Under the pieces are notes generated by a model, which was given only the letters and a program-made list of their open reading frames with translations, was not told where the DNA came from and did not search any database. The position numbers and the translations under genes are program-made. Source: Arthrobacter sp. MYb214 (lineage in GTDB: Bacteria > Actinomycetota > Actinomycetes > Actinomycetales > Micrococcaceae). Taken from it: 64,000 bases of DNA. Shown here piece after piece: positions 1 through 64,000 of the stretch; position 1 is the stretch's first letter; each line of letters begins with the position of its first letter. The stretch covers positions 1-64,000 of the forward strand of contig NZ_PCPZ01000009.1 of assembly GCF_002979865.1 (NCBI RefSeq), in the 5' to 3' direction.

Positions 1-113
1 GTGTTCGCGTCAGTATTCGCATCCGTGTTGGCATCGGTGTTCGCATCAGCGTTATCCGCAGTGTTCACATCGGTGTTCGCATCGGTGTTCGCGTCCGTGT
101 TATCTGCAGTATT
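1..113. repeat. 12-bp tandem repeat encoding Asn-Thr-Asp-Ala
   Basis: On the minus strand the codons read NTDA repeatedly, with variants NTAD, NADA and NTDV. The 12-nt unit is degenerate at third positions but strongly repetitive and continues past position 1. Such acidic low-complexity spacers commonly lie between the folded part and the anchor of surface proteins and can vary in copy number. Confidence 0.85.
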
Positions 114-2033
114 CTCATCACTGTTCTCAACTACCACGAAGCTCACGGAATCGGTTGATTCGTTCTCGTCCGTTGCAGTAGCTGTGTGGTCACCGGCTGG
201 CACGTTAGGGAACGTGACAGACCAGTTTCCGTCTCCGTCAACAGTGGTCACCTGATCATCTTGGCCCGGAATCGAGACAGTTACCTCGGTGCCAGCCTCA
301 CCGGTACCCGTTACCTCAACGGGGCCAACAGGAAGTTCATCGCCGTCAGCAGGAGTCAGGATATCGACATCGGCTACTGCCGGCGCTTCAGCTGCTGCAC
401 GAACTGCTGAGGTGCCTAGGTCAACGCCAACAGCTGCTGTACCAAGGACCGGCAGAACATCGATTGCGAGAGCGGTTACGTAGTTCAGTTCACCGTCTAC
501 AGCTGGATCTACAACCTGCGCAGCAGCCGGAGCAGCAACGTTGGCAGTCGTAGCAGGAACAGTCACTTCAGTCGAAGCTACGGTGCCCTGTTCGTTGATG
601 GTGATTTCCAGAACCTCTTCAAGAAGCGGCTCGACTGCACCATTGACTACTGGCGCGACAACTTCAGTGACAAGTGCTTGGATGCCTTCTGGGTAGCCAT
701 CAAGCAGTGCGTTTACTCCCTGGAAAGCTGGGCCGGTCACGCCAAGAACCAGTTCAAGAACGCTGTCGAGCAGCGATCCAAGGTTGATGCCACCGAGACC
801 TGGCAGGAGGGTCAGGTCATTTGCAAGAGTGAAGGCATCAGTGTTGCCGTTGAGCAGGTCGCTCAACGAACCACCGATATCAACGCCACCTGTAACGAGA
901 TCAGCACCGAGCACCACAGCATTGACATCTGCGGTCAGGGTGAAGCTTGCTTCAGCAAGGATTTCGTTAACGGCATCAGTGAGGTTGGTGGTGACTTCGT
1001 TCAGCAATCCGGTCAGTTCAGCGGTAATGAGCGCTGCGGTTGCGTCGTCCAGCAGCGGCGTGTTTGCAGGCTGGTCGTTCAGGCCACCGGTAATGATCTT
1101 GGACAGATCAATGTTTACGGTACCTTCGCCCAAGTTCAGCGAAACCGCGCCGGTGTCAGAAACCAGCTCCTGAGCAAGTACGGTGCTAAGGGTGCCGGTT
1201 ACGTCATCCAAGCCATTGACAACCAGGTTGGAGTTCGACAGGCCAATCTGTGCAAGGAGGAGATTTATATTGACAGCGTTCAGCGAGCTGCTGATCGTAT
1301 CGGTCAAGCCGCCGTCTCCAACAACCCCATCCAGCGCAGTGCCGAGAGCGGTGGTAGTGGTGGTCAAGTCTGAACTCAGCTGGGAAATCAGCGGGCTACG
1401 CAGGTCTACAGTCGCGGAAGCGACCTTGTATTCGTGAGTAGGGTCAGCGCCGTCGGTGCGCTCGGTGGTGGAGCCAAGTGCGCCCAACTGGAGCTCAGCA
1501 ACATCGAGGACTTCATTAGTCAAGCCGGCTACACCAACCTGGTTGAACAGCTTAGTCAGGTCGATCGAAGCTAGTTCTGCGGTATTGCCGTCAACCGCCA
1601 AGGCACCGTCGCCACCCAAGACGCCTGCAGAAGCCTTGGCGTGGGTAGCGGTGTCCGCGATTGCGTACGAGGACAACAGGCCAGCCTGTCCCAGCTGAAT
1701 GAGGCCAGTTCCATCATCGCCGATGACCGGCAGGCTAAGGGAACCCAGGTCGATGCCTAGTGATTCGTTAAGCAATGCAAGGTTCAGCGGGTTCTCCTGA
1801 GCATCAGGCGAACTTGGGTTTGCCGAGTAGGAGTAACCAGCATCGGCCACGTCTAGGGTCAAGCCGTCGACGTTAATGACCTTGCCGAATGCTTCCGACA
1901 GATCGTCAGGAGCCGCAAAAGCGGCAGTTACCGTAGGAGCCACGAAAAGACTGGCAACGACTGCACCGGCAAGAACTCGGCGTGCGGCACGCGGTTTCTT
2001 GCCATTCTTAGGTGACAAATTATTTGCTTGCAC
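1..2033 (-). CDS. Secreted choice-of-anchor G family-like surface protein, C-terminus cut by window edge
   Basis: About 677 residues are visible, reading leftwards; the C-terminus lies outside the window. A GTG start at 2033 follows GGAGG with 6-nt spacing; an in-frame GTG at 2036 is too close to it. Residues 1-41 are a classical signal peptide: basic KKPRAARR, a hydrophobic stretch, then AFA before the mature PDDL. The body (about 42-550) is rich in Ala, Leu, Asp and Thr and contains the LGQAGLLSSYA and KASAGVLGGDGAL segments that resemble actinobacterial choice-of-anchor G proteins. Residues about 553-634 look like a bacterial Ig-like domain (VPAGDHTATATD). The remaining residues (about 635 on) are Asn-Thr-Asp-Ala tetrapeptide repeats. 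The cell-wall anchor cannot be seen. The family call rests on pattern memory; secreted surface protein is the safer statement. Confidence 0.75.
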   Translation of the reverse strand, partial: MQANNLSPKNGKKPRAARRVLAGAVVASLFVAPTVTAAFAAPDDLSEAFGKVINVDGLTLDVADAGYSYSANPSSPDAQENPLNLALLNESLGIDLGSLSLPVIGDDGTGLIQLGQAGLLSSYAIADTATHAKASAGVLGGDGALAVDGNTAELASIDLTKLFNQVGVAGLTNEVLDVAELQLGALGSTTERTDGADPTHEYKVASATVDLRSPLISQLSSDLTTTTTALGTALDGVVGDGGLTDTISSSLNAVNINLLLAQIGLSNSNLVVNGLDDVTGTLSTVLAQELVSDTGAVSLNLGEGTVNIDLSKIITGGLNDQPANTPLLDDATAALITAELTGLLNEVTTNLTDAVNEILAEASFTLTADVNAVVLGADLVTGGVDIGGSLSDLLNGNTDAFTLANDLTLLPGLGGINLGSLLDSVLELVLGVTGPAFQGVNALLDGYPEGIQALVTEVVAPVVNGAVEPLLEEVLEITINEQGTVASTEVTVPATTANVAAPAAAQVVDPAVDGELNYVTALAIDVLPVLGTAAVGVDLGTSAVRAAAEAPAVADVDILTPADGDELPVGPVEVTGTGEAGTEVTVSIPGQDDQVTTVDGDGNWSVTFPNVPAGDHTATATDENESTDSVSFVVVENSDENTADNTDANTDANTDVNTADNADANTDANTDANTDAN

Positions 2034-2438
2034 CACTATCCTCCAAAAGATGGTTGTGATCAGGAAACTCGTAAAAGCCCACGTTTGACTCTACGGTTGA
2101 TGAACCCTGACTCACAGGTTTCTTTCAGCCATTTCTTTGCATACTCAGGTCAAATTTCTTAGCCACGCGGTCAGAATCGATGGCCAGCAGGTAATACTGA
2201 GCGGTAATTTAACTTCTTACCATTAGAGAAAATAATGCACTTACAACAGTTGACCTGAAAATTTACCCAAACAGTGATGTAACAATATGACAACAACCTC
2301 GCAATGCTATCTGTCAAGCCAAGGGATTTGACTAGTTGGCCATAGACTGTGAATCACCTGCTAGCTTTCCCCACCGCAGAACGGGTTAGGAAGGATTGGC
2401 CAGGACAACACCAGTTCGTAGTGATGGAGGATTCTTGT
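2034..2438. promoter_or_regulatory. Divergent intergenic region, relatively AT-rich
   Basis: This gap of about 400 bases separates the divergent surface protein and LuxR-type genes and is more AT-rich than its surroundings. A TAGACT hexamer at 2343-2348 is a plausible -10 for the rightward gene, but no good -35 lies 16-18 bp upstream. On the leftward side TAGAGT (complement of 2088-2093) is possible but equally unsupported. I see no gene, no long inverted repeat and no RNA family I recognise. Confidence 0.4.
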
Positions 2439-3104
2439 ATGTCGCACATCCGCATTCATCTGGCTGATAGTGACCATTTCTCACGGGCCGGGATTGCTGG
2501 AGTCTTAGCCGAGGCCAGCGACATGGTGATCGAGCATGTTTCGGATTGCATGTCCGAGGCCGTTCAAGCTGCAACCGAGTTGGAGCCGGACCTCGTCATC
2601 CTGGAATCGTCGCTGAATGGGACGGATCTGTATTGCTCGATTCGGGAAATCTCCGAGAGTGCACCGAATACCAAGATCGTGGTGTTGGCTGCCCGATACC
2701 AGCGGGACGATATCTCCAAGGCCTACGATGCTGGCAGCTCGGGACTGATCTCGAAAAGCTCCATCAGCTCGGAACTGCCCAGCGCATTGCGCATGCTCGC
2801 TGCAGGCTACCAACTTTTTGCCCAGCCGTCGGACGGCTGGGAATCGACCGCGAAAATCGTGCGCCGCTCAGGCCAGCAATCCGTCGTGCGCAAGCTCAGC
2901 GAACGCGATCGCAGTCTGGTGCGACTCGTCGCGGCCGGGCTCACCAATTCCCAGATCGCCCGCATCGCGCACATCTCCGAGGGCTCGGTGAAGCTCCACT
3001 TGGCGCGCATCATGGAGGAACTGAGCGTCACCAATCGTGTGCAGCTGGCAGTAGTGGCGACAGAATCCGGATTGGTTTCGTCTGCGGATCTGCAGATCGC
3101 CTGA
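2439..3104 (+). CDS. LuxR/NarL-type regulator with a degenerate receiver domain
   Basis: The product has 221 residues: an N-terminal receiver-like domain (about 4-120) and a C-terminal LuxR helix-turn-helix (about 150-212, motif LTNSQIARIAHISEGSVKLHL). ATG 2439 was chosen because GGAGG lies 8 nt upstream; the frame stays open further upstream without a better ribosome site. The receiver lacks key residues: the phosphoacceptor position in the DLVILE motif is Glu56 instead of Asp, and the usual Thr/Ser is Ala84, while Asp10, Asp12 and Lys106 remain. It therefore probably does not respond to phosphorylation in the normal way. There is no histidine kinase next to it. It converges with the SH3 gene, 17 nt away. 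Confidence 0.85.
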   Translation: MSHIRIHLADSDHFSRAGIAGVLAEASDMVIEHVSDCMSEAVQAATELEPDLVILESSLNGTDLYCSIREISESAPNTKIVVLAARYQRDDISKAYDAGSSGLISKSSISSELPSALRMLAAGYQLFAQPSDGWESTAKIVRRSGQQSVVRKLSERDRSLVRLVAAGLTNSQIARIAHISEGSVKLHLARIMEELSVTNRVQLAVVATESGLVSSADLQIA

Positions 3105-3121
3105 AACAGAATCGAATCTGG

Positions 3122-3850
3122 TCAGTACACCGTACGAAGCTGGCTGGCAGGGATCCACATTTCTTCGCCGTCACGGTCAATCTGCCGCCACGCGCCCTGG
3201 CGCGCGACGATGACCACGGCCGTGTCGGCCGGAAGAATCCGCACTAGCGAGTAATGGTCGCCAGGACCGCGTCTCGCGTTCAATCCGATGGTGGTCAGTG
3301 CCCGCTGGTTGGGGACGGCGATCAGCCCGCCCTTGGCTGGACGGGAGGGAATCTCCTGCAGGTACATGCTGGGAACCCAGCCCAGCAATTTGCCGCACTG
3401 CACCTGGGACCACAATCCCTGCTGGAGCATCGAGCGGACCTTGGACCCCTGGTCAATGACCTTGAGCACCGGATACCCAGTGCCGCTTCCCTTGCGCAGA
3501 TTCAACGTTGCCGTCGTAGCATGGGTGGCTTCGATCAATGAATAGCGTGAAAGAACTGGCTCGGCCAGCTCGTCATCGTCTTCGGCGACTACCGGCTCGT
3601 CAAAGACCGCCGGGATCGCTTCAAGATAGATATTCGGCAGCCAACCGTAGATCTGGTGCACGAGAACATGCGCCCACGAGCCGTTGACCTCAATCAGGAC
3701 CAGCTCTGTGCCTTGCTCCAAATGGCTCTGCACTACGTAGTGGCGGCCGGCGCCCTTGCGCAGCTTGAGCGAGGCAGTCGTCCGGTGGGTATTGGCAATG
3801 GACGACGTCCGAGCCGACTGATGTGGATAGCCCACCTGGTTCACAACCAC
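3122..3850 (-). CDS. Protein with three bacterial SH3 domains
   Basis: The 242-residue product contains three similar SH3_3-type units, at about residues 22-80, 105-168 and 183-242. Each has the LKLRKGxG / LNLRKGSG / LNARRGPG start and a tryptophan-containing end (GWLPNIYL, GWVPSMYL, MWIPASQL). SH3b domains usually bind peptidoglycan peptides, but no signal peptide or membrane segment is visible here, which is odd for a wall-binding role. The GTG start at 3850 lies only 8 nt after the T-run of the ferritin terminator and has no clear Shine-Dalgarno, so the true start or mode of expression is uncertain. A long acidic linker (about 85-100) separates units one and two. Confidence 0.7.
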   Translation of the reverse strand: MVVNQVGYPHQSARTSSIANTHRTTASLKLRKGAGRHYVVQSHLEQGTELVLIEVNGSWAHVLVHQIYGWLPNIYLEAIPAVFDEPVVAEDDDELAEPVLSRYSLIEATHATTATLNLRKGSGTGYPVLKVIDQGSKVRSMLQQGLWSQVQCGKLLGWVPSMYLQEIPSRPAKGGLIAVPNQRALTTIGLNARRGPGDHYSLVRILPADTAVVIVARQGAWRQIDRDGEEMWIPASQLRTVY

Positions 3851-3858
3851 CTCAAATG

Positions 3859-3900
3859 AAAAAACTTAGGGAAGCAACCACCGGTTGCTTCCCTAAGTTT
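3859..3900 (-). terminator. Rho-independent terminator of the ferritin gene
   Basis: A perfect 18-bp stem (3862-3879 paired with 3883-3900) closes a 3-nt loop. Read on the minus strand it is followed by a run of six T (complement of 3859-3864). It lies 35 nt after the ferritin stop codon and directly upstream of the SH3 gene. Confidence 0.93.
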
Positions 3901-3935
3901 ATTCCATTTTTAGAAGATGCGTGCTTCGCCGCCTC

Positions 3936-4436
3936 TTAGGATGAGGAAGAACGCGAGCCGAGCTCTGCATCCAGTCGCAGCAGACCGCTTCCATCGTTGC
4001 CGATCATCCTGACTCGATCCAGGATTTCACCAACGGTGGCTTCCTCTTCAACCTGCTCATCGATGAACCAGTGCAGCAGCGGCAGGGAGTCGATGTCGCC
4101 CTCGGTCTGCGCCAAACGGTACAGCTCGCGAATCGCTCCGGAGACCTTCTGCTCGTGGGCCAAGGAAGCCGCGAAGGCATCTGCAACGCTGTTCACGTTC
4201 ACAGTCGGGGCAGGCTGCTCGCCAATCTTCGGGTGGGCCGAGCGGTCGGTCATGTGGGTCATGAACTTTTCCGCGTGCACGATTTCCTCGCCGGCCTGGG
4301 CGCGGAACCAGCCAGCAATGCCGGGAAGGCTCAATACGTCCATTTCAACTGCCAGCTGACGGTAAACCGTTGCTGCGGTTAGTTCGAGAGTTACCTGGGT
4401 GCTGAAGGCTTCTGCCAGTTTTCCTGTAAGTTCCAT
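3936..4436 (-). CDS. Ferritin-like iron storage protein
   Basis: The 166-residue product is a four-helix ferritin (non-haem type, FtnA/BfrB-like) that oxidises Fe(II) and stores iron in a 24-mer shell. Ferroxidase ligands are visible: Glu18, Tyr25, Glu50/Glu51 and His54 in GEEIVHAEKF, and Glu residues in LAHEQKV and DEQVEEEA. The length is normal for the family; the C-terminus ends in a Ser-rich tail. The ATG has no ribosome site: a -10 hexamer TAGTCT ends 6 nt before it, with GTGACA 17 bp further upstream, so the mRNA is probably leaderless. Two iron-box-like half-sites lie about 115 and 145 bp upstream, consistent with iron-dependent activation by a DtxR/IdeR regulator. It is a single-gene transcription unit closed by a strong terminator. 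Confidence 0.93.
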   Translation of the reverse strand: MELTGKLAEAFSTQVTLELTAATVYRQLAVEMDVLSLPGIAGWFRAQAGEEIVHAEKFMTHMTDRSAHPKIGEQPAPTVNVNSVADAFAASLAHEQKVSGAIRELYRLAQTEGDIDSLPLLHWFIDEQVEEEATVGEILDRVRMIGNDGSGLLRLDAELGSRSSSS

Positions 4437-4442
4437 GTCATC

Positions 4443-4471
4443 AGACTAAACCTGTTTTGCCACCTTGTCAC
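4443..4471 (-). promoter_or_regulatory. Ferritin promoter (leaderless)
   Basis: On the minus strand GTGACA (complement of 4466-4471) is separated by 17 bp from TAGTCT (complement of 4443-4448), which ends 6 nt before the ATG at 4436. Transcription should therefore begin at or next to the start codon. Confidence 0.75.
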
Positions 4472-4512
4472 CGAAGTTCGGACTCACTTAGTCAAACCTG
4501 AATTAGGGAATC

Positions 4513-4527
4513 ATCCCAAGTTGGGAT
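4513..4527. promoter_or_regulatory. 15-bp palindrome in the ferritin upstream region
   Basis: ATCCCAAGTTGGGAT is a perfect inverted repeat (7-bp arms, 1-nt centre) between the iron boxes and the ferritin promoter. It could be a second operator; the regulator is unknown. Confidence 0.4.
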
Positions 4528-4545
4528 CGAGTTAATGTAGCCGAT

Positions 4546-4586
4546 ACTAACCTAACTTAGGCATGCCGATACGATGCTAACCTACT
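4546..4586. promoter_or_regulatory. Tandem iron-box-like sites upstream of ferritin
   Basis: CTAACCTAA at 4547-4555 and CTAACCTAC at 4577-4585 each match one half of the DtxR/IdeR palindrome (TTAGGTTAGSCTAACCTAA); the other halves are poor. The two are 30 bp apart, and GCCGATAC is repeated in front of them (4540-4547 and 4565-4572). The second overlaps the stop codon of tex. In mycobacteria IdeR activates bfrB from upstream tandem boxes, which fits this position. Confidence 0.6.
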
Positions 4587-7014
4587 TGCCCAGTCCTGCT
4601 CTGCGCAGCGCCTCGGCCATCGCGGTGTTGCCCGGTGCAGCCGGTTTGCCCTGCGCGGGCTGGGCCTTGCGGTTCTGCCCAGTGCGGTTCTGGCCCGAGC
4701 GCGCCAAACGGCCAGCTCCCGGTCCCTTGCGTTCGCCTGGTCCGGAGTTCCTGGCCTCCGCGCCAGCAGCAGGCAGTTCGTCATCCAGTCGCAGAGTCAG
4801 CGAAATGCGCTTGCGCACGGTATCCACTTCCAGCACCTTGACCTTGACAATCTGGCCGGAACTGACCACTTCGCGAGGGTCCGAAATGAACTTGCTGCTC
4901 ATGGCCGAGACGTGGATCAGGCCGTCCTGGTGGACGCCCAGGTCCACGAACGCACCGAAGGCGGCAACGTTGGAGACGGTGCCTTCCATGATCATCCCCG
5001 GCTTGACGTCCTTGATGGTCTCAACGCCTTCCTTGAGCGTGGCCGTCACGAATTCGCCACGGGGGTCGCGGGCAGGACGGCGCAACTCGGCAATCACGTC
5101 ACGAATGGTTGGCTCGCCAAACTGGTCCGTGGCGAAGTCCTGCGGGTTCAGCTCTTCAAGCCGGCGGCCCTGCGCCTCCGCGCTGCTCTGCAGGGTCTTG
5201 GCCAGAACATAAGCTTCGGGGTGCACCGAGGAAGCATCGAGTTTCTCCTTGCCGCCGGTAATGCGCAAGAAGCCCGCGCACTGTTCAAAGGCCTTGGCTC
5301 CCAGACGCGGTACCTTCAGCAGATCCTTGCGGGTGGCGAAAGGGCCGTTGGCGTTACGGTGATCCACGATGTTGCGGCTCAACAGCGGTCCCACGCCGGC
5401 TACCCGGGCCAGCAAGGCAGGGGATGCGGTATTCACGTCGACGCCTACGGCATTCACGCAGTCCTCGACCACCGCATCCAGCGCGCGGTCCAGCTTCGAG
5501 GCAGTGACATCATGCTGGTATTGGCCCACGCCGATGGACTTCGGATCGATCTTCACCAGCTCGGCCAGCGGGTCCTGCAAGCGGCGGGCGATCGATACCG
5601 CGCCGCGCAGCGACACATCCATATCCGGCAGTTCCTGGCTGGCCAGTTCGGAGGCCGAGTAGACCGAAGCGCCGGCTTCCGAGACGATGACCTTGCTGAC
5701 GCCCGCGCCGCCAAGCACCTTGATGACCTCGGCAGCCAGACGGTCTGTTTCGCGCCCCGCTGTGCCGTTGCCTACCGCAATCAGCGGGGTGCCGTGCTTC
5801 TGGGCTAGCTTGGCCAGTACCGCGATGGATTCATTCCATTTATTGGCTGGCGCATGGGGATAGATCGTTGCCGTTTCCACCGATTGGCCGGTCAGGTCCA
5901 CCACTGCAACCTTCACACCGGTGCGCAGGCCCGGGTCCAAGCCCAGCACGGCCTTGTTGCCGGCCGGCGCCGCCAGCAGCACATCGCGCAAGTTCGCCGC
6001 GAAAATCTTCACCGATTCATCTTCAGCGGCTTCGAACAGGCGTGAGCGCAGGTCGGATTCAAAGCGGGTCAGCAGGCGGGCTTTCCACGCCAAACGCACG
6101 GTCTGCGCAATCCATTTGGCAGCAGGCGCACCGGTGGGAACGTTCAGCCCCAGGGAGGAGGCGATAGCGTTCTCGTAGGCACTGCGCGCTTCGTCTAAGG
6201 CCTGTTCGTCGCGTGGATCAGCTTCAGCGAGCTGCAGATTCAGCACGCCTTCGCGTTCACCGCGCAACAGTGCCAGGACCCGGTGCGATGGCAAGCGATC
6301 AAGTGGTGCCACATAGTCCAGATAATCGGAGTACTTTCCCTGGCCCTCTGCGGTGGCGCCCGAGGCGACGCTGGCACCGATCTTGCCGGTGTTCCACAGG
6401 CGTTCGCGCAGTTCACCGGCGAGAACGACATCCTGGGATACGCGCTCGGTCAGGATGGAACGCGCGCCGGAAAGCGCATCTGCGTCGGTGGCAAATCCTG
6501 CATCCGGGTTCAGGTAGTCGGCAGCCGCCTGCACCGGATCCGTCATTGGGTCCGCGAGCAGCAGATCGGCCAAGGCTTCCAGGCCAGCCTCGCGGGCAAT
6601 CTGGGCCTTGGTGCGGCGCTTGGATTTGAATGGCAGGTACAGGTCTTCGAGTTCCGCCTTGGTGCTGGCGGCGCGAATCGCCTCGGCAAGCTGGTCGGTC
6701 AGCTTGCCGGCTTCGGCGATGGCTTCCAGTACAGCTGCGCGGCGGTCTTCCAATTCACGCAGGTAGCGCAACCGTTCTTCGAGCAGGCGCAGCTGGCTGT
6801 CGCTGAGCATGCCGGTAACCTCTTTGCGGTAACGGGCAATAAAGGGAACGGTGGATCCGGAGTCCAGGAGCTCGATCGCTGCCTTGACCTGCCAGGGGGC
6901 TACCGCGGACTCCTCGGAGAGTTCCCGGGCCAGTTGGGCAATGATTTGCTGCCCCGTTGCGCTGTCATTTGCGGTGTTCTTCTGCTCGCTAGTCACCGAT
7001 CCATTGTGCATCAT
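4582..7014 (-). CDS. tex: Tex family RNA-binding transcription accessory protein
   Basis: The 810-residue product has the standard Tex layout: an N-terminal helical region (VPFIARYRKEVTGML), a YqgF/RNase H-like domain (VLGLDPGLRTG near residue 360), helix-hairpin-helix segments (residues about 500-590, LLKVPRLGAKAFEQC) and an S1 RNA-binding domain (about 668-740). Behind S1 is a basic, Gly/Pro/Gln-rich tail of about 60 residues that ends in ALRRAGLGK. Tex binds RNA and affects transcription and tolerance to stress, in the cytoplasm. Start choice is between ATG 7014, ATG 7011 and GTG 6996; none has a strong ribosome site. It diverges from the lipoprotein gene at 7090. Confidence 0.95.
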   Translation of the reverse strand: MMHNGSVTSEQKNTANDSATGQQIIAQLARELSEESAVAPWQVKAAIELLDSGSTVPFIARYRKEVTGMLSDSQLRLLEERLRYLRELEDRRAAVLEAIAEAGKLTDQLAEAIRAASTKAELEDLYLPFKSKRRTKAQIAREAGLEALADLLLADPMTDPVQAAADYLNPDAGFATDADALSGARSILTERVSQDVVLAGELRERLWNTGKIGASVASGATAEGQGKYSDYLDYVAPLDRLPSHRVLALLRGEREGVLNLQLAEADPRDEQALDEARSAYENAIASSLGLNVPTGAPAAKWIAQTVRLAWKARLLTRFESDLRSRLFEAAEDESVKIFAANLRDVLLAAPAGNKAVLGLDPGLRTGVKVAVVDLTGQSVETATIYPHAPANKWNESIAVLAKLAQKHGTPLIAVGNGTAGRETDRLAAEVIKVLGGAGVSKVIVSEAGASVYSASELASQELPDMDVSLRGAVSIARRLQDPLAELVKIDPKSIGVGQYQHDVTASKLDRALDAVVEDCVNAVGVDVNTASPALLARVAGVGPLLSRNIVDHRNANGPFATRKDLLKVPRLGAKAFEQCAGFLRITGGKEKLDASSVHPEAYVLAKTLQSSAEAQGRRLEELNPQDFATDQFGEPTIRDVIAELRRPARDPRGEFVTATLKEGVETIKDVKPGMIMEGTVSNVAAFGAFVDLGVHQDGLIHVSAMSSKFISDPREVVSSGQIVKVKVLEVDTVRKRISLTLRLDDELPAAGAEARNSGPGERKGPGAGRLARSGQNRTGQNRKAQPAQGKPAAPGNTAMAEALRRAGLGK

Positions 7015-7089
7015 GCCATCCGATCTTCAGATGATCAACTCGGTTGGCATTCAGCAGAAACTCAATCTCCATGGCTATGATTTATTGTT

Positions 7090-7437
7090 ATGGGGATTGA
7101 GAAAGTTCGAAAGGCAACAGCGCTCGTTGCGATTTCGTGTATGGCTCTATTGAGCTCCGGATGCGCATTTGTTGAAGACACCGCGGCCGACGCGGCTAAC
7201 CAGCTGACCGATGCAGCGTCCAAGGAAATCGTGCGCCAGGCCTGCGCACCGGTACAGGACGGCACCATTGACGCTAGCGAACTTCGTGTCCTCTCGTCCA
7301 TTGTGAAGTCGGTCCAGGGCGGTGGCCTGCCGCAAGACTTGGTCGATGTGCTCCAGGAGCTCGCCAATTCAGGAGACCAAGCACCCGAAGCGCTGCAGCA
7401 GCGCCTGATCGGGATTTGCGACGAGGCTACGGTTTAG
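7090..7437 (+). CDS. Small secreted lipoprotein of unknown function
   Basis: The 115-residue product starts with a lipoprotein signal peptide (VRKATALVAISCMALLSSGC) in which Cys25 is the likely lipidated residue; the -3 position is Ser rather than Leu, a slightly weak lipobox. The mature part is helical, acidic and Ala/Leu-rich with two further cysteines (RQACAP, IGICDE) that could form a disulfide outside the membrane. I recognise no domain. There is no ribosome site; TATGAT at 7076-7081 sits 8 nt before the ATG, suggesting a leaderless transcript. The next gene, 43 nt downstream, appears to have its own promoter. Confidence 0.75.
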   Translation: MGIEKVRKATALVAISCMALLSSGCAFVEDTAADAANQLTDAASKEIVRQACAPVQDGTIDASELRVLSSIVKSVQGGGLPQDLVDVLQELANSGDQAPEALQQRLIGICDEATV

Positions 7438-7480
7438 CAGCTTCAGCGGCACTAGCCATCTGCTGATCTAGAATTTTCCC

Positions 7481-7891
7481 ATGGTCGAAATTCCAAGAAG
7501 CGGCAAAGTACGTCTCGATGCGTGGCTGTGGTCAGTGCGCATCTACAAGACCCGTTCGTCCGCGACCACTGCCTGCCGTGCCGGACATGTTCGCTTGAAC
7601 GGCGATCCGGTGAAGGCGTCGCAAACCGTTGTCTCCGGTGATCGCATCCGTGTGCGCAAAGACGGTTTCGACCGCGAGCTGGAAGTCAGCGGGCTGATTT
7701 CCAAGCGCGTCGGCGCGCCAGTTGCCGCAAAATGCTACATCGACCACACCCCGCCGCGCGAACGCTTGGTCATTCCCCAGGTGCCGATCCGCGAACGCGG
7801 CGCCGGCCGGCCCACCAAGAAGGACCGCCGCGAAATGGATCGCTTGCGGGATTCCTGGCAGCCCCCGGATCCAGGTCCTGATCTGTCCTAG
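7481..7891 (+). CDS. S4-domain RNA-binding protein (Hsp15/HslR-like)
   Basis: The 136-residue product carries an S4 RNA-binding fold at about residues 10-70 (VRLDAWLWSVRIYKTRSSA, AGHVRLNGDPVKAS, VVSGDRIRV), followed by a basic tail with GRPTKKDRREMDRLR. Proteins of the Hsp15 group bind stalled 50S subunits carrying peptidyl-tRNA and help to recycle them. The ATG at 7481 lacks a ribosome site; TAGAAT at 7469-7474 ends 6 nt before it, so the message is probably leaderless. Its stop codon shares the CTAG at 7888-7891 with the convergent peptidase gene. Confidence 0.88.
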   Translation: MVEIPRSGKVRLDAWLWSVRIYKTRSSATTACRAGHVRLNGDPVKASQTVVSGDRIRVRKDGFDRELEVSGLISKRVGAPVAAKCYIDHTPPRERLVIPQVPIRERGAGRPTKKDRREMDRLRDSWQPPDPGPDLS

Positions 7892-9837
7892 GACAGCACG
7901 ATCGCCGGAACGTCCGACTGGAATTCGAAGATCTGCGCGTAGAAGGCCAATGAGCTTTCCAACGCCTTGATGATGTTCTCCGACTTCCTGAACCCGTGCT
8001 GTTCTCCTTCGAAGAGAATGTAGGCATGGGCAATGCCGCGTTCGGCCAGCGCGTCCGCCACGATCTGGGACTGCGCCGGCGGCACCACCTTGTCTTCATC
8101 CCCCTGCAACAGCAATACGGGGCAGGAAATCTTCGCCACGTGATTGATTGGCGCGCGCTTCTCGTACAGATCGGCAGCTTCCGGGTACGGTCCGACCAAC
8201 GTGAACATGTACTGCGATTCGAAGTCGTGGGTGTCCTGCACCAGGCCCACCAGATCCGAAACACCGTAGCGGCTGATGCCCGCGGTGAAGGCATTGGAGA
8301 AGGTCAGCGCGCACAGCACGGTCCACCCGCCGGCGCTGCCGCCTTCGATGCCGATGCGTGCGGGGTCGGCAATGCCCTGCGCTACCAGCGCGTTGACCAC
8401 CGCGACGGTATCGGCAACATCGACTACGCCCCAGGAGCCGCGCAGGCGGTTGCGGTATTCGCGGCCATAGCCGGTGGAGCCGCCGTAGTTCACGTCGACT
8501 ACCCCGATCCCGCGCGAGGTGTAATAGGCAACCGTGGCACTGAGCGTCGGGGAAGCCTGGCTGGTCGGGCCTCCGTGCACGAAGGTGACGAAGGGCGGCA
8601 GTTCGCCCTCCATCCCTGCGTAGCCTTCCTGGGAAGGCCGGTAGAGCAACGCGTGGACGGACTGGCCGGCGAGGTTCTTGCACTCGAACTCTTCAACCTC
8701 CGGAAGCACCGCTGGATCCGGCAACTGCGCAATCGCACGGGTCACCGGGTGGTGTTCCAAGGTCTCGAGGTTGATCAAGGTAATTTCTTCGCCCTGGGTC
8801 ATCGAGGACGTGCCGGCGAGCAGCCACCCGTCACGCAGCGCGAACGGGCGGATGCCGGTGAATGGCAGCGCGAGGTCTTCCAATCCCCCGGTGTCCGCGT
8901 GCAAGCGTGCCAGCTTGGTGGTGCCGGTGCCGTAGGAGCACAGCAGGGTGCGGGCGCTTTCTGCCAGGTACCATCGAGTGCCCACCTGCCAGAGCGGGCC
9001 GGCGAATTCTGCGGCACGGTCAACCAGCCGGGTGGTGCGTGCCGAGCTGTCCTGGTAGAGGTAGGGGTTCCACCAGCCACTGGCATCGGAGATGAAAGCC
9101 AACTGGTCATCATCGAGCCATTCCGGCTGCATGACCGAGACTTCTGCTCCACCGGCAATGACGGTGTCCTCCAGTACGCCTTCTTCGGTGAAGTCAGCCA
9201 GGTGCAGCTCGGTGGAGTCCCACGGCATATTCGGATGTTCCCAGCTGATCCAGGACAGCCGGGTTCCCGCGGGGTTCAGCCGTGGCGCTGCAACGAATCT
9301 CGCCGGGGCGCTGAGGATGCGGATCTTGCCCGGGTCCTCGGCTGCGCTGCCGTCCAGGGGAATTTGCACGATGTGGCGTACCGGTTCTGCCCGCAGGTCT
9401 TCCATGATGGCCAGGATGCTGCCTTCTGGACCAGGGGTGAATTCGGCGAAGCGCAGCTGCGGGTCTGCGTCGACTCCGCTGGCGGGGGTCAGGGCCGCGG
9501 CATCGTGCTCCCCTACGGTTTGCCGGTAAACCCGCTGGTCAGCGAAGTCCGCAAAAACAATTGCCGAGGTGCCGCCCTCGATGAGCATCCAGCTGGAGCC
9601 ACCGTATTCGTGGACCCGGGAGCGCACGTTGAATGGTGCCTGGATGAGCTCTGCACCGGCAGTGCCGTCGGTGCCGTACTCCATCAGCGTGATGCGCCCG
9701 CCTTCGGCAGGACGGCCTTCCTGGACAATGAGCTTGTCCGAGAAGAAGCAGGCTCCGCCCAGCGGCTTGGTTCCGGCAGCGACGTCATGCGCGGAAATCG
9801 ATGATGGCCATGATCCAAAGGGTAAGTGCGTAGGCAT
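7888..9837 (-). CDS. S9 family prolyl oligopeptidase-like serine peptidase
   Basis: The 649-residue protein has an N-terminal beta-propeller region (about 1-385) and a C-terminal alpha/beta hydrolase domain (about 390-645) like acylaminoacyl peptidases and dipeptidyl peptidase IV relatives. The nucleophile is Ser501 in GGSAGGW; the acid lies in QGDEDKVVPP and the histidine in EGEQHGF. No signal peptide is present, so it is a cytoplasmic enzyme that trims short peptides. TAGGAT ends 7 nt before the ATG, indicating a leaderless message. The stop overlaps the stop of the S4 gene by 4 nt. Confidence 0.92.
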   Translation of the reverse strand: MPTHLPFGSWPSSISAHDVAAGTKPLGGACFFSDKLIVQEGRPAEGGRITLMEYGTDGTAGAELIQAPFNVRSRVHEYGGSSWMLIEGGTSAIVFADFADQRVYRQTVGEHDAAALTPASGVDADPQLRFAEFTPGPEGSILAIMEDLRAEPVRHIVQIPLDGSAAEDPGKIRILSAPARFVAAPRLNPAGTRLSWISWEHPNMPWDSTELHLADFTEEGVLEDTVIAGGAEVSVMQPEWLDDDQLAFISDASGWWNPYLYQDSSARTTRLVDRAAEFAGPLWQVGTRWYLAESARTLLCSYGTGTTKLARLHADTGGLEDLALPFTGIRPFALRDGWLLAGTSSMTQGEEITLINLETLEHHPVTRAIAQLPDPAVLPEVEEFECKNLAGQSVHALLYRPSQEGYAGMEGELPPFVTFVHGGPTSQASPTLSATVAYYTSRGIGVVDVNYGGSTGYGREYRNRLRGSWGVVDVADTVAVVNALVAQGIADPARIGIEGGSAGGWTVLCALTFSNAFTAGISRYGVSDLVGLVQDTHDFESQYMFTLVGPYPEAADLYEKRAPINHVAKISCPVLLLQGDEDKVVPPAQSQIVADALAERGIAHAYILFEGEQHGFRKSENIIKALESSLAFYAQIFEFQSDVPAIVLS

Positions 9838-9912
9838 ATTCTTGATCCTAGCGATCTTTATGACTCATAACGACCCTCGACAAGCATCAATCCGATGCGC
9901 TTGGATTGATCC

Positions 9913-10452
9913 ATGACTAGATACGCCGTATTCCTGCGCGGGGTGAATGTCGGTGGGGTCAAGGTCCTGATGAAGGACCTGGCCCAGCTGCTTCTCGCTG
10001 CTGGTTTCACCGACGTGAAAACCCTTTTGGCCAGCGGCAATGCGGTGCTCAGCGCATCCAGTTCTGATCCGTTGGAAGTCCAGGAGCACTGCAATGCGGT
10101 TCTGGCCGGGCACTACCAGCGGCCGATTCCCACGCTTGTCTGCACCGTCGCGGAAATCCAGCAGCTGTCCCAGCCCTTCCCGCTGCCCTTGCCTGATCCG
10201 GCCAGCGAACACCATGGCTACTTCACGCTCTGCGAATCGGCTGCGGATGCCCGAGCGGTGGGCGCCGCTATCCAGGGACTCGCTGAGCCAGGAGCCTACC
10301 TGGTCCAGGGCCGTGCCGTAGCGTGGATTGTCCGCAAGGGCGAAAGCACCGCGAATCCCATCGGGAAGCTCATGGCCGCACAGGCAAAGCAACGCATTGT
10401 GACGACCCGTAACCACAACACCCTGGTCAAGCTCGCCAAGATTCTTGGCTGA
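9913..10452 (+). CDS. DUF1697 family protein
   Basis: The 179-residue product shows the family's N-terminal signature YAVFLRGVNVGG and the following segment LASGNAVLS, and has the usual family length. The biochemical function of DUF1697 is unknown. There is no ribosome site; TTGGAT ends 6 nt before the ATG with TCGACA 18 bp upstream, a weaker version of the leaderless pattern seen at several neighbours. It stands between a divergent peptidase gene and the TRIC-like gene. Confidence 0.88.
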   Translation: MTRYAVFLRGVNVGGVKVLMKDLAQLLLAAGFTDVKTLLASGNAVLSASSSDPLEVQEHCNAVLAGHYQRPIPTLVCTVAEIQQLSQPFPLPLPDPASEHHGYFTLCESAADARAVGAAIQGLAEPGAYLVQGRAVAWIVRKGESTANPIGKLMAAQAKQRIVTTRNHNTLVKLAKILG

Positions 10453-10511
10453 GATCGCCGGTGAGCAATAATTGAGCCTTGACCCACTGATTGACCTGCA
10501 AAAGGCCCGGA

Positions 10512-11168
10512 ATGTACATCCTGATCGAGCTCATTGGCATTTTCTTCTTCGCCGTCGCGGGTTCATTGATGGCCGCGCGCCGTGGCTTCGATCTGCTCGG
10601 TTCGGCCTTCCTCGGCGGGGTCTGCGGTCTGGGCGGCGGAGTGGTGCGGGATTTGATTCTCAATCAGTCCCCGGCGACTTTCGCGCATCCGGTCTACTTT
10701 GTGCCTCCGGTGCTCGCGGCGCTGTGCGTCTACGCGTTTACCCCCGCGGTGCAGAAGCTGCACCGCCTGGTCCAGCTATTCGACGCGGCAGGCCTGGGCC
10801 TGTTCTGCGTCACCGGTACGCTCAAGGCCCTGGAACACGACTTCAATCCGGTCACCGCGGTCCTGCTTGGTGTCATCACCAGCGTGGGCGGCGGCTTGAT
10901 GCGCGATGTCATTTCCAACGTCACCCCTGATTTGTTCAACCCGCGCGATATCTACGCGTTGGCCGCCATGGTGGGTGCCGCGCTCACCGCCGTGGCCTGG
11001 CATCTGGGGCTGATGAACGTTCCGGTGGGCGCCGGCATTGCCGCCTTGGCTTTTGCCATCCGCGTGGCTTCCATCCGCTTCGGCTGGTCGGTCCCGTTGG
11101 CCGCGGGCCATTGGCATCGCTCCCGCCCCACGCCACCGTCCAGCGAAGGTCCGCAGCGCCACTTCTAG
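10512..11168 (+). CDS. TRIC/UPF0126 family cation channel-like membrane protein
   Basis: The 218-residue protein has about seven hydrophobic segments and two copies of the TRIC motif, GLGGGVVRDL (about residues 38-47) and SVGGGLMRDV (about 120-129), the internal repeat typical of bacterial trimeric intracellular cation channels (YadS/YicG type). The C-terminal 25 residues are polar. ATG 10512 is preceded by AAAGG with about 7-nt spacing. The stop codon shares CTAG 11165-11168 with the convergent MFS gene. Confidence 0.9.
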   Translation: MYILIELIGIFFFAVAGSLMAARRGFDLLGSAFLGGVCGLGGGVVRDLILNQSPATFAHPVYFVPPVLAALCVYAFTPAVQKLHRLVQLFDAAGLGLFCVTGTLKALEHDFNPVTAVLLGVITSVGGGLMRDVISNVTPDLFNPRDIYALAAMVGAALTAVAWHLGLMNVPVGAGIAALAFAIRVASIRFGWSVPLAAGHWHRSRPTPPSSEGPQRHF

Positions 11169-12421
11169 TCGATGCGCTCGAGCTTGCCCAGGTCCTCGGT
11201 GCCTGGCGAATCATCTTCGATGGTGCGCGGCGGGTTGATGATGATCGCGCCGACCAGCATCACGATGACGCAGCCGCCGAGCATCGAGAAGGCCGCGCCC
11301 CATGAATCGGTGGCTTTCTGCACCACGCCGAAGAGCATGGGAACCACCGCGGCACCGGCATAGCCAAGGCCCTGGGCGAAGCCCGAAAGCACGCCTGAAC
11401 CGTAGGTTGTGCGCGAGCGCAGGTTCATCATCAGCAGTGCAATGGCGAAGGTGCCCTGCCCGAGGCCGGCCAGGCAGATCCACAACGCAGTGTTCTGCGT
11501 TGGCGACAGGTAGATGCCAAGGTGCCCGGCAATCCAGCACGAGGTGAAGACCAGGACTGCAATGATCGGGTGCTTCAGCCGAGGCACCCAGAGCGGAACC
11601 AGCAGGCTGACCGGCAGGCCGAGGATCGCGAAGAGCGCCAGCATGTTGCCAGCTGCCATTTCGTCGAGGCCGCGGTTCTGCAGGTAGGGCGGAAGCCAGG
11701 TGAAGTAGACGTAGGTCTGCGCCGAGTTGCCGGCCAGGAAGATTGCCAGGCCCCAAGCCACTTTGGACTTCCAGGGGTTGATCTTAGCGATAGGTTGCGG
11801 ATGCCCGCTGGCGTGGACGGGATTATCCGGGCGCTGTGTCCCGCGGTCGGCAAGCAGCTGCACCAGCCATGGCACCAGCACGATGCCCGACAGGGCGGCC
11901 CAGGAACCAATGGAGATCTTCCAGTCGCTGAGATTGGCCAGTGGAACAGAGAACTGAGGGGCCATCCAGGTGCCGATGGCCAGCATCGTGACATATCCGC
12001 TGGTGACCATGCCGATACGGTCAGGGAAGTACTTCTTGACCAACGGCGGCAGCACCACATTGCCCATGCCGTAGCCAGCCAAGGTGATGATGGACAGGGC
12101 GAGGAAGGAATAGACCTCGGGCATGAAGATCCGCGCTACCTGGCCGATGACAGCTAGGCCCAGCGAGATCATCAGGGTTTTTTCCAGGCCGAAAGCCTTG
12201 ATCAGCCGCGGAGTGAGCAGTCCGAAGACTGCGAAAGCAATGGGCGCGAGCATTGCCAGCAGGCCGGTGGTGAACTCGGTGAACGCGATATCCGCTTCAA
12301 TGCGGGAGAGCAATGGGGATACTGACACCACTGCGGCGCGCAGGGACAGTGCCAGCAGCAGGATGCCAAGCAGCGCTCCAACTCGTCCTCTGATTGGAGA
12401 AGCAACGCTCTTGTTCTTCAT
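11165..12421 (-). CDS. MFS transporter, CynX/NimT-like
   Basis: The 418-residue protein has 12 predicted membrane helices and the LSLRAAVVSVSPLL motif of the cyanate permease/2-nitroimidazole transporter group at its first helix. Substrate unknown. It starts 17 nt after the stop of the TetR gene on the same strand, so both may form one unit controlled from the palindrome at 13048-13073. Its stop overlaps the stop of the TRIC-like gene. Confidence 0.88.
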   Translation of the reverse strand: MKNKSVASPIRGRVGALLGILLLALSLRAAVVSVSPLLSRIEADIAFTEFTTGLLAMLAPIAFAVFGLLTPRLIKAFGLEKTLMISLGLAVIGQVARIFMPEVYSFLALSIITLAGYGMGNVVLPPLVKKYFPDRIGMVTSGYVTMLAIGTWMAPQFSVPLANLSDWKISIGSWAALSGIVLVPWLVQLLADRGTQRPDNPVHASGHPQPIAKINPWKSKVAWGLAIFLAGNSAQTYVYFTWLPPYLQNRGLDEMAAGNMLALFAILGLPVSLLVPLWVPRLKHPIIAVLVFTSCWIAGHLGIYLSPTQNTALWICLAGLGQGTFAIALLMMNLRSRTTYGSGVLSGFAQGLGYAGAAVVPMLFGVVQKATDSWGAAFSMLGGCVIVMLVGAIIINPPRTIEDDSPGTEDLGKLERID

Positions 12422-12438
12422 TGATTTCTACCTGCTCG

Positions 12439-12993
12439 CTATTCGTTGAGGTTTCCCAACTTTTTTATTCTCGAGACCAACTCTAGTAAGCGATTGAGCT
12501 CGCCATCAAAATTGCGCTCGTACCATGTCCCAGGCAGGGCCAGATTCGCGTAGAGCCCCTCGCCGGCGAGCATCACCAGATGCGCGATGTCCTTGCTGCC
12601 GACTTCATCCAGAATGCACCGGTACCAGCGCTCATTGGTGCTCTCGATTTTTTCCGTCGCGGCTTTGACCCCGGCCTGGGCCAGGCGTTGCAGGGCCACC
12701 AAGTGCCGATCCAATTCGGTATCGACTTCCGCGCTGGTGCGCACGTAATAAACGGACGCCCCTTCCGCTGAGGTGCGCATCCCCTCGACATCACGGGCAA
12801 CATGTTCCTCCGCGGCCTCGATGACCGCGTCCGCCAGCGCATCCTTGGAGGCGAAGTGGTAGAGCAGCCCGCCCTTGGAGACCCCGGCGCGTGCGGCCGT
12901 GGCATCCAGCGTGGCTGCCCGCTCCCCCTCTTCGCACAAGAGCGCGATATAGGCGTCAAGCACTTTGCCGCGGGCAGCAGGTGGGCGAGCCAT
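12439..12993 (-). CDS. TetR family transcriptional regulator
   Basis: The 184-residue protein has an N-terminal TetR helix-turn-helix (about 10-55: TLDATAARAGVSKGGLLYHFASKDAL) and a variable helical ligand-binding domain. ATG 12993 was chosen over an upstream TTG because GGAG lies about 6 nt before it. It is divergent from a DHA2 transporter gene and directly upstream of a second transporter. A strong palindrome lies in the divergent region, so repression of both directions, relieved by a transported compound, is likely. Confidence 0.92.
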   Translation of the reverse strand: MARPPAARGKVLDAYIALLCEEGERAATLDATAARAGVSKGGLLYHFASKDALADAVIEAAEEHVARDVEGMRTSAEGASVYYVRTSAEVDTELDRHLVALQRLAQAGVKAATEKIESTNERWYRCILDEVGSKDIAHLVMLAGEGLYANLALPGTWYERNFDGELNRLLELVSRIKKLGNLNE

Positions 12994-13040
12994 AGTTCTC
13001 CGTTCCAAGGTGTAGTTCGTGATCGATCTGACTTTACCAA

Positions 13041-13081
13041 CAATTGTAACTATACCGTCTAGACGGTACAGTTAACAATTG
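13041..13081. promoter_or_regulatory. TetR-type operator palindrome
   Basis: TACCGTCTAGACGGTA at 13053-13068 is a perfect 16-bp palindrome; it extends to a 26-bp imperfect one (13048-13073, one mismatched pair) and is flanked symmetrically by CAATTG at 13041-13046 and 13076-13081. It sits about 60 bp before both divergent start codons, the usual place for a TetR operator. Confidence 0.85.
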
Positions 13082-13127
13082 CGGGCAAATCTCCGCGCAT
13101 TCCACTACCTATCCAAGGGCGAACGTC

Positions 13128-14645
13128 ATGACCTCGAATATCTCCGAACGCGTTACAGTGCTCAGCAAGCCGCGCCGTTGGGCGGCACTGGTGGTCCTGC
13201 TGTTCCCTGTCCTGCTCATTTCCGTCGACAACACCGTGCTCTCCTTCGCGGTCCCGGCAATCACCGGAGCCCTGTCTCCCTCGGGGAACCAGCTGCTGTG
13301 GATTATCGATATCTACCCGCTGATCCTGGCCGGGCTGCTGGTCCCCATGGGATCACTGGGCGACCGCGTCGGCCGGCGCAAGCTGCTGCTGATCGGCGCG
13401 ACCGGCTTCGCACTGGTTTCCGCCCTCGCCGCCTTCGCCACGGATGCCACCCAGCTGGTGGCAGCCCGTGCCCTGCTTGGCGTCTTCGGCGCAATGCTCA
13501 TGCCGGCCACGTTGTCCTTGATCCGCAACATCTTCCCGGATGATACCGAACGCCGAACCGCCATTGCGGTGTGGGCGGCGGCCTTCTCCGGCGGTGCTGT
13601 GCTTGGCCCCATTGTCGGCGGCGTGCTGCTCGAGCACTTCTGGTGGGGTTCGGTCTTCCTGATGGCCGTGCCAATGCTCCTGCCCCTGCTGATCGGCGGC
13701 ATGATCCTTGTCCCCGAATCCAAGGACCCGAACCCGGGCCGCGTGGATCCGTTCTCGATCCTGCTGGTGGTCTTCACCCTCCTGCCTTTTGTCTACGCCA
13801 TCAAGACTGCGGTAACTGCCCCGTGGTACTTCTCGGCCGCGGCCATCGTCCTGGCCATTGTCTGCGGTGCAGCTTTCGTACGCCGGCAGCTCAAGGCCGA
13901 ACAGCCGATGCTCGATGTCCGCTTGTTCAGCAACGCACTGTTCTCTGGCGCGTTGATGGTCAACCTGATTGGCATCTTCTCGCTGGTGGGCTTCATCTAC
14001 TTCGTCTCCCAGCATCTGCAGCTCATTGCAGGATTCTCCCCGCTGGTGGCGGGACTGTGGATGACCCCGGGCCTGGTGCTGACCATGGGCTTCGGATTGC
14101 TCTCGGTGGCGCTCTCGCGCCGTTTCGGCACGCCGAACATCATGGCCATCGGCCTGATCCTCTCCGCGGTCGCCTACCTGCTGGTGATCTTGGCCGGGGA
14201 GGGATCCAATTCCTTCCTGCTCATGACCGCGTTTGCTGTCTTGGGTACGGGAATCGGCATGACCGAGACCTTGTCCAATGACATGGTGCTCTCCGCAGTA
14301 CCCGCTTCCAAGGCCGGCGCGGCATCGGCGATCTCGGAAACCGCCTACGAAGTGGGCTCGGTACTGGGCATTGCAGTGCTGGGTACCATCCTGAATACGG
14401 TCTACACCTCGCGGTTGCTCGCGCCCGGCTCGCTGACCGATGCCCAGCTGCAAACTGCCGGCGAGACTTTGGGCGGAGCGCACCAGGTCGCCGCCGATTT
14501 GAGCGCCGCCGATGCGCAAGCTCTGCTGGGCTCCGCAGCCATGGCCTTCGACCACGGAGTCCTGCTGACATCCGGCATCGCCGCGGCGTTGTCCCTGATC
14601 GCTGCCGTGGTCGTATTCCGCGTCATCAAACCGGCATTTCGGTGA
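13128..14645 (+). CDS. DHA2 family multidrug efflux transporter (14 TM, SmvA/QacA-like)
   Basis: The 505-residue protein has about 14 hydrophobic helices. The DHA2 motif A, GSLGDRVGRRKLLL, follows helix 2, Asp34 lies in helix 1 (SVDNTVLSFAVP), and motif C-like glycine/proline residues lie in helix 5 (GGAVLGPIVGGVL). Members expel quaternary ammonium compounds, dyes and other cations using the proton gradient. It diverges from tetR with the palindromic operator between, so it is the probable main target of that regulator. Confidence 0.92.
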   Translation: MTSNISERVTVLSKPRRWAALVVLLFPVLLISVDNTVLSFAVPAITGALSPSGNQLLWIIDIYPLILAGLLVPMGSLGDRVGRRKLLLIGATGFALVSALAAFATDATQLVAARALLGVFGAMLMPATLSLIRNIFPDDTERRTAIAVWAAAFSGGAVLGPIVGGVLLEHFWWGSVFLMAVPMLLPLLIGGMILVPESKDPNPGRVDPFSILLVVFTLLPFVYAIKTAVTAPWYFSAAAIVLAIVCGAAFVRRQLKAEQPMLDVRLFSNALFSGALMVNLIGIFSLVGFIYFVSQHLQLIAGFSPLVAGLWMTPGLVLTMGFGLLSVALSRRFGTPNIMAIGLILSAVAYLLVILAGEGSNSFLLMTAFAVLGTGIGMTETLSNDMVLSAVPASKAGAASAISETAYEVGSVLGIAVLGTILNTVYTSRLLAPGSLTDAQLQTAGETLGGAHQVAADLSAADAQALLGSAAMAFDHGVLLTSGIAAALSLIAAVVVFRVIKPAFR

Positions 14646-14939
14646 ACTCGGCTCACCGCTTAACCAAATTTCTGATTAATTGGTTCAAAGTTATTCATTT
14701 GTCGTCACCAAACACGTAGGCTAGGCAATGTAGTTCCAAAGTAATTCGCGAAGTACCCGTTAGAAGTTTGTGAATGTCGTACCACCTCGGTTGACGCGAG
14801 CCCCCTTCTAGACGTGAAGTGAATGACTTGGCTGCTTCGCATTATCCGTTCTCCATCCTGGAATTCGGAGGATGCGCAGATTACAACCAAGCTCGCCAAC
14901 TAAACCGGCGAGAAACGTCTGAAAGGACCAAATAAGAAA
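14646..14939 (+). promoter_or_regulatory. Long leader region of the cold-shock gene
   Basis: No gene is visible in these 294 bases. Long 5' leaders are typical of cspA-type mRNAs, where they act as RNA thermosensors. A TAGGCT hexamer at 14717-14722 is a possible -10. A 6-bp stem (14892-14897 with 14907-14912) lies just before the ribosome site AAAGGA (14922-14927), which is 12 nt from the ATG. Confidence 0.5.
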
Positions 14940-15143
14940 ATGGCAACCGGAATCGTCAAGTGGTTCAACGCTGAAAAGGGCTTCGGCTTCATCGCTCCAG
15001 ACAGCGGCGATCCAGACGTCTTTGCACACTTCTCTGCAATCCAGACCCAGGGTTTCCGCACCCTGGACGAGGGCCAGAAGGTGGAGTTCGAAGTTGTTGA
15101 GGGTCCAAAGGGTCTGCAGGCTGCAGACATTCGCGCTCTCTAA
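14940..15143 (+). CDS. cspA: Cold-shock protein CspA family
   Basis: The 67-residue protein is a single cold-shock domain with RNP1 (KGFGFI) and RNP2 (VFAHFSAI) motifs that bind single-stranded RNA and DNA. The start [17 protein letters not shown] is typical of actinobacterial CspA. The gene is a single unit with a long leader and a strong hairpin terminator. Confidence 0.97.
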
Positions 15144-15176
15144 AGAAGGTCTTTGGCGCTAACGCCAGACTTAGCC

Positions 15177-15213
15177 AAGGAACGGCTATCCGCACTGCGG
15201 ATAGCCGTTCCTT
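15177..15213 (+). terminator. Terminator after the cold-shock gene
   Basis: A perfect 17-bp stem (15177-15193 with 15197-15213) closes a 3-nt loop 33 nt after the stop codon and is followed by GCGTTTG. The T-tract is weak but the hairpin is very stable. Confidence 0.85.
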
Positions 15214-15269
15214 GCGTTTGAGGCCGAAATTACTGGAATACTTCCCGTACGCCACCGGTTGTACCCAGT

Positions 15270-16262
15270 GTGAAGCTATCTATTCTGGATCTTGCTCCGG
15301 TTGAACCCGGAACAACTATTTCCGACTCTTTCAAGTCCTCCGTCCGCTTGGCGCAAACTGCAGAACGCCATGGGTATGAACGCGTCTGGTACGCGGAACA
15401 CCACAATATGCCCACCATTGCTTCCAGCGCGACCTCGTTGCTGATCAGCCACATAGCCCACCACACCGAGAAGATTCGCCTCGGCTCGGGCGGCATCATG
15501 CTTCCGAACCACTCCCCTCTGGTGATCGCCGAGCAGTTCGGCACGTTGGCCGAAATCTACGGCGACCGCATCGATTTGGGCTTGGGCCGTGCACCGGGTA
15601 CCGACATGACCACCCTGCGTGCCTTGCGCCGCGACCCGTCGGCCGCCGATTCCTTCCCGCACGATGTGCTGGAGCTGCAGGCCTATCTCGCCGGCGAATC
15701 CAGGGTTCCTACCGTTCAGGCGACCCCGGGAGCAGGAACCAACGTTCCGCTGTACATCCTGGGCTCATCGCTCTTCGGTGCCAAGCTCGCCGCCCAGCTG
15801 GGACTGCCGTATTCCTTCGCCTCGCATTTCGCACCGGCTGCGCTGCATGAAGCGATCCGCATCTACCGCGAGGAGTTCACCCCCTCAGAGCAACTGGCTG
15901 AGCCGTATGTCATTGCCGGCGTAGGCGTGCTGGCTGCGGAAACGGCTGAACGAGCGCATGAACTGCTGGACGTTGCCAAGCGCCATCGCGTGGCAAGCTT
16001 CATCGGCCGTTCCGCGAAGAAGGAATTCACCGAAGCTGAGATCGATATGCTCATGGATACTCCGCAGGCGCAGCAGATTCTGGACATGATGCGCTACACC
16101 GCGGTGGGCACCGGAGAACAGGTTGCCGAATACCTGCGCCACTTCGCTTCGGCAGCGCAGGCAGATGAACTGATCACCATCCATTACCCCACCGAGGAGC
16201 ACGCTCGACTCGAATCGGTGATGATTACCGCCGAGGCCTGCCAGCTGGCTAGCGCCCGGTAA
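15270..16262 (+). CDS. LLM class flavin-dependent oxidoreductase (MsnO8-like)
   Basis: The 330-residue protein is a bacterial luciferase-like TIM barrel. Characteristic segments are [10 protein letters not shown] (about residues 40-49), [22 protein letters not shown] (about 69-90, quoted only as its pattern of G and P residues) and GLGRAPGTD (about 104-112). Such enzymes use reduced FMN or F420 to oxidise small organic substrates; the substrate here is unknown. The start is a GTG without ribosome site, so it could lie slightly elsewhere. The 3' end overlaps the convergent membrane protein gene by 14 nt. Confidence 0.88.
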
Positions 16263-16731
16263 TTCTGATCCAGCGCTTGGCTGCCATCAGCAGCAGCGCA
16301 ACCAGAGCGAGGGTCAAGCAGAATTCCACGCCAATATAGGCGTAATGCCATAGCGATCCGCCATCGGAGACTCCTGCAAGCACCGCATCGGTACGCGCAG
16401 AGAGGCCCGGGCGGATCGCTGCGGTTTTAATCAGCAGCAATAGGCCGACCAGCCCTACGCCCCAGCCCCAGGCCTTGCCGGCAGCGCGCTTGGCCGACCC
16501 GGCCACCAGGGCAATGAAGAAGATGATCTCGACCATGTTCATTGCGAAGAAGACGCGGCGTCCAATGCCCAGACCCAAGGGAATGGTGATTCCGGGTGCG
16601 GTGAATTTCAGTGGTGCCTCGATGAATGAAATGCCGATGATCAGGCCGAGCCACAGTGCAGGAATGTAGATGCGTGCAGCCACGGCCCACTGAGCGCCGC
16701 GGCTAGCAGGCGCTGGAAGGGGACTAGTCAT
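16249..16731 (-). CDS. Hypothetical four-helix membrane protein
   Basis: The 160-residue product has four predicted membrane helices (about 22-42, 60-80, 88-105 and 127-150). I do not recognise the family with certainty; it resembles short DUF-type integral membrane proteins of actinobacteria. GGAGG lies immediately before the ATG with only 1-nt spacing. The gene begins 21 nt downstream of the MFS gene on the same strand, and its end overlaps the LLM gene. Confidence 0.7.
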
Positions 16732-16752
16732 GCCTCCACAGTTCGCCCGGTT

Positions 16753-17967
16753 CTAGCGTGCTTTGCGCAGTCCTGCCAGTGCCCAGACGGCTAGCACTGC
16801 CGCCACCACGGCGCAGCCGATGGAGAAGACCAGGATGCTCTGCTGCTGCCCGAAGACCCCGACGGCCCAGCCCAGCGCGATGACTGGAACAGCACTGCCC
16901 AGGTAGGTCACCAGGTATATGGTGGACACGGTTTGGGCGTGCTGCTTGTCGTTGACCGCGTCCACCGCTTGAGCGAAGGCAGTGCGGAAGGCCATGCCCT
17001 GGCCCAGCCCCACGAATACCAATGCCGCGATGGCCCATGGCAGCTGGCGATGCTCGGCAGCTACGGCCAGCACTACGGTGGAGGCCGCCATCAATCCCAG
17101 ACCGATAGGCAGCAAGGCCTTGCCGCCGCGCACGACCAGCTGCGACAGGGCGGATATGCCCAATGGCAGGCCGGCAATCAGGCCAATGACCAGCACCGAA
17201 TCCAGGCCAAAGGCTTGGGCGAAGTACCCAGGTGCCAAGGACAGCACGAAGCCGAAGATGGCGAAGCTCAAGAAGCCGACGAGGGCAGCGAGCCAGAACG
17301 GTGCCCGGGCCGAGCTGGGGACGCCCAAGCGGCGTGGGGCCAGTGCCTTGCTTCGCTGGCCGCGCTCAGCCAGCGCAATGGCCGGACGGGCCTGCAGTGT
17401 GCTCAACGGGACCAGGACCAGCAGCAGCAAGAACGCCTGCACCATGAACACGGTAGTGCGCCCGCCAGGCAGATGAGCCAGCAGCCCGCCCAAGACCGGT
17501 CCGAAGGCGACACCGCCCGATGAGGCCAAGAGGGTGAAGCGCGAAGCCCACTCAGGCCGCGCAGGAAGAAGTTCACGCAGGGCCGCGGCGCTAGCACCGG
17601 TAGCCAGCGCGACACCGGCGCCCTGCAAACCACGGCCAAGGCACAGTTCCAGAAGGTTGCCGGCCGATCCGAAGACCAGGGTTCCAGCGAAGGAAACAAC
17701 GACCGCGATCACCAGCGCCGCACGGCGTCCGATATGATCCGACCAATGCCCCACGGTGGAAAGGAAGAGCATCAGCGAACAGACGTAGCTGGCAAAGGCC
17801 ACGGTGGTTCCCATGGCGCCAAGGTGCAATTCGGATTGGAGTGCCGGATACAGCGGGGTGGCCAGGTTGGCTCCGACCAGCAGCAGGAAGCTGACGGACA
17901 CGGTGATCACCAGTCGAGCGGTCAGCCCGGGGTTCCAGGAGAGTACGCGATGGTTCATTGGCTGCAT
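16753..17967 (-). CDS. MFS transporter (DHA1-like)
   Basis: The protein has about 404 residues and 12 predicted helices. Motif A-like GHWSDHIGRRAALVIA follows helix 2, GRGLQGAGVALATG is helix 4, and SSGGVAFGPVLGGLLAHL has the motif C glycines of exporters. Export of a small molecule is likely; the substrate is unknown. The start is uncertain: ATG 17967 and ATG 17958 lack good ribosome sites, while GTG 17997 lies 10 nt after a TACTTT hexamer. It diverges from an Lrp-type regulator gene, a common arrangement for exporters controlled by the neighbour. Confidence 0.85.
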   Translation of the reverse strand: MQPMNHRVLSWNPGLTARLVITVSVSFLLLVGANLATPLYPALQSELHLGAMGTTVAFASYVCSLMLFLSTVGHWSDHIGRRAALVIAVVVSFAGTLVFGSAGNLLELCLGRGLQGAGVALATGASAAALRELLPARPEWASRFTLLASSGGVAFGPVLGGLLAHLPGGRTTVFMVQAFLLLLVLVPLSTLQARPAIALAERGQRSKALAPRRLGVPSSARAPFWLAALVGFLSFAIFGFVLSLAPGYFAQAFGLDSVLVIGLIAGLPLGISALSQLVVRGGKALLPIGLGLMAASTVVLAVAAEHRQLPWAIAALVFVGLGQGMAFRTAFAQAVDAVNDKQHAQTVSTIYLVTYLGSAVPVIALGWAVGVFGQQQSILVFSIGCAVVAAVLAVWALAGLRKAR

Positions 17968-18056
17968 GCGCAGCTCGCTGATAACCGACAAATTCACTCC
18001 CGGGATCAAAGTAGTCCAGACCAGCTGGGCACGAAGAATGCCCAGAAAGAGTTTTT

Positions 18057-18086
18057 ACCGGTGGGGCCACTCGCTGCCCCACCGGT
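18057..18086. promoter_or_regulatory. 11-bp inverted repeat between the MFS and Lrp genes
   Basis: ACCGGTGGGGC at 18057-18067 pairs perfectly with GCCCCACCGGT at 18076-18086 (8-nt loop). The T-run lies on the wrong side for a leftward terminator and the neighbours are divergent, so an operator or an RNA element in one of the leaders is more likely. Confidence 0.5.
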
Positions 18087-18237
18087 TAGTTGAGCGTTCT
18101 GCTTGCGTTTGTCTACTACAACAGAGCGTTCACTCACTAATATCCGCCTGCTGAAAGCAACGAGAGAGATTTCTTGCTAGCATTTGAGCAGATTGTTCAA
18201 AATTTTGTCCCCGCAGATAACCCGGAGTGAGCATTTA

Positions 18238-18711
18238 GTGCGATTAGACGATGTAGACCTGAAAGTGCTGCTCGCACTGATCAAGGATCCCCGCATCCAA
18301 ATCTCTGAACTCGCAGATGAGGTCGGTGTTGCGCGCAACACAGCGCAGTCGCGATTGCGCCGTTTGCAGCGCGCCGAAATCCTCCGCGACGGCGGCCGCG
18401 ACATCGATCTGAGCAAGCTCGGCTACGACGTCCTGGCCTTCGTGACGTTGGAAGTGAACCACCGCGATCTGGATACCGTGGTCACCGCGCTGCGCCAGAT
18501 CCCCAGCGTGCTGGAAATCCACGAGACCTCCGGACGTGGAGATCTCTGGGTGCGGCTCATCGCCACCGACACCCACCAGCTGCAATCAGCACTGCGCCAG
18601 ATCCTGCGCGTCAAGGGCGTCACCCGTTCGGAAACAACCTTCGCGCTCCATACGCACCTGGCCTACCGTGCCGCTCCCCTGCTGGAGCACTATGTCGAAC
18701 ATGACCACTGA
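18238..18711 (+). CDS. Lrp/AsnC family transcriptional regulator
   Basis: The 157-residue protein has an N-terminal winged helix (about 1-55: LADEVGVARNTAQSRLRRLQ) and a C-terminal RAM/AsnC ligand-binding domain (about 70-145). GTG 18238 is preceded by GGAG with 10-nt spacing; the frame is open further upstream without support. These regulators sense amino acids or related compounds and often control a divergent transporter, here the MFS gene. Confidence 0.92.
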   Translation: MRLDDVDLKVLLALIKDPRIQISELADEVGVARNTAQSRLRRLQRAEILRDGGRDIDLSKLGYDVLAFVTLEVNHRDLDTVVTALRQIPSVLEIHETSGRGDLWVRLIATDTHQLQSALRQILRVKGVTRSETTFALHTHLAYRAAPLLEHYVEHDH

Positions 18712-18846
18712 GAAGTCATTCACTGTCAGCTGCAGAAAACAAGTCTTTCGTTTCCCGAAGCAGCGTCCTACTCTGGTGATACGAGAAGTCACGAGGTAAA
18801 TCCCCGGCTTCCGGCGGATCCCTCGTATTCGACGAAGGAGTACGCA

Positions 18847-19110
18847 ATGACGAAGGATTTCGACACCACAGAATTTGCGCCGGAGTTCGGCAACGACATC
18901 TACGAACCGGATGACGGACGCGATTCCCAGGCTTATGAGGGCTCAAGCGACATGCCGGAAACCATGCGCAACCTCGACCCGCTGGCACAGCGCAATTACC
19001 TCTACGACGATGACCTGGAAACCGAAGACCAGCTCGACAACGAATTCGCCGCAGACGATGACGACGACGAGGAAAGCACAGAGCTTGTTGACCTTGAGGA
19101 CGAACTCTAG
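18847..19110 (+). CDS. Small, strongly acidic protein of unknown function
   Basis: The 87-residue product is about one third Asp and Glu with only a handful of Lys or Arg; a block DDDDDEE occurs near residue 70. No domain is recognisable and it is probably disordered. AAGGAG lies 7 nt before the ATG, which strongly supports translation. Acidic proteins of this kind occur in many Micrococcaceae; their role is unknown. It stands alone between the Lrp and LysR genes. Confidence 0.8.
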   Translation: MTKDFDTTEFAPEFGNDIYEPDDGRDSQAYEGSSDMPETMRNLDPLAQRNYLYDDDLETEDQLDNEFAADDDDDEESTELVDLEDEL

Positions 19111-19156
19111 GCCGTGGGCTAAGCAAATCTTTGGCTAAAGGCCATAGACTTTAGAA

Positions 19157-20062
19157 GTGATTAATCCAGTTCATCTGCGCACATTGCTCGAAGTGGTGGC
19201 GCATCGTTCCTTTGCCACGGCCGCAACCCGCTTGGGCTACACGGCCAGCGCTGTCTCCCAGCAGATGACAGCGTTGGAGCGAAGCACCGGTACCACGCTG
19301 TTCCTGCGCGGCGCACGCTCCATCACCCCGACGCCAGGCGCCCTGCGCATGGTGCGCCATGCCAAACGGGTGCTCACCGACCTCGACGCCCTCATGGCAG
19401 ACGTCGCCACCATCTCCACCGAAGCTACCGACCTTGAGGAAATCAAGCTTGGCATCTTCCCCTCGCTGGCGACCTACGCGCTGCCGCAAATCCTCAAGGC
19501 ACCGGATTGGTCCTCCTTGGGCATCAACCTGCGCCTGTGGATCGGCGAACCCCAGCAAACTGTCGCAGGCCTTGGCACCGGCGGCGACCTCGACCTCGCA
19601 CTGATCTTCCAGGTGGGACCCGGCGGACTGTCGTGGCCAGCGTCCCTGGAGCGCACCTGGTTGGGCGATGACCAGTTCCGGGTAGTGATCCCGGCGTCCT
19701 GGCCCATCGCTGAAGACGCCCAGCTGACCGTGGACCAGTTGGCCGAATGGCCATGGATCTTCCACCACCCGGGCACCTCGGATGCCACCTTGATTTCGCG
19801 CTTGTTCTCTTCCTACAACATCCACCCGCAGGTGGCTGCCTACTGCGACGACTTCAATGCGTCGCTGAGCCTGGTTTCCTCGGGACTGGGCGCCGCCCTG
19901 GTTCCCGATCTGGCCATGGCCAACGCTCCGGAAGGCATCCGCATAGTTGATGCCCCCGAGATTCGCCTGGCCCGCTCCATCTTCGCGTTGAAACCGGAGA
20001 ATTCCAAGAAGCCGAAGGCCGCGCTGGTATTGGACCGGCTCGCCCAGGTGCTCTCCCGCTGA
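19157..20062 (+). CDS. LysR family transcriptional regulator
   Basis: The 301-residue protein has an N-terminal LysR helix-turn-helix (about 1-60: RSFATAATRLGYTASAVSQQMTALE) and a periplasmic-binding-like effector domain (about 90-295). The GTG start has no ribosome site; TAGACT at 19145-19150 ends 6 nt before it, suggesting a leaderless mRNA. The enoyl-CoA hydratase-like gene begins 59 nt downstream with its own ribosome site and may be co-transcribed. Confidence 0.9.
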   Translation: MINPVHLRTLLEVVAHRSFATAATRLGYTASAVSQQMTALERSTGTTLFLRGARSITPTPGALRMVRHAKRVLTDLDALMADVATISTEATDLEEIKLGIFPSLATYALPQILKAPDWSSLGINLRLWIGEPQQTVAGLGTGGDLDLALIFQVGPGGLSWPASLERTWLGDDQFRVVIPASWPIAEDAQLTVDQLAEWPWIFHHPGTSDATLISRLFSSYNIHPQVAAYCDDFNASLSLVSSGLGAALVPDLAMANAPEGIRIVDAPEIRLARSIFALKPENSKKPKAALVLDRLAQVLSR

Positions 20063-20121
20063 TTCGTTGCGCCGCGGCGCCACTGGTGCCTGCATCCGTC
20101 CCAAGAAAGAGGAATGTCCCG

Positions 20122-21186
20122 GTGGAGAACCAGACCCCTGCATCTTCCAGCGATGGCGTAGTCATCTCGGCCGTGCATGGACCAATCGGCCACATCGAGC
20201 TGAACCGTGCCAGCAAGCTCAATGCGTTGACCCTGGAAATGCTCATTGAGCTGGGCCGGGTGCTGCGTGCGTGGGCCGTGGACCCGTCGATTTCGCTGGT
20301 GCTGCTCACCGGCCGCGGCGAACGCGCCTTCTGTGCCGGAGGAGATATCGCCGATTTCCACGCAGCAGTCACCACCGGACGCCATCAGGACTTCGTCGAT
20401 CTGCTCGCGAGAGAATTCGAACTGGATTACCTGATCTCCACCTATCCCAAGCCCCTGATCAGCTTGGCCCATGGCATCACCATGGGTGGGGGCATCGGCC
20501 TGGCCTCGCACGCACCGGTGCGCCTGGTGACCGCGAACGCCACCATGGGAATGCCCGAAGCGAAGATCGGCTACACCCCGGATGTGGGAGGCAGCCACCT
20601 GCTGGCCAGCGCGCCGGGCCACTTCGGCGAGTTCTTTGCAATGAGTGCGCAGTCCTTCACCGGTGCCGATGCCGTACTTCTCGGTTTTGCCGATGCCGTT
20701 GTCACCGAGGACTTCGCCCAGAACATCCTCGATGAGCTCGATGAGTTCGCGGGGCTGAATGCCGGAGAGATCGCGGCTGCTATCGAGGTCATGCACGGTG
20801 CGCCCGAGTCCTTCGCCTTGGAACTGGACCGCGGCTGGATCGATCATGCTTTCAGTGCCGCCACCCCGCAGGAAGTCTTGGCACGCTTGGAGCAGATGGT
20901 CCATCCTTCGGCGCAGCGTGCCGCGCAGATGCTGGCAGCGAATTCCCCGACCAGCGTGGCCAGCGCGTTCTACAACGTGCGGGCTGCACGTGAGGAGGAG
21001 GACCTGCGTTCGGCCTTGGACCGCGAACTGCGCCTGGCTCGCTACCTGATGCACCGTGCCGATCTTGCCGAGGGCATCCGTGCCCAGGTCATCGACAAAG
21101 ACCGCAACCCCACGTGGATTCCGGCTTCGCTGGAGGAAGTGGACCACGAGGCGTTGCGGTCTCTGGCTGCTGATTCGGAAGGCTAG
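20122..21186 (+). CDS. 3-hydroxyisobutyryl-CoA hydrolase / enoyl-CoA hydratase family
   Basis: The 354-residue crotonase-fold protein has the oxyanion-hole segments RAFCAGGDI and ITMGGGIGL, the MPEAKIGYTPDVG segment of HIBYL-CoA hydrolases with its catalytic Glu, and DKDRNPTW near the C-terminus. Together with its length this favours hydrolysis of 3-hydroxyisobutyryl-CoA in valine breakdown over ordinary enoyl-CoA hydration. GTG 20122 follows AGAGGA with 8-nt spacing. A 3-hydroxyisobutyrate dehydrogenase, the next enzyme of that pathway, is encoded at 60203-61147. The stop shares CTAG 21183-21186 with the convergent gene. Confidence 0.88.
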   Translation: MENQTPASSSDGVVISAVHGPIGHIELNRASKLNALTLEMLIELGRVLRAWAVDPSISLVLLTGRGERAFCAGGDIADFHAAVTTGRHQDFVDLLAREFELDYLISTYPKPLISLAHGITMGGGIGLASHAPVRLVTANATMGMPEAKIGYTPDVGGSHLLASAPGHFGEFFAMSAQSFTGADAVLLGFADAVVTEDFAQNILDELDEFAGLNAGEIAAAIEVMHGAPESFALELDRGWIDHAFSAATPQEVLARLEQMVHPSAQRAAQMLAANSPTSVASAFYNVRAAREEEDLRSALDRELRLARYLMHRADLAEGIRAQVIDKDRNPTWIPASLEEVDHEALRSLAADSEG

Positions 21187-22949
21187 CTGTCAGCTCCCGG
21201 CTTGCCTTCTGGCCGGGTGACATCTGCATGCACCGGGCGCACCTTGGCTGAATCCCTGGGCTCGATGCGCGGTGCGTTCACTGCATCGGCTGGTTCGCGA
21301 ACCACCGATGGGGTGATATCCACGCTCTTGGGCGCGGTGTAGGCCAGCGGTGCATGCTCGCCGAAGTGGTCCGCGTCTGCTTCATCCCAGTCTTCCATCC
21401 AGGAACCTGGAATATCCTCGAGCAGTTCGCCGGGACGCAACCACTGGAACAGCGAAGCGTAGGAGCGAGTGGACTGCAGGTTCACCCGGCGGCGCAGCAT
21501 CCGGGTGTTCAGCTGCTCCGGGCTGGTCAGTCCCATCGATGCCATGATCTGCGCGCATTCGGTGACGGTCAAGCGATGGTAGTTGTAGACGCGGTGGCCC
21601 TTGTCCTCCACATCCAGGGCACGCATCAGGCGCTTGTTCTGCGTGGCTACGCCTACGGGGCAGTGGTTGGTGTGGCACTGCTGGGCCTGGATGCAGCCGG
21701 TGGCCATCATCATGGAACGCGCCGAGAAGGTGAAATCCGCTCCCTGGATCAGCCGCTTGATGATGTCGGAGCCGTTGGCGACCTTGCCTGCCGCGGCGAG
21801 GCGGATTTCGTCGCGCAGTCCGGCACCCACCAAGGTGTTGTGCACCAGCATCAAGCCTTCGGTCAGCGGGGCGCCAACATGGTCCTCGTATTCCAGCGGC
21901 GCAGCTCCGGTGCCGCCTTCAGCGCCATCAATGGTGATGAAGTCCACCAGGATGCCGGTTTCCAGCATGCCCTTGCACAGGGCCATGACGTCGGTGCGGG
22001 AACCAACGCAGAACTTGATGCCCACTGGCTTGCCACCGGAGAGGTCGCGAAGCTTCGCTACGAAGTGCATCAATTCGCGCGGGGTGGAGAATTCTGCGTG
22101 GCTGGCCGGTGAAATGCAGTCCACGCCCATCGGGACATCGCGGGCCTCGGAGATTTCCGCGGTGACCTTGGCAGCCGGCAGCACGCCGCCGAGCCCGGGC
22201 TTGGCGCCCTGGGAGAGCTTGATGGTGATGCCCTTGACTCTTTCATGGTTCGCCTTGGCAGCGAAGGTTTCGGGGTTGAAGCGGCCCTGCTCGGTACGGC
22301 AGCCGAAGTAGCCTGAACCGATTTCCCAGAACAAGTCGGCCCCGTATTCCAGGTGGTACTTGGTCAGCCCGCCCTCACCGGTTTCATGGACGAATTCTCC
22401 CATCGCGGCGCCCTTGTTCATCGCCAGCACCGCGTTGGCAGAAAGCGAGCCGAAGCTCATCGAGGAGATATTCATCAGCGAAATCTCATAGGGCTGCGAG
22501 CACTGGCTGGACCCCACCCGTACGCGGTGCTGCGATGCCACCGGGGCTACCGGAGCTGCCGAATGCAGCAGGTATTCGTGGCCGACTTCATTGACATTCA
22601 GCTCCGTGCCGAAAGCCTTATGGCTATCGGCGCCCTTGGCCCGCGCGTAGATCAGCGAGCGGGTGTCGCGGTTGAAAGGACGGCCATCGGTATTGCGCTC
22701 AATGAAATACTGCTGGATCTCGGGGCGGATGAATTCGAAGAGGTAGCGGGCGTGCCCGACAATCGGGAAATTGCGCAGGATCGCATGCTTCTTTTGCAGC
22801 AGGTCCCTGATGCCCAGAAGCACCAGCAAACCGGTGAGCACGACGAGGATCCACCACACCCATTCCCCGGAGGTGCCGGCAAGGATTGCGGTCACCACGA
22901 AGCCAGTGAATAGGACAGCCAGGAACAGGAGAACCACTATTCGCATCAT
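21183..22949 (-). CDS. Membrane-anchored FMN-binding glutamate synthase-like protein
   Basis: The 588-residue protein begins with two hydrophobic helices (about 1-50) and continues as the central FMN/Fe-S domain of glutamate synthase (GltB, about 100-500). It has the FMN-site segment IDGAEGGTGAAP and a C-x5-C-x4-C motif in CIQAQQCHTNHCPVG that can hold a 3Fe-4S cluster. The glutamine amidotransferase domain and the GltB beta-helix are absent, so it is not a complete glutamate synthase; its real reaction is unknown. The C-terminal 80 residues are polar. The promoter is strong: CTGACA, 17 bp, TAGGCT, then 6 nt to the ATG, hence leaderless. Confidence 0.88.
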   Translation of the reverse strand: MMRIVVLLFLAVLFTGFVVTAILAGTSGEWVWWILVVLTGLLVLLGIRDLLQKKHAILRNFPIVGHARYLFEFIRPEIQQYFIERNTDGRPFNRDTRSLIYARAKGADSHKAFGTELNVNEVGHEYLLHSAAPVAPVASQHRVRVGSSQCSQPYEISLMNISSMSFGSLSANAVLAMNKGAAMGEFVHETGEGGLTKYHLEYGADLFWEIGSGYFGCRTEQGRFNPETFAAKANHERVKGITIKLSQGAKPGLGGVLPAAKVTAEISEARDVPMGVDCISPASHAEFSTPRELMHFVAKLRDLSGGKPVGIKFCVGSRTDVMALCKGMLETGILVDFITIDGAEGGTGAAPLEYEDHVGAPLTEGLMLVHNTLVGAGLRDEIRLAAAGKVANGSDIIKRLIQGADFTFSARSMMMATGCIQAQQCHTNHCPVGVATQNKRLMRALDVEDKGHRVYNYHRLTVTECAQIMASMGLTSPEQLNTRMLRRRVNLQSTRSYASLFQWLRPGELLEDIPGSWMEDWDEADADHFGEHAPLAYTAPKSVDITPSVVREPADAVNAPRIEPRDSAKVRPVHADVTRPEGKPGADS

Positions 22950-22955
22950 GATGCG

Positions 22956-22984
22956 AGCCTAGTACCTCCCCGCTGACTTGTCAG
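22956..22984 (-). promoter_or_regulatory. Leaderless promoter of the glutamate synthase-like gene
   Basis: CTGACA (complement of 22979-22984) is 17 bp from TAGGCT (complement of 22956-22961), which ends 6 nt before ATG 22949. Five of six bases match TTGACA. Confidence 0.75.
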
Positions 22985-23009
22985 TTCCATCCATTGGGCG
23001 GGGCGTGGA

Positions 23010-24770
23010 TCAGCTTGGCAAAATCCGGTCCGCTTCGCGCACGGCCATGCGGGAGAACAAGGATTGCCCATCGGCCAATAGCGCTGGCGCCGCACCGCGT
23101 TCCAGCACCACTCCTTCATGGAGCACCAGCACGTTCTGCGCCCGGGCCAGGATCGATAGCCGGTGGCTGATCATCAGCACCGCCATCCCTTCACCGCGGC
23201 GGCGTTCCACTGCTTCCAGGACCAGCTGTTCGCTGCGTGCATCCAGGGCGCTAGTGGATTCATCGAGGATCAATACCGCGGGGTTGCGCAGCAGCGTCCG
23301 GGCCAGGGCCACGCGTTGGCGCTGGCCACCGGAAAGCCGGGCAAAGCGATCCCCCAACCGGGTCTGCAATCCGGCCTTCTGCTGGCGCAGCCAGGGGCCC
23401 ATGCCCAGCTCGTCGAGGACCTGCTCCATCTCGGCGTCGCTGATCCCTTCCGCACCCAGCAAGAGGTTCTCGCGCAGCGTTCCACGGATCATCACCGCCT
23501 CTTGTGAGACCAGGATGATCCGGGTGCGCAGCTGCGCCAAGCTGGCGGCCTCCAGCGGCACATCGCCGAAGCTGGCGGTGCCGGCAGCTTCCACCGAGCG
23601 CACCAGGGCTGCCGCGACCGACGATTTGCCGGAGCCGCTTTCGCCCACCAATGCGAGCAGGGAGCCTGGTTCCAGCTCGAAATCCACGCCGCGAACTACC
23701 CGATGGCGCTCGAAGGCAACCGACAGATCCGCCACGCGCAAGGTGCCGGAAGCAGGAAGGGGAACCGGGTTGGCGGGTTCGGAAACCGGATGGCTGGTTA
23801 TCGCGGTGGCGTACAGCCGGCGAGCGCTGGCCAGCGAATCCTGCAGGCCCAGGATGAACCCGTCTACCGCGCGCACCGCTTCATAGGAAGGGACCAGGGC
23901 ACAGCACAGCACGATCAGCGTGCCGAACTGCCCGGCGGTTCCCAGCAGGACAAAGAGCGCGAGCAGGCTGCCCCAGACCACCAGCTGGGTCAGCGTGGCC
24001 CGTACCGCGCCCAGGGTTCCGGCCGATCGCGCCGCTTGCCGGCTTTCGTGCAGGCTTTCGCGCATCCGCGCCATGACGGGTTTGCCGGCATTGAATCCGT
24101 GAATCACGTCGATGCCGGCAAGCGTGTCGGCCAGCAACTGGTTCTGGGTGCCGCGAGCACTGGCGGTGGCCCGCGCGCTACGGCGCAGGGCGCCGACGCC
24201 AATGGCCGGGATGGCCAGCCCGATCAGCACATAGCCGGCGAGCAGCACGAGGGCCGGTTGCATGCCGAATACCGCCCAGGCTCCCCAGGTTGCCAGGCCG
24301 CTGACTGCCACTGCCGCCACGGCCGGGGGCAGGGTGTGGGCGAAGAACACTTCGACCTTGTCGATGTCGCTGGTGGCCTTGGCGAGCATGCCGCCGGAAT
24401 TCTTGCTGTCCGCGGCGAAGGGCGCTTGGCGTTCAAATGCCTGGTACATGCGGTTTCGCAGCCGCGCCAGGGACAGGAAGGCCACCCGGTGCCCTACATA
24501 CTGCTCCAGGTAGCGCACCGCGCCCTTGACCAGCCCCAGCAGGATGACCACAGCGATCAGCGGTCCCCAGCCAAGGTCCATAGGCAGCTGCGCACCGCCC
24601 AGGTGCAGGGCCTTGGCCAGGCCGAACCCGGCCACGGCGTAGATCCCCAGCGAAGCCAGGCGAGTGGCGCAGGCCAGCACGCAGGCCAGCAGCAGCGGCG
24701 GGAGCAGGTCCTTGGTGCTGCCAATCAGCCAGGCGACGGTTTTGATAGTGGAGATTTTCTGCGTGCGCAT
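23010..24770 (-). CDS. ABC exporter half-transporter, CydC-like (second gene)
   Basis: The 586-residue protein has a six-helix transmembrane domain (about 1-320) and an ATPase domain (about 345-575) with Walker A GESGSGKSS, signature LSGGQRQRVALARTLL, Walker B VLILDESTSALD and the H-loop SHRLS. The segment RYLEQYVGHRVAFLSLARLR matches the intracellular loop typical of CydC. CydDC exports cysteine and glutathione and supports cytochrome bd assembly, but no cydAB genes are nearby, so the substrate is open. Its ATG overlaps the TAA of the upstream partner (TAATG), which implies translational coupling and a heterodimer. Confidence 0.88.
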   Translation of the reverse strand: MRTQKISTIKTVAWLIGSTKDLLPPLLLACVLACATRLASLGIYAVAGFGLAKALHLGGAQLPMDLGWGPLIAVVILLGLVKGAVRYLEQYVGHRVAFLSLARLRNRMYQAFERQAPFAADSKNSGGMLAKATSDIDKVEVFFAHTLPPAVAAVAVSGLATWGAWAVFGMQPALVLLAGYVLIGLAIPAIGVGALRRSARATASARGTQNQLLADTLAGIDVIHGFNAGKPVMARMRESLHESRQAARSAGTLGAVRATLTQLVVWGSLLALFVLLGTAGQFGTLIVLCCALVPSYEAVRAVDGFILGLQDSLASARRLYATAITSHPVSEPANPVPLPASGTLRVADLSVAFERHRVVRGVDFELEPGSLLALVGESGSGKSSVAAALVRSVEAAGTASFGDVPLEAASLAQLRTRIILVSQEAVMIRGTLRENLLLGAEGISDAEMEQVLDELGMGPWLRQQKAGLQTRLGDRFARLSGGQRQRVALARTLLRNPAVLILDESTSALDARSEQLVLEAVERRRGEGMAVLMISHRLSILARAQNVLVLHEGVVLERGAAPALLADGQSLFSRMAVREADRILPS

Positions 24771-26509
24771 TAGTTCCCCTCCCCCAGCTGGCTCCGGCCA
24801 CTGGCATGCAGCGCATCAGCGCGTTGGCGGAAACCGTCCATGGCTTCCTTGAGATAGCCGTCGGCGGCCAGCAGCTCGTCACGGCGTCCGGCCTGGATGA
24901 GCTGTCCGTGGTCCATGACCAGAACATAGTCGTAGTCGGCCAGCAACCCCAGCCGGTGGGTGACGGTGATGACCGTGGTGCTGCGGTCCAAGGAGCGCAG
25001 GGTCCCCAGCACGTCCGCTTCGGTCTGGACGTCCAAGGCGCTGGTGGGCTCATCGAGCAGCAGCACGGGACGCTGTGCCAGCAGGGCGCGGGCCAGCGAC
25101 AGGCGCTGGGCCTGGCCGCCAGAAAGCCGTGCCCCTGACTCGCCCAGGCGTTGCGCCAATCCCCCGGGTTGCGCCTCGAACCACGCTCCCATGCCGACCT
25201 GGCGCAGCGCCAGGAGCAGTTCGCCGTCGGCAGCCCGGGGCGCACCGAGCAGGAGGTTTTCGCGCAGGCTCATGCCGAAGAGCGTGGCGTGCTGTTCCAC
25301 TACGGCGGTATTGGCCTTCAAGGTTGCCGGGCCCATGGCTTGCCGGGCATCGCGGATGGTGCCGGAGGAAGCTTCGAGCTGGCCCTGGAGCACGCGCAGC
25401 AGCGTCGTCTTGCCGCTGCCCGAGGGGCCGATGATGGCAGTACGCGAACCGGCCGGGAAATGCCAGGAAATTTTGTCCAGCGCGTGGTGCCCACTATCGT
25501 AGCTGGCGCTGACTTCTTCCAGGATCAGATCGCGGTGGCGCAGGTCCACGTGCAGCGGATTGGCCATGGAACGGTGCATGGGGATGTCGGCGACTTCGGC
25601 CAGTTTCTTCTCGGCGGCCTTGCCGGTCATCCCGATGTAGAAGAAGCTGCCGACGTAGTTGACCGGGGCGAGCATCAGGAAGCTCAGGATCACCAGTGAC
25701 AGGGCAGAACCCGGGGTGATGGCCCCGGAACTGGCGCGCCACCAGGCCAGCAGGGCGGCACTGGCGAGCAGCAGCACGGCGAAGCTGGAATCGATGACCA
25801 GCAGGATCAGCTGGTTGCGGGCCAGCAGCTTCATCACTTGCTGGCGTACGCGTTCGGTGGCCTGCTCGATGCGCGATCCCATCCACCGGCTGGCGCCGTT
25901 GAGCTTGAGCATGCCCAGCGAGCGCAGTGCGTCCAGGAAGGTCGCCGAGAGGATGCCCTGGGCTCGGCGGTACTCGCCGTTCGAGGAGCCGAAGCGTCGC
26001 TGGAAGCCCAGGACGATGACCGGGACCAGCGCGGTGGGAACCAGCAGTACCAGTGCGCTGAGCGGGTCGATGGCAAAGGCGATGAAGCACAGGATCAATA
26101 CCGGGGTGGCTACCGCGGAGATTGCCGGGCCGATGAAGCTGGAACGGTATTTCACGGACCGCTCCACCGAGTCCATCGCCGCATGCAGCAGCTCCCCATC
26201 GCCAGAGGCGCGCACCGCCAGCGGGCCGATGGACAGATAGTGCTTGAGCAGCTTCATGCGGTGGTACTCGGTCAGGTCGAGGCTGTTGCGCGAGATCACG
26301 ACCGGGATCAAGAAGGTGGCAACCGCCATGATCAGCAGTTCGCCGAAGGCGCTGGCATACCATTGGGTGCCCAGCGGGCGATGGGCCATGAGTTCATCCA
26401 GGCCTTGGCCCACGACGATCACCAAGCCGGCGGTTCCGGCCGCGGCACTGAGGCTCAGTGCCACCACGATGGCTGTTGCAGCCGAAAATATTCCAAAGAC
26501 CCTACGCAC
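24770..26509 (-). CDS. ABC exporter half-transporter, CydD-like (first gene)
   Basis: The 579-residue protein has a transmembrane domain (about 1-315) and an ATPase domain (about 335-560) with Walker A GPSGSGKTT, signature LSGGQAQRLSLARAL and Walker B VLLLDEPTSALD. It forms the first half of a coupled heterodimeric exporter with the gene at 23010-24770. The GTG start is preceded by TAGGAT ending 6 nt away; AGGAGG occupies exactly that gap, too close to serve as a ribosome site, so a leaderless start is likely. Both halves retain a full Walker motif set. Confidence 0.87.
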   Translation of the reverse strand: MRRVFGIFSAATAIVVALSLSAAAGTAGLVIVVGQGLDELMAHRPLGTQWYASAFGELLIMAVATFLIPVVISRNSLDLTEYHRMKLLKHYLSIGPLAVRASGDGELLHAAMDSVERSVKYRSSFIGPAISAVATPVLILCFIAFAIDPLSALVLLVPTALVPVIVLGFQRRFGSSNGEYRRAQGILSATFLDALRSLGMLKLNGASRWMGSRIEQATERVRQQVMKLLARNQLILLVIDSSFAVLLLASAALLAWWRASSGAITPGSALSLVILSFLMLAPVNYVGSFFYIGMTGKAAEKKLAEVADIPMHRSMANPLHVDLRHRDLILEEVSASYDSGHHALDKISWHFPAGSRTAIIGPSGSGKTTLLRVLQGQLEASSGTIRDARQAMGPATLKANTAVVEQHATLFGMSLRENLLLGAPRAADGELLLALRQVGMGAWFEAQPGGLAQRLGESGARLSGGQAQRLSLARALLAQRPVLLLDEPTSALDVQTEADVLGTLRSLDRSTTVITVTHRLGLLADYDYVLVMDHGQLIQAGRRDELLAADGYLKEAMDGFRQRADALHASGRSQLGEGN

Positions 26510-26627
26510 CCTCCTATCCTAGGGCAGAGCCCACCGGCAATTCCGCGCCGTGGGGCTTGCCGGCAAGGCTGGGCCGTGAAGCGTCATACATTGCCCGTGA
26601 TGCGCGATGTGCGCGAAACTGGAGTGC

Positions 26628-27614
26628 ATGAGCACCCCGGAGCTGAAACAACGTCCGCATTCTGTCACCTTGCGATTCCTCGCGGCACCGACCGACGTCG
26701 ATGTCACCGGGATTGTTCCTGCGGGCACCGTTCTGGAATGGGTCGACAAGGCCGCCTACGCTGCGGCGGTGGGATGGTCCTCCAGCTATTGCGTCACCGC
26801 CTATGTAGGCAATATCCACTTCGCCGACCCGATCCACTCCGGAGATCTGGTGGAAGTGACCGCTTCGGTGGTGTACACCGGAACCAGCTCCATGCACATC
26901 CATACCGAGGTGTCCTTCAGCGATCCGCGCGAATTGCAGCCGGTGAAGTCCAGCAGCTGCCTGGTGATCTTCGTAGCCGTCGGCGAGAATGGGAAGCCAA
27001 CCCCGGTTCCGGCGTTCACTCCGGGTACGGCCCGGGAAATCGCAATGCGCGAGAATGCGCTGGCGCGCATTGAGATCCGCGAGCAGATCGTCGCGTCCAT
27101 GAACGATCAGGTATACACCGATGAGGGAACCGCCGAACGCGTGACGCTGCGCTTCCTGGCGGCGCCCACCGATGTGAACTGGGGCGGCAAGGTCCACGGC
27201 GGCATCGTGATGAAGTGGATTGACGATGCCGCTGAGCTGTGCGCGGCCCGCTACTGCCAGCAGGAAACCGTTGCGGTGTTCTCCGGCGGCGTGCGTTTCT
27301 ACCGCCCGCTGCTGATCGGCCACCTGGTGGAGGTCGAGGCCCGACTGGTCTACACCGGGAACAAGGGGATGCACGTTGCGGTGCATGTGCGCTCTGGCGA
27401 TCCGAAGACCCGGGAAATGCAGCTGACGACCTACTGCCTGACCGTGATGGTGACCCGCGATGAAACCGGCACCGCTGTTCCGGTCAAGCCCTGGGTGCCC
27501 GTCACCGGGGAGGACAAGCGGCTGTGGAATCACGCCCGCGACTTGTTGGCCATCCGCGCCAACGCGCCTGGCGGTTACACCCCAATCCATATGGCCAAGG
27601 AGAACGCGAAGTGA
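26628..27614 (+). CDS. Acyl-CoA thioesterase with two hotdog domains
   Basis: The 328-residue protein is a tandem of two similar hotdog units (about 8-130 and 165-295), both beginning with VTLRFLAAPTDV. The second unit has the GGKVHGGIVMKWIDDAAELCA pattern with the catalytic Asp; the first has a matching AGTVLEWVDKAAY. This double-hotdog layout is that of cytosolic acyl-CoA thioester hydrolases (ACOT7/YciA group), which free fatty acids from CoA. ATG 26628 follows GGAG with only 3-nt spacing. The last four bases overlap the GTG of trpF. Confidence 0.9.
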   Translation: MSTPELKQRPHSVTLRFLAAPTDVDVTGIVPAGTVLEWVDKAAYAAAVGWSSSYCVTAYVGNIHFADPIHSGDLVEVTASVVYTGTSSMHIHTEVSFSDPRELQPVKSSSCLVIFVAVGENGKPTPVPAFTPGTAREIAMRENALARIEIREQIVASMNDQVYTDEGTAERVTLRFLAAPTDVNWGGKVHGGIVMKWIDDAAELCAARYCQQETVAVFSGGVRFYRPLLIGHLVEVEARLVYTGNKGMHVAVHVRSGDPKTREMQLTTYCLTVMVTRDETGTAVPVKPWVPVTGEDKRLWNHARDLLAIRANAPGGYTPIHMAKENAK

Positions 27615-28237
27615 GTGCAGCAAAGCCCTTCGTCAAAGTGTGCGGCTTGTCCACGGCCCAGGACGTGCAAACCGCTGCGGCCCATGGTGCTGATGCCATC
27701 GGGTTCGTGCTCACGCCCAGTGCCCGGGAAATTTCCGCGCAGCGCGCCGCCGCATTGGTGAAGGCGGTTCCCGCAGGCATTGCCACCGTGGCGGTATTCC
27801 GCGGCGAAGAGATCCAGACGGTGCTTCAGCTTGCGGCGCAAGCCGGCGTGAGTTGGGTGCAGCTGCACGGGCAGCGCACGGCAAAGGATGTGAGCACCGC
27901 CCATGAGGCCGGGTTCAAGGTCATCCGCGCGGTGCGGCGCGATGACCCGGAGGAGCAGTTTGCCGATTGGGGCGAAGATCTGCTGCTCATTGACGCCTCG
28001 GTCCCCGGCAGCGGCGAAAGCTGGGATTATGCGGCAGTGAAGGATCTGGCCGCTGGTCGGCGCTGGCTGGTGGCCGGCGGACTGTCCCCGCAGAATGTCG
28101 CTGATGCCTTGGCTGCGTCCAGCGCTTTCGGCGCCGATGTCTCCTCCGGCGTCGAATCATCGCGCGGAGTCAAGGATCCCGAAATGATCGCCATGTTCAT
28201 TGATGCGGCCAAGGCTTCGCCGAATCCCGCACATTGA
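27611..28237 (+). CDS. trpF: Phosphoribosylanthranilate isomerase
   Basis: The 208-residue TIM-barrel protein converts N-(5-phosphoribosyl)anthranilate to the 1-carboxyphenylamino deoxyribulose phosphate in tryptophan synthesis. Cys11 (KVCGLS) and Asp128 (LLIDAS) match the general base and acid; FVLTPSAREIS, SWVQLHG, VAGGLSPQNV and DVSSGVESSRGVKD are the other family motifs. The GTG start overlaps the thioesterase stop (GTGA), with AAGGAG 8 nt upstream. No other trp gene lies in the window. Many actinobacteria lack TrpF and use the bifunctional PriA instead, so a separate trpF is of interest. Confidence 0.92.
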   Translation: MSAAKPFVKVCGLSTAQDVQTAAAHGADAIGFVLTPSAREISAQRAAALVKAVPAGIATVAVFRGEEIQTVLQLAAQAGVSWVQLHGQRTAKDVSTAHEAGFKVIRAVRRDDPEEQFADWGEDLLLIDASVPGSGESWDYAAVKDLAAGRRWLVAGGLSPQNVADALAASSAFGADVSSGVESSRGVKDPEMIAMFIDAAKASPNPAH

Positions 28238-28281
28238 GTCCCCCCGGCACGGTCCAGCAGGAATTGCGCGAGTGAATTGAT

Positions 28282-28833
28282 TCAGCGGATCCAATTGTGC
28301 GGGGCCGGCTTGCGGGTGCTGGGCAGCGCTCCGTCCTGGCGCCACTGGTGCAGCCACTCGGGCAGCACCATGTCTGCTGGCAGTTCCAAGCCGACTGCTG
28401 CCAGGATTTCCTCGTTGGAAACCGCACCCTTTTTCGAGGTCATCCGGGTGGCGACATAGGCGCGAGCGTAGATTTCGCCCTTCACGACGATGCGCTGTTC
28501 GAAGAAGATGCACTTGTCGTCCATGCCGATCAGCCGGGTTTCCTGGGAGAACTTGGTTCCCAGGCGCACCGACTTGCGGAAGGTGATGGTCTCGGTCTGC
28601 ACGACCGGAACCCATTTATTCCTGGACATGATGTCCCAGACACCGGAACGGAACATCAAGTCGAAGCGTCCGAGATCGAAGATCGAGAAGTACATGCCGT
28701 TGTTGATGTGGCCGGCAAAGTCGATATCGGTCAGCGTGGCACGCATGCCCACTGAGCTGGTGTCGAACATCGACAGCTTGGAAGCCTTCTTGCTGTTCAG
28801 GTAAACCATGAGGATTCGGAAAATCATGTGCAT
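28282..28833 (-). CDS. Thioesterase family protein (THEM6-like hotdog)
   Basis: The 183-residue protein has one hotdog domain with DIDFAGHINNGMYFSIFDLGRFDL, which carries the acidic and histidine residues typical of the 4-hydroxybenzoyl-CoA thioesterase-like/THEM6 group. The substrate is unknown. TAATGT ends 6 nt before the ATG, suggesting a leaderless mRNA; a second in-frame ATG is two codons downstream. It converges with trpF, 44 nt away. Confidence 0.82.
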   Translation of the reverse strand: MHMIFRILMVYLNSKKASKLSMFDTSSVGMRATLTDIDFAGHINNGMYFSIFDLGRFDLMFRSGVWDIMSRNKWVPVVQTETITFRKSVRLGTKFSQETRLIGMDDKCIFFEQRIVVKGEIYARAYVATRMTSKKGAVSNEEILAAVGLELPADMVLPEWLHQWRQDGALPSTRKPAPHNWIR

Positions 28834-28982
28834 ACCATCACATTACTGCCTAGTAACCTTTCTGCCTAGCGCATTTCCTCCCGGGTCAACGCCAGGGGTA
28901 AGCCTCCAGGCTCATGCCCGGAAAACCGCAGACCGGTAAAGTCGTTTCCAATGCCTGGCCAACGAGATGATCAAGGAACACC

Positions 28983-30353
28983 ATGTACCGACTCCCCGAG
29001 CTAGTACACCGGAGGCTCCCGACGCTGCCTCCGGTGGATTGGGAACGTCCGTCTCCGGATAAGAAGAGCTTGCGCCGCGACATTATCGTCGCTTCGGGCT
29101 TCCTCCTGCTGGCGCTGGCCATGCACGAACTGCTGCTCTCCCTGACCGAGCAAGAGAACGCGCCCGATCCTCTTCTCGCCTATCTCGTGCTTGTGTCCCT
29201 GATCGTGCCGCTGATGTTCCGCCGGCGCTGGCCCATCACCATGATGCTCATCGGTTCGGCTGCCTTCGTGGGCGCCGGAAGCGAAAATACCTACCAAGTC
29301 GGCATGGAGCTCTGCGCGCAGCTGGCCTATTTCATCGGCATCTACACCGCGGTCACGTGGTCGAAGAACCGCCGGGGACTGTGGATAGCGATGAGCGTGG
29401 TGCTGCTGTTCATGGCCACCTGGGTGATCGTCACCTTCTTCACCTCCGACTTGCTCACGGCCACCGGAACTTCCATGGTCGAGGATCCAGCAGGCGTGCT
29501 GCCGACGTCAACGGCCTTCATCTTCTACAACCTGCTGATGAACCTGCTGTACTTCGGCGGCGCGATCTTCCTGGGCATGGTCAGCTGGACCAATGCCTAC
29601 GCCAGCCAAATAGTGGAAACCCAGGCCCAGCGCATTGCCGACCAGTCCCAGCAGCTGGCAGACCGTGCGGTCAACGAGGAACGGCTGCGCATCGCCCGCG
29701 AGCTGCACGATGTCATTGCCCACCACATCGCCTCGGTGGGAATCCAGGCTTCGGCCGCCCGCATGGTGCATGAGCGCGATCCCCAGCAGTCCATCGAACT
29801 GATGCGCGGCATCGAGTCCTCGGCACGCAGTGCAGTCAGCGAAACGCGGGCACTGCTGGGCGTATTGCGCGAACATCGCGGACCGGAGGATTCGCCGAGC
29901 TCCGCGGAGGGGGCACGGAACCCCGAACCCTCCATGGCGCAGCTCGATGAGCTGATCGCAGCCAATGAACGCCAGGGACTGAGCATCCAGATCTCCCGCG
30001 ATGAACACCAGCCCGGCTTCATTTCTGACCTGCCGGCAGGCCTGTCGCTCGCGCTCTACCGCATCAGCGGCGAAGCCTTGGCCAATGTCCGTGCGCATTC
30101 CACGGCCCGCACAGCTACCTTGTCGCTGCGTTCGGGAACCGATGCCGATGGCGCATGGATAGAAGTCGAGGTCACCGACAGCGGCCGTCCACGGCCGGAC
30201 TCCGCCGGTGGCGGCTACGGCCTGCGTGGCATTCGCGAACGCGCCAAGCTGCATCATGGGCTAGTGGAAATCGGCCCGCGCATTCCGCACGGCTGGCGTA
30301 CCCGGGCCCGGTTGCGCGTGGTTTCCGACGCGGCAACTAGACTGGCAACATGA
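28983..30353 (+). CDS. Two-component sensor histidine kinase (NarL-type partner)
   Basis: The 456-residue protein has an N-terminal membrane domain of about six helices (about 33-205), a HisKA_3 dimerisation domain with phospho-acceptor His242 in IARELHDVIAHHIA, and an HATPase domain (about 345-445) with GGGYGLRGIRERA. The N-terminus lacks a recognisable sensor domain, as in kinases that sense cell-envelope stress or a partner transporter. AAGGA lies 6 nt before the ATG. Its stop overlaps the start of the response regulator (ATGA). Confidence 0.94.
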   Translation: MYRLPELVHRRLPTLPPVDWERPSPDKKSLRRDIIVASGFLLLALAMHELLLSLTEQENAPDPLLAYLVLVSLIVPLMFRRRWPITMMLIGSAAFVGAGSENTYQVGMELCAQLAYFIGIYTAVTWSKNRRGLWIAMSVVLLFMATWVIVTFFTSDLLTATGTSMVEDPAGVLPTSTAFIFYNLLMNLLYFGGAIFLGMVSWTNAYASQIVETQAQRIADQSQQLADRAVNEERLRIARELHDVIAHHIASVGIQASAARMVHERDPQQSIELMRGIESSARSAVSETRALLGVLREHRGPEDSPSSAEGARNPEPSMAQLDELIAANERQGLSIQISRDEHQPGFISDLPAGLSLALYRISGEALANVRAHSTARTATLSLRSGTDADGAWIEVEVTDSGRPRPDSAGGGYGLRGIRERAKLHHGLVEIGPRIPHGWRTRARLRVVSDAATRLAT

Positions 30354-31015
30354 GCAAAATTACCGTGGTGATCTGCGATGACCAGTCGCTGATCCTCTCG
30401 TCGCTGAAACTGATCTTGCAAACCGATCCGCAGATCCAGGTCATCGGCACGGCAGGCAACGGCCAAGCGGGCCTGGAAATGGTTCGCGAGCTGAACCCCA
30501 CGGTGGCGCTGATGGATATCCAAATGCCGCAGATGGACGGCATCGAAGCCACGAAGCTCATCGCCAGCACCACCCAGACCAAAGTCATTGTGCTGACCAC
30601 CTTCAACCGCGACGACTACCTCTTCGAGGCCATGGATGCCGGGGCCAGCGGGTTCCTGCTGAAGAATGCAGAGCCTGAAATGCTGGTGGCCGCCGTGCAC
30701 CAGGTGGCCGCCGGCCACGGGCTGCTCTCCCCCGAAGTCACGCTCAAGCTCATCCAGCGTGGCACCGGCGCGGTCCCTGCCGCGGATTCGGCAGCGGCAA
30801 CTACCGAGGCCCAGCAGCTGGAAAAACTCACCGAACGCGAACGCCAGGTACTCTGCGAACTGGCCCAGGGCAAGAACAACCAGGAAATCGCCGCGGTGCT
30901 CTCCTTGTCGGAAGCCACGGTGAAAACCCACCTGTCGAACCTGTTGGCGAAGCTGCACCTGCGCGACCGGGTGCAGGGCGTGCTATTCGCCCACCGCGCC
31001 GGACTCATCCAATAG
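30350..31015 (+). CDS. NarL/FixJ-type response regulator
   Basis: The 221-residue protein has a complete receiver (Asp10/Asp11, phosphoacceptor Asp56 in VALMDIQMP, Thr83, Lys105) and a C-terminal LuxR helix-turn-helix (about 155-215: LTERERQVLCELAQGKNNQEIA). It is translationally coupled to the kinase. The ABC genes that follow 79 nt downstream are its probable targets. Confidence 0.95.
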   Translation: MSKITVVICDDQSLILSSLKLILQTDPQIQVIGTAGNGQAGLEMVRELNPTVALMDIQMPQMDGIEATKLIASTTQTKVIVLTTFNRDDYLFEAMDAGASGFLLKNAEPEMLVAAVHQVAAGHGLLSPEVTLKLIQRGTGAVPAADSAAATTEAQQLEKLTERERQVLCELAQGKNNQEIAAVLSLSEATVKTHLSNLLAKLHLRDRVQGVLFAHRAGLIQ

Positions 31016-31094
31016 TTTCATTCTCCAGACGGAGCGCAAATGCTGCTTAGTTTCCTAAGCTGATGAGTAGAAACAATACTTGGCAGAGGAAAAC

Positions 31095-31976
31095 ATGCTT
31101 GAGCTAAACCATGTGTCACGGTCATTTGCACAGAATTTGGTGCTCGATGACATCAGCTTCACCGTACCTGGCGGCGCGCTCACCGGATTCGTCGGTGCCA
31201 ACGGTGCCGGCAAGACCACCACCATGCGCATCATCATGGGATTGCTCAGCGCCGATTCCGGTTCTGTTTCGCTCAACGGCCAACCACTCAATGGAGCCAC
31301 CCGCCCCAACTTCGGCTACATGCCCGAGGAACGCGGCCTGTATCCCAAGCAGCCGGTCATAGACCAGCTGGTCTACCTCGGACAGCTCCATGGCCTGTCC
31401 CGCTCCGGAGCACGCAAACGGGCCATGGAACTGCTGGCCCGTTTCGGATTGGCTGACCGCGCCAAGTCGAAACTCGAATCCCTGTCCCTGGGCAACCAGC
31501 AACGCGTTCAAGTCACCGCAGCACTGCTGCACGAACCCGACGTGCTCATCCTCGACGAACCTTTCAGCGGACTTGACCCGATCGCGGTGGACGCAATGAG
31601 CTCCATCCTGCGCGACTATGCAGCGCGTGGCGTACCGGTGCTCTTCTCTTCGCATCAGCTGGATCTGCTCGATGTGCTGGTGGACCACCTGGTGATCATC
31701 CAGGACGGCAGGATCCTGGCCAATTCATCGGCAGCCGGGCTCCGTGCGACGCAGGCATCCCGGCACCGGTTGTCCCTGGGCTCCGACACGGGCTGGCTGC
31801 GCAATGAACCGGGGGTCACCGTTATCGATATTTCAGGCCATGACGCATTGGTGAATTTCGACTCCGAATCCGATGCCCAACGCGTGCTCGCCACCGCCAT
31901 GAGCCGCGGGCCCGTCGCAGAGTTCGCAATCCATCGCCCTTCGCTGGCCGACATCTACCGGGAGATCATCAAGTGA
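31095..31976 (+). CDS. ABC transporter ATP-binding protein (NatA/ABC-2 type)
   Basis: The 293-residue ATPase has Walker A GANGAGKTT, a signature-like LSLGNQQRVQ (Leu-Ser-Leu-Gly in place of LSGGQ), Walker B VLILDEPFSGLD and H-loop SSHQLD. A C-terminal extension of about 80 residues is typical of the DrrA/NatA group. AGAGGA lies 4 nt before ATG 31095. Its stop overlaps the start of the permease (GTGA), so both are made together. Confidence 0.92.
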   Translation: MLELNHVSRSFAQNLVLDDISFTVPGGALTGFVGANGAGKTTTMRIIMGLLSADSGSVSLNGQPLNGATRPNFGYMPEERGLYPKQPVIDQLVYLGQLHGLSRSGARKRAMELLARFGLADRAKSKLESLSLGNQQRVQVTAALLHEPDVLILDEPFSGLDPIAVDAMSSILRDYAARGVPVLFSSHQLDLLDVLVDHLVIIQDGRILANSSAAGLRATQASRHRLSLGSDTGWLRNEPGVTVIDISGHDALVNFDSESDAQRVLATAMSRGPVAEFAIHRPSLADIYREIIK

Positions 31977-33145
31977 ACACCACCACGGCTCCATGGCTCA
32001 TTGTCGCCTTGCGCGAAGTCGAAACCAAGCTGCGCGACAAAGCTTTCATCATCAGCACCATCGTGACCTTGCTATTCATCATCGGATCGGTCGCCCTTAC
32101 CGGTTTCCTCGCCAATCGCACGTCGAATTTCGCCGTGGCGGCCACCGACGATGCCAGTTTCCGGGTGCTGGAGCAGGTGATCCAGGATCGCCCCGAAGAC
32201 GTGGAATTGAGCATTTCCAGGCTCGCTCCTGAACAGGCGGAGCAGCAGCTATCCGCTGAGCGGCTGAACGCGACCTTGTCCGGTTCGGCCGATGCGCAGG
32301 AATTCACGCTGACCGGTTTCAACGCGGTCGACCAAGAGCTCAGTTCTCTGGTCCGCGAAGCAATGAAAACCGTGAAGACCGATCAGCTGCTGGCCGAGGC
32401 CGGACTGGAATCAGCTGGCCTGCCCGATAACGAGGACCTCATTCTCGATCAGCTCCATGGCGATTCCGAACGGGCCGCGATGGCCAGTGCCATGGCGCTG
32501 GTCTTCTCATTCCTCTTCTACATGGCCGCATTCCTCTTCGGCATGCCCATCGCCAATTCGGTCATCGAGGAGAAGCAGAACCGCGTGGTCGAGATCCTGG
32601 CCAGCACCATCCGGCTGCGCCAGCTGCTGGCAGGAAAAATCATCGGGAATGTCGTTCTCGCAATGATCCAGCTCCTGGCCTTCCTCAGCATTGGCTTGCT
32701 GGCTGCCTACATTTCCCCGATCCAGATCCCGTTCCTCGGAGTTGTCACCCAGGTGGCCGGGTGGTTCGTGGTGTTCTTCTTCGGCGGTTTCCTGCTTCTG
32801 GCCGGGATCTGGGCAGCGTTGGGCTCCTTGGCTACCCGTACCGAGGATCTGCAGCAATCCAGCGGGCCCGTGGTGGGCCTCCTGATGGCGGTGCTGTTTA
32901 TCGGGTTGTATGCCAAGGGCAGCTTCCTGGTGGTCGCTTCGTACATTCCCATCGTCTCCTCGGCGGCGATGCCTAGCCGCCTGCTCTCCGGCGAGGTAGC
33001 TTTCTGGGAGCCGATTCTTTCGCTTGCAATTCTCCTGGCTGCCTGCTGGCTCGTGCTGCTGTTTGCCGAGAAGATCTACGGCAGGGCAGTGATGCACACC
33101 GGTGGCGCGCTGACCTTGCGCAAGGCACTGAAACTCGAGGTCTGA
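31973..33145 (+). CDS. ABC-2 type permease (NatB-like)
   Basis: The 390-residue protein has one N-terminal helix (about 25-48), an extracytoplasmic domain of about 120 residues (50-175), and five to six further helices (about 180-375). The layout and the EEKQNRVVEILASTIRLRQLL segment are typical of NatB/ABC-2 permeases that export ions or antimicrobial compounds. With the ATPase and two-component genes it forms a four-gene sensing and export module. Confidence 0.9.
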   Translation: MNTTTAPWLIVALREVETKLRDKAFIISTIVTLLFIIGSVALTGFLANRTSNFAVAATDDASFRVLEQVIQDRPEDVELSISRLAPEQAEQQLSAERLNATLSGSADAQEFTLTGFNAVDQELSSLVREAMKTVKTDQLLAEAGLESAGLPDNEDLILDQLHGDSERAAMASAMALVFSFLFYMAAFLFGMPIANSVIEEKQNRVVEILASTIRLRQLLAGKIIGNVVLAMIQLLAFLSIGLLAAYISPIQIPFLGVVTQVAGWFVVFFFGGFLLLAGIWAALGSLATRTEDLQQSSGPVVGLLMAVLFIGLYAKGSFLVVASYIPIVSSAAMPSRLLSGEVAFWEPILSLAILLAACWLVLLFAEKIYGRAVMHTGGALTLRKALKLEV

Positions 33146-33204
33146 GCCCGCCTGCCAAGAACAGGAAAAGGGATTGCACAGCCAGTTTCATTAGACTTGG
33201 CTAA

Positions 33205-33804
33205 GTGAGCGAAGAAAAACCACTGTTGCATCTGCCGGCCCGCCTGATCATTGTTTGGCTGGTGCTGATCGCCGGCATCACCGGATCCACGCTGCTGTCC
33301 ACCGCCGACTATGTCACCGGCGGCAGCCTGCTCTCCCTGATCGCGTTATGGGTGATCAGGCTCGTGGCCATCGGCAGCTTCTGGTTGCTCGAAGCGCGCA
33401 AGGACACCAAGGTCTTCGCGATGCTGCTGGTCCTGCTGTCGCTGGTCCTGGACATCTTGCTGAAGCTGCCGGTTCTGGACACCGTGGAATATGGCGATTG
33501 GTTCCTGGTCTCCGCGCTGGATCTGCAAGGAATGTACACCGGCTACTTCACCGTCTGGGGCCTGCTCCTGCCGGTGCTTTCGCTAGTTGGCTGGTTCGTC
33601 CTGCGTCCCCGCAAGCTCGCTGGCTGGATCGTCGGCCTGCTCTCCGCGGTGGGCCTGGGATTTGCGGCCCTGTCCGTGGCTGGTTCGGCCAGCGGATCCG
33701 TACTCGCCTTTACCCTGGTGACCTTGGCGCGCTACATTCTTCCGGCGATCCTCTCCGCCACCGCGGATATTCTGGTCGCCAAGTACAAGGTACGCAAGAA
33801 GTAA
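33205..33804 (+). CDS. Hypothetical integral membrane protein
   Basis: The 199-residue product has five to six predicted helices (first at about 12-32) and a basic C-terminus VAKYKVRKK. I do not recognise the family. The GTG lacks a ribosome site; TAGACT at 33192-33197 ends 7 nt before it, so it probably has its own leaderless promoter although it follows the permease by only 59 nt. A strong bidirectional terminator lies downstream. Confidence 0.75.
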   Translation: MSEEKPLLHLPARLIIVWLVLIAGITGSTLLSTADYVTGGSLLSLIALWVIRLVAIGSFWLLEARKDTKVFAMLLVLLSLVLDILLKLPVLDTVEYGDWFLVSALDLQGMYTGYFTVWGLLLPVLSLVGWFVLRPRKLAGWIVGLLSAVGLGFAALSVAGSASGSVLAFTLVTLARYILPAILSATADILVAKYKVRKK

Positions 33805-33814
33805 AGAGCATCCG

Positions 33815-33868
33815 GCATAAAGCAGTGGCCAGCATCCAAATAAATGGATGCTGGCCGCTGCTTTATGC
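33815..33868. terminator. Bidirectional terminator between two convergent genes
   Basis: GCATAAAGCAG plus GGCCAGCATCCA (33815-33838) pair with the complementary arm at 33845-33868; the 24-bp stem has a single mismatch and a 6-nt loop. It separates the membrane protein gene from the convergent putA, which ends at 33878. Confidence 0.9.
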
Positions 33869-33877
33869 GCTTGCCTG

Positions 33878-36800
33878 CTAGATCAGCGAATCACTGAGGT
33901 GATTCGGGGTGCCGAAGCGGTGAGCGGTGATGGATACCGCCTGCTCATGCAGGAACGGAAGCATCTCCACCCGTCCGGCAGCGGTCACCGGCGATGCGTA
34001 GATGGCCACATCCGGCTTGCCATTGGCTGCCTCGGCGACAGCCTTCATCGAGCCGCCGATCAGGCGGATGCGGGCAGCGGACTCCGGACCGGTCTTCGCA
34101 GCCAGCTTTGCAGCACGGGCGGCGAAAGCAGCAGCGTCTTCGCGCACCACGGTGACCGAGTTCTCGGCCAACAGGTTGCGCACGCCCAACGGCAGCTGCA
34201 CGTCAGCGGAGAAGATCACGCGGGAACCAGCGGTGACACCGGCGGCAACTACGCGCAGCGCCTCGGCCAGGCCGTGGCCGCTGGTGGCTTCTTCGAAGCG
34301 CACGGTCACATCAACGGCGCGGTACCGGAAGATGTTGCGTTCGGCGACCAGACCCGAGCGGTCTTTGGCCTGGTTGAATTCGTTGTTCCACCACAGCTTG
34401 TCGCTGGCCAGTGCCGAGCCCAGCCACTGCGCCTGCTCCGAATCCAGTTCTGCGGTGTTCAGCAGGCGCTCGTCGAATGCCGAGAGCGCTGCGCCCTGCT
34501 TGGCTGGGGCATCCACCCAGGAGCCCATGCCGATCAGGTAGTTCGGGCCGCCGGCCTTGGTGCCTGCGCCGATGGCCGACTTCTTCCAGCCGCCAAACGG
34601 CTGTCGCTGCACGATGGCACCGGTGATGCCGCGGTTGGCGTAGATGTTGCCGGCCTGGATGTTCTCCAGCCAGTAGCCCATCTCTGCCGAATCCAGCGAA
34701 TGCAGGCCCGAGGTCAGGCCGTAGTCCACCTCGTTGACGATCTCTACCGCTTCTTCCAGGGTCTGCGCGGTCATCACGCCGAGGATCGGGCCGAAGTATT
34801 CGGTCTTGTGGTACTCGCTGCCGCGGGCCACATCGTAGCGCACGCCCGGCGAGTAGAGCTTGCCCGAGTCATCGAGCTGCTTCGGCTCGATGGCCCAACG
34901 CTCGCCGGCTCCCAGGGTGGTCAGGCCCCGCTTGAGCTTTTCGCCCGGCTCGCCGATCAATGGGCCCATCTGGGATTCGGGGTTCCACGGGTAGCCGACC
35001 TTCAGCGACTTCACCGCATCGATCAGCTGGTTGTTGAAGCGGCGGGATTCAGCCACCGAGCCCACCAGCACCACCAGCGAGGCTGCCGAGCATTTCTGGC
35101 CGGCGTGGCCGAAGGCCGACTGCACGACGTCGCGCGCAGCCAGATCCAGGTCGGCGTTCGGGGTGACGATGATGGCATTCTTGCCGGAGGTCTCGGCCAG
35201 CAGCGGCAGGTCCTTGCGGAATGAGCGGAACAGTTCCGCGGTCTCGTAGCCGCCGGTGAGGATCAGGCGGTCCACGCGCTCATCGGAGACCAGCTGCTGG
35301 CCCAGGGAGCGATCGCCCACGAAGACCAGCTGCAGCACGTCCTTGGGCACGCCGGCATCCCACAGGCACTGCACCATGACAGCGCCCACGCGGGCGGCCT
35401 GGCTGGCAGGCTTGATGATCACCGAGGAACCGGCGGCCAGCGCCGAGAGGGTGGAACCAGCTGGGATCGCCATCGGGAAGTTCCATGGCGGGGTGACCAC
35501 GGTCAGCTTCGACGGGACGAACTTCGCGCCATCCACGGCATCCAGTTCGCGGCCCAGTTCCGCGTAGTAGTGCGCGAAGTCGATGGCCTCGGAAATTTCC
35601 ACATCGCCCTGGTCAATGGTCTTGCCGCATTCGGAGCCCAGGACCTCGAGCAAGGTGGCGCGGCGCTCCTCGAAGAGCAGGCCGGCACGGTGCAGGATCT
35701 GCGCGCGCTGGGCCGAGCCCAGCTGCTGCCAGCCGGCGGCGGCATCCACGCCCATGGCGATGGACTCGTCGAGTTCGCCGGCGCTGTTCAGGGTGTTGTT
35801 CTTGACCAGTTCCTTGCCCAGCGGCGATTCCTGCATCTTGGCCAGGATCTCGCGTCCCCAGGCACGGTTCTGGTTCAGGTCCGGGTCGGTATCGGGGGTG
35901 TTGAAGAATTCGGTGGAGCCGTCGGCGAAACCGGCCACGCGGGTGCTCAGCGACGGATCCTGGACCTGGCGGTTCTGCACGCGATGCGGGGCAGGGACCA
36001 CATTGGACATGGCTTCCAGGGATGCGAGGAAGCGGTTCTTCTCGCGTTCGAACAAGGCCTCGTTCTTGGCCAGCTCGAAGACTGCGGACATGAAGTTTTC
36101 CTGGCTGGCGCCCTCTTCGAGGCGGCGGATCAGGTAGGCGATGGCCACGTCGAATTCCTGCGGGTGCACCACCGGGGTGTAGAGCAGCAGCGAGCCGACG
36201 TCCTTGCGCACCGCTTCGGCCTGGCCGGTGGCCATGCCCAGCAGCATTTCGAATTCGATGCCGTCGGTGGCGTTGCGCGACTTGGCCAGCAGCCAAGCCA
36301 GCGCGACATCAAAGAGGTTATGCCCGGCGATGCCGATGCGGATGTTCTTCACGTGTTCCGGACGCAGCGCGTATTCCAGCACGGATTTGTAGCTGGTGTC
36401 GGAGTCCTGCTTGGTGTGCCAGGTGGCCAGCGGCCAGCCGTGGATGTCAGCTTCCATGGTTTCCATTGGCAAGTTGGCGCCCTTGACCACGCGGACCTTG
36501 ATCGGTGCGCCGCCTTCGGCCACGCGGGCCGCGGAGAATTCCTGGAGCTGGATCATCGCGCCCAGGGCATCTGGCAGGTAGGCCTGCAGCACGATGCCGG
36601 CGGGCAGGTCCTTGAATTCGGGCTTGGACAGGATCTTGGTGAAGACCGCGATGGTCAGCTCCAGGTCCTTGTACTCTTCCATGTCCAGGTTGATGAATTT
36701 CTTCTTCGGGCTGTTGGCAGCCAGCTTATACAGCGGCTGCAGCTTATCCACGATGTGCTCCACGGCTTCATCGAACGCCCAGTGGTTATGCGGGGCGACG

Positions 36801-37396
36801 GTGGAGGAGACCTTGATCGACACGTAGTCCACGTCATCGCGTTCCAGCAGCTTGGTGGTGCCGTCAAGACGGCGGGCCGCTTCGCCTTCGCCGAGGATGG
36901 CTTCGCCGAGCAGGTTGACGTTCAGATCCACGCCCTCGCGCTTGATCTTGGAGATCGCGCCGCCCAGCTTGGCATCCGAGGCGTCAATGATCAGGTGGCC
37001 CACCATCTCGCGCAAGACCTTGCGGGCGATCGGAACTACTACCTGCGGCACGACTGGGGCCATGGCGCCGCCTACTGCGACGGCCTTGCGCATGTACCAG
37101 GGCAGGAAGCCTGGCACCATGGGAGCCAGCGCCTTGAGGTTGGCGGCTGCGACCTTCAGGTCTTCGGGGCGGATCACGCCATCGACGAAGCCTACGGTGA
37201 AGTCCAGGCCCTTGGGGTCCTTGAGCACACCGGCCAGGCGGGCAGCGGCAGCATCTACAGGGTATTCGGAAGCTTCGGTGAGCCAGCGGCGCACCAGCTT
37301 GATGACGTCGTCAGCGAGTTCGGCCGGCGAGGTGAGCGGGTTGCCGTCGGCATCTAGTGCGGCTGGCACTACGTGCTGGGTGGAGGTGAAAGACAC
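33878..37396 (-). CDS. putA: Bifunctional proline dehydrogenase / glutamate semialdehyde dehydrogenase
   Basis: The 1172-residue enzyme oxidises proline to glutamate in two steps. The FAD-dependent proline dehydrogenase barrel occupies about residues 100-470; the NAD-dependent aldehyde dehydrogenase about 530-1000, with catalytic Cys769 in GHAGQKCSA and VTPPWNFPMAIPAG at the NAD site. A C-terminal region of about 150 residues follows, as in other long PutA proteins. There is no N-terminal ribbon-helix-helix, so it is not its own repressor. GTG 37396 is preceded by AAGGGA at about 6 nt; the frame remains open upstream but without support. The LysR gene diverges and putP lies just beyond it. 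Confidence 0.96.
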   Translation of the reverse strand: MSFTSTQHVVPAALDADGNPLTSPAELADDVIKLVRRWLTEASEYPVDAAAARLAGVLKDPKGLDFTVGFVDGVIRPEDLKVAAANLKALAPMVPGFLPWYMRKAVAVGGAMAPVVPQVVVPIARKVLREMVGHLIIDASDAKLGGAISKIKREGVDLNVNLLGEAILGEGEAARRLDGTTKLLERDDVDYVSIKVSSTVAPHNHWAFDEAVEHIVDKLQPLYKLAANSPKKKFINLDMEEYKDLELTIAVFTKILSKPEFKDLPAGIVLQAYLPDALGAMIQLQEFSAARVAEGGAPIKVRVVKGANLPMETMEADIHGWPLATWHTKQDSDTSYKSVLEYALRPEHVKNIRIGIAGHNLFDVALAWLLAKSRNATDGIEFEMLLGMATGQAEAVRKDVGSLLLYTPVVHPQEFDVAIAYLIRRLEEGASQENFMSAVFELAKNEALFEREKNRFLASLEAMSNVVPAPHRVQNRQVQDPSLSTRVAGFADGSTEFFNTPDTDPDLNQNRAWGREILAKMQESPLGKELVKNNTLNSAGELDESIAMGVDAAAGWQQLGSAQRAQILHRAGLLFEERRATLLEVLGSECGKTIDQGDVEISEAIDFAHYYAELGRELDAVDGAKFVPSKLTVVTPPWNFPMAIPAGSTLSALAAGSSVIIKPASQAARVGAVMVQCLWDAGVPKDVLQLVFVGDRSLGQQLVSDERVDRLILTGGYETAELFRSFRKDLPLLAETSGKNAIIVTPNADLDLAARDVVQSAFGHAGQKCSAASLVVLVGSVAESRRFNNQLIDAVKSLKVGYPWNPESQMGPLIGEPGEKLKRGLTTLGAGERWAIEPKQLDDSGKLYSPGVRYDVARGSEYHKTEYFGPILGVMTAQTLEEAVEIVNEVDYGLTSGLHSLDSAEMGYWLENIQAGNIYANRGITGAIVQRQPFGGWKKSAIGAGTKAGGPNYLIGMGSWVDAPAKQGAALSAFDERLLNTAELDSEQAQWLGSALASDKLWWNNEFNQAKDRSGLVAERNIFRYRAVDVTVRFEEATSGHGLAEALRVVAAGVTAGSRVIFSADVQLPLGVRNLLAENSVTVVREDAAAFAARAAKLAAKTGPESAARIRLIGGSMKAVAEAANGKPDVAIYASPVTAAGRVEMLPFLHEQAVSITAHRFGTPNHLSDSLI

Positions 37397-37550
37397 TGGT
37401 GGTCCCTTCGATGCAATTCGTACTTGTGGTTCGGCACCGAACGCTGATGTCGTTATGGCTAATCCGGCGGCCTGCTGTTGCCAGAGAACCGCCAAGAAAA
37501 GCTGTGTGCAAGATCGAGTATGAACCTATATTGTCTTAAGCAAAAGTGAA

Positions 37551-37578
37551 CAAAACCGAAGATGTTCGTTCGGTTTTG
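37551..37578. promoter_or_regulatory. Inverted repeat between putA and the LysR gene
   Basis: CAAAACCGAA at 37551-37560 pairs perfectly with TTCGGTTTTG at 37569-37578 (8-nt spacer). It lies in the divergent region between putA and a LysR gene and is a good candidate for the LysR binding site. A TAGACT hexamer at 37589-37594 could be the -10 of the LysR gene. Confidence 0.65.
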
Positions 37579-37629
37579 CCGAAGTGTCTAGACTCCGAGA
37601 GTCCCCACTAGCTGAATGGCCGGAAATCC

Positions 37630-38592
37630 ATGCTTGAACTGAGAAGATTGCGCTTGCTTCGCGAATTGCATATCCGCGGAACCATTGCCGAGGTGGCCGA
37701 TGCACTGAGCTACTCCCCCTCCTCCGTATCGCAGCAACTGAGCCAGCTGGAATCCGAAACCGGAGTGGAGCTGCTGCGGCGCACCGGGCGCACCCTCAAG
37801 CTCACCCCTCAGGCCCAGATCCTGGTGGCCCATACCGAAGAACTGCTCGATTCCATGGAACGCGCCGAAGCGGATTTGTCCGCGGCCATGTCCACGGTGT
37901 CCGGAACCGTCCGGCTAGCGGTTTTCCAGACGGCCATGCTCCGCCTCATGCCACCGGTACTGCGCGAGCTGCGCACCAAGCACCCCAATCTGCGGGTGGA
38001 AATGAGCCAGCAGGAACCAGCCGACGCGCTGAATGAAACCAGCAGCCGAAGTTTCGATTTGGTGGTCGCGGAGCAGTACTCGGGACATTCCGCGCCGCAC
38101 TACGACAACCTCGATCGGCGTGTTCTGACTCACGATCCGATCCGCCTGGCCCTGCCGGCACGAGGCGCGGCCGGAAATGCAGAATTCGACCGGGTGCACA
38201 CCTTGGAGCATGCCAACTCCCTGCCCTGGGTGGTGGAACCCGCGGGTGCCGCCAGCCGGCACTGGGCCCTGCAGGCTTGCCGGCTTGCAGGGTTCGAGCC
38301 GGACCTGCGCTACGAAACCGCTGATTTGCAGGCTCACGTGCAGTTAGTCGCTTCGGGCAACGCCGTGGCGATGCTCCCAGAGCTGGTCCTGCGCGACCAG
38401 CGCAGCAGCCTGCGCACGGTGGATCTTCCCGGCTCTCCGGAGCGCACCATCTTCACCGCCATGCGGCATTCCTCCACCCAGTCCCCGGCCATCCGCGCGG
38501 TGCGCAAATCGCTGCACGCGCAGCCCGGAATGAGTGATGCAAGCAACTCCGCGATTTTGGCTACCCCTGCAGACTTCGATACGGTCGACTAG
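37630..38592 (+). CDS. LysR family regulator, probable proline utilisation regulator
   Basis: The 320-residue protein has a LysR-type helix-turn-helix (about 1-60: GTIAEVADALSYSPSSVSQQLSQLE) and an effector domain (about 88-295). Regulators of this subgroup use the spelling SYSPSSVSQQL common to actinobacterial LysR proteins. It lies between the divergent putA and the downstream putP, so control of proline catabolism in response to proline or its product is likely, by inference from position. The C-terminal 25 residues are non-conserved. Confidence 0.9.
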   Translation: MLELRRLRLLRELHIRGTIAEVADALSYSPSSVSQQLSQLESETGVELLRRTGRTLKLTPQAQILVAHTEELLDSMERAEADLSAAMSTVSGTVRLAVFQTAMLRLMPPVLRELRTKHPNLRVEMSQQEPADALNETSSRSFDLVVAEQYSGHSAPHYDNLDRRVLTHDPIRLALPARGAAGNAEFDRVHTLEHANSLPWVVEPAGAASRHWALQACRLAGFEPDLRYETADLQAHVQLVASGNAVAMLPELVLRDQRSSLRTVDLPGSPERTIFTAMRHSSTQSPAIRAVRKSLHAQPGMSDASNSAILATPADFDTVD

Positions 38593-38728
38593 ATAACAGA
38601 ATGATCACAGACCAAATGGCACCCGGCGACAAACCGGAGAATTAGTGCCATAGTGGTGACTCGCACCACAGAAATCCGCGCCTATGGCGGCTGAGAAAAG
38701 CCCCAGGCACAAACGGTAATGAGGAAAA
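38593..38728 (+). promoter_or_regulatory. Leader region of putP with small inverted repeats
   Basis: TGGCAC and GTGCCA enclose a small CCGG...CCGG repeat, followed by GTGGTG (38653-38658) and CACCAC (38664-38669). These may be a weak terminator for the LysR gene or a structured putP leader. GAGGA lies shortly before the putP start. Confidence 0.35.
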
Positions 38729-40234
38729 ATGTCCGACCAGACTTTCCAGATGATTGCGATCGCAATTTACATGGCCGCCATGCTTGGCATCGGCTATATT
38801 GCATATCGCCGCACCAACAACATTGACGACTACATGCTGGCCGACCGCGGCCTGAAGCCGTGGGTCGCAGCCCTTTCCGCAGGCGCATCCGACATGTCCG
38901 GCTGGCTGCTCATGGGCCTGCCCGGCGCCATCTACCTCGGCGGCCTGCACGAAGCATGGATCGGCATCGGCCTGCTCATCGGCGCGTGGCTGAACTGGAA
39001 GTTCGTCGCTCCGCGGCTGCGTTCCTACACCGCGATCTCGCAGAACGCCATCACCATCCCGAGCTTCTTCGAAAAGCGCCTGAAGGACAACAGCCACCTG
39101 CTGCGCATCGGCGCATCGGTGATCATCCTGGTGTTCTTCACCTTCTACGTATCCTCCGGAATGGTGGCTGCAGGCAAGTTCTTCGAGGCTTCCTTCGGCT
39201 GGCAGTACCTTGCGGGCATGTTCTTCGTGGCAGGAATCACCCTGCTCTACACCCTGTTCGGCGGCTTCCTCGGGGCGTCCCTGACCGACATGGTCCAGGG
39301 CTTGCTGATGTTCGCCGCGCTGATTGCCGTGCCAATTGTGGCAGTCATCCAGATCGGCAGCATCGGGGACATCACCTCGAAGGTCACCGAAGTCAATCCC
39401 GAAGCGTTCAACCTGTTCTCCTCCTTCAGCGACAACAGCGCGATCCTGGCCGCCGTGGCCATCTTCTCCACCGCAGCGTGGGGCCTGGGCTACTTCGGCC
39501 AGCCGCACATCATCGTGCGCTTCATGGCGCTGCGCACCCCGGGCGAAGCGAAGACCGCACGGCGCATCGGCATTGGCTGGATGTTCCTGACCACCCTGGG
39601 CGCCATCGCCACCGCGTTCATCGGCGTCGCGTACTTCGCCGATCAGCCGCTGGACAAGGCCAGCAGCGAAACTGTCTTCCTGCTGCTGAGCCAGATCTTC
39701 TTCCACCCGCTGATCGCCGGACTGGTGCTCGCCGCTGTGCTGGCGGCCATCATGTCCACCATGTCCTCGCAGCTGATCGTCTGCTCCTCGGCACTGGTGG
39801 AGGACCTGTACAACATCACCGGCCGCAAGGCTTCGCCCAAGGCCCTGGTCATGCTGGGCCGCTCCGGCGTACTGCTGGTGGCCGTCGTCGCCGCCCTGCT
39901 GGCGCTGAACCCGAACTCCTCCATCCTTGAGCTGGTCTCCTTCGCGTGGGCGGGCTTCGGTGCCGCCTTCGGCCCGGTTGTCCTGCTGGCCCTGTACTGG
40001 CGCAAGCTGACCGCCGTGGGCGGTTTCGCCGGCATGGTCACCGGCGCCGTCGTGGTGTTCATCTGGGGCAACGTGGACGTGCTGGCCTCGGCCATGTACG
40101 AGATCGTCCCGGGCTTCCTCGCCGCACTGGTTGTCGCATGGCTGGTTTCCCGGGCAACCTACCGCCCGAACCCGACCATCGATGGCGAGTTCACCGAAAT
40201 GGAACAGGAAGTCGGCGCCAAGGTTACTGCCTAG
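38729..40234 (+). CDS. putP: Sodium/proline symporter
   Basis: The 501-residue protein is an SSS-family Na+/solute symporter with about 13 helices. The SAGASDMSGWLLMGLPGA segment (about 50-67) and GLGYFGQPHIIVRFMA (about 250-265) are characteristic of PutP, including the Ser/Asp/Gly residues of the sodium and proline sites. It imports proline for the adjacent PutA. It has its own ribosome site (GAGGA) and a strong terminator. Confidence 0.95.
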   Translation: MSDQTFQMIAIAIYMAAMLGIGYIAYRRTNNIDDYMLADRGLKPWVAALSAGASDMSGWLLMGLPGAIYLGGLHEAWIGIGLLIGAWLNWKFVAPRLRSYTAISQNAITIPSFFEKRLKDNSHLLRIGASVIILVFFTFYVSSGMVAAGKFFEASFGWQYLAGMFFVAGITLLYTLFGGFLGASLTDMVQGLLMFAALIAVPIVAVIQIGSIGDITSKVTEVNPEAFNLFSSFSDNSAILAAVAIFSTAAWGLGYFGQPHIIVRFMALRTPGEAKTARRIGIGWMFLTTLGAIATAFIGVAYFADQPLDKASSETVFLLLSQIFFHPLIAGLVLAAVLAAIMSTMSSQLIVCSSALVEDLYNITGRKASPKALVMLGRSGVLLVAVVAALLALNPNSSILELVSFAWAGFGAAFGPVVLLALYWRKLTAVGGFAGMVTGAVVVFIWGNVDVLASAMYEIVPGFLAALVVAWLVSRATYRPNPTIDGEFTEMEQEVGAKVTA

Positions 40235-40250
40235 CCAACGCCCCGATCCG

Positions 40251-40286
40251 AAGCTCCCTTGGTCCGCATGGACCAAGGGAGCTTTT
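40251..40286 (+). terminator. Terminator after putP
   Basis: A perfect 15-bp stem (40251-40265 with 40270-40284) closes a GCAT loop and runs into TTTT at 40283-40286. Confidence 0.92.
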
Positions 40287-40371
40287 CCCGTTCCAGGACC
40301 CTGGTGTAACAGTTCAGGCAGGCTTCGATGTCTATCCTGCCGAAGTGCACCGGGCACAGTAGCCTAGAGCT

Positions 40372-40425
40372 ATGCCCGAGAAACCGAGCTGGAAGGAACT
40401 ATTCCAAGATGAGCACCACGAGTAA
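40372..40425 (+). CDS. Possible 17-codon leader peptide overlapping the next start
   Basis: ATG 40372 opens a frame MPEKPSWKELFQDEHHE that ends at TAA 40423-40425, 14 nt past the ATG of the downstream fusion gene and in another frame. TAGCCT (40360-40365) ends 6 nt before this ATG, the same leaderless geometry as at many genes here. The leader could couple translation to the next gene. It may equally be chance; no conservation data are available. Confidence 0.35.
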   Translation: MPEKPSWKELFQDEHHE

Positions 40426-41812
40426 ATTCACGCACTGGCAGCGCACCGAGTCGCAGTTCCTGGCCGCTGGCCCGCAGGCCGTCTACTCGATCGTGGGCAA
40501 CCTGTCGCAGACCGGCCAGTGGATGAAGAGCTTCGACGGCTTCATCGTGCATGACGACCAGCGCGGCGTGGGCACCAAGGTGGATCTGTTGCCGCCGGGC
40601 AAGTTCTTCGGCCCGTTGCACCGCAGCACCGCGCCTTCGGGCTCCATCACCCGGCGCAACCAGGACACCCTCATGGTGGAGTTCACCCAACCGCAGCCGG
40701 CCGGTGAAATGGTCTTGCGCTGGCAGGTAGAGCCCCATGAGCACGGATCCGTGCTGCACTTCACCGCTGAGCTCAACGGCCCGGGCACCACCGCTTTCAA
40801 ATTCACCGTGGCCAACGCCCTGTGCAAGGACTTCGCCATCGCGGCGGCCCGCCTGTACCGGATCATCGCCCCGGGTGCGCACCGCAAGCGCGATGCCCAT
40901 GTGGTGATCTCCGGCGGTCGCGGATTCCTTGGCCGCAACCTCGTCGCCGATCTGGTCTGCCGCGGCATTTCCGTATCGGTGCTGACCCGCAACCCGGAAA
41001 ATGATTTCCCTGCCGAGCAGTACAGCTGGGATGGCGTGCACCAGGGGCCCTGGGCCCGCGCGCTGTCCAGCAAGAATCCGGTGCACCTGGTCAATCTGGC
41101 TGGCGAGCGCGTCGATAAGCGCAACACCCCGGAGAACATCGCAGCGCTCACCGACTCGCGCGTGGCCTCCACCAAGACCCTGGCCGAAGCCGCAGCCTCG
41201 GCGCCCCAGCTGGCCACCTGGATCCAGGCCAGCACCACCGCCATCTTCGGTGACGCCGGCGAGGAAGAGCTGACCGAGTCCAGCCCCGTTCCCAGCGACC
41301 AGCGCGCCCTGCCGGAAATGACCGGGGTCGCTTCGGCATGGGAGCAGGCCTTCGCCGAGGCCGCGGTCAACGCCGAGCAGCGCTATCTCTTGCGCACCTC
41401 GCTGGTGATGCACCCCGACGCTCCCCTGCTTGGCCCGCTGAACCTGCTGGTGAATACCGGCATGGGCGGTCCGCTGGGAGACGGCAAGCAGTGGTTCAGC
41501 TGGATCGGGCTGGAAGACTGGCTGCGCTTGATCCGCTGCCTGCTCGGCTTCGAAGAGCCTTCCATCCCTGCCGGCCTGGTGCATGCCGCCAGCCCGAAAC
41601 CGCTGCGCAATGCCGAGGTCATGGCCGCCTTGCGATCCATCGCTGGGCTGCCTGGCCTGCCCACCGGGTCGGTGCTGCCCAAGATCGGCGCCGCGGTCAT
41701 GGGATCCAATGCCCGGGTCGCGTTGACCGGCCGCAAGGTCACCAGCGAAGTCTTGCAGCAGGCCGGATTCGAATTCCAGCAGCTGGATTTCGCATCGACG
41801 GTGTCTGGCTAG
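40409..41812 (+). CDS. SRPBCC domain fused to a TIGR01777-type NAD-dependent epimerase
   Basis: The 467-residue protein has an N-terminal START/SRPBCC-type hydrophobic-ligand domain (about 5-150, RTESQFLAAGPQAVYSIV, GVGTKVDLLP) and a C-terminal Rossmann epimerase domain (about 165-465) with the GGRGFLGRNL nucleotide motif, LVNLAGERVDKR and the DUF1731-like tail ALTGRKVTSEVLQQAGF. TIGR01777 proteins (YfcH/SDR39U1) are uncharacterised; fusion to SRPBCC occurs in some bacteria. The ATG at 40409 has GGAAGGA 11 nt upstream. Confidence 0.88.
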   Translation: MSTTSKFTHWQRTESQFLAAGPQAVYSIVGNLSQTGQWMKSFDGFIVHDDQRGVGTKVDLLPPGKFFGPLHRSTAPSGSITRRNQDTLMVEFTQPQPAGEMVLRWQVEPHEHGSVLHFTAELNGPGTTAFKFTVANALCKDFAIAAARLYRIIAPGAHRKRDAHVVISGGRGFLGRNLVADLVCRGISVSVLTRNPENDFPAEQYSWDGVHQGPWARALSSKNPVHLVNLAGERVDKRNTPENIAALTDSRVASTKTLAEAAASAPQLATWIQASTTAIFGDAGEEELTESSPVPSDQRALPEMTGVASAWEQAFAEAAVNAEQRYLLRTSLVMHPDAPLLGPLNLLVNTGMGGPLGDGKQWFSWIGLEDWLRLIRCLLGFEEPSIPAGLVHAASPKPLRNAEVMAALRSIAGLPGLPTGSVLPKIGAAVMGSNARVALTGRKVTSEVLQQAGFEFQQLDFASTVSG

Positions 41813-41854
41813 CAGCCGCCAGTTACCGCAATAAGGAGTAACCTTTACCTAGCT

Positions 41855-41915
41855 TTGAGCCCGAACCTGCCGTTGCATGCCAAGTCACAGGCCGCATCGG
41901 CGGGGGCGGGCTCAA
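41855..41915. repeat. 9-bp inverted repeat with long spacer
   Basis: TTGAGCCCG at 41855-41863 pairs with CGGGCTCAA at 41907-41915 across 43 nt. No T-tract follows. It lies between the fusion gene and the ATP-grasp promoter and could be a weak terminator or the base of a folded RNA. Confidence 0.35.
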
Positions 41916-41952
41916 TGTTCACCACGCGTTAAGCAGAACGTGTGCCGGTGCT

Positions 41953-42026
41953 TACGATGAGCGCTGAGCATGAAACTGTCACGCATTGTGCCGTGCAACC
42001 GCCCTTCTTCGGACAGTTTCAAAGGA
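41953..42026 (+). promoter_or_regulatory. Promoter and stem-loop leader of the ATP-grasp operon
   Basis: TACGAT at 41953-41958 is a plausible -10, placing transcription start near 41965. Immediately after it TGAAACTGTC (41971-41980) pairs perfectly with GACAGTTTCA (42012-42021), a 10-bp stem with a 31-nt loop, and the ribosome site AAAGGA (42021-42026) begins in the last stem base. Unfolding of the stem could therefore control access to the ribosome site. I match it to no RNA family. Confidence 0.5.
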
Positions 42027-42038
42027 CATCTCCACATC

Positions 42039-43664
42039 ATGGCCAACATTCTTGAAGCCCACGCCCCGGCTTCTCGCCACCGCATACCCAAACCCAGCGA
42101 TCTGGACAAGCTGCGCCACAAGGCGCGCGTTGTTACCGATCAGCTCAGCGCCAACGTCGCCGTCGACGCGGCCTACAACGAGTCCGAACCCGAGAATCTC
42201 CCGGCCAAGGTCCTGCGCATGGACCGCAAGCTGAAGAACATGAGCGAAGTTCGCCATTTCTTCCGCACCAATACCACTCCGATCTTCTTCCTCGGCGCCA
42301 CCCCGGTCAATCTGCTGGGCCTTGACCGATGGGTCCGCAAATTCAGCTACATCACCTACTACGACGGCTGGGACGGCCACCACCCGCGGGTCTTCACCCC
42401 CGCCGAGAAGCCCTATGTCGATTTCCAGAGCGCCGAAGAGATCAACAACTGGCTGCTGGAGAACTCCGAGGTCCGCGAATACATCGATTCCCAGTGCACC
42501 CCGGGCGGTCCCCGGCCGAAGATCGCGATGGTCTTCTTCGACGAGGAAACCGAATCAATCTGCGAGGAACTGGGCTACGACCTGATCCTGCCCTCGGCCG
42601 CCTTGCGCACCGAACTGGACTCGAAGATCGTTACCACCGAGCTGGGCAATGCCGCCGGCGCACCATCGGTGCCCAACGTGCTGGGCACCGCCAATAACTA
42701 CGACGAGCTCATGGAACTGGCCGAGGAAGCCGGCCTGGGCAAGGACCTGGTGGTCCAGACCCCCTACGGGGATTCGGGCAAGACGACCTTCTTCATCGAC
42801 TCGAAGGCGCAGTTCAAGGCGCATGCCAAGAACATCATCGGCGAACAGCTCAAGATCATGAAGCGCATCAACAACCAGCCGGTAGCCGTTGAGGCAGTGC
42901 TGACCGAATGCGGCACGGTGGTGGGGCCGATCCTGACCGAACTGGCCGGCTACAAGGAACTGACTCCGTACAAGGGCGGCTGGTGCGGCAATGAGATGCA
43001 CCCGGATGTGGTCACCGACTCGCAGCGCTCGCGCGCCATCGATCTGGTCCGCAAGGTGGGCAACGGTCTGAAGGACACCGGCTACCGCGGCTTCTTCGAG
43101 GTGGACGTGCTGGTGGACACCGACACCGACGAGGTGTACCTGGGCGAACTGAACCCGCGCATCTCCGGGGCCAGCGCCATCACCAACGTCACCGCCGGAG
43201 CCTATGCCGACGTGCCGCTGTTCCTCTTCCACCTGCTTGAATTCCTTGATGTGGAATTCGAGCTGGACGTTGACGAGATCAATGCTCGCTGGGAAGAGAT
43301 GAGCGGGGCTGATGTCTGGAGCCACATGATCATCAAGGAAACCGATGACATCCTGCAGTACATCACCCATGCCCCACGCACCGGAAACTATTACCTCGAC
43401 TCGCGCGGCAAGCTGCAATTTTCCCGTTCCGCATTGGACTGGCACCAGCTACAGACCCACAAGGAAGCATTCTTCCTGCGCATCTACGGCGTAGAGGATT
43501 ACCGATGGAAGGGAGCCGATCTTGGGGTCCTGGTCACCAAGGCCAAGCTGCAGTACGAAGGCAAGAAGAAAACCAAGCTCAGCATCGATGCCAAGCACTT
43601 CATCTCCTGCATCCGATCCCAATACAAGGGAATTGACGTTCCGCCATCAGAGCATGGCAACTGA
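42039..43664 (+). CDS. ATP-grasp domain protein (carboxylate-amine ligase or biotin carboxylase-like)
   Basis: The 541-residue protein has an ATP-grasp fold over about residues 185-400: a lysine-bearing loop (SKIVTTELGNAAGAPS), the nucleotide grip VVQTPYGDSGKTTFF, a metal-binding segment FFEVDVLVDTD and the LGELNPRISGAS motif that supplies Mg2+ ligands. The enzyme should activate a carboxylate as acyl-phosphate and join it to a nucleophile. The N-terminal 140 residues and the C-terminal 120 are not familiar. An in-frame ATG at 41970 would place the leader hairpin inside the gene; 42039 has the better ribosome site (AAAGGA, 12 nt). It overlaps the hydrolase gene by 11 nt. Confidence 0.82.
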   Translation: MANILEAHAPASRHRIPKPSDLDKLRHKARVVTDQLSANVAVDAAYNESEPENLPAKVLRMDRKLKNMSEVRHFFRTNTTPIFFLGATPVNLLGLDRWVRKFSYITYYDGWDGHHPRVFTPAEKPYVDFQSAEEINNWLLENSEVREYIDSQCTPGGPRPKIAMVFFDEETESICEELGYDLILPSAALRTELDSKIVTTELGNAAGAPSVPNVLGTANNYDELMELAEEAGLGKDLVVQTPYGDSGKTTFFIDSKAQFKAHAKNIIGEQLKIMKRINNQPVAVEAVLTECGTVVGPILTELAGYKELTPYKGGWCGNEMHPDVVTDSQRSRAIDLVRKVGNGLKDTGYRGFFEVDVLVDTDTDEVYLGELNPRISGASAITNVTAGAYADVPLFLFHLLEFLDVEFELDVDEINARWEEMSGADVWSHMIIKETDDILQYITHAPRTGNYYLDSRGKLQFSRSALDWHQLQTHKEAFFLRIYGVEDYRWKGADLGVLVTKAKLQYEGKKKTKLSIDAKHFISCIRSQYKGIDVPPSEHGN

Positions 43665-44895
43665 AGCGACTGATGCCACCGGGCACATGGCGGCCAACTT
43701 GGCAGGTCCTCCCAGCAAGGCGCTGAACATCGCCACCTGGCAGTACCCGCAGAACATCAAGCGCTCATTCCAGAACATCGCCAGGATCCATCCCACCGTG
43801 AAGGTCTCGCGCGGCGATGGCCCGATCGTCAGGCTGCACCTGGCCGAGGAGAAGCTGGGCAAACTGGAAGTGGCCAAGGCGAGCATTACCGACCCGGCGC
43901 TGACCGTGCGCGGGGTAATGCACGCGACCAATACCGACGCCGTGCTGGTCATGCACAATGGACGGATCCTCTGGGAGAAGTACTACAACACCATGACCTC
44001 GCTGACCGATCATCTGCTGATGTCGGTCAGCAAGACCCTGGTGGGTTCCCTGGCCGGGGCGCTGGTGGACGCCGGAATGCTTGATACCCAGCAGGCGGTA
44101 GCCACCTACGTGCCGGCGTTGGAACGCAGCGGCTATGCCGGCGCCCGGGTGCGCGACCTGCTGGATATGCGCTCCGGGATCAAATTCTCCGAAGAGTATC
44201 TGGATCCCAATGCCGAGGTGCGCCAGCTGGAGGAAGCCATCGGCTGGGCCCCGTCGCGTGGCGGCATCGGGCCTATCGGGATGTACGAGTTCTTGCTGAC
44301 CCTGCAGGCCAAGGGACCGCACGGCGGGGTCTTCGAATACCGTTCCTGCGAGACCGACGCCCTGGGCTGGGTGCTGGAAGCCGCCGGCGGCGCCCCGCTG
44401 CAGGAACTGCTTTCGGACTATGTCTGGTCCAAGCTCGGTGCCCAGCAGGATCTGGTGATGGGCGTTGACCAATTCGGCACCGGAATGTTCGACGGCGGAT
44501 TCAACGCCTGCCTGCGCGATTTGGCGCGTTTCGGCCATCTCTATGTCAATGGCGGGCGTGCGCTGACCGGCAAGCAGGTTCTCTCCGAGGCATGGATCGC
44601 CGACACCTTCGCCACCGATCCCGCACTGGTCCAGGCGTTCGCCCAGTCCCCGGGCGACAACATGATGCCCGGCGGGCACTACCGGAACCAGATCTGGTTC
44701 CCGAACCCTGCCACCGGGGCCGCGGTGGCCCTGGGCATCCATGGCCAGATGATCTATATGGATCCGGCGACCAAGCTGGTCGCGGTCAAGCTTTCCAGCT
44801 GGCCGCTGCCGCAGGATGCTTCCAAGCTGTTCCCGACCATTCGTGCGTTCGAGGCGATCTCGGCGCATCTGGCCGGACGGAAAATACAGCCTTAG
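43654..44895 (+). CDS. Serine hydrolase of the beta-lactamase/NylB family
   Basis: The 413-residue protein has a class C beta-lactamase fold. The SxxK nucleophile motif is Ser124-Val-Ser-Lys127 (LLMSVSKTLVG), the second motif is Tyr229-Arg-Ser231 (FEYRSCETDALGW), and GIHGQMIYMDP corresponds to the third. It resembles 6-aminohexanoate-dimer hydrolase (NylB) and esterases more than true beta-lactamases. No signal peptide is seen, so it acts in the cytoplasm, on an amide or ester. Its ATG lies inside the end of the ATP-grasp gene, so the two are translated together, and a terminator follows. Confidence 0.87.
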   Translation: MATEATDATGHMAANLAGPPSKALNIATWQYPQNIKRSFQNIARIHPTVKVSRGDGPIVRLHLAEEKLGKLEVAKASITDPALTVRGVMHATNTDAVLVMHNGRILWEKYYNTMTSLTDHLLMSVSKTLVGSLAGALVDAGMLDTQQAVATYVPALERSGYAGARVRDLLDMRSGIKFSEEYLDPNAEVRQLEEAIGWAPSRGGIGPIGMYEFLLTLQAKGPHGGVFEYRSCETDALGWVLEAAGGAPLQELLSDYVWSKLGAQQDLVMGVDQFGTGMFDGGFNACLRDLARFGHLYVNGGRALTGKQVLSEAWIADTFATDPALVQAFAQSPGDNMMPGGHYRNQIWFPNPATGAAVALGIHGQMIYMDPATKLVAVKLSSWPLPQDASKLFPTIRAFEAISAHLAGRKIQP

Positions 44896-44910
44896 GGCTG
44901 CTTACGATTC

Positions 44911-44951
44911 AGGCCCTGATTTGCGCATTCGGTGCGCGAATCAGGGCCTTT
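44911..44951 (+). terminator. Terminator after the ATP-grasp/hydrolase operon
   Basis: A 16-bp stem with one G-T wobble (44911-44926 with 44934-44949) closes a 7-nt loop and is followed by TTTC. It begins 16 nt after the hydrolase stop codon. Confidence 0.88.
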
Positions 44952-45006
44952 CGGGTCGTGACGGCAACTGTTCTTGCGTGCAGCGTTCTTCGCCGCGGAA
45001 GCCGGA

Positions 45007-45031
45007 ACCCACCCGGGGATGCCGGGTGGGT
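45007..45031 (-). terminator. Hairpin downstream of the decarboxylase gene
   Basis: ACCCACCCGG (45007-45016) pairs with CCGGGTGGGT (45022-45031) across a 5-nt loop. It lies 36 nt beyond the decarboxylase stop on the minus strand; no T-tract follows, so termination efficiency is uncertain. Confidence 0.5.
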
Positions 45032-45067
45032 CCGCGAGCTGCGTTCAAGGCAAGCCGCTCAAACCGC

Positions 45068-47803
45068 TCAGGGCTGCTGCGCCGCGACCTGTTCCAGGGC
45101 TTCGCAGGTGAACACCTGGTAGCCCAGATCCTGGTGGTAACCGTGGATTTCGCGGGTGTCCAATCGGTCCATGTAATCCAGAATGCATATGGTAATGACC
45201 TGGCCGGGGACCAGCACCGGGAATCCCGGCGGGTACGGGGTGACGAATACCGCCGACACGACGCGTTCTCCGTTCACCAGCTGGGTGCGGATCTGCGCGG
45301 AGGACAGGAAATGCGTCGCCGGGTCCTGGTAGGTCAGGTAGTAGGCCGAGCGCATGTCCCCGCTTCCACCGCCTCCTGCGAATTCAGGAGCGAAGGCGCT
45401 GAAGTCCGGCAAGGGAATCTGTTCGGCCGCGGGCTTCTTGCCCAGCGCCAGCACTCTCCCATCCAGGCGGCGTTTGCGGTCCAGTTCCTCCGCGATCTTC
45501 ACCAGCACCTCGATCAGGTGCGCCACGGCCGAACGGGTGGTGCCGATATTGGTCATCAGCAGCACCGAGGTGCGGCTGGTCTTGTTGACCTGGATCGAAT
45601 GCCCATCCATCAGGTACTCGTGCTTGAACGTGTCCCCGTCCACGCCGGTGCGGCTGATGTCCAAGGTCAGGCGTGAGGGGTCGACCACGAACTCGTCTTC
45701 TGCCCAGGCTTCGTCCCAGGCTGCCAGCCCGTCGCGCACCGGGTTCTGCGTGGTGGACCGGCGGTACTTCTGCGGGATCAGGTCCGTCGAGTGCAGGATC
45801 TTGAAATACTTGCCCAGCAGCTCGTTGCGCGCCATGGCCCGCGAAATCGACTGCGCCAAATCGACCTGGCGCTGCACCAGCGCATAGCCTTCCAGCTCGG
45901 CCTGGCGCCGGCCGATATCCAGCGAGGCGAGGATCTGGTAGTTCGGCGAGGTGGAGGTGTGGGTCATGTAGGCCTCGCGGAAGGCGTTGAGGTTGCGCAC
46001 CGCGAAGTCCTGGTCGTAGATGTGGATCATCGAGCCCTGACGCAAGGAGGTCAGAGTCTTATGCGTGGACTGGGTGGAATACACTCGCAGACGGACCTGC
46101 TCCGGATCCGGAATCAACCGGGTGTCCAGCCAGGCCTGGTCATTCTCCGGGTGCTCGATGGTGCCCGGTGCTGGAAGGGCCGCACGCTGCGTGGAGTAGC
46201 GCTGGTGGTAATCCGCGGTTTCCAGCTGCTTTTCCAGCACGGCCGCCACGGTCATGGCGGTGCGCTGGCGGTACACCGGGTGGAATCCTGCGAAGGCGAA
46301 CCAGGCCTCGTCCCAGAGGAACACCAGATCCGGCTTGATGGCCAGGCATTCTTCCATCACCCGGCGCGGGTCGTAGATGATCCCGTCGAAGGTGCAGTTG
46401 GTCAAGGTCAGCATCTTGACCTTGTGCAGCAGGCCCTCGCGGCGCAGCTGCAGCAGCCGTCCCTTGATCTCCTCCAGCGGCACCGCCCCGTACATCGAAT
46501 GCTCGTTGAGCGGGTAGGCCTCCAGGTAGCTGACGTTCGCCCCGGCGAGCACCAGCGAGTAGTGGTGGGACTTGTGGCAGTTGCGGTCCACCAGCACGAT
46601 GTCCCCCGGAGCGAGAATCGACTGGTGCACGATCTTGTTGGCGGTCGACGTGCCATTGGTGACGAAGTAGGTGCGGTGGCTGCCAAAAGCCCGGGCCGCC
46701 AGCTCGTGGGCCTTCTTGATGGAACTTTGCGGGTCCAGGAGGGAATCGAGCCCGCCGGAGGTGGCCGAGGTTTCGGCCAGCAGCAGGTTCTTGCCATAGA
46801 AGTCCACCAGGTCCCTGGCCCATGGGGAGTTCTGCACCGAACCTGCACGGGAAATCGGCATGGCGTGGAAAACCCCGCCAGGCCGCTTGGCGTACTTCTG
46901 CAGCGCGTTGAAGAACGGGGTCTGGTAGCGTTCGAGCACTTCCGAGACAATCGACAGGTGCAGATCCATCCGGTCATTGCGCGAGAAGATCCGGCGGAAA
47001 CGCCCGGTGATCTCGTGGGCAATCGATTCCAGGGCGACCCCGGCGATCAGGTACACCGGGACTTCAGGGCGCAGTTCATCGAGGATGTTTTCCAGATCCA
47101 GCAGGCCCTGGATCTGCCTAGTGGATTGGAAATAGCCTTCCATCCGCCGGGCAATGAAATTCTTGAGCGTCGAGGATAGCCGGCGGCGCGTGCGCACATC
47201 AAAGCGGGCGGTGAGCACGACGGACTGGATGCCGGGATTGATCAGGATCGCGGCCAAGGCATCTTCCACGCTGGGCACCACCACGAAGTTGTAGTGGAAC
47301 GGATCGGTGCGCTGGCGCTGTTCGGCGATTTCTTCCTTGAAAAGCTCAATCTCCTCCGCCGGGCCATTATCCACCAGCAGGATTTCCACCATCGGTGCCT
47401 GCACCCTGGCGTTGCCAGGTGCACCGTTACCCAGCTGGGATGGATCCTGTTCCGCCTCGTCATGGCCTTCAAGGTCAATGTACTGGGTCAGCGTCCTGAA
47501 GGTCTGGTTCGCTTGGTAGACCAGCTTCATGGCATCTTCGTACTGCCCGCCGGACATGAGCCGGGAAACCTCGTTGAAGTATTCGATGCCGGGATTCGCC
47601 CAGTACGGTTCTATGGCTGCCAGCAGCCCCAGCAACCGGCCGGCCTCCAGTTCGTGCTCCGTGCGGCGGTCTTCCTCCTGGTATTCAGAAGAGATCTCGC
47701 TGAGCACATAGCCCAAGTGCTCCCACGCGTCCTTGCGTTTGCGCCACGCGCTTTCAGGCGTAGCCGTTCCCTGGTTCGTCCCGTAGGTCAACCTCTTGCT
47801 CAC
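45068..47803 (-). CDS. Orn/Lys/Arg decarboxylase class III-type PLP enzyme
   Basis: The protein of about 911 residues has an N-terminal wing-like region (about 130-300), the PLP-binding large domain (about 300-690) and the C-terminal Orn/Lys/Arg decarboxylase domain (about 750-900). STHKTLTSLRQGSMI contains the Schiff-base lysine, FLWDEAWFAFAGFHP the PLP-ring aspartate, and TNGTSTANKIV the phosphate site. It makes a polyamine (agmatine, cadaverine or putrescine) and CO2; which one cannot be told. GTG 47803 has AAAGGA 11 nt upstream; a GTG seven codons earlier is the alternative. Confidence 0.9.
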   Translation of the reverse strand: MSKRLTYGTNQGTATPESAWRKRKDAWEHLGYVLSEISSEYQEEDRRTEHELEAGRLLGLLAAIEPYWANPGIEYFNEVSRLMSGGQYEDAMKLVYQANQTFRTLTQYIDLEGHDEAEQDPSQLGNGAPGNARVQAPMVEILLVDNGPAEEIELFKEEIAEQRQRTDPFHYNFVVVPSVEDALAAILINPGIQSVVLTARFDVRTRRRLSSTLKNFIARRMEGYFQSTRQIQGLLDLENILDELRPEVPVYLIAGVALESIAHEITGRFRRIFSRNDRMDLHLSIVSEVLERYQTPFFNALQKYAKRPGGVFHAMPISRAGSVQNSPWARDLVDFYGKNLLLAETSATSGGLDSLLDPQSSIKKAHELAARAFGSHRTYFVTNGTSTANKIVHQSILAPGDIVLVDRNCHKSHHYSLVLAGANVSYLEAYPLNEHSMYGAVPLEEIKGRLLQLRREGLLHKVKMLTLTNCTFDGIIYDPRRVMEECLAIKPDLVFLWDEAWFAFAGFHPVYRQRTAMTVAAVLEKQLETADYHQRYSTQRAALPAPGTIEHPENDQAWLDTRLIPDPEQVRLRVYSTQSTHKTLTSLRQGSMIHIYDQDFAVRNLNAFREAYMTHTSTSPNYQILASLDIGRRQAELEGYALVQRQVDLAQSISRAMARNELLGKYFKILHSTDLIPQKYRRSTTQNPVRDGLAAWDEAWAEDEFVVDPSRLTLDISRTGVDGDTFKHEYLMDGHSIQVNKTSRTSVLLMTNIGTTRSAVAHLIEVLVKIAEELDRKRRLDGRVLALGKKPAAEQIPLPDFSAFAPEFAGGGGSGDMRSAYYLTYQDPATHFLSSAQIRTQLVNGERVVSAVFVTPYPPGFPVLVPGQVITICILDYMDRLDTREIHGYHQDLGYQVFTCEALEQVAAQQP

Positions 47804-48063
47804 GGTTGCCGGTATTCCTTTCACCCCTGCAGCGTTAACTGGTTGTTAACAGCGCGAGCGAAGCCATGCCGCCCGGTATCGTGAGACTATGCCACTTCCG
47901 AAGCGGTTCCGAACCCTTGAGGCGATATTACGCATTATTATCGCCTTTCGGCGAAGTGTTCACTTGCCGTTCACCTTCCTGGGCCCAGCGGCGAACAGCG
48001 GCCAAAGACGAGTTGGACTCCAGTTGAATTCTGGTGCTGCACGACGCGGTTTCCTGGTCTGGT
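47804..48063. promoter_or_regulatory. Upstream region of the decarboxylase gene with two inverted repeats
   Basis: GTTAAC occurs at 47834-47839 and 47845-47850. GGCGATA (47921-47927) pairs with TATCGCC (47939-47945) around an AT-rich centre, and CGCC/GGCG forms a small hairpin next to it. The AT-rich dyad looks like an operator. No convincing gene lies here; a short rightward frame at 47889-48074 has no ribosome site. Confidence 0.45.
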
Positions 48064-49005
48064 TCAGCTACTGATCAGCCGCCCACCGCGTTTGCGGGCG
48101 CTAACCACCAGAGAGGCCTTAACTTGCAGCATCGAGTTCCCCCAGGCGCTGTGGGAAATGAAGTCATAGAGCTCGGCCTGGTTGGCCACCGTCACGTCGA
48201 CCACCAACTGGCAATCCCCGGCCACGGCCGCTGCATAGCGAACTTCCGGTCGGGTGGCGAGTCGCTGGCCCAATTTTTCGACTTGGGATGGCGTCGTCGA
48301 AACCCAGAGCAATGCCTCGACCGGCAACCCCACGGCCAGGGGCTCAACCAGGGCGCGAATGGCGATCTGCCCGGTGGATAGGAGCCAATCGATCCGCCGC
48401 GCAACAGAGGTCTCGCTCATCGCCACCCGGCGGGCAATCGACTCGAAGCTGGCTCTGCCGTCATCGTGCAAAGCATCGATGATCTGCTCGTCCTTGGAGT
48501 TGAGGTTCGGCTGGATGCGCCAGCTCGTGACATCCGGGTCCTTTTGCAAGGCAAGCTCTTCTGCGGGCTTCAAGGATCCCAGGCGCCACCCGCGGATCGT
48601 CTTGAAGTACTTCAACACCGGATACACGACAATCGACGAGACCCCCGGCGTAGCAGGCAGTTCCAGGGAGAGCACTTCGGTCACATCTCCGTTGTAGTGC
48701 ATTTCCACGACGAGATCCTCCCGGCCAGTGACCTGGTAGGAAAAGCTGGTATCCGGCCGGGAAGACAAGGATTCACTGGCAATCCGCCCGGTGCCCGGGG
48801 CGCAAGTGCACGCGATCAGCAGCGAATGCTCGCGGTGGCGGATCGCTGCAACCGTAACCAGCCCATTCTCCAGCAACCACGCGCCATGGCGGGCGACCGA
48901 GCGTTCAGGCAGGTCAAGCACGGCAGCTATCTTCCGCCAGGTGGCTCGCCCGTCCACTTGGAGGGCGGCAATGATGCGGCGTTGCACCGTGCTCAGCTCG
49001 ATCAT
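48064..49005 (-). CDS. Lrp/AsnC regulator with two tandem helix-turn-helix units
   Basis: The 313-residue protein has two Lrp-like halves: HTH about 8-50 (ATWRKIAAVLDLPERSVARH) and about 175-220 (ASFESIARRVAMSETSVARRIDWL), with RAM-like segments about 65-140 and 235-305. Such doubled regulators are typical of actinobacteria and normally control adjacent catabolic genes. ATG 49005 has AGAGGA 4 nt upstream; an ATG at 49026 overlaps the stop of the carboxyltransferase gene (ATGA) but has no ribosome site. It is the last gene of the amidase/CoA-transferase/carboxyltransferase unit. Confidence 0.9.
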   Translation of the reverse strand: MIELSTVQRRIIAALQVDGRATWRKIAAVLDLPERSVARHGAWLLENGLVTVAAIRHREHSLLIACTCAPGTGRIASESLSSRPDTSFSYQVTGREDLVVEMHYNGDVTEVLSLELPATPGVSSIVVYPVLKYFKTIRGWRLGSLKPAEELALQKDPDVTSWRIQPNLNSKDEQIIDALHDDGRASFESIARRVAMSETSVARRIDWLLSTGQIAIRALVEPLAVGLPVEALLWVSTTPSQVEKLGQRLATRPEVRYAAAVAGDCQLVVDVTVANQAELYDFISHSAWGNSMLQVKASLVVSARKRGGRLISS

Positions 49006-49022
49006 CCGTTCCTCTGTTCTAG

Positions 49023-50579
49023 TCATCCAGCGGCGTCCCGCACCTCCTGGTTGGCCGTTTTCGGCCGGCCAATCGATGCATACTTCAGCGCGCGCCGGCC
49101 AGGCAGCTGCGCGGCATCTGTCGCCGCAAGCTGCGCAAGCGCCGTGGACACTGCCGCTCCGATTTCCAGCGAGAAGCGCTTCGGAGCGGTGGTCACATCA
49201 TACTCCTCGGGGACGATCACCTGTACTATCCCCGCACGTCGCAGCGAGTATGCATCGGTTTTCTGGGCATAAGCCAACGGTGCGGCGTGCTCCGTGTCCC
49301 GGTACATGATCGCGCTGGCTCCCTCCGGCGGCAACGGGGAGAGCCAGGAGTTTGCTGCGGCTATGGAGATATCAGCCGGCAGCAAGGCAAGTGCGCCGCC
49401 TCCGGTGCCCTGGCCCAGCAGCAGCGAAACGCTCGGAACGCCAATGCCCACCAAGGTGCTCAGCGAGCGGGCAATCTGCCCGGCCATGCCGCCTTCCTCG
49501 GCCTCACGGCTCAGCGCCGCTCCTTCGGTGTCGATCACGGTGAGCATCGCTATGCCCAGATTCTGTGCCAGCAGCGCCCCCCTCCGGGCTTCGCGCAGGA
49601 AGGCAGGCCCCAGCGGATCGAGGTTTTCGGAGTGGTCTATCCGCGACCGGTCCTGGCCGATGACCACCGCCGGCTGGCCCCCGATGCGCGCGAGCGCCAG
49701 GTACATCCGCGGATCGCTTTCCCCTTCGGTGCTCCCGGAAAGCTGCAACGCATCGCTGGCGGCGTACTTGATGACGTGGCGCACCGAGGGGCGTCGGGAT
49801 TTGCGCGTGGCGAGTATGGCATCCCACACCTGGGATTCGGTGAGTCTCCGGTCATCTGCCAAGGGGTAGCCGGCAATCGAGTCGATCAGATCTCCCGGGG
49901 CGATGATTGCAAGCACCCGGTTGACCAGCCCGCCCAGCTCATGGACCGGGACCACGGCGTCGATCAGCCCGTGCTTGTGGAGATTCTCGGAGACTTGCAC
50001 TCCCTGCGGGAAGGGTTTGCCGTAGATGGTCTCGTACACGCGCGGACCAAGGAATCCCAGCAGGGCACCGGGCTGTGCGATGGTGATGTGCCCGGTGGAT
50101 CCCCACGACGCCATAACCCCTCCGGTGGTGGGATGCCGCAGGTACACCAGGTATGGCAACCCGGCAGCAGAATGCGCCCTAACCGCGGCCGTGATGTGCA
50201 CCATCGACACGAACGCAGGGGTTCCCTCCTGCATCCGGGTTCCGCCCGAGGCCGGGGAAGCCAGTACCGGCAGTCCCAATGCGGCGGCTTTTTCGAATGC
50301 CGAAGCAATCCTGCGGGAGGTGCCCTGGCCAATTGATCCGGCCAGGAATCCGAATTCGGAGAGGACGACGGCCACTTTGCGGCCATTGATTGTGCCGGAT
50401 CCGGTCAGTACCGCTTCGTCGGCCCCAGAACGGCGCGCGGCTTCTTCCAGCTGGGCCCGGTAGGCGTCATCGGCAAAAGAATAATCCGCCGGCTCATCCC
50501 AGCTCTCGAAGCTGCCCACATCGAGCACCTGGTCGATCATGTGCTGTGCACTGATGTGCTCGATTTTCTCCTGCACCAT
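49023..50579 (-). CDS. Fused acyl-CoA carboxyltransferase (AccD-AccA-like)
   Basis: The 518-residue protein has a beta-subunit-like carboxyltransferase half (about 50-250: GSIGQGTSRRIASAFEKA, LPVLASPASGGTRMQEG, YLRHPTTGGVMASW) and an alpha-like half (about 270-480: DTEGAALSREAEEGGMAGQIA, LLLGQGTGGGALALLPADI, SPLPPEGASAIMYRD). Both crotonase-type acyl-CoA sites are present. The N-terminal zinc finger of AccD is missing and no biotin carboxylase or biotin carrier gene is nearby. The enzyme could use the housekeeping biotinyl protein, or act in a decarboxylase. It starts 2 nt after the CoA-transferase stop (TGAGTATG). Confidence 0.88.
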   Translation of the reverse strand: MVQEKIEHISAQHMIDQVLDVGSFESWDEPADYSFADDAYRAQLEEAARRSGADEAVLTGSGTINGRKVAVVLSEFGFLAGSIGQGTSRRIASAFEKAAALGLPVLASPASGGTRMQEGTPAFVSMVHITAAVRAHSAAGLPYLVYLRHPTTGGVMASWGSTGHITIAQPGALLGFLGPRVYETIYGKPFPQGVQVSENLHKHGLIDAVVPVHELGGLVNRVLAIIAPGDLIDSIAGYPLADDRRLTESQVWDAILATRKSRRPSVRHVIKYAASDALQLSGSTEGESDPRMYLALARIGGQPAVVIGQDRSRIDHSENLDPLGPAFLREARRGALLAQNLGIAMLTVIDTEGAALSREAEEGGMAGQIARSLSTLVGIGVPSVSLLLGQGTGGGALALLPADISIAAANSWLSPLPPEGASAIMYRDTEHAAPLAYAQKTDAYSLRRAGIVQVIVPEEYDVTTAPKRFSLEIGAAVSTALAQLAATDAAQLPGRRALKYASIGRPKTANQEVRDAAG

Positions 50580-50581
50580 AC

Positions 50582-51778
50582 TCAACGCACCGCCTGCTGC
50601 GCGCGGGTCTTGAGCCATTCCCGGATCCGCTGCTCGTCATGGTTCAGCAGTGGCGGAGCGGAGTGCCCGGTCCGGGTGACTTCCTTGCCGCCCTCGAAGA
50701 ACCGCAGCGGCGCGCCTGGGAGAGTCAGCTCCCCTAGCAACGGGTGCTGGACATTCAATGCCAGGCCTTGCGAGCGCACCTGGTCCCATTCGTACACCTC
50801 ATCCAGGGTTCTGACGATGCCGGCAGGGACGCCGGCTTCACCGAGCATTTCCAGCAGCTGGCTGGTACCGTGGCGCTTGAACTTTTCTTCGATGGCTTCG
50901 ATGAGCTCGTCACGCCGTTCGACGCGATGCTCATTGGTTTCGAACCCCTCGGTTGGCAGCTGGAATGCCGCCACCAGTGAATCCCAGAGCTTCGGGCTGC
51001 CCACGCTAATTTGCACAAAGCCATCGGCGCTGCGGAACAGTCCATAGGGCGCGATGGATGGATGGTGGTTGCCCTGGGCGCGCGGAACCTGTCCTGCAAC
51101 CGTGCTGCGGGTGCCCTGAAAGGCATGCACTCCGATGATCGATGCGAGCAGCGAGGTGCGCACATGCTGGCCTCTGCCCGTGCGCTCGCGTTCCAGCAGG
51201 GCCGCCAGCACGCCGTAGGATCCATACATCCCGGCCAGCAGGTCTCCGATGGGAACGCCGACTTTCTGCGGGTCCTCCGGTCCGGAACCGGTCAGCGACA
51301 TCAGCCCGGCCTCGCCCTGCAGAATCTGGTCGTATCCGCTGCGCCAGGCTTCAGGGCCGTCATGGCCGAAGCCGGAAATCGAGAGGGTCACGAGCTTTCC
51401 GTTAATCATCTGCAGGGCTGCATCGTCGAAGCCGAGCCGGTCCAGCACTCCGGGGCGGAAATTCTCTACCAGGACATCGGCCTGCGTCAGCAGGCTGCGC
51501 AGGGTCTGGATTCCGTCGGGGCTCTTCAGATCCAGGGCAATGGATTCCTTGTTGCGGTTGCACGAGAGGAAATAGGTCGATTGGCGGTCCTCCTCCGGCC
51601 CGACGAAGGGCGGACCCCAGCCTCGGGTGTCATCGCCGCCCTGGATATTTTCCACCTTGATTACTCGGGCTCCCAGATCGCCAAGCATCATCGTGGCATG
51701 CGGTCCAGCCAAGGCCCGCGACAAGTCGATGACGGTGTACCCGGACAGCGGTCCGGTGCTGTGCTGTTCCTTGTTCAT
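50582..51778 (-). CDS. CaiB/BaiF family III CoA-transferase
   Basis: The 398-residue protein shows VIDLSRALAGPHATMMLGDLGA at the N-terminus, RNKESIALDLKS, VENFRPGVLDRLG and the catalytic Asp179 in GVPIGDLLAG. Family III enzymes move CoA from a donor acyl-CoA to a carboxylic acid, so this enzyme probably activates the acid released by the neighbouring amidase. GAGAGG lies 5 nt before the ATG. It is tightly linked to the carboxyltransferase gene. Confidence 0.93.
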   Translation of the reverse strand: MNKEQHSTGPLSGYTVIDLSRALAGPHATMMLGDLGARVIKVENIQGGDDTRGWGPPFVGPEEDRQSTYFLSCNRNKESIALDLKSPDGIQTLRSLLTQADVLVENFRPGVLDRLGFDDAALQMINGKLVTLSISGFGHDGPEAWRSGYDQILQGEAGLMSLTGSGPEDPQKVGVPIGDLLAGMYGSYGVLAALLERERTGRGQHVRTSLLASIIGVHAFQGTRSTVAGQVPRAQGNHHPSIAPYGLFRSADGFVQISVGSPKLWDSLVAAFQLPTEGFETNEHRVERRDELIEAIEEKFKRHGTSQLLEMLGEAGVPAGIVRTLDEVYEWDQVRSQGLALNVQHPLLGELTLPGAPLRFFEGGKEVTRTGHSAPPLLNHDEQRIREWLKTRAQQAVR

Positions 51779-51802
51779 ATTTGCCTCTCTAGAATTCCGG
51801 TA

Positions 51803-53257
51803 TCAGGCGCTGGCGGTCTTGACTGCATTGACGGCCACCGACTGCGGATCAGTGGCCAGAACCGGCATCACGTCCGCGAAGCGGTTCTGCTCCTCGTAGC
51901 CGGCAGCCCAATTGAGCAGCTGGGCGTCCTTGTAGTGATTCGCCGCCAGCTGCCATCCCACCGGAAGCCCGGACTCGGTGAAGCCTCCTGGCATGGCGAT
52001 GACCGGCAGGCTCGTGGCCGAGAGCAGGCAGGCAGATCGCATCCAGTCCAGATAGGTCTCGGCGCGGGTTCCAGCGATTTGCTCAGGCCAGCGCTGCGCT
52101 GCGTCGAAGGGCAAGACCTGGGTTGCCGGGGAGAGGAACAGATCGTAGCGCGAGAAGTAGCGCTGAACTGCTCGTTCCAGCCGGGTTCGGGCCGCCATCG
52201 TCGAAATCATGGCTTCTCCGTCGAGGTCCGTCCCCTTCTTGACATTCCAGAGGACCTCGGGCTTGATCAGCGAGCCGTGGCTCCGCACTAGTCCGCCAAG
52301 ATTAGTGGCGAAATCGAAGGCCCTGGTGTTGCCGAAGACTTCGTCGGCATCGGTAAAGTCAATGCACGCCTCTTCGACAATTGCGCCAGCGGCCTCGAAA
52401 ACCGAGAGTTGGCGATGCAATACCTCTACGACCTCGCGCTCGATCGGAACACCGATCCCGAAATCGAAGCTATAGCCGATGCGGACTCCGCGCAATTCTG
52501 GTTCGGGAGTGCCGAAGTCGCTGGCTGAGAGCTTGTTCGGGGTCGGAAGCCTGTCGTCACCTGCGCTGGCTCGCATGAACAGCGCGATATCCTCCACTGT
52601 GCGTGCGATCGGTCCCGAACGGGCCAGCCAGGAGTAGGCATTGGATTCCGCCTCCAGCGGGATGACCCCGTAGGAGGGCCGGAAACCAATGACATTGCAG
52701 AAACTGGCCGGAATGCGCAGCGAACCGCCCATGTCTGAGCCGTCACCGAGCGGCTGGATCCTAGCGGCGACCGCGGCGGCTACGCCGCCTGAGGAGCCTC
52801 CTGCCGATCGATCCACCGCATAGGGATTCGTCGTGGTGCCGAACAATTCATTGAAGGTATGCGATCCGGCTCCGAATTCCGGGACATTGGTCTTCCCCGT
52901 CCTGATCGCGCCTGCTGCTGCCAGTCGGGCGATCTGCAAGTCGTCCTGCTCTGGGACGTTGTCCTTTAATGCCAGCGACCCCTGGGTGGACAGCAAGCCG
53001 GCGGTGTTGAACGTGTCCTTGTGCGTCATCGGCAGACCGTGGAGCACTCCAGTCGGCTCGTTTCCCGCCGTGGCTTCATCGGCCTTAGCAGCGAGGATTC
53101 GCGCGCGTTCGAAATCCGTGATGACCACGGCGTTGATTTGGGCGTTAACTTCATCGATTGCCTGGATATGGCTCTCCAAGGCCTCACGCGCCGACAACTC
53201 GCGGTTGCGGATCTTTGCCGTGAGCTCCGTGGCGCTCAATTGCTGGATCTCGTTCAT
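51803..53257 (-). CDS. Amidase signature family amidase
   Basis: The 484-residue protein has the complete catalytic triad of the amidase signature family: Lys80 (LPMTHKD), cis-Ser155 (SAGGSSGG) and nucleophile Ser179 (GDGSDMGGSLR). It hydrolyses a carboxamide to an acid plus ammonia or an amine. It is the first gene of a leftward unit with a CoA-transferase and carboxyltransferase, with AAAGG about 8 nt before the ATG. GatA is unlikely because gatB and gatC are absent and the length and context differ. Confidence 0.93.
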   Translation of the reverse strand: MNEIQQLSATELTAKIRNRELSAREALESHIQAIDEVNAQINAVVITDFERARILAAKADEATAGNEPTGVLHGLPMTHKDTFNTAGLLSTQGSLALKDNVPEQDDLQIARLAAAGAIRTGKTNVPEFGAGSHTFNELFGTTTNPYAVDRSAGGSSGGVAAAVAARIQPLGDGSDMGGSLRIPASFCNVIGFRPSYGVIPLEAESNAYSWLARSGPIARTVEDIALFMRASAGDDRLPTPNKLSASDFGTPEPELRGVRIGYSFDFGIGVPIEREVVEVLHRQLSVFEAAGAIVEEACIDFTDADEVFGNTRAFDFATNLGGLVRSHGSLIKPEVLWNVKKGTDLDGEAMISTMAARTRLERAVQRYFSRYDLFLSPATQVLPFDAAQRWPEQIAGTRAETYLDWMRSACLLSATSLPVIAMPGGFTESGLPVGWQLAANHYKDAQLLNWAAGYEEQNRFADVMPVLATDPQSVAVNAVKTASA

Positions 53258-53480
53258 GGCCGTGCCTTTCTAAAGGATGACTGCATTGCGATATGTGTCA
53301 CAATCTTCCGTCTACGTTGACCGCAAATGGAATACTCCTCAAGAAAACTCGCCATTTTGGGGGATCTCGCCAAAAATATGGCTAATTCCGACATTTCTTG
53401 CCGAACGCCTCCAATAGGAGGAACCTTGAATTCAATGAGACCGGCATCACATCATGCTGGTGAATATCGAAGGAGTACCG

Positions 53481-54221
53481 ATGCATTTCCCCCTTGCAGC
53501 CGGCGATCCAGTTTCAACTGACATCTGGGCCGTCGCCAACAGCCCTTTCCTGTGGTTCTGCGCTCTGGGCGTCTTCGCCGTGATCTTCGTCCAGACCATT
53601 CTCTATGTCCGTGCTGCCAAGGCCGCAGCACCCCATGTCGATATGCCCGTCCGCGAAGTCAAGGAAGCCTTCCGTGCCGGTGCCGTCGCCTCGATCGGGC
53701 CATCCCTCTCGGTGGTGCTGGTCGCCATCGCATTGCTGGCTCTGTTCGGAACGCCAGCCGTTCTTGTCCGCATCGGGCTGATCGGCTCGGCCTCCACGGA
53801 AACGGCCAGCGCCAACTTGGCAGCCCAATCCATGGGCTCGATGCTCGGCGGGGATACCTACACCCAACAAGTTTTCGCCGTGGCCTTCATGGCCATGAGC
53901 CTATCGGGAGGCATGTGGATGCTCTGCACCTTGCTGCTGACCCCGGTCCTGAAGCGCGGCGGCAAGTCCTTGGCCAAGCGCAACCCAGCGGCCATGGCCC
54001 TGATCCCCACCGCAGCCCTGCTCGGAGCGTTCAGCATGCTGACCATCGCCGAAATTCCCAAGTCCAGCATCCACATGACGCTGGTGCTGATCTCGGCAGC
54101 CTCCATGGCTTTGTTCCTCTTCTTGGCCAAAGTGCTCCAAGCCAAATGGCTCAAGGAATGGGCCTTGGGATTCGCGATCCTGATCTCGATCACCGCCGGC
54201 TACCTGATGCACACCGCATAG
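53481..54221 (+). CDS. Integral membrane protein, DUF5058-like
   Basis: The 246-residue protein has about seven predicted helices. The segment AFRAGAVASIGPSLSVVLVAIALLALFGTP (Gly-Pro-Ser in helix 2) and RIGLIGSASTET recall the uncharacterised DUF5058 family. ATG 53481 is preceded by AAGGAG with 5-nt spacing. It is followed after 22 nt by a second membrane protein and then an M20 hydrolase, so it is probably half of a transporter for that hydrolase's substrate. The function is not established. Confidence 0.75.
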   Translation: MHFPLAAGDPVSTDIWAVANSPFLWFCALGVFAVIFVQTILYVRAAKAAAPHVDMPVREVKEAFRAGAVASIGPSLSVVLVAIALLALFGTPAVLVRIGLIGSASTETASANLAAQSMGSMLGGDTYTQQVFAVAFMAMSLSGGMWMLCTLLLTPVLKRGGKSLAKRNPAAMALIPTAALLGAFSMLTIAEIPKSSIHMTLVLISAASMALFLFLAKVLQAKWLKEWALGFAILISITAGYLMHTA

Positions 54222-54243
54222 CGAATTAGAAAGGACAGAACCC

Positions 54244-54963
54244 ATGAGCTCACCAGCAATGACCACTGCGGACGCCTCGATGGCCCGCTTCGAGCAGCAG
54301 ACCACACGCTACGGTTCACTGACCATGACAGCCGGCTTGATCCTCTCGCTGCTCGGCCCGATCTACCTCGTATTCTTCACGGACCTCGACATCAGCCCTT
54401 CGATGATCTGGGTCGCCTTCGCCGCCGTCGCGGCCACCTTCGGAATTTTCTGGTTTGTCGAACCACTGACTTATTTCCCGATCCTGGGTTCGGCAGCTAT
54501 GTACCAGGCCTTCATGATCGGCAATATCTCCAACAAGCTGCTGCCTGCCGCCATCGTGGCCCAGTCCGCGATCAATGCCAAGCCCGGCACCAGGCGCGGC
54601 GATCTGGCCTCGGTGATGGCCATCGGCGGCGCGGCCACCGTCCACCTGACCAGCCTGCTGGTCTTCGTGGGGATCTTCGGGTCCTGGCTGGTCTCGATCA
54701 TTCCAAACGACATGATCGAGGTAGCCCGAATCTACATCTTGCCCTCCCTGATGGGAGCGGTACTTGTCCAGGCCATCGTCGCCATGAAGCAGGTTCGCCC
54801 GACCATAGTTGCCATCGTGCTGTCGCTGACCATGTATTTCGTGGTCATCCCGCTGGTTCCATCCTTGGCCCTGTTCGGCACAGCCCTGGTTGTGCTCTTC
54901 TCCATCATCGTTTCGTGGATCGTGCGCGATCGCAAAGCAGTCCACACGCCCGTTGCTGACTAA
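54244..54963 (+). CDS. Integral membrane protein, partner of the DUF5058-like protein
   Basis: The 239-residue protein has about six to seven predicted helices after a polar N-terminus of about 25 residues. The segment FPILGSAAMYQAFMIGNISNKLLPAAIVAQSA is well formed and carries conserved-looking Gly, Asn and Pro residues within helices, as in permeases. I do not recognise a named family. Its position between the DUF5058-like gene and the amidohydrolase suggests that both membrane proteins form one transporter. A ribosome site GAAAGGA lies before the ATG. Confidence 0.75.
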   Translation: MSSPAMTTADASMARFEQQTTRYGSLTMTAGLILSLLGPIYLVFFTDLDISPSMIWVAFAAVAATFGIFWFVEPLTYFPILGSAAMYQAFMIGNISNKLLPAAIVAQSAINAKPGTRRGDLASVMAIGGAATVHLTSLLVFVGIFGSWLVSIIPNDMIEVARIYILPSLMGAVLVQAIVAMKQVRPTIVAIVLSLTMYFVVIPLVPSLALFGTALVVLFSIIVSWIVRDRKAVHTPVAD

Positions 54964-54973
54964 AGGAGTCACT

Positions 54974-56200
54974 TTGAATACCCAACCCTCTGGCGCATTG
55001 CAAACCGTCCTGACTGGCGAGCAAGCCGAGCTCATGCACGAAATGTATCGCCACCTGCATGCCAATCCCGAACTGTCCATGCAGGAACGCGCGACCGCCG
55101 CTTATATCGGCAAGCAACTCGACACCATGGGAATCGAGAACTTCGTCTGCGGCGGTACCGGCGTCGTCGGCATCCAACGCAATGGCGAGGGGCCTGTGGT
55201 AGGCTTCCGCGCCGATACCGATGGCCTGCCCATCGCGGAAGATACCGGAGCCAGTTATGCTTCGGAAGCTCGCGGCCAGCTGGCCGATGGCACTGACGTC
55301 CCGGTCATGCACGGATGCGGTCACGACACCCATGTCACCGCGGCGCTGACCGCCGCTGCCCGGCTCGCCGAGCAGACGGGGGCGTGGAACGGAACCATCG
55401 TGTGGATTTTCCAGCCCGGCGAGGAAACCAGCGCTGGTGCCAGGGCCATGCTCGAAGACGGACTGTGGGACAAGGCCCCGGTACCCTCGGTCATCCTCGG
55501 CCAGCATGTCTTTCCTTTCGCCGCGGGCTCGGTGGGCCTGACCAGCGGCCCCGCCATGGCAATGGCTGATTCGCTGAAGGTGACGCTGCACGGCAAGCAG
55601 TCCCACGGCTCACAGCCGCAGGACTCCATCGACCCGATCGTCCAGGGCGCGCACACGATCACGCGCCTGCAGAGCCTGGTTTCGCGGGAATTGCACCCTC
55701 AGACTCCTGCGGTGCTCACCTGCGGCTCGTTCCACGCCGGGTTGAAGGAGAACATCATCCCGGATCGCGCCGAATTCACCTTGAACATCAGGACCTTCGA
55801 TGAGCAGACCCGCACCCAAATCCTGGATGGGGTCTCACGCATAGTGAGCGCCGAAGCCGCCGCGTCGAATGCTCCGGCACCTGAGATCGAAACGCTGAAT
55901 TCCTTCCCCAAGCTGCACAATGATCCGGGCCACACCGAGCAGGTCAAGGAGGCTTTGAGCCGGGAACTCGGGGAAGGCAAAGTTGTCGACCTGCCCGCTG
56001 CCATGGGATCCGAGGATTTCGGGGCTCTGGGAGATGAGATTTCGGTGCCGTACGTCTACTGGTTCTTCGGCGGGTTCCTGCCCCGTGACGAGGCGCCACC
56101 GGTGAACCACTCGCCGTATTTTCTGCCTGATTACGAGCTTTCCCTGGCAACAGGGGTTCGCGCCGCGCTGGCGGGCCTGGGGCATTACCTGGCCAGGTAG
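54974..56200 (+). CDS. M20 family amidohydrolase (hippurate/indoleacetyl-amino acid hydrolase-like)
   Basis: The 408-residue protein is a zinc-dependent M20D amidohydrolase. MHGCGHDTHVTAAL holds two metal ligands and the catalytic region, PGEETSAGARAMLEDGL the base Glu, and MGSEDFGAL the C-terminal ligand region. Such enzymes free amino acids from N-acyl conjugates. The start is TTG 54974, with a perfect AAAGGAG 5 nt upstream; no ATG or GTG fits. It follows the membrane protein by 10 nt and is clearly in the same operon. Confidence 0.9.
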   Translation: MNTQPSGALQTVLTGEQAELMHEMYRHLHANPELSMQERATAAYIGKQLDTMGIENFVCGGTGVVGIQRNGEGPVVGFRADTDGLPIAEDTGASYASEARGQLADGTDVPVMHGCGHDTHVTAALTAAARLAEQTGAWNGTIVWIFQPGEETSAGARAMLEDGLWDKAPVPSVILGQHVFPFAAGSVGLTSGPAMAMADSLKVTLHGKQSHGSQPQDSIDPIVQGAHTITRLQSLVSRELHPQTPAVLTCGSFHAGLKENIIPDRAEFTLNIRTFDEQTRTQILDGVSRIVSAEAAASNAPAPEIETLNSFPKLHNDPGHTEQVKEALSRELGEGKVVDLPAAMGSEDFGALGDEISVPYVYWFFGGFLPRDEAPPVNHSPYFLPDYELSLATGVRAALAGLGHYLAR

Positions 56201-56243
56201 CGGACTCCGGTTCCCAAGTCGATCACGCCGCCGGCGGCATGCC

Positions 56244-56282
56244 AAGGCCCGGGTGGAGGAACACTCGTTCCGCCCGGGCCTT
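56244..56282. terminator. Terminator between two convergent operons
   Basis: AAGGCCCGGG (56244-56253) pairs with CCCGGGCCTT (56273-56282), and five further pairs (two of them G-T) extend the stem inward. It separates the M20 gene from the HAD phosphatase gene, which ends at 56305. Confidence 0.85.
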
Positions 56283-56304
56283 CGGAATGTTCTTGCCGGT
56301 TTGG

Positions 56305-57120
56305 CTATAGCCGGGTACGCCCATCGAGGTAGGCGCCGAGCACCTGCAGCACACCGTGCTCGAGGTTGGAAGGCGCGGTGAAGTTCGCAGCTTCTGCCAC
56401 CACCGGATGCGCATTGGCCATGGCGAAGGAGTAGGTGGCGGCCTTGATCATTTCCAGGTCATTGGGGTAGTCGCCGAAAACTGCCGTTTCATCCGCGCTG
56501 ATTCCCAGCTTGTCCTGCAAGGCTGCCAGGGCCAGTCCCTTGTGCACGCCGTGGTTCATGGCATCCACCCAGTGGCTGCCGGAGATCACCACCTGCAGCG
56601 GCACCTGCAGCGCTGCCGCCATTTCCTGCACGGCGCCGGTGCCGACGTTGACGGCCATCTTGATGATCTCGTCCTCGACCTGGGCCAGGTCGTCAACCAC
56701 CTGCACGGCGCGGTAGTACGGGGCCACGGCGTTGGCAAACCGTTCATCGGCGCGCTCCACATAGGCGGTGCGGCGTCCGCACAGCACCAATCCGGCGTCC
56801 AGCGCGGCTTGCCCGCGCACGGCCTGGATCACGGCGGCTACCGATGGCGGATCGATGATGTTGGAGTAGATCTCATTCTCGCCGTGCATCACGACGGTTC
56901 CGTTCTCGGCAATGATCGCGATCTCCCCCAAGGGGGCGAACTGCTCGCGCAGGGTCGCGAACTGGCGCCCGGAAGCTGGCACGAACTTGATGCCGCGGGC
57001 CTGGAGCTTGTCGATCACAGCCCACGATGCCTCGGGGATCTTGCCTTCGCCGTCCAGGAAAGTGCCGTCCATGTCGACGGCGACGAGCTTGATCTGGGCC
57101 TTCGGGTCAATCGTATGCAT
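56305..57120 (-). CDS. Cof-type HAD family hydrolase
   Basis: The 271-residue protein has HAD motif I VDMDGTFLD (Asp16/Asp18), motif II PASGRQ, a Lys in VHKGLAL and motif IV FGDYPNDLEMI, plus the C2 cap of Cof/YidA proteins. These enzymes dephosphorylate sugar phosphates and similar compounds. It lies 6 nt behind ppgK, sharing its transcript, with AGGA 4 nt before the ATG, so a sugar phosphate substrate is plausible. Confidence 0.93.
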   Translation of the reverse strand: MHTIDPKAQIKLVAVDMDGTFLDGEGKIPEASWAVIDKLQARGIKFVPASGRQFATLREQFAPLGEIAIIAENGTVVMHGENEIYSNIIDPPSVAAVIQAVRGQAALDAGLVLCGRRTAYVERADERFANAVAPYYRAVQVVDDLAQVEDEIIKMAVNVGTGAVQEMAAALQVPLQVVISGSHWVDAMNHGVHKGLALAALQDKLGISADETAVFGDYPNDLEMIKAATYSFAMANAHPVVAEAANFTAPSNLEHGVLQVLGAYLDGRTRL

Positions 57121-57126
57121 AGGTTC

Positions 57127-57936
57127 CTAGTTGCCGGGTTTCAGCGCGCGATGCGCAGCGCCCAGTACCCCGGCGGCGTTGTTGAATTGGGCAGGCACGA
57201 TCCTGGCTCGCAGTTCCAGCTGCGGCAGGAACTTTTCGTGGTCTTCGGAGATCGCTCCGCCGATGATGATCAAATCCGGGCTGCACAGGAATTCCACGTG
57301 GGACAGGTAGCGTTGCAGGCGGGCGATGTACTGCTCCCAGCTGAGGTTTTCCTCGTGCATGACTCGCGCGGCGGCCTTGCTCTCGGCATTGAATCCGTCG
57401 ATTTCGAGGTGGCCGAATTCGACATTCGGGAAGAGCACGCCGTCGCGGAAGAAGGCCGAGCCGATGCCCGTGCCCAGGGTCAGCAGCAAGGTGCTGCCCT
57501 TGACCGGCTTGCCATGTTCGGCTCCGGCACCCGCGTAGACCTCGGCCACGCCGGCGGCATCCGCGTCGTTGAGCACAAAGACGTCGCGGCCCAGGATCGC
57601 ACTGAAGGTGGCGGTGACGTCCAAGCCGATCCAGGCCTTGTCGATATTGGCCGCCGAGTGCACGACGCCGTCGATGACGATGCCAGGCACGGTGACGCCA
57701 GCGGGGATTCCTGCCAGCTCGTCGCCGGTGAGCTCCTGCAGGTCGGCAACGATGCCCGCCATCACCTGGGCGACAGCATCCGGATGCGCGCCCTCAGGGG
57801 TAGCTGCCTTGCTGAAGGTGCTCTCAACAAGCTTGCCGTCGGTCCCAACCAATCCGTACTTGATCGACGAGCCGCCCAGATCAAGCCCGATGGCAGCGAA
57901 CTGCGACGTGGATGCCGATGCGTCAGATGGTGCCAT
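57127..57936 (-). CDS. ppgK: Polyphosphate glucokinase
   Basis: The 269-residue ROK-family kinase phosphorylates glucose with polyphosphate or ATP. LGLDLGGSSIKYGLV is the phosphate-binding site, LNDADAAGVAE carries the catalytic Asp, LGTGIGSAFF is the second phosphate site and EFGHLEIDG plus AAARVMHEENLSW are characteristic of PpgK; the ROK zinc-finger is absent as expected. GGGGAG lies about 7 nt before the ATG. A well-formed promoter lies in the gap to the upstream ROK regulator gene. Confidence 0.95.
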   Translation of the reverse strand: MAPSDASASTSQFAAIGLDLGGSSIKYGLVGTDGKLVESTFSKAATPEGAHPDAVAQVMAGIVADLQELTGDELAGIPAGVTVPGIVIDGVVHSAANIDKAWIGLDVTATFSAILGRDVFVLNDADAAGVAEVYAGAGAEHGKPVKGSTLLLTLGTGIGSAFFRDGVLFPNVEFGHLEIDGFNAESKAAARVMHEENLSWEQYIARLQRYLSHVEFLCSPDLIIIGGAISEDHEKFLPQLELRARIVPAQFNNAAGVLGAAHRALKPGN

Positions 57937-57960
57937 CAGTGGTCTCCCCGGTGAAGCAAA

Positions 57961-57970
57961 TAAAATTTTA
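57961..57970. promoter_or_regulatory. AT-rich palindrome downstream of the ppgK promoter
   Basis: TAAAATTTTA is a perfect 10-bp palindrome just inside the ppgK transcript, between -10 and ribosome site. NagC/XylR-type ROK repressors bind AT-rich dyads, and the upstream gene encodes such a regulator. Confidence 0.4.
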
Positions 57971-57982
57971 AGGACTCTTTAC

Positions 57983-58010
57983 AATATATAGCTTGGATCA
58001 CTTTGGTCAA
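57983..58010 (-). promoter_or_regulatory. Promoter of ppgK
   Basis: On the minus strand TTGACC (complement of 58005-58010) is followed after 16 bp by TATATT (complement of 57983-57988). The -35 overlaps the stop codon of the ROK regulator gene. Confidence 0.8.
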
Positions 58011-59071
58011 CGTACCCGGTAGTTTTCCCATAAGTTGGCCAAGGCCAGCTCCCGGGCGCCGGCCAAAGCGCCGCGTGCCGCGGCCTCGGTTCCCAAGGTG
58101 GAAAGCTGAACATGAACCGGTTTGGGCAGCAAGCTGTTCAGTTCGCTTTCCAGCGCCGCGCACAATTGAGGCGTGAGCCCCGGGCCGATGGCCACCACTC
58201 GCTGCGGATCGACGAAGCCGATCAGGTTGGCCAGGACACGGCCGAACGGGGACAGGAAGGCTGGCCAGTTCCGTTCATCGGCCAGTTTTTCCCAGAGCAC
58301 GCGGGTCTGGAACATCCCGGCCTCGCCGAGCGCATCGCGCAGGTTCGCGGTGCCTACCAGCTGGGTCTCCAGCTCGCCGGCGGTGCCGTGCTTGCCGCGG
58401 TGCAGCGCACCGTCGATGACCAGGCCTGCACCCAGGCCGGAACCGATGTAGATCATCATCAACGAACCGGCCAGCTCCCCGGCTTCGGCCAGGGCCATCC
58501 AATTCACGTCGTTATCCAGCAGCACCGGAACCCCGCCGGCGAACTGGCCGGCAAGGTTGGCCCCGGAGGAAGGGAAAATCGGGGTGGCCAGGACTCGCAG
58601 CCCGCCATCGCGCTGCACCGGGGCTGACTGGCTCACGGCCCCGGCCAGCAATGGGGAGCCGAGCTCAGCGGCCACGCGGGAGATCTCGCGGGCTCCCATT
58701 TGCTCTACCTGCGCGGCGGTGGTTTGCGCCGTCAGCGGGTAGAAGCGGTCCACCAGCGTCTTTCCGGCCAGGTCGGTGGCGCGGACCTGCAGGAATTCTG
58801 CCTGCAGGCACAGTGCCAGCAGGTGGCCGAAGCCGCTGTCCAGCGCATAGTGCTCGGGAACGCGGCCGCGCTTGGGCTCGTTGTCCCGCTCGATGGCCGA
58901 GGCCAGGCCGTTCTCCTGCAGGCGCGAGATCGCCTGCGATGCGGTGGGCTTGGAGATCCCCAGATCCGCAGCGATCTGGGTACGGGTCGCCGGGGCTTGG
59001 CAAAGGTAATCGAATACCCGGATGTCAGTCAGCGTTGCCAGGGCACGGGGCCCCGCAGTGGAATCAGTCAC
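58007..59071 (-). CDS. ROK family transcriptional regulator
   Basis: The 354-residue protein has an N-terminal winged helix (about 15-60: TRTQIAADLGISKPTASQAISRLQENGL) and a ROK sugar-kinase-like domain (about 80-345) with IYIGSGLGAGLVIDGALHRGKHGTAGE. Members sense sugars or amino sugars and repress uptake or metabolic genes. The adjacent ppgK is a likely target. The GTG start has no ribosome site; TAGGAT ends 6 nt before it with CTGAAA 17 bp upstream, suggesting a leaderless mRNA. Confidence 0.92.
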   Translation of the reverse strand: MTDSTAGPRALATLTDIRVFDYLCQAPATRTQIAADLGISKPTASQAISRLQENGLASAIERDNEPKRGRVPEHYALDSGFGHLLALCLQAEFLQVRATDLAGKTLVDRFYPLTAQTTAAQVEQMGAREISRVAAELGSPLLAGAVSQSAPVQRDGGLRVLATPIFPSSGANLAGQFAGGVPVLLDNDVNWMALAEAGELAGSLMMIYIGSGLGAGLVIDGALHRGKHGTAGELETQLVGTANLRDALGEAGMFQTRVLWEKLADERNWPAFLSPFGRVLANLIGFVDPQRVVAIGPGLTPQLCAALESELNSLLPKPVHVQLSTLGTEAAARGALAGARELALANLWENYRVR

Positions 59072-59077
59072 CTACCA

Positions 59078-59106
59078 ATCCTACTGGCCTTCTGCCCTGA
59101 TTTCAG
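59078..59106 (-). promoter_or_regulatory. Leaderless promoter of the ROK regulator gene
   Basis: CTGAAA (complement of 59101-59106), 17 bp, TAGGAT (complement of 59078-59083), then 6 nt to GTG 59071. Confidence 0.6.
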
Positions 59107-60200
59107 GGCAGAAGAACTTGGCGCACCGACCGTCCCTCGGCTAGTGCATCCAGGGCGTCGTTGACCTCGGCCAGCGGCCTGGTTTCCACGAGTTTCTCCA
59201 CAGGGAGCTTGCCGGAGCGCCAGAGCTGCTCGTAGTAGGGAATATCCTTCTTCGGCAGGGCAGAACCCATGTAGCTGCCGATGATCGTGCGTGCTCCTGC
59301 GGTCAGGCCCAGGGGATCGATGCTGCTCATCGCGCCCGGAGCCGGAAGCCCCACGGTCACCAGGGTTCCGCCCACGCCGGTGGCCTGCAAGGCGGTTTCG
59401 AAGGCACGCGGATGCCCCGCGGCCTCGATCACGATTTCGGCGGTGCGCTGCCCCAGGGCCTGCGGCGTGCAGGCTTCATCGGCGCCCAATGCCAGCGCGG
59501 TGGCCAGCTTGTCCTCATTGGCGTCAACGGCCAGGATCCTGCCGGCGCTCCTTTGCCCCGCGGCCACCAGCAAGGCGGCCATGCCTACCCCGCCCAGGCC
59601 GACGATGGCAACATCCTGGGCGCCGGTTGCCCCGGCGGCGTTGCGCAGTGCACCGCCGCCGGTGAGCACCGCGCAGCCTAGCACCGCGGCCACTTCAGCA
59701 GGAACGTCCGCGCCCACCGGGATGAGGCTGCGCGCATCCATCACCGCATAGTCGGCAAAGGCCGAGACGCCGAGGTGGTGATGGACCGGCTGGTCATCGA
59801 GGGCCAACCGGCGAGCGCCGGTCAGCAGGGTCCCTGCTCCGTTGGACGCGGTGCCGGCGCTGCACGGCAGCTTGCCGCCCTTGGCGCACGCTTCGCATTG
59901 CTCGCAGCGGGGCAGGAAGACCGAGATCACCTGCTGGCCGATGTCCAGATCCACCCCATCACCCACCTGCTCGACGATGCCTGCTGACTCGTGGCCCAGC
60001 ACCATCGGCAGCGGACGAGGCCGGTTCCCGTCGATCACCGACAAGTCCGAATGGCACAGTCCGGCCGCGGTGATGCGCACCAGCACTTCGCCGGGCCCGG
60101 GTTCTTCCAGTTGCAGCTGGCGCATCGCCAGCGGCCGGTGCTCGGCATAGGGCCGCTGGTTCTCCCGGCGCTCAAGTACCGCGGCATGGATCTGGCGCAT
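59103..60200 (-). CDS. Zinc-dependent alcohol dehydrogenase (MDR family)
   Basis: The 365-residue protein has the catalytic zinc ligands in GLCHSDLS and GHESAG, the structural zinc cysteines in CEQCEACAKGGKLPC, and the NAD motif GLGGVGMAALLVAA. It oxidises a primary alcohol or a related compound. ATG 60200 lies 2 nt after the stop of the 3-hydroxyisobutyrate dehydrogenase gene (TGAGCATG), so the two are one operon under the divergent LysR protein. Confidence 0.92.
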   Translation of the reverse strand: MRQIHAAVLERRENQRPYAEHRPLAMRQLQLEEPGPGEVLVRITAAGLCHSDLSVIDGNRPRPLPMVLGHESAGIVEQVGDGVDLDIGQQVISVFLPRCEQCEACAKGGKLPCSAGTASNGAGTLLTGARRLALDDQPVHHHLGVSAFADYAVMDARSLIPVGADVPAEVAAVLGCAVLTGGGALRNAAGATGAQDVAIVGLGGVGMAALLVAAGQRSAGRILAVDANEDKLATALALGADEACTPQALGQRTAEIVIEAAGHPRAFETALQATGVGGTLVTVGLPAPGAMSSIDPLGLTAGARTIIGSYMGSALPKKDIPYYEQLWRSGKLPVEKLVETRPLAEVNDALDALAEGRSVRQVLLP

Positions 60201-60202
60201 GC

Positions 60203-61147
60203 TCAGCCCGCGGTTGGCTGGTTGGCTTCGGCCGACTCCGGGTTCCACCCGCGCACGCCACCTTCTGGCAGCAGGTTCTTCACGATCAGCGAGCAGTCCT
60301 TGTCACCCAGCCCCTGCTCGATCAGTTCGTCGAAGTGCTCGCGGGCCAACCTGGCTGCCGGCAGCTGCACCCCGGTGCTTGCGCCCGCGTCCAGGGCCAG
60401 CCCGATGTCCTTGCAGGCCAAGTCGGTGCGGAAGGTGGCCTCGAAATTGTTGTTCGCCGCGGCGGTATCGATGATGCCCGGCACCGGGTACCAGGTCTGC
60501 TGCGCCCAGGAGCGTCCCGAGGAGACCGAGGCGATCTGCCAGAAGACTTCCGGGTCCAGGCCCAGGGCCTCGGCTAGCTGGGAGCCTTCGGCGCTGGCCA
60601 TCAGGTCGATGAACAGCATCATGTTGTTGCAGATCTTGGCGGCAATGCCCATGGAGGGGCCCCCGGCAACGATGGTCTTCCCGCTCATCGGGGCGATGAA
60701 TCCGGTGGCCTGCTCCATCAGTTCTGGTGCCCCGCCGAGCATGAAGGCCAGGGTTCCGGCCGCGGCTCCGGAGATGCCGCCGGAGACTGGGGCATCGACG
60801 AAGTGCAGGCCGCGCTGCGCGGAGCCCGCGTGGATGTAGCGGGAAGTCTCGATGTCCACCGTGGAGGAATCCAGCAGCAGCATGTCCTTGCTGGCGTTGG
60901 CCCAAATGCCGGCGTCACCCTCATAGACCGCGCGCACGTGCGCTCCCTTGGGCAGCATGGTGAACACGGCGTCGGCCTGGTCCATGGCTTCGGCGATCGA
61001 TCCGGCTATCTGGACTCCGCCGTCGGCCGCGGCGGCGCAGGCCTGCTCGTCCAGGTCGTAGCCGCGCACGGTGTGCCCTGCGGCCACCAGATTCGCGGTC
61101 ATCGGTCCGCCCATGTTGCCCAGGCCAATCCATGCGTACGTGCTCAT
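60203..61147 (-). CDS. 3-hydroxyisobutyrate dehydrogenase family
   Basis: The 314-residue beta-hydroxyacid dehydrogenase has the N-terminal NAD motif GLGNMGGPMTANL, LLDSSTVD, FVDAPVSGGISGA and catalytic Lys171 in KICNNMML. 3-hydroxyisobutyrate to methylmalonate semialdehyde is the likely reaction; other beta-hydroxyacids are possible. GAGGGG lies 7 nt before ATG 61147. A 3-hydroxyisobutyryl-CoA hydrolase homologue lies 39 kb away at 20122, so the valine pathway is scattered. Confidence 0.92.
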   Translation of the reverse strand: MSTYAWIGLGNMGGPMTANLVAAGHTVRGYDLDEQACAAAADGGVQIAGSIAEAMDQADAVFTMLPKGAHVRAVYEGDAGIWANASKDMLLLDSSTVDIETSRYIHAGSAQRGLHFVDAPVSGGISGAAAGTLAFMLGGAPELMEQATGFIAPMSGKTIVAGGPSMGIAAKICNNMMLFIDLMASAEGSQLAEALGLDPEVFWQIASVSSGRSWAQQTWYPVPGIIDTAAANNNFEATFRTDLACKDIGLALDAGASTGVQLPAARLAREHFDELIEQGLGDKDCSLIVKNLLPEGGVRGWNPESAEANQPTAG

Positions 61148-61201
61148 CTGCACACCCCTCGTCCTTGAGTATTGTCCTTGTCAGGCCAGCGTAGGGTGCG
61201 C

Positions 61202-61233
61202 GGCGTGCCAGACTCAATGCACTTGGGCACGCC
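61202..61233. promoter_or_regulatory. 8-bp inverted repeat in the divergent region
   Basis: GGCGTGCC (61202-61209) pairs with GGCACGCC (61226-61233), spaced 16 bp. It lies between the dehydrogenase and LysR genes and could be one of two operator sites. Confidence 0.45.
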
Positions 61234-61248
61234 AATTGCGCAGGCCTA

Positions 61249-61266
61249 GTGTGCGCTAGCGCACAC
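61249..61266. promoter_or_regulatory. 18-bp perfect palindrome before the LysR gene
   Basis: GTGTGCGCTAGCGCACAC is perfectly self-complementary and covers the expected -35 of the LysR gene, whose CAGACT -10-like hexamer (61276-61281) ends 7 nt before its ATG. It fits autoregulation by the LysR protein. Confidence 0.7.
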
Positions 61267-61288
61267 GAGGCATGGCAGACTGTGGACC

Positions 61289-62218
61289 ATGGACCGTCAG
61301 ATCGATTACCGCCATCTCGAATCCCTCATTGCCCTGCTGACCGTTGCGCGCCTGGGCCGCTACACCGCCGCCGCGAATGTTCTCGGGGTGAACCACTCGA
61401 CGATTTCCCGTCGCATCGACGCACTGCAAAAAGCCATGGGCGGCCACCTGCTCACGCGCTCTCCCAACGGCTGGGAACTGACGGACCTGGGGCGCCGGGC
61501 CATGTCCAGCGCGGAAGCCATCGAGCAGGCCGTGGAAGCCATCGGCTCCCAGAAGGAGACCGGTGCATTGGCCGGCCATGTGCGCGTCGCCGCTCCCGAC
61601 GCCTTCAGCGCCCACCTGGCGGCTCCGGCCCTGGCAAAGCTCCAGCTAAAGCATCCGCAACTGGTCTTCGAGATCGTTTCGGAAACCACCCGTGCACGGC
61701 AGACGCGGACCGGCATGGATTTGGAGATTGTCATTGGCGAACCCAGCGTCCGCAAGGCGGCCTCCACGAAACTCCTGGATTACGAGCTGCGGCTCTACGC
61801 CACGGCCGAGTACCTGGAAGCCCACGGCACCCCGGCACAGGTTGCCGATCTGGCCGGGCATAGCCTGAACTACTACATCGACACCGCGCTGACGGTGGAC
61901 AAGCTCGACGAGGCCACCGCCGCCTTGCCGCCGATGCACCGCGCGATTTCCTCCACCAGCATCGCGGTGCAATATGCGGCCACCATGAACCATGCAGGCA
62001 TCGGCTTGCTCCCCACCTTCCTCTCGGAGCACTACCCGAATATGGTTCCCGTGCTCCATGACCAGTTCACCTACCAGTCCGAGTACTGGCTGGTGGGACG
62101 CGAAGAAGCCTTGCGCAGCCGCGCGGTCCAGGAGACGGTGCGCGCGCTCAACGATGCAACCACCGCCGGAGACTGGTTCATCCCGCCATTCCCGGCGTAC
62201 AACTTGTCCTCCGGCTAG
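61289..62218 (+). CDS. LysR family transcriptional regulator
   Basis: The 309-residue protein has a LysR helix-turn-helix (about 8-65: GRYTAAANVLGVNHSTISRRIDALQ) and an effector domain (about 95-290). It is divergent from the 3-hydroxyisobutyrate dehydrogenase/alcohol dehydrogenase operon and probably controls it. There is no ribosome site before the ATG, and the spacing to the -10-like CAGACT suggests a leaderless mRNA. Confidence 0.92.
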   Translation: MDRQIDYRHLESLIALLTVARLGRYTAAANVLGVNHSTISRRIDALQKAMGGHLLTRSPNGWELTDLGRRAMSSAEAIEQAVEAIGSQKETGALAGHVRVAAPDAFSAHLAAPALAKLQLKHPQLVFEIVSETTRARQTRTGMDLEIVIGEPSVRKAASTKLLDYELRLYATAEYLEAHGTPAQVADLAGHSLNYYIDTALTVDKLDEATAALPPMHRAISSTSIAVQYAATMNHAGIGLLPTFLSEHYPNMVPVLHDQFTYQSEYWLVGREEALRSRAVQETVRALNDATTAGDWFIPPFPAYNLSSG

Positions 62219-62225
62219 GCGCCCT

Positions 62226-62768
62226 TCACCGTGGCCCGTCCGGTTCCCAGTCCACGATGGCCTGCAGCAGCTGCGCCACTGATCGGGCGCTGTCCAGCCG
62301 GAGCACCGGACGGGCTTCGTCATCCAGCCAGGCCTCATGGCGGGCGCGGCTGCGTCCGCTGAAGTCCGGGTCATCGTAGCCAGCTGCCCACGCCATGAAT
62401 TGTTCCAGGGCTCCGAGTTCCAGGGATTGCCCGCTCAGGCGCTGCTTCTCGCGTTCTGCAAGACGGCGCAGGCGCACTTGGGGATCCAGCGCCAGGAAAA
62501 CGAAGGCATCGCACTGCGACAGGACTTCTTCTCCCCATCCCTGCACTGATCCGGACAGTACCCAGGCTTTGCGCGGAACGAAGACCTGGTTCATGAGCAT
62601 GGTTCGGGCAGCCGGCGCACGCTGCTCGCGGTATGGCGGAGCGGTCGGAACCCAGAAGTAGTCGTCGCTATCGGCATGCGGCACGGACCAGGCATCGGCC
62701 ACGGCGCGCGCGAGGGTCGTGGTGCCACTGCCGCTGGCACCGAAGATATGCAGCCTGCACCGCTTCAT
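62226..62768 (-). CDS. P-loop NTPase, adenylate/shikimate kinase-like
   Basis: The 180-residue protein begins with a P-loop GASGSGTTTLARA in which the usual Lys of GxGKT/S is Thr. It continues with SDDYFW, a LSGSVQGWGEE segment and arginine-rich lid RRLAEREKQRL, as in small kinase-like proteins annotated FlaR or topology modulation protein. Its substrate is unknown. ATG 62768 has no clear ribosome site. It converges with the LysR gene, 7 nt away. Confidence 0.8.
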   Translation of the reverse strand: MKRCRLHIFGASGSGTTTLARAVADAWSVPHADSDDYFWVPTAPPYREQRAPAARTMLMNQVFVPRKAWVLSGSVQGWGEEVLSQCDAFVFLALDPQVRLRRLAEREKQRLSGQSLELGALEQFMAWAAGYDDPDFSGRSRARHEAWLDDEARPVLRLDSARSVAQLLQAIVDWEPDGPR

Positions 62769-62792
62769 CCAGAGCCCCGGCGGCAACTGTGG

Positions 62793-62897
62793 CTACTTTT
62801 CATCATTCTTCCGGCTGCTCCGGCGCCGCCCGTATGAAGCGCAAGCGGCAATGAAGCCAACACCGAACAGGAACGCCAACAGGTACTCAATTCCCAT
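62793..62897 (-). CDS. 34-residue single-pass membrane protein
   Basis: The frame begins MGIEYLLAFLFGVGFIAACA, a helix of about 16 hydrophobic residues, followed by a basic tail YGRRRSSRKNDEK and a TAG stop. The hydrophobic-then-basic design is typical of bacterial small membrane proteins. GAGG lies about 11 nt before the ATG. It is separated by 24 nt from the P-loop gene on the same strand and may be co-transcribed. It could be a chance frame; amphipathic logic and location make it worth keeping. Confidence 0.5.
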   Translation of the reverse strand: MGIEYLLAFLFGVGFIAACASYGRRRSSRKNDEK

Positions 62898-63089
62898 CTG
62901 CCCGTGCACCTCGCAATCGCATCATGCTGGGGGCAGTGATGTCCACTCAAACCCCATCCTTCTTGGCTGCCAGACTCGCAGATCGGCAACGACGGCGCAA
63001 GCCGATGGCCCGCCCGCAGGTCGCTGAACACGCCCAAGACCAGCCCCTTTCATGGAGCTGGTCTTCGGCGTCGTGCTGGATCTTGCGGC
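62898..63089. other. Intergenic region upstream of the small membrane protein
   Basis: About 190 bases between the small protein and the truncated transporter gene. Apart from the hairpin at 63036-63065 and a weak TTGAGT/CATGAT promoter-like pair facing left, I see nothing in it. Confidence 0.4.
63036..63065 (-). terminator. Hairpin after the MHS-type transporter gene
   Basis: AAGACCAGC (63036-63044) pairs with GCTGGTCTT (63057-63065). It begins 25 nt after the transporter stop on the minus strand; no T-run follows. Confidence 0.5.
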
Positions 63090-64000
63090 TTACTTCTGAA
63101 TCTTCAGTTCGTCGCGGGCGGCCTTTTCGCCGTTCACTGCCAGCCGGTCCGCCTCGTCGATCTCACCGAGGTCCAGCCCCTTGGTTTCCTTCATGAAGAA
63201 CACCGCCACCAGGGTGACCAGGGCGGCGAACACGATGTACCCGGCCACCGGAACCCAGGATCCGTAGACCTTGAGCAGGAAGGTGGCGATGATCGGGGCC
63301 ATGGACCCGGCCACGATCGAGGTGACCTGGTAGCCCAGCGAGACGCCCGAGTAGCGCATGCGGGTCGGGAACATCTCGGCCATGATGGCCGGCTGCCCGG
63401 CGTACATCAGCGCGTGCACACCCAAGCCCAGCACGATGGTGGCCAGGATGACCGCATCGTTGGCGGTATTGAACAGCGGGAAGGCCGCCACGCCCCAGAC
63501 GGCCATGAGCACCACGCCGGTGGCGTAGACCGGGCGGCGGCCGAGGGTGTCGGTGAAACGGCCGACGATCGGCACCAGGATCGCGTGGATCACGTGGGCA
63601 ATGAGCATCAGGCCAAGGATCGTGGAGGTGTCCATGTCCAGCTGGGTGGCCATGTAGGTGATGGAGAAGGTCACCACCATGTAGTACATGATGTTCTCGC
63701 CGAAGCGCAGGCCCATGGCGGTGAACACCCCGCGCGGGTAGCGCTTGAAGACTTCGCCCACGCCGTAGCCGGCAGCCGCGTTCTGCTCCAGCTCAGCCTT
63801 GGCCTCCTTGAAGATCGGGGCATCGGAAACGCGGGTGCGGATGTAGTAGCCGACGACCACGATCACCACCGAGAGCCAGAAGCCGATGCGCCAGCCCCAC
63901 GCCAGGAAGGCCGCTTCGCTCAGCGTTGCCGAGAGCACCAGCAGCACCACGGTGGCCAGCAGGTTGCCCACCGGCACTGCGGCCTGCGGCCAGGAGGACC
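63090..64000 (-). CDS. MFS transporter, metabolite:H+ symporter type, N-terminus outside the window
   Basis: About 303 C-terminal residues are present; the frame is open to the right edge (SSWPQAAVPVGNLLA at the visible end). Seven to eight helices are predicted. The segment VGRFTDTLGRRPVYATG is the internal motif of the MHS family (ProP, KgtP, ShiA), and EMFPTRMRYSGVSLGYQ is the usual repeat. These proteins import organic acids, osmolytes or aromatic acids with protons. The ligand is unknown. The C-terminus is polar with KGLDLGEIDEADR. Confidence 0.9.
   Translation of the reverse strand, partial: SSWPQAAVPVGNLLATVVLLVLSATLSEAAFLAWGWRIGFWLSVVIVVVGYYIRTRVSDAPIFKEAKAELEQNAAAGYGVGEVFKRYPRGVFTAMGLRFGENIMYYMVVTFSITYMATQLDMDTSTILGLMLIAHVIHAILVPIVGRFTDTLGRRPVYATGVVLMAVWGVAAFPLFNTANDAVILATIVLGLGVHALMYAGQPAIMAEMFPTRMRYSGVSLGYQVTSIVAGSMAPIIATFLLKVYGSWVPVAGYIVFAALVTLVAVFFMKETKGLDLGEIDEADRLAVNGEKAARDELKIQK

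Follow-up and report, generated by a model that had tools for sequence, protein, structure and literature searches.

The malonate operon of Rhizobium, which we take to be matABC, encodes malonyl-CoA decarboxylase (MCD), MatB and the carrier MatC; MatC-family carriers might also take other dicarboxylates. In E. coli a Gate-family pair of membrane proteins, YjiH and YjiG, is followed by the isoaspartyl dipeptidase IadA. The N-alpha-acyl-glutamine aminoacylase of PDB entry 6slf comes, presumably, from Corynebacterium. The biotin-independent system Mdc (MdcABCDE) joins a transferase to a carboxyltransferase-like decarboxylase (PMC5534430). For DUF5058 the Pfam entry (PF16481) names no function, and the term was found in no paper of the literature searched.

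Here we describe a divergent gene cluster within a 64,000-nucleotide stretch of DNA from Arthrobacter sp. MYb214 (the window). Its likeness to the Rhizobium operon lies in a proposed route from malonate to acetyl-CoA and in the MatC-type carrier found beside standalone homologues of its CoA-transferase (CoAT) and carboxyltransferase (CT) genes; it differs in that CoAT and an AccDA-like protein stand where the operon has MatB and MCD, and the only membrane genes of the window are DUF5058 and its partner. In having a pair of small membrane proteins with an amide hydrolase behind them, the cluster recalls the E. coli locus. A transferase acting with a carboxyltransferase-like decarboxylase is also what we propose here, although Mdc relies on an acyl carrier protein and its transferase is family-I-like, whereas this locus has a family III CoAT and, as proposed, would use CoA. 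In our judgement the chances are about even that the locus serves the catabolism of an imported malonyl-type amide, our best guess for the substrate being an N-malonyl or malonamoyl amino acid. A pathway with this set of genes is not described in the titles and abstract openings of the papers among the matches listed; unlisted or subscription papers may contain one. If true, our reading would supply the first function for DUF5058 and its partner, a membrane pair for which no role was found in our searches, would assign an actinobacterial gene pair resembling 'acetyl-CoA carboxylase' to malonate use and not to fatty acid synthesis, and would suggest that malonyl amides serve as a nutrient in soil.

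Gene content and organisation

The original prediction placed seven genes in two divergent units, and all seven open reading frames were found at the positions and on the strands expected, with families that agree. The minus-strand arm comprises, by Pfam, a tandem helix-turn-helix (HTH) Lrp/AsnC regulator (48064-49026), a fused AccD-AccA-type CT (49023-50618), a family III CoAT (50582-51778) and an amidase-signature hydrolase (51803-53257). The plus-strand arm comprises the DUF5058 protein (53481-54221, in a frame open from 53454), a second membrane protein that matches no family (54244-54963) and an M20 amidohydrolase (54974-56200, in a frame open from 54890; TIGR01891). Neighbouring genes in either arm overlap or are separated by 10 to 24 bases, and 223 bases (53258-53480) lie between the arms. 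For DUF5058 the start at 53481 is preferable to that at 53454 because the closest relatives start there; for M20 the better start is the TTG at 54974, which follows AAAGGAG and lies 10 bases past the previous stop. Co-occurrence was counted at 80 DUF5058 loci in relatives, taking genes within 7 kb.

The membrane pair

The membrane proteins had been thought to be of an uncharacterised type, and Pfam, NCBIfam and PDB searches indeed matched neither to a characterised transporter family. Both show six hydropathy peaks. The first matches PF16481 over nearly the whole profile (1.4e-65, 221.5 bits against a cut-off of 28.2); the partner finds no counterpart in Pfam at E<=1 or in NCBIfam at E<=0.01, and when 14 partner sequences were compared with Pfam at E<=10 no family recurred in more than four, the best E being 0.0022. 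PDB sequence and profile searches with both proteins returned nothing, or chance matches at E 3.3 or worse, and the two have no detectable homology to each other. The partner has a P-x-LG motif in 99 of 101 extracted copies and GNI[SG] in 83; its gene lies within 7 kb of DUF5058 at all 80 loci and adjoins it in the maps drawn.

Two known families were considered and rejected. Neither protein matched the MadL or MadM profile of the malonate transporter at E<=1, and true MadL and MadM were found at another locus (L068). Nor did the pair match Gate (PF07670, YjiHG) at E<=1. The partner and YjiH have a P-x-LG...N motif in common, yet homology to Gate on that ground was dismissed, since hhalign of the pair against YjiH/YjiG scored at best 22.8, a value 2.4 standard deviations above the mean of 60 shuffles (16.4, sd 2.7) and below their maximum (25.2), hence within the shuffled null. 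An amide hydrolase, IadA or M20, follows a YjiH-YjiG-type pair in four of five annotated loci inspected, the remaining one having no hydrolase next door. We infer a two-subunit secondary carrier composed of DUF5058 and its partner, which would import the amide.

The hydrolases

The M20 protein scores 271.8 bits against TIGR01891 (curated cut-off 153.75) and carries the metal-site motifs. Its nearest PDB chain and closest solved relative is the aminoacylase 6slf (7.2e-79), from which its acyl and amino acid specificity may differ. On homology it is an amidohydrolase of the N-acyl-amino-acid hydrolase type. The amidase matches Pfam Amidase at 2.8e-94 and belongs to the signature family, with its Lys, GGSSGG and cis-Ser motifs; the nearest NCBIfam model, PRK07486, is matched at 425 bits, under its cut-off of 465. 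The classes of both enzymes thus rest on homology, and their substrate is suggested by context: inside the cell, M20 and amidase would hydrolyse the amide bonds, giving an amino acid or ammonia together with malonate. A simple N-malonyl amino acid would not require two hydrolases, which counts against the malonyl amide reading.

The amidase might instead be a ureidomalonase, the locus completing oxidative pyrimidine breakdown from barbiturate to malonate and urea. That pathway does yield malonate (PMC3758960), and a barbiturase-family match occurs in G008, a genome that carries the complete cluster. The barbiturase profile PF09663 is, however, unmatched in the window's genome and matched in only three of 37 amidase-bearing genomes searched, and M20 would be left without a role; we regard this explanation as very improbable.

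A proposed CoA-transferase and carboxyltransferase for malonate

CoAT matches Pfam CoA_transf_3 at 2.5e-112 and has the Asp motif. CT matches Carboxyl_trans (1.2e-50) and ACCA (5.4e-41), its closest PDB relatives being AccD/AccA. Identity as acetyl-CoA carboxylase was rejected for want of the AccD zinc motif and of a convincing biotin carrier nearby, a distant carrier being possible. The window's CT contains no Cys.

Elsewhere the CoAT-CT pair keeps company with malonate genes. Of 18 places in relatives with a standalone copy, 15 have a MatC_N permease (E about 1e-60 in the four places scanned) no more than about 4 kb away and three have none; a further copy, in the genome of the window itself, is likewise accompanied by a MatC-family malonate carrier. 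A Rhizobium MatC homologue, 53% identical, adjoins MCD and an AMP-binding enzyme. In Arthrobacter mobilis a MatC-CoAT-CT unit abuts the DUF5058 cluster, and in Yaniella an MCD-CoAT-MadL-MadM operon stands beside two DUF5058 pairs. Together with the resemblance of M20 to the acyl-glutamine aminoacylase, the MatC context and these two neighbourhoods speak for the malonyl amide reading; CoAT-CT copies without MatC speak against it, and so does the chance that MatC-family carriers take other dicarboxylates. More distant plasmid copies, in Tsukamurella, Rhodococcus and Nonomuraea, have no MatC in the stretch inspected, that of Tsukamurella not even a CoA-transferase.

The original prediction had CoAT activate a released acid and CT process the acyl-CoA. 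This can be refined: because the pair elsewhere belongs to a MatC-family unit, the acid is most likely malonate, and CT would then probably decarboxylate malonyl-CoA. On genome context, we propose that CoAT is a malonate CoA-transferase moving CoA from acetyl-CoA to malonate, and that the AccDA-like CT would turn the resulting malonyl-CoA back to acetyl-CoA. The net conversion would be of malonate to acetate and CO2, with neither biotin nor a dedicated acyl carrier protein.

CT could alternatively be a carboxylase subunit whose partner is a housekeeping biotinylated alpha chain and whose substrate is not malonyl-CoA but another acyl-CoA, as its AccD-AccA-like sequence and the position of the distant copies outside MatC units would allow. 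We consider this improbable, given the MatC context of the pair, the absence of CxxC from all 40 extracted CT copies (a few fetched twice), the lack of a convincing biotin-carrier motif within 6 kb of CT (a single short antisense frame at one of 40 places), and the finding that CT and MCD occur together in none of 50 genomes.

Two described malonate systems were also rejected for this locus. The window's genome has no match to PF05292 (MCD), which a matABC operon would require, and no MdcA or acyl carrier protein gene is among the seven. In a search of the genomes of 37 relatives, which did not include that of the window, MdcA was nowhere over the cut-off, with five weak partial matches.

Distribution across genomes

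Co-occurrence of the two units elsewhere had been proposed as the test of a single pathway, and they were found together in several genera in three gene orders: one in Glutamicibacter and Paeniglutamicibacter antarcticus, a second in Leucobacter, Paenarthrobacter, Kocuria polaris and the StoSoilB13 plasmid, and a third in A. mobilis. An obligate seven-gene pathway is not supported. M20 is present at 74 of the 80 loci and amidase at 52 (absent from 28); CoAT and CT stand beside DUF5058 at 17, always with amidase, and the pair is absent from 63. The wider core is the membrane pair with M20, to which amidase and CoAT-CT are optional modules.

The membrane pair and M20 may be a general uptake-and-cleavage system for N-acyl amino acids or dipeptides (N-acyl-glycine in haloarchaea), with amidase, CoAT and CT forming a different pathway, from amide to malonate, that in some Micrococcales has no more than regulator and neighbourhood in common with it. 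On four of five haloarchaeal plasmids inspected the trio lies near glycine-cleavage or lipoyl genes, which we count in favour of the malonyl amide reading. The trio occurs without the other genes on Paracoccus and haloarchaeal plasmids, and 26 of the 80 loci lack both amidase and CT (16 with the trio only, nine with Lrp, one with a CoA-transferase of another subfamily). The Paenarthrobacter YJN-5 plasmid carries the enzymes without the membrane pair, which also tells against the malonyl amide reading. Set against this alternative are the reassembly of the same arms in three orders and several genera, and the metagenome-assembled genome L064, in which membrane pair, amidase, CoAT and CT are present and CoAT-CT directly follows the partner gene with no M20 between; the missing M20 is in turn awkward for the malonyl amide reading. 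We hold the general system to be rather unlikely. Possible, though less likely than not, is the joint proposition that the DUF5058 pair, which occurs from actinobacteria to haloarchaea, is a new class of two-subunit carrier that takes N-acyl amino acids, here N-malonyl ones, and that CoAT and the AccDA-like protein are an undescribed malonate decarboxylase, free of biotin and carrier protein, replacing MatAB or Mdc in many Micrococcales.

Genomes outside Glutamicibacter were compared for CT elsewhere in the genome, the amidase-plus ones being those without local CoAT-CT: it was found in 20 of 33 amidase-plus and one of 17 amidase-minus genomes (Fisher p 0.0002, a test that ignores shared descent), a difference in favour of the malonyl amide reading. 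The DUF5058 tree offers three supported independent pairs for amidase against CT, with which a sign test cannot reach 0.05; in seven supported pairs differing in local CoAT-CT, amidase differs in about one. MCD is present in four of the same 50 genomes, one of them amidase-minus. Against the malonyl amide reading, both CT and MCD are missing from ten of the 33 amidase-plus genomes, and these have no MdcA over the cut-off. Within Glutamicibacter, a standalone CT also occurs in five of ten amidase-minus DUF5058 genomes, which again speaks against it.

Regulation

The regulator had been described as a tandem Lrp protein. Two AsnC-type HTH stretches are present (Pfam, 1.9e-18), but only one ligand-binding stretch scores (AsnC_trans_reg, 6.7e-12). 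No sigma-70-like or terminator-like site was found in 53258-53480, and no regulatory repeats are reported from the divergent gap of the two nearest relatives. The gap is presumably a control region common to both arms, at whose divergent promoters the regulator would act on sensing the released amino acid; it contains one imperfect 17-nt inverted repeat. An Lrp gene lies within 7 kb of DUF5058 at 51 of the 80 related loci.

Gene content of the locus

The original prediction described two divergent arms at 48064-56200, and the reading frames of the window place both at exactly that position. By Pfam and NCBIfam profiles, the leftward arm encodes an amidase, a family III CoA-transferase (CoAT), a fused AccD-AccA-type carboxyltransferase (CT) of 531 residues and a member of the Lrp/AsnC family with two HTH stretches. 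The rightward arm encodes a DUF5058 (PF16481) membrane protein, for which the closest relatives indicate a better start at 53481; a second membrane protein (the 'partner'), which matches no Pfam family at E≤1 and no NCBIfam family at E≤0.01; and an M20 amidohydrolase, better started at TTG 54974 behind AAAGGAG. The motifs expected of the amidase, M20 and CoAT are all found in the window proteins. The near kin of this genome is Glutamicibacter, where the same slot holds the DUF5058-partner-M20 core alone, the core with the amidase, or all seven genes, differing between several genomes. It is flanked by a 918-residue decarboxylase-like gene and HAD/glucokinase-like genes (45068-47824 and 56305-57936 in the window, both minus strand).

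A conserved core with a membrane pair

Scanning a genome collection with a DUF5058 alignment yielded 233 confirmed relatives, and the 80 best of these serve here as loci; by record title, each of them except L101 is actinobacterial. The L101 cluster is of actinobacterial type under the title Vibrio cholerae 35D, which looks wrong. With limits of 7 kb from DUF5058 and ≥35% identity, these best 80 of 233 loci contain the partner (80/80), M20 (74/80), amidase (52/80), Lrp (51/80), CoAT (18/80) and CT (17/80); among the six lacking M20 is L088, where the stretch ends at that point. The trio also occurs on one Paracoccus plasmid and on five haloarchaeal plasmids (five read, six matched), with glycine cleavage or lipoyl genes nearby in four of the five read. 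The nearest solved relative of the window M20 is N-alpha-acyl-glutamine aminoacylase, and therefore the core looks like a system for uptake and hydrolysis of an N-acyl amino acid. On a Vibrio plasmid both membrane genes lie among transposases, the first apparently broken. DUF5058 is sporadic across the phylum (4 of 396 genomes match, three over the cut-off, the window's own included) and present in 20 of 58 close relatives. One congener (G005, locus L018) has DUF5058 in two clusters separated by about 12 kb; one of them comprises just the core and Lrp, the other all seven genes.

Six hydropathy peaks are seen in each membrane protein, and we infer that the two act as an importer. PDB sequence and profile searches found no solved relative of either, homology between them was not detectable, and neither matches MadL/MadM. 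The Gate pair YjiH/YjiG was rejected as a homologue, its likeness not exceeding shuffled controls. In arrangement YjiHG is a close analogue: in four of five annotated loci read, the gene after the membrane pair encodes IadA or an M20 enzyme, the fifth being the exception. Gate pairs of Serratia and Salinivibrio (L138, L139) are followed by M20 hydrolases, not IadA.

The two arms recur together

The original prediction, that all seven genes form a single pathway, depended on the arms recurring together, and CoAT-CT indeed lies beside DUF5058 in 17 of the best 80 loci, all 17 with the amidase; in 35 the amidase occurs but the pair is missing, and 28 lack both. The pair stands divergently between Lrp and amidase in Glutamicibacter and Paeniglutamicibacter antarcticus; 3' of M20 or the partner, in the same orientation, in Leucobacter, Paenarthrobacter, Kocuria polaris, L064 and the StoSoilB13 plasmid (partner and CT frames broken); and upstream of Lrp in Arthrobacter mobilis. 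A 95-row DUF5058 tree requires 11 changes for the pair and 7 for the amidase. Across its seven supported independent row pairs differing in CoAT-CT, however, the amidase differs in only about one, which gives this comparison little weight. Standalone and linked copies interleave on a CoAT tree of 39 rows, supported branches forcing at least two changes between these states.

Locus L104, one of the 28, has near its trio, at 13831-16426, a MatC-like permease (39% identity) and a CoA-transferase of another subfamily, nearest that of Yaniella (49%); neither CT nor malonyl-CoA decarboxylase (MCD) was found near the trio. Plasmid pYJN5-2 of Paenarthrobacter sp. YJN-5 (L132), typed conjugative, carries Lrp, amidase, M20, CoAT and CT with no membrane pair.

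Malonate as the candidate acid

At E≤1e-60 the 58 relatives hold 22 CT places, four with DUF5058 and 18 standalone, one of the latter in the window's own genome. A MatC_N permease lies within about 4 kb of 15 of the 18 and was not found near three (G036, G040, G057); a regulator of one family, GntR-FCD where scanned, adjoins 12 of 15 standalone loci fetched. In Rhizobium the permease homologue adjoins MCD and an AMP-binding enzyme, the matABC layout. MatC-CoAT-CT directly abuts the Lrp/amidase/DUF5058 cluster in A. mobilis, and a Yaniella MAG has MCD-CoAT-MadL-MadM beside two DUF5058 pairs. Against malonate, MatC was not found with CoAT-CT in the stretch read on Rhodococcus and Nonomuraea plasmids, nor MatC or CoAT in that around the Tsukamurella CT.

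For MCD, the window's genome gave no match and the 58 relatives one. Fifty genomes outside Glutamicibacter that carry DUF5058 but lack a local pair (four of 54 left out) were compared: CT is encoded elsewhere in 20/33 with the amidase versus 1/17 without; MCD is in four, three with the amidase (one the Yaniella operon itself) and one without, none of them having CT. CT or MCD is thus present in 23/33 versus 2/17 (Fisher p 0.0002); ten amidase-plus genomes have neither, and none of these has MdcA over the cut-off. In Glutamicibacter, CT is in 6/6 amidase-plus versus 6/12 amidase-minus genomes (p 0.054), and in 5/10 of the amidase-minus genomes with DUF5058. By DUF5058 tree rows the figures are 41/55 versus 10/35; controlling for shared descent leaves just three supported pairs, too few for testing. 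Because of the MatC, MCD and MadLM contexts and these counts, malonate is the best-supported candidate for the acid released, not a proven one.

As described in PMC5534430, Mdc malonate decarboxylase combines a transferase and a carboxyltransferase-like decarboxylase with an acyl carrier protein; we propose that CoAT and CT run an Mdc-like cycle, but on CoA. The nearest relatives of the window CT are AccD/AccA, and a biotin carrier encoded elsewhere in the genome could possibly serve it; near 40 CT places the only biotin-type motif is in one short antisense ORF. The window CT contains no cysteines, and CxxC is absent from every one of the 40 copies extracted, which include a few places fetched twice.

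Two hydrolases and the substrate

A simple N-malonyl amino acid needs fewer than the two hydrolases present; both would be accounted for if the substrates were malonamoyl amino acids or if one importer served two substrates. A hydantoinase/carbamoylase-type hydrolase gene in 12 of the best 80 stretches (family named for two) fits a modular amide-degrading toolkit. The stretches with this M20 type near DUF5058 are L072, L075-L078, L081, L083, L086, L091, L097, L101 and L106; that of L072 scores 488 bits against an ErtE cut-off of 520. A barbiturate route is unlikely, as the barbiturase family (PF09663) has matches in only 3 of 37 amidase-bearing genomes searched. The system at this locus is real and conserved, and part of it can be interpreted; what is new in it is the putative carrier pair and the proposed reassignment of the carboxyltransferase.

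Elsewhere in the window, AT skew is high (0.249) at 16001-18000, which is probably ordinary because it coincides with a gene on the minus strand whose long hydrophobic product is MFS-like.
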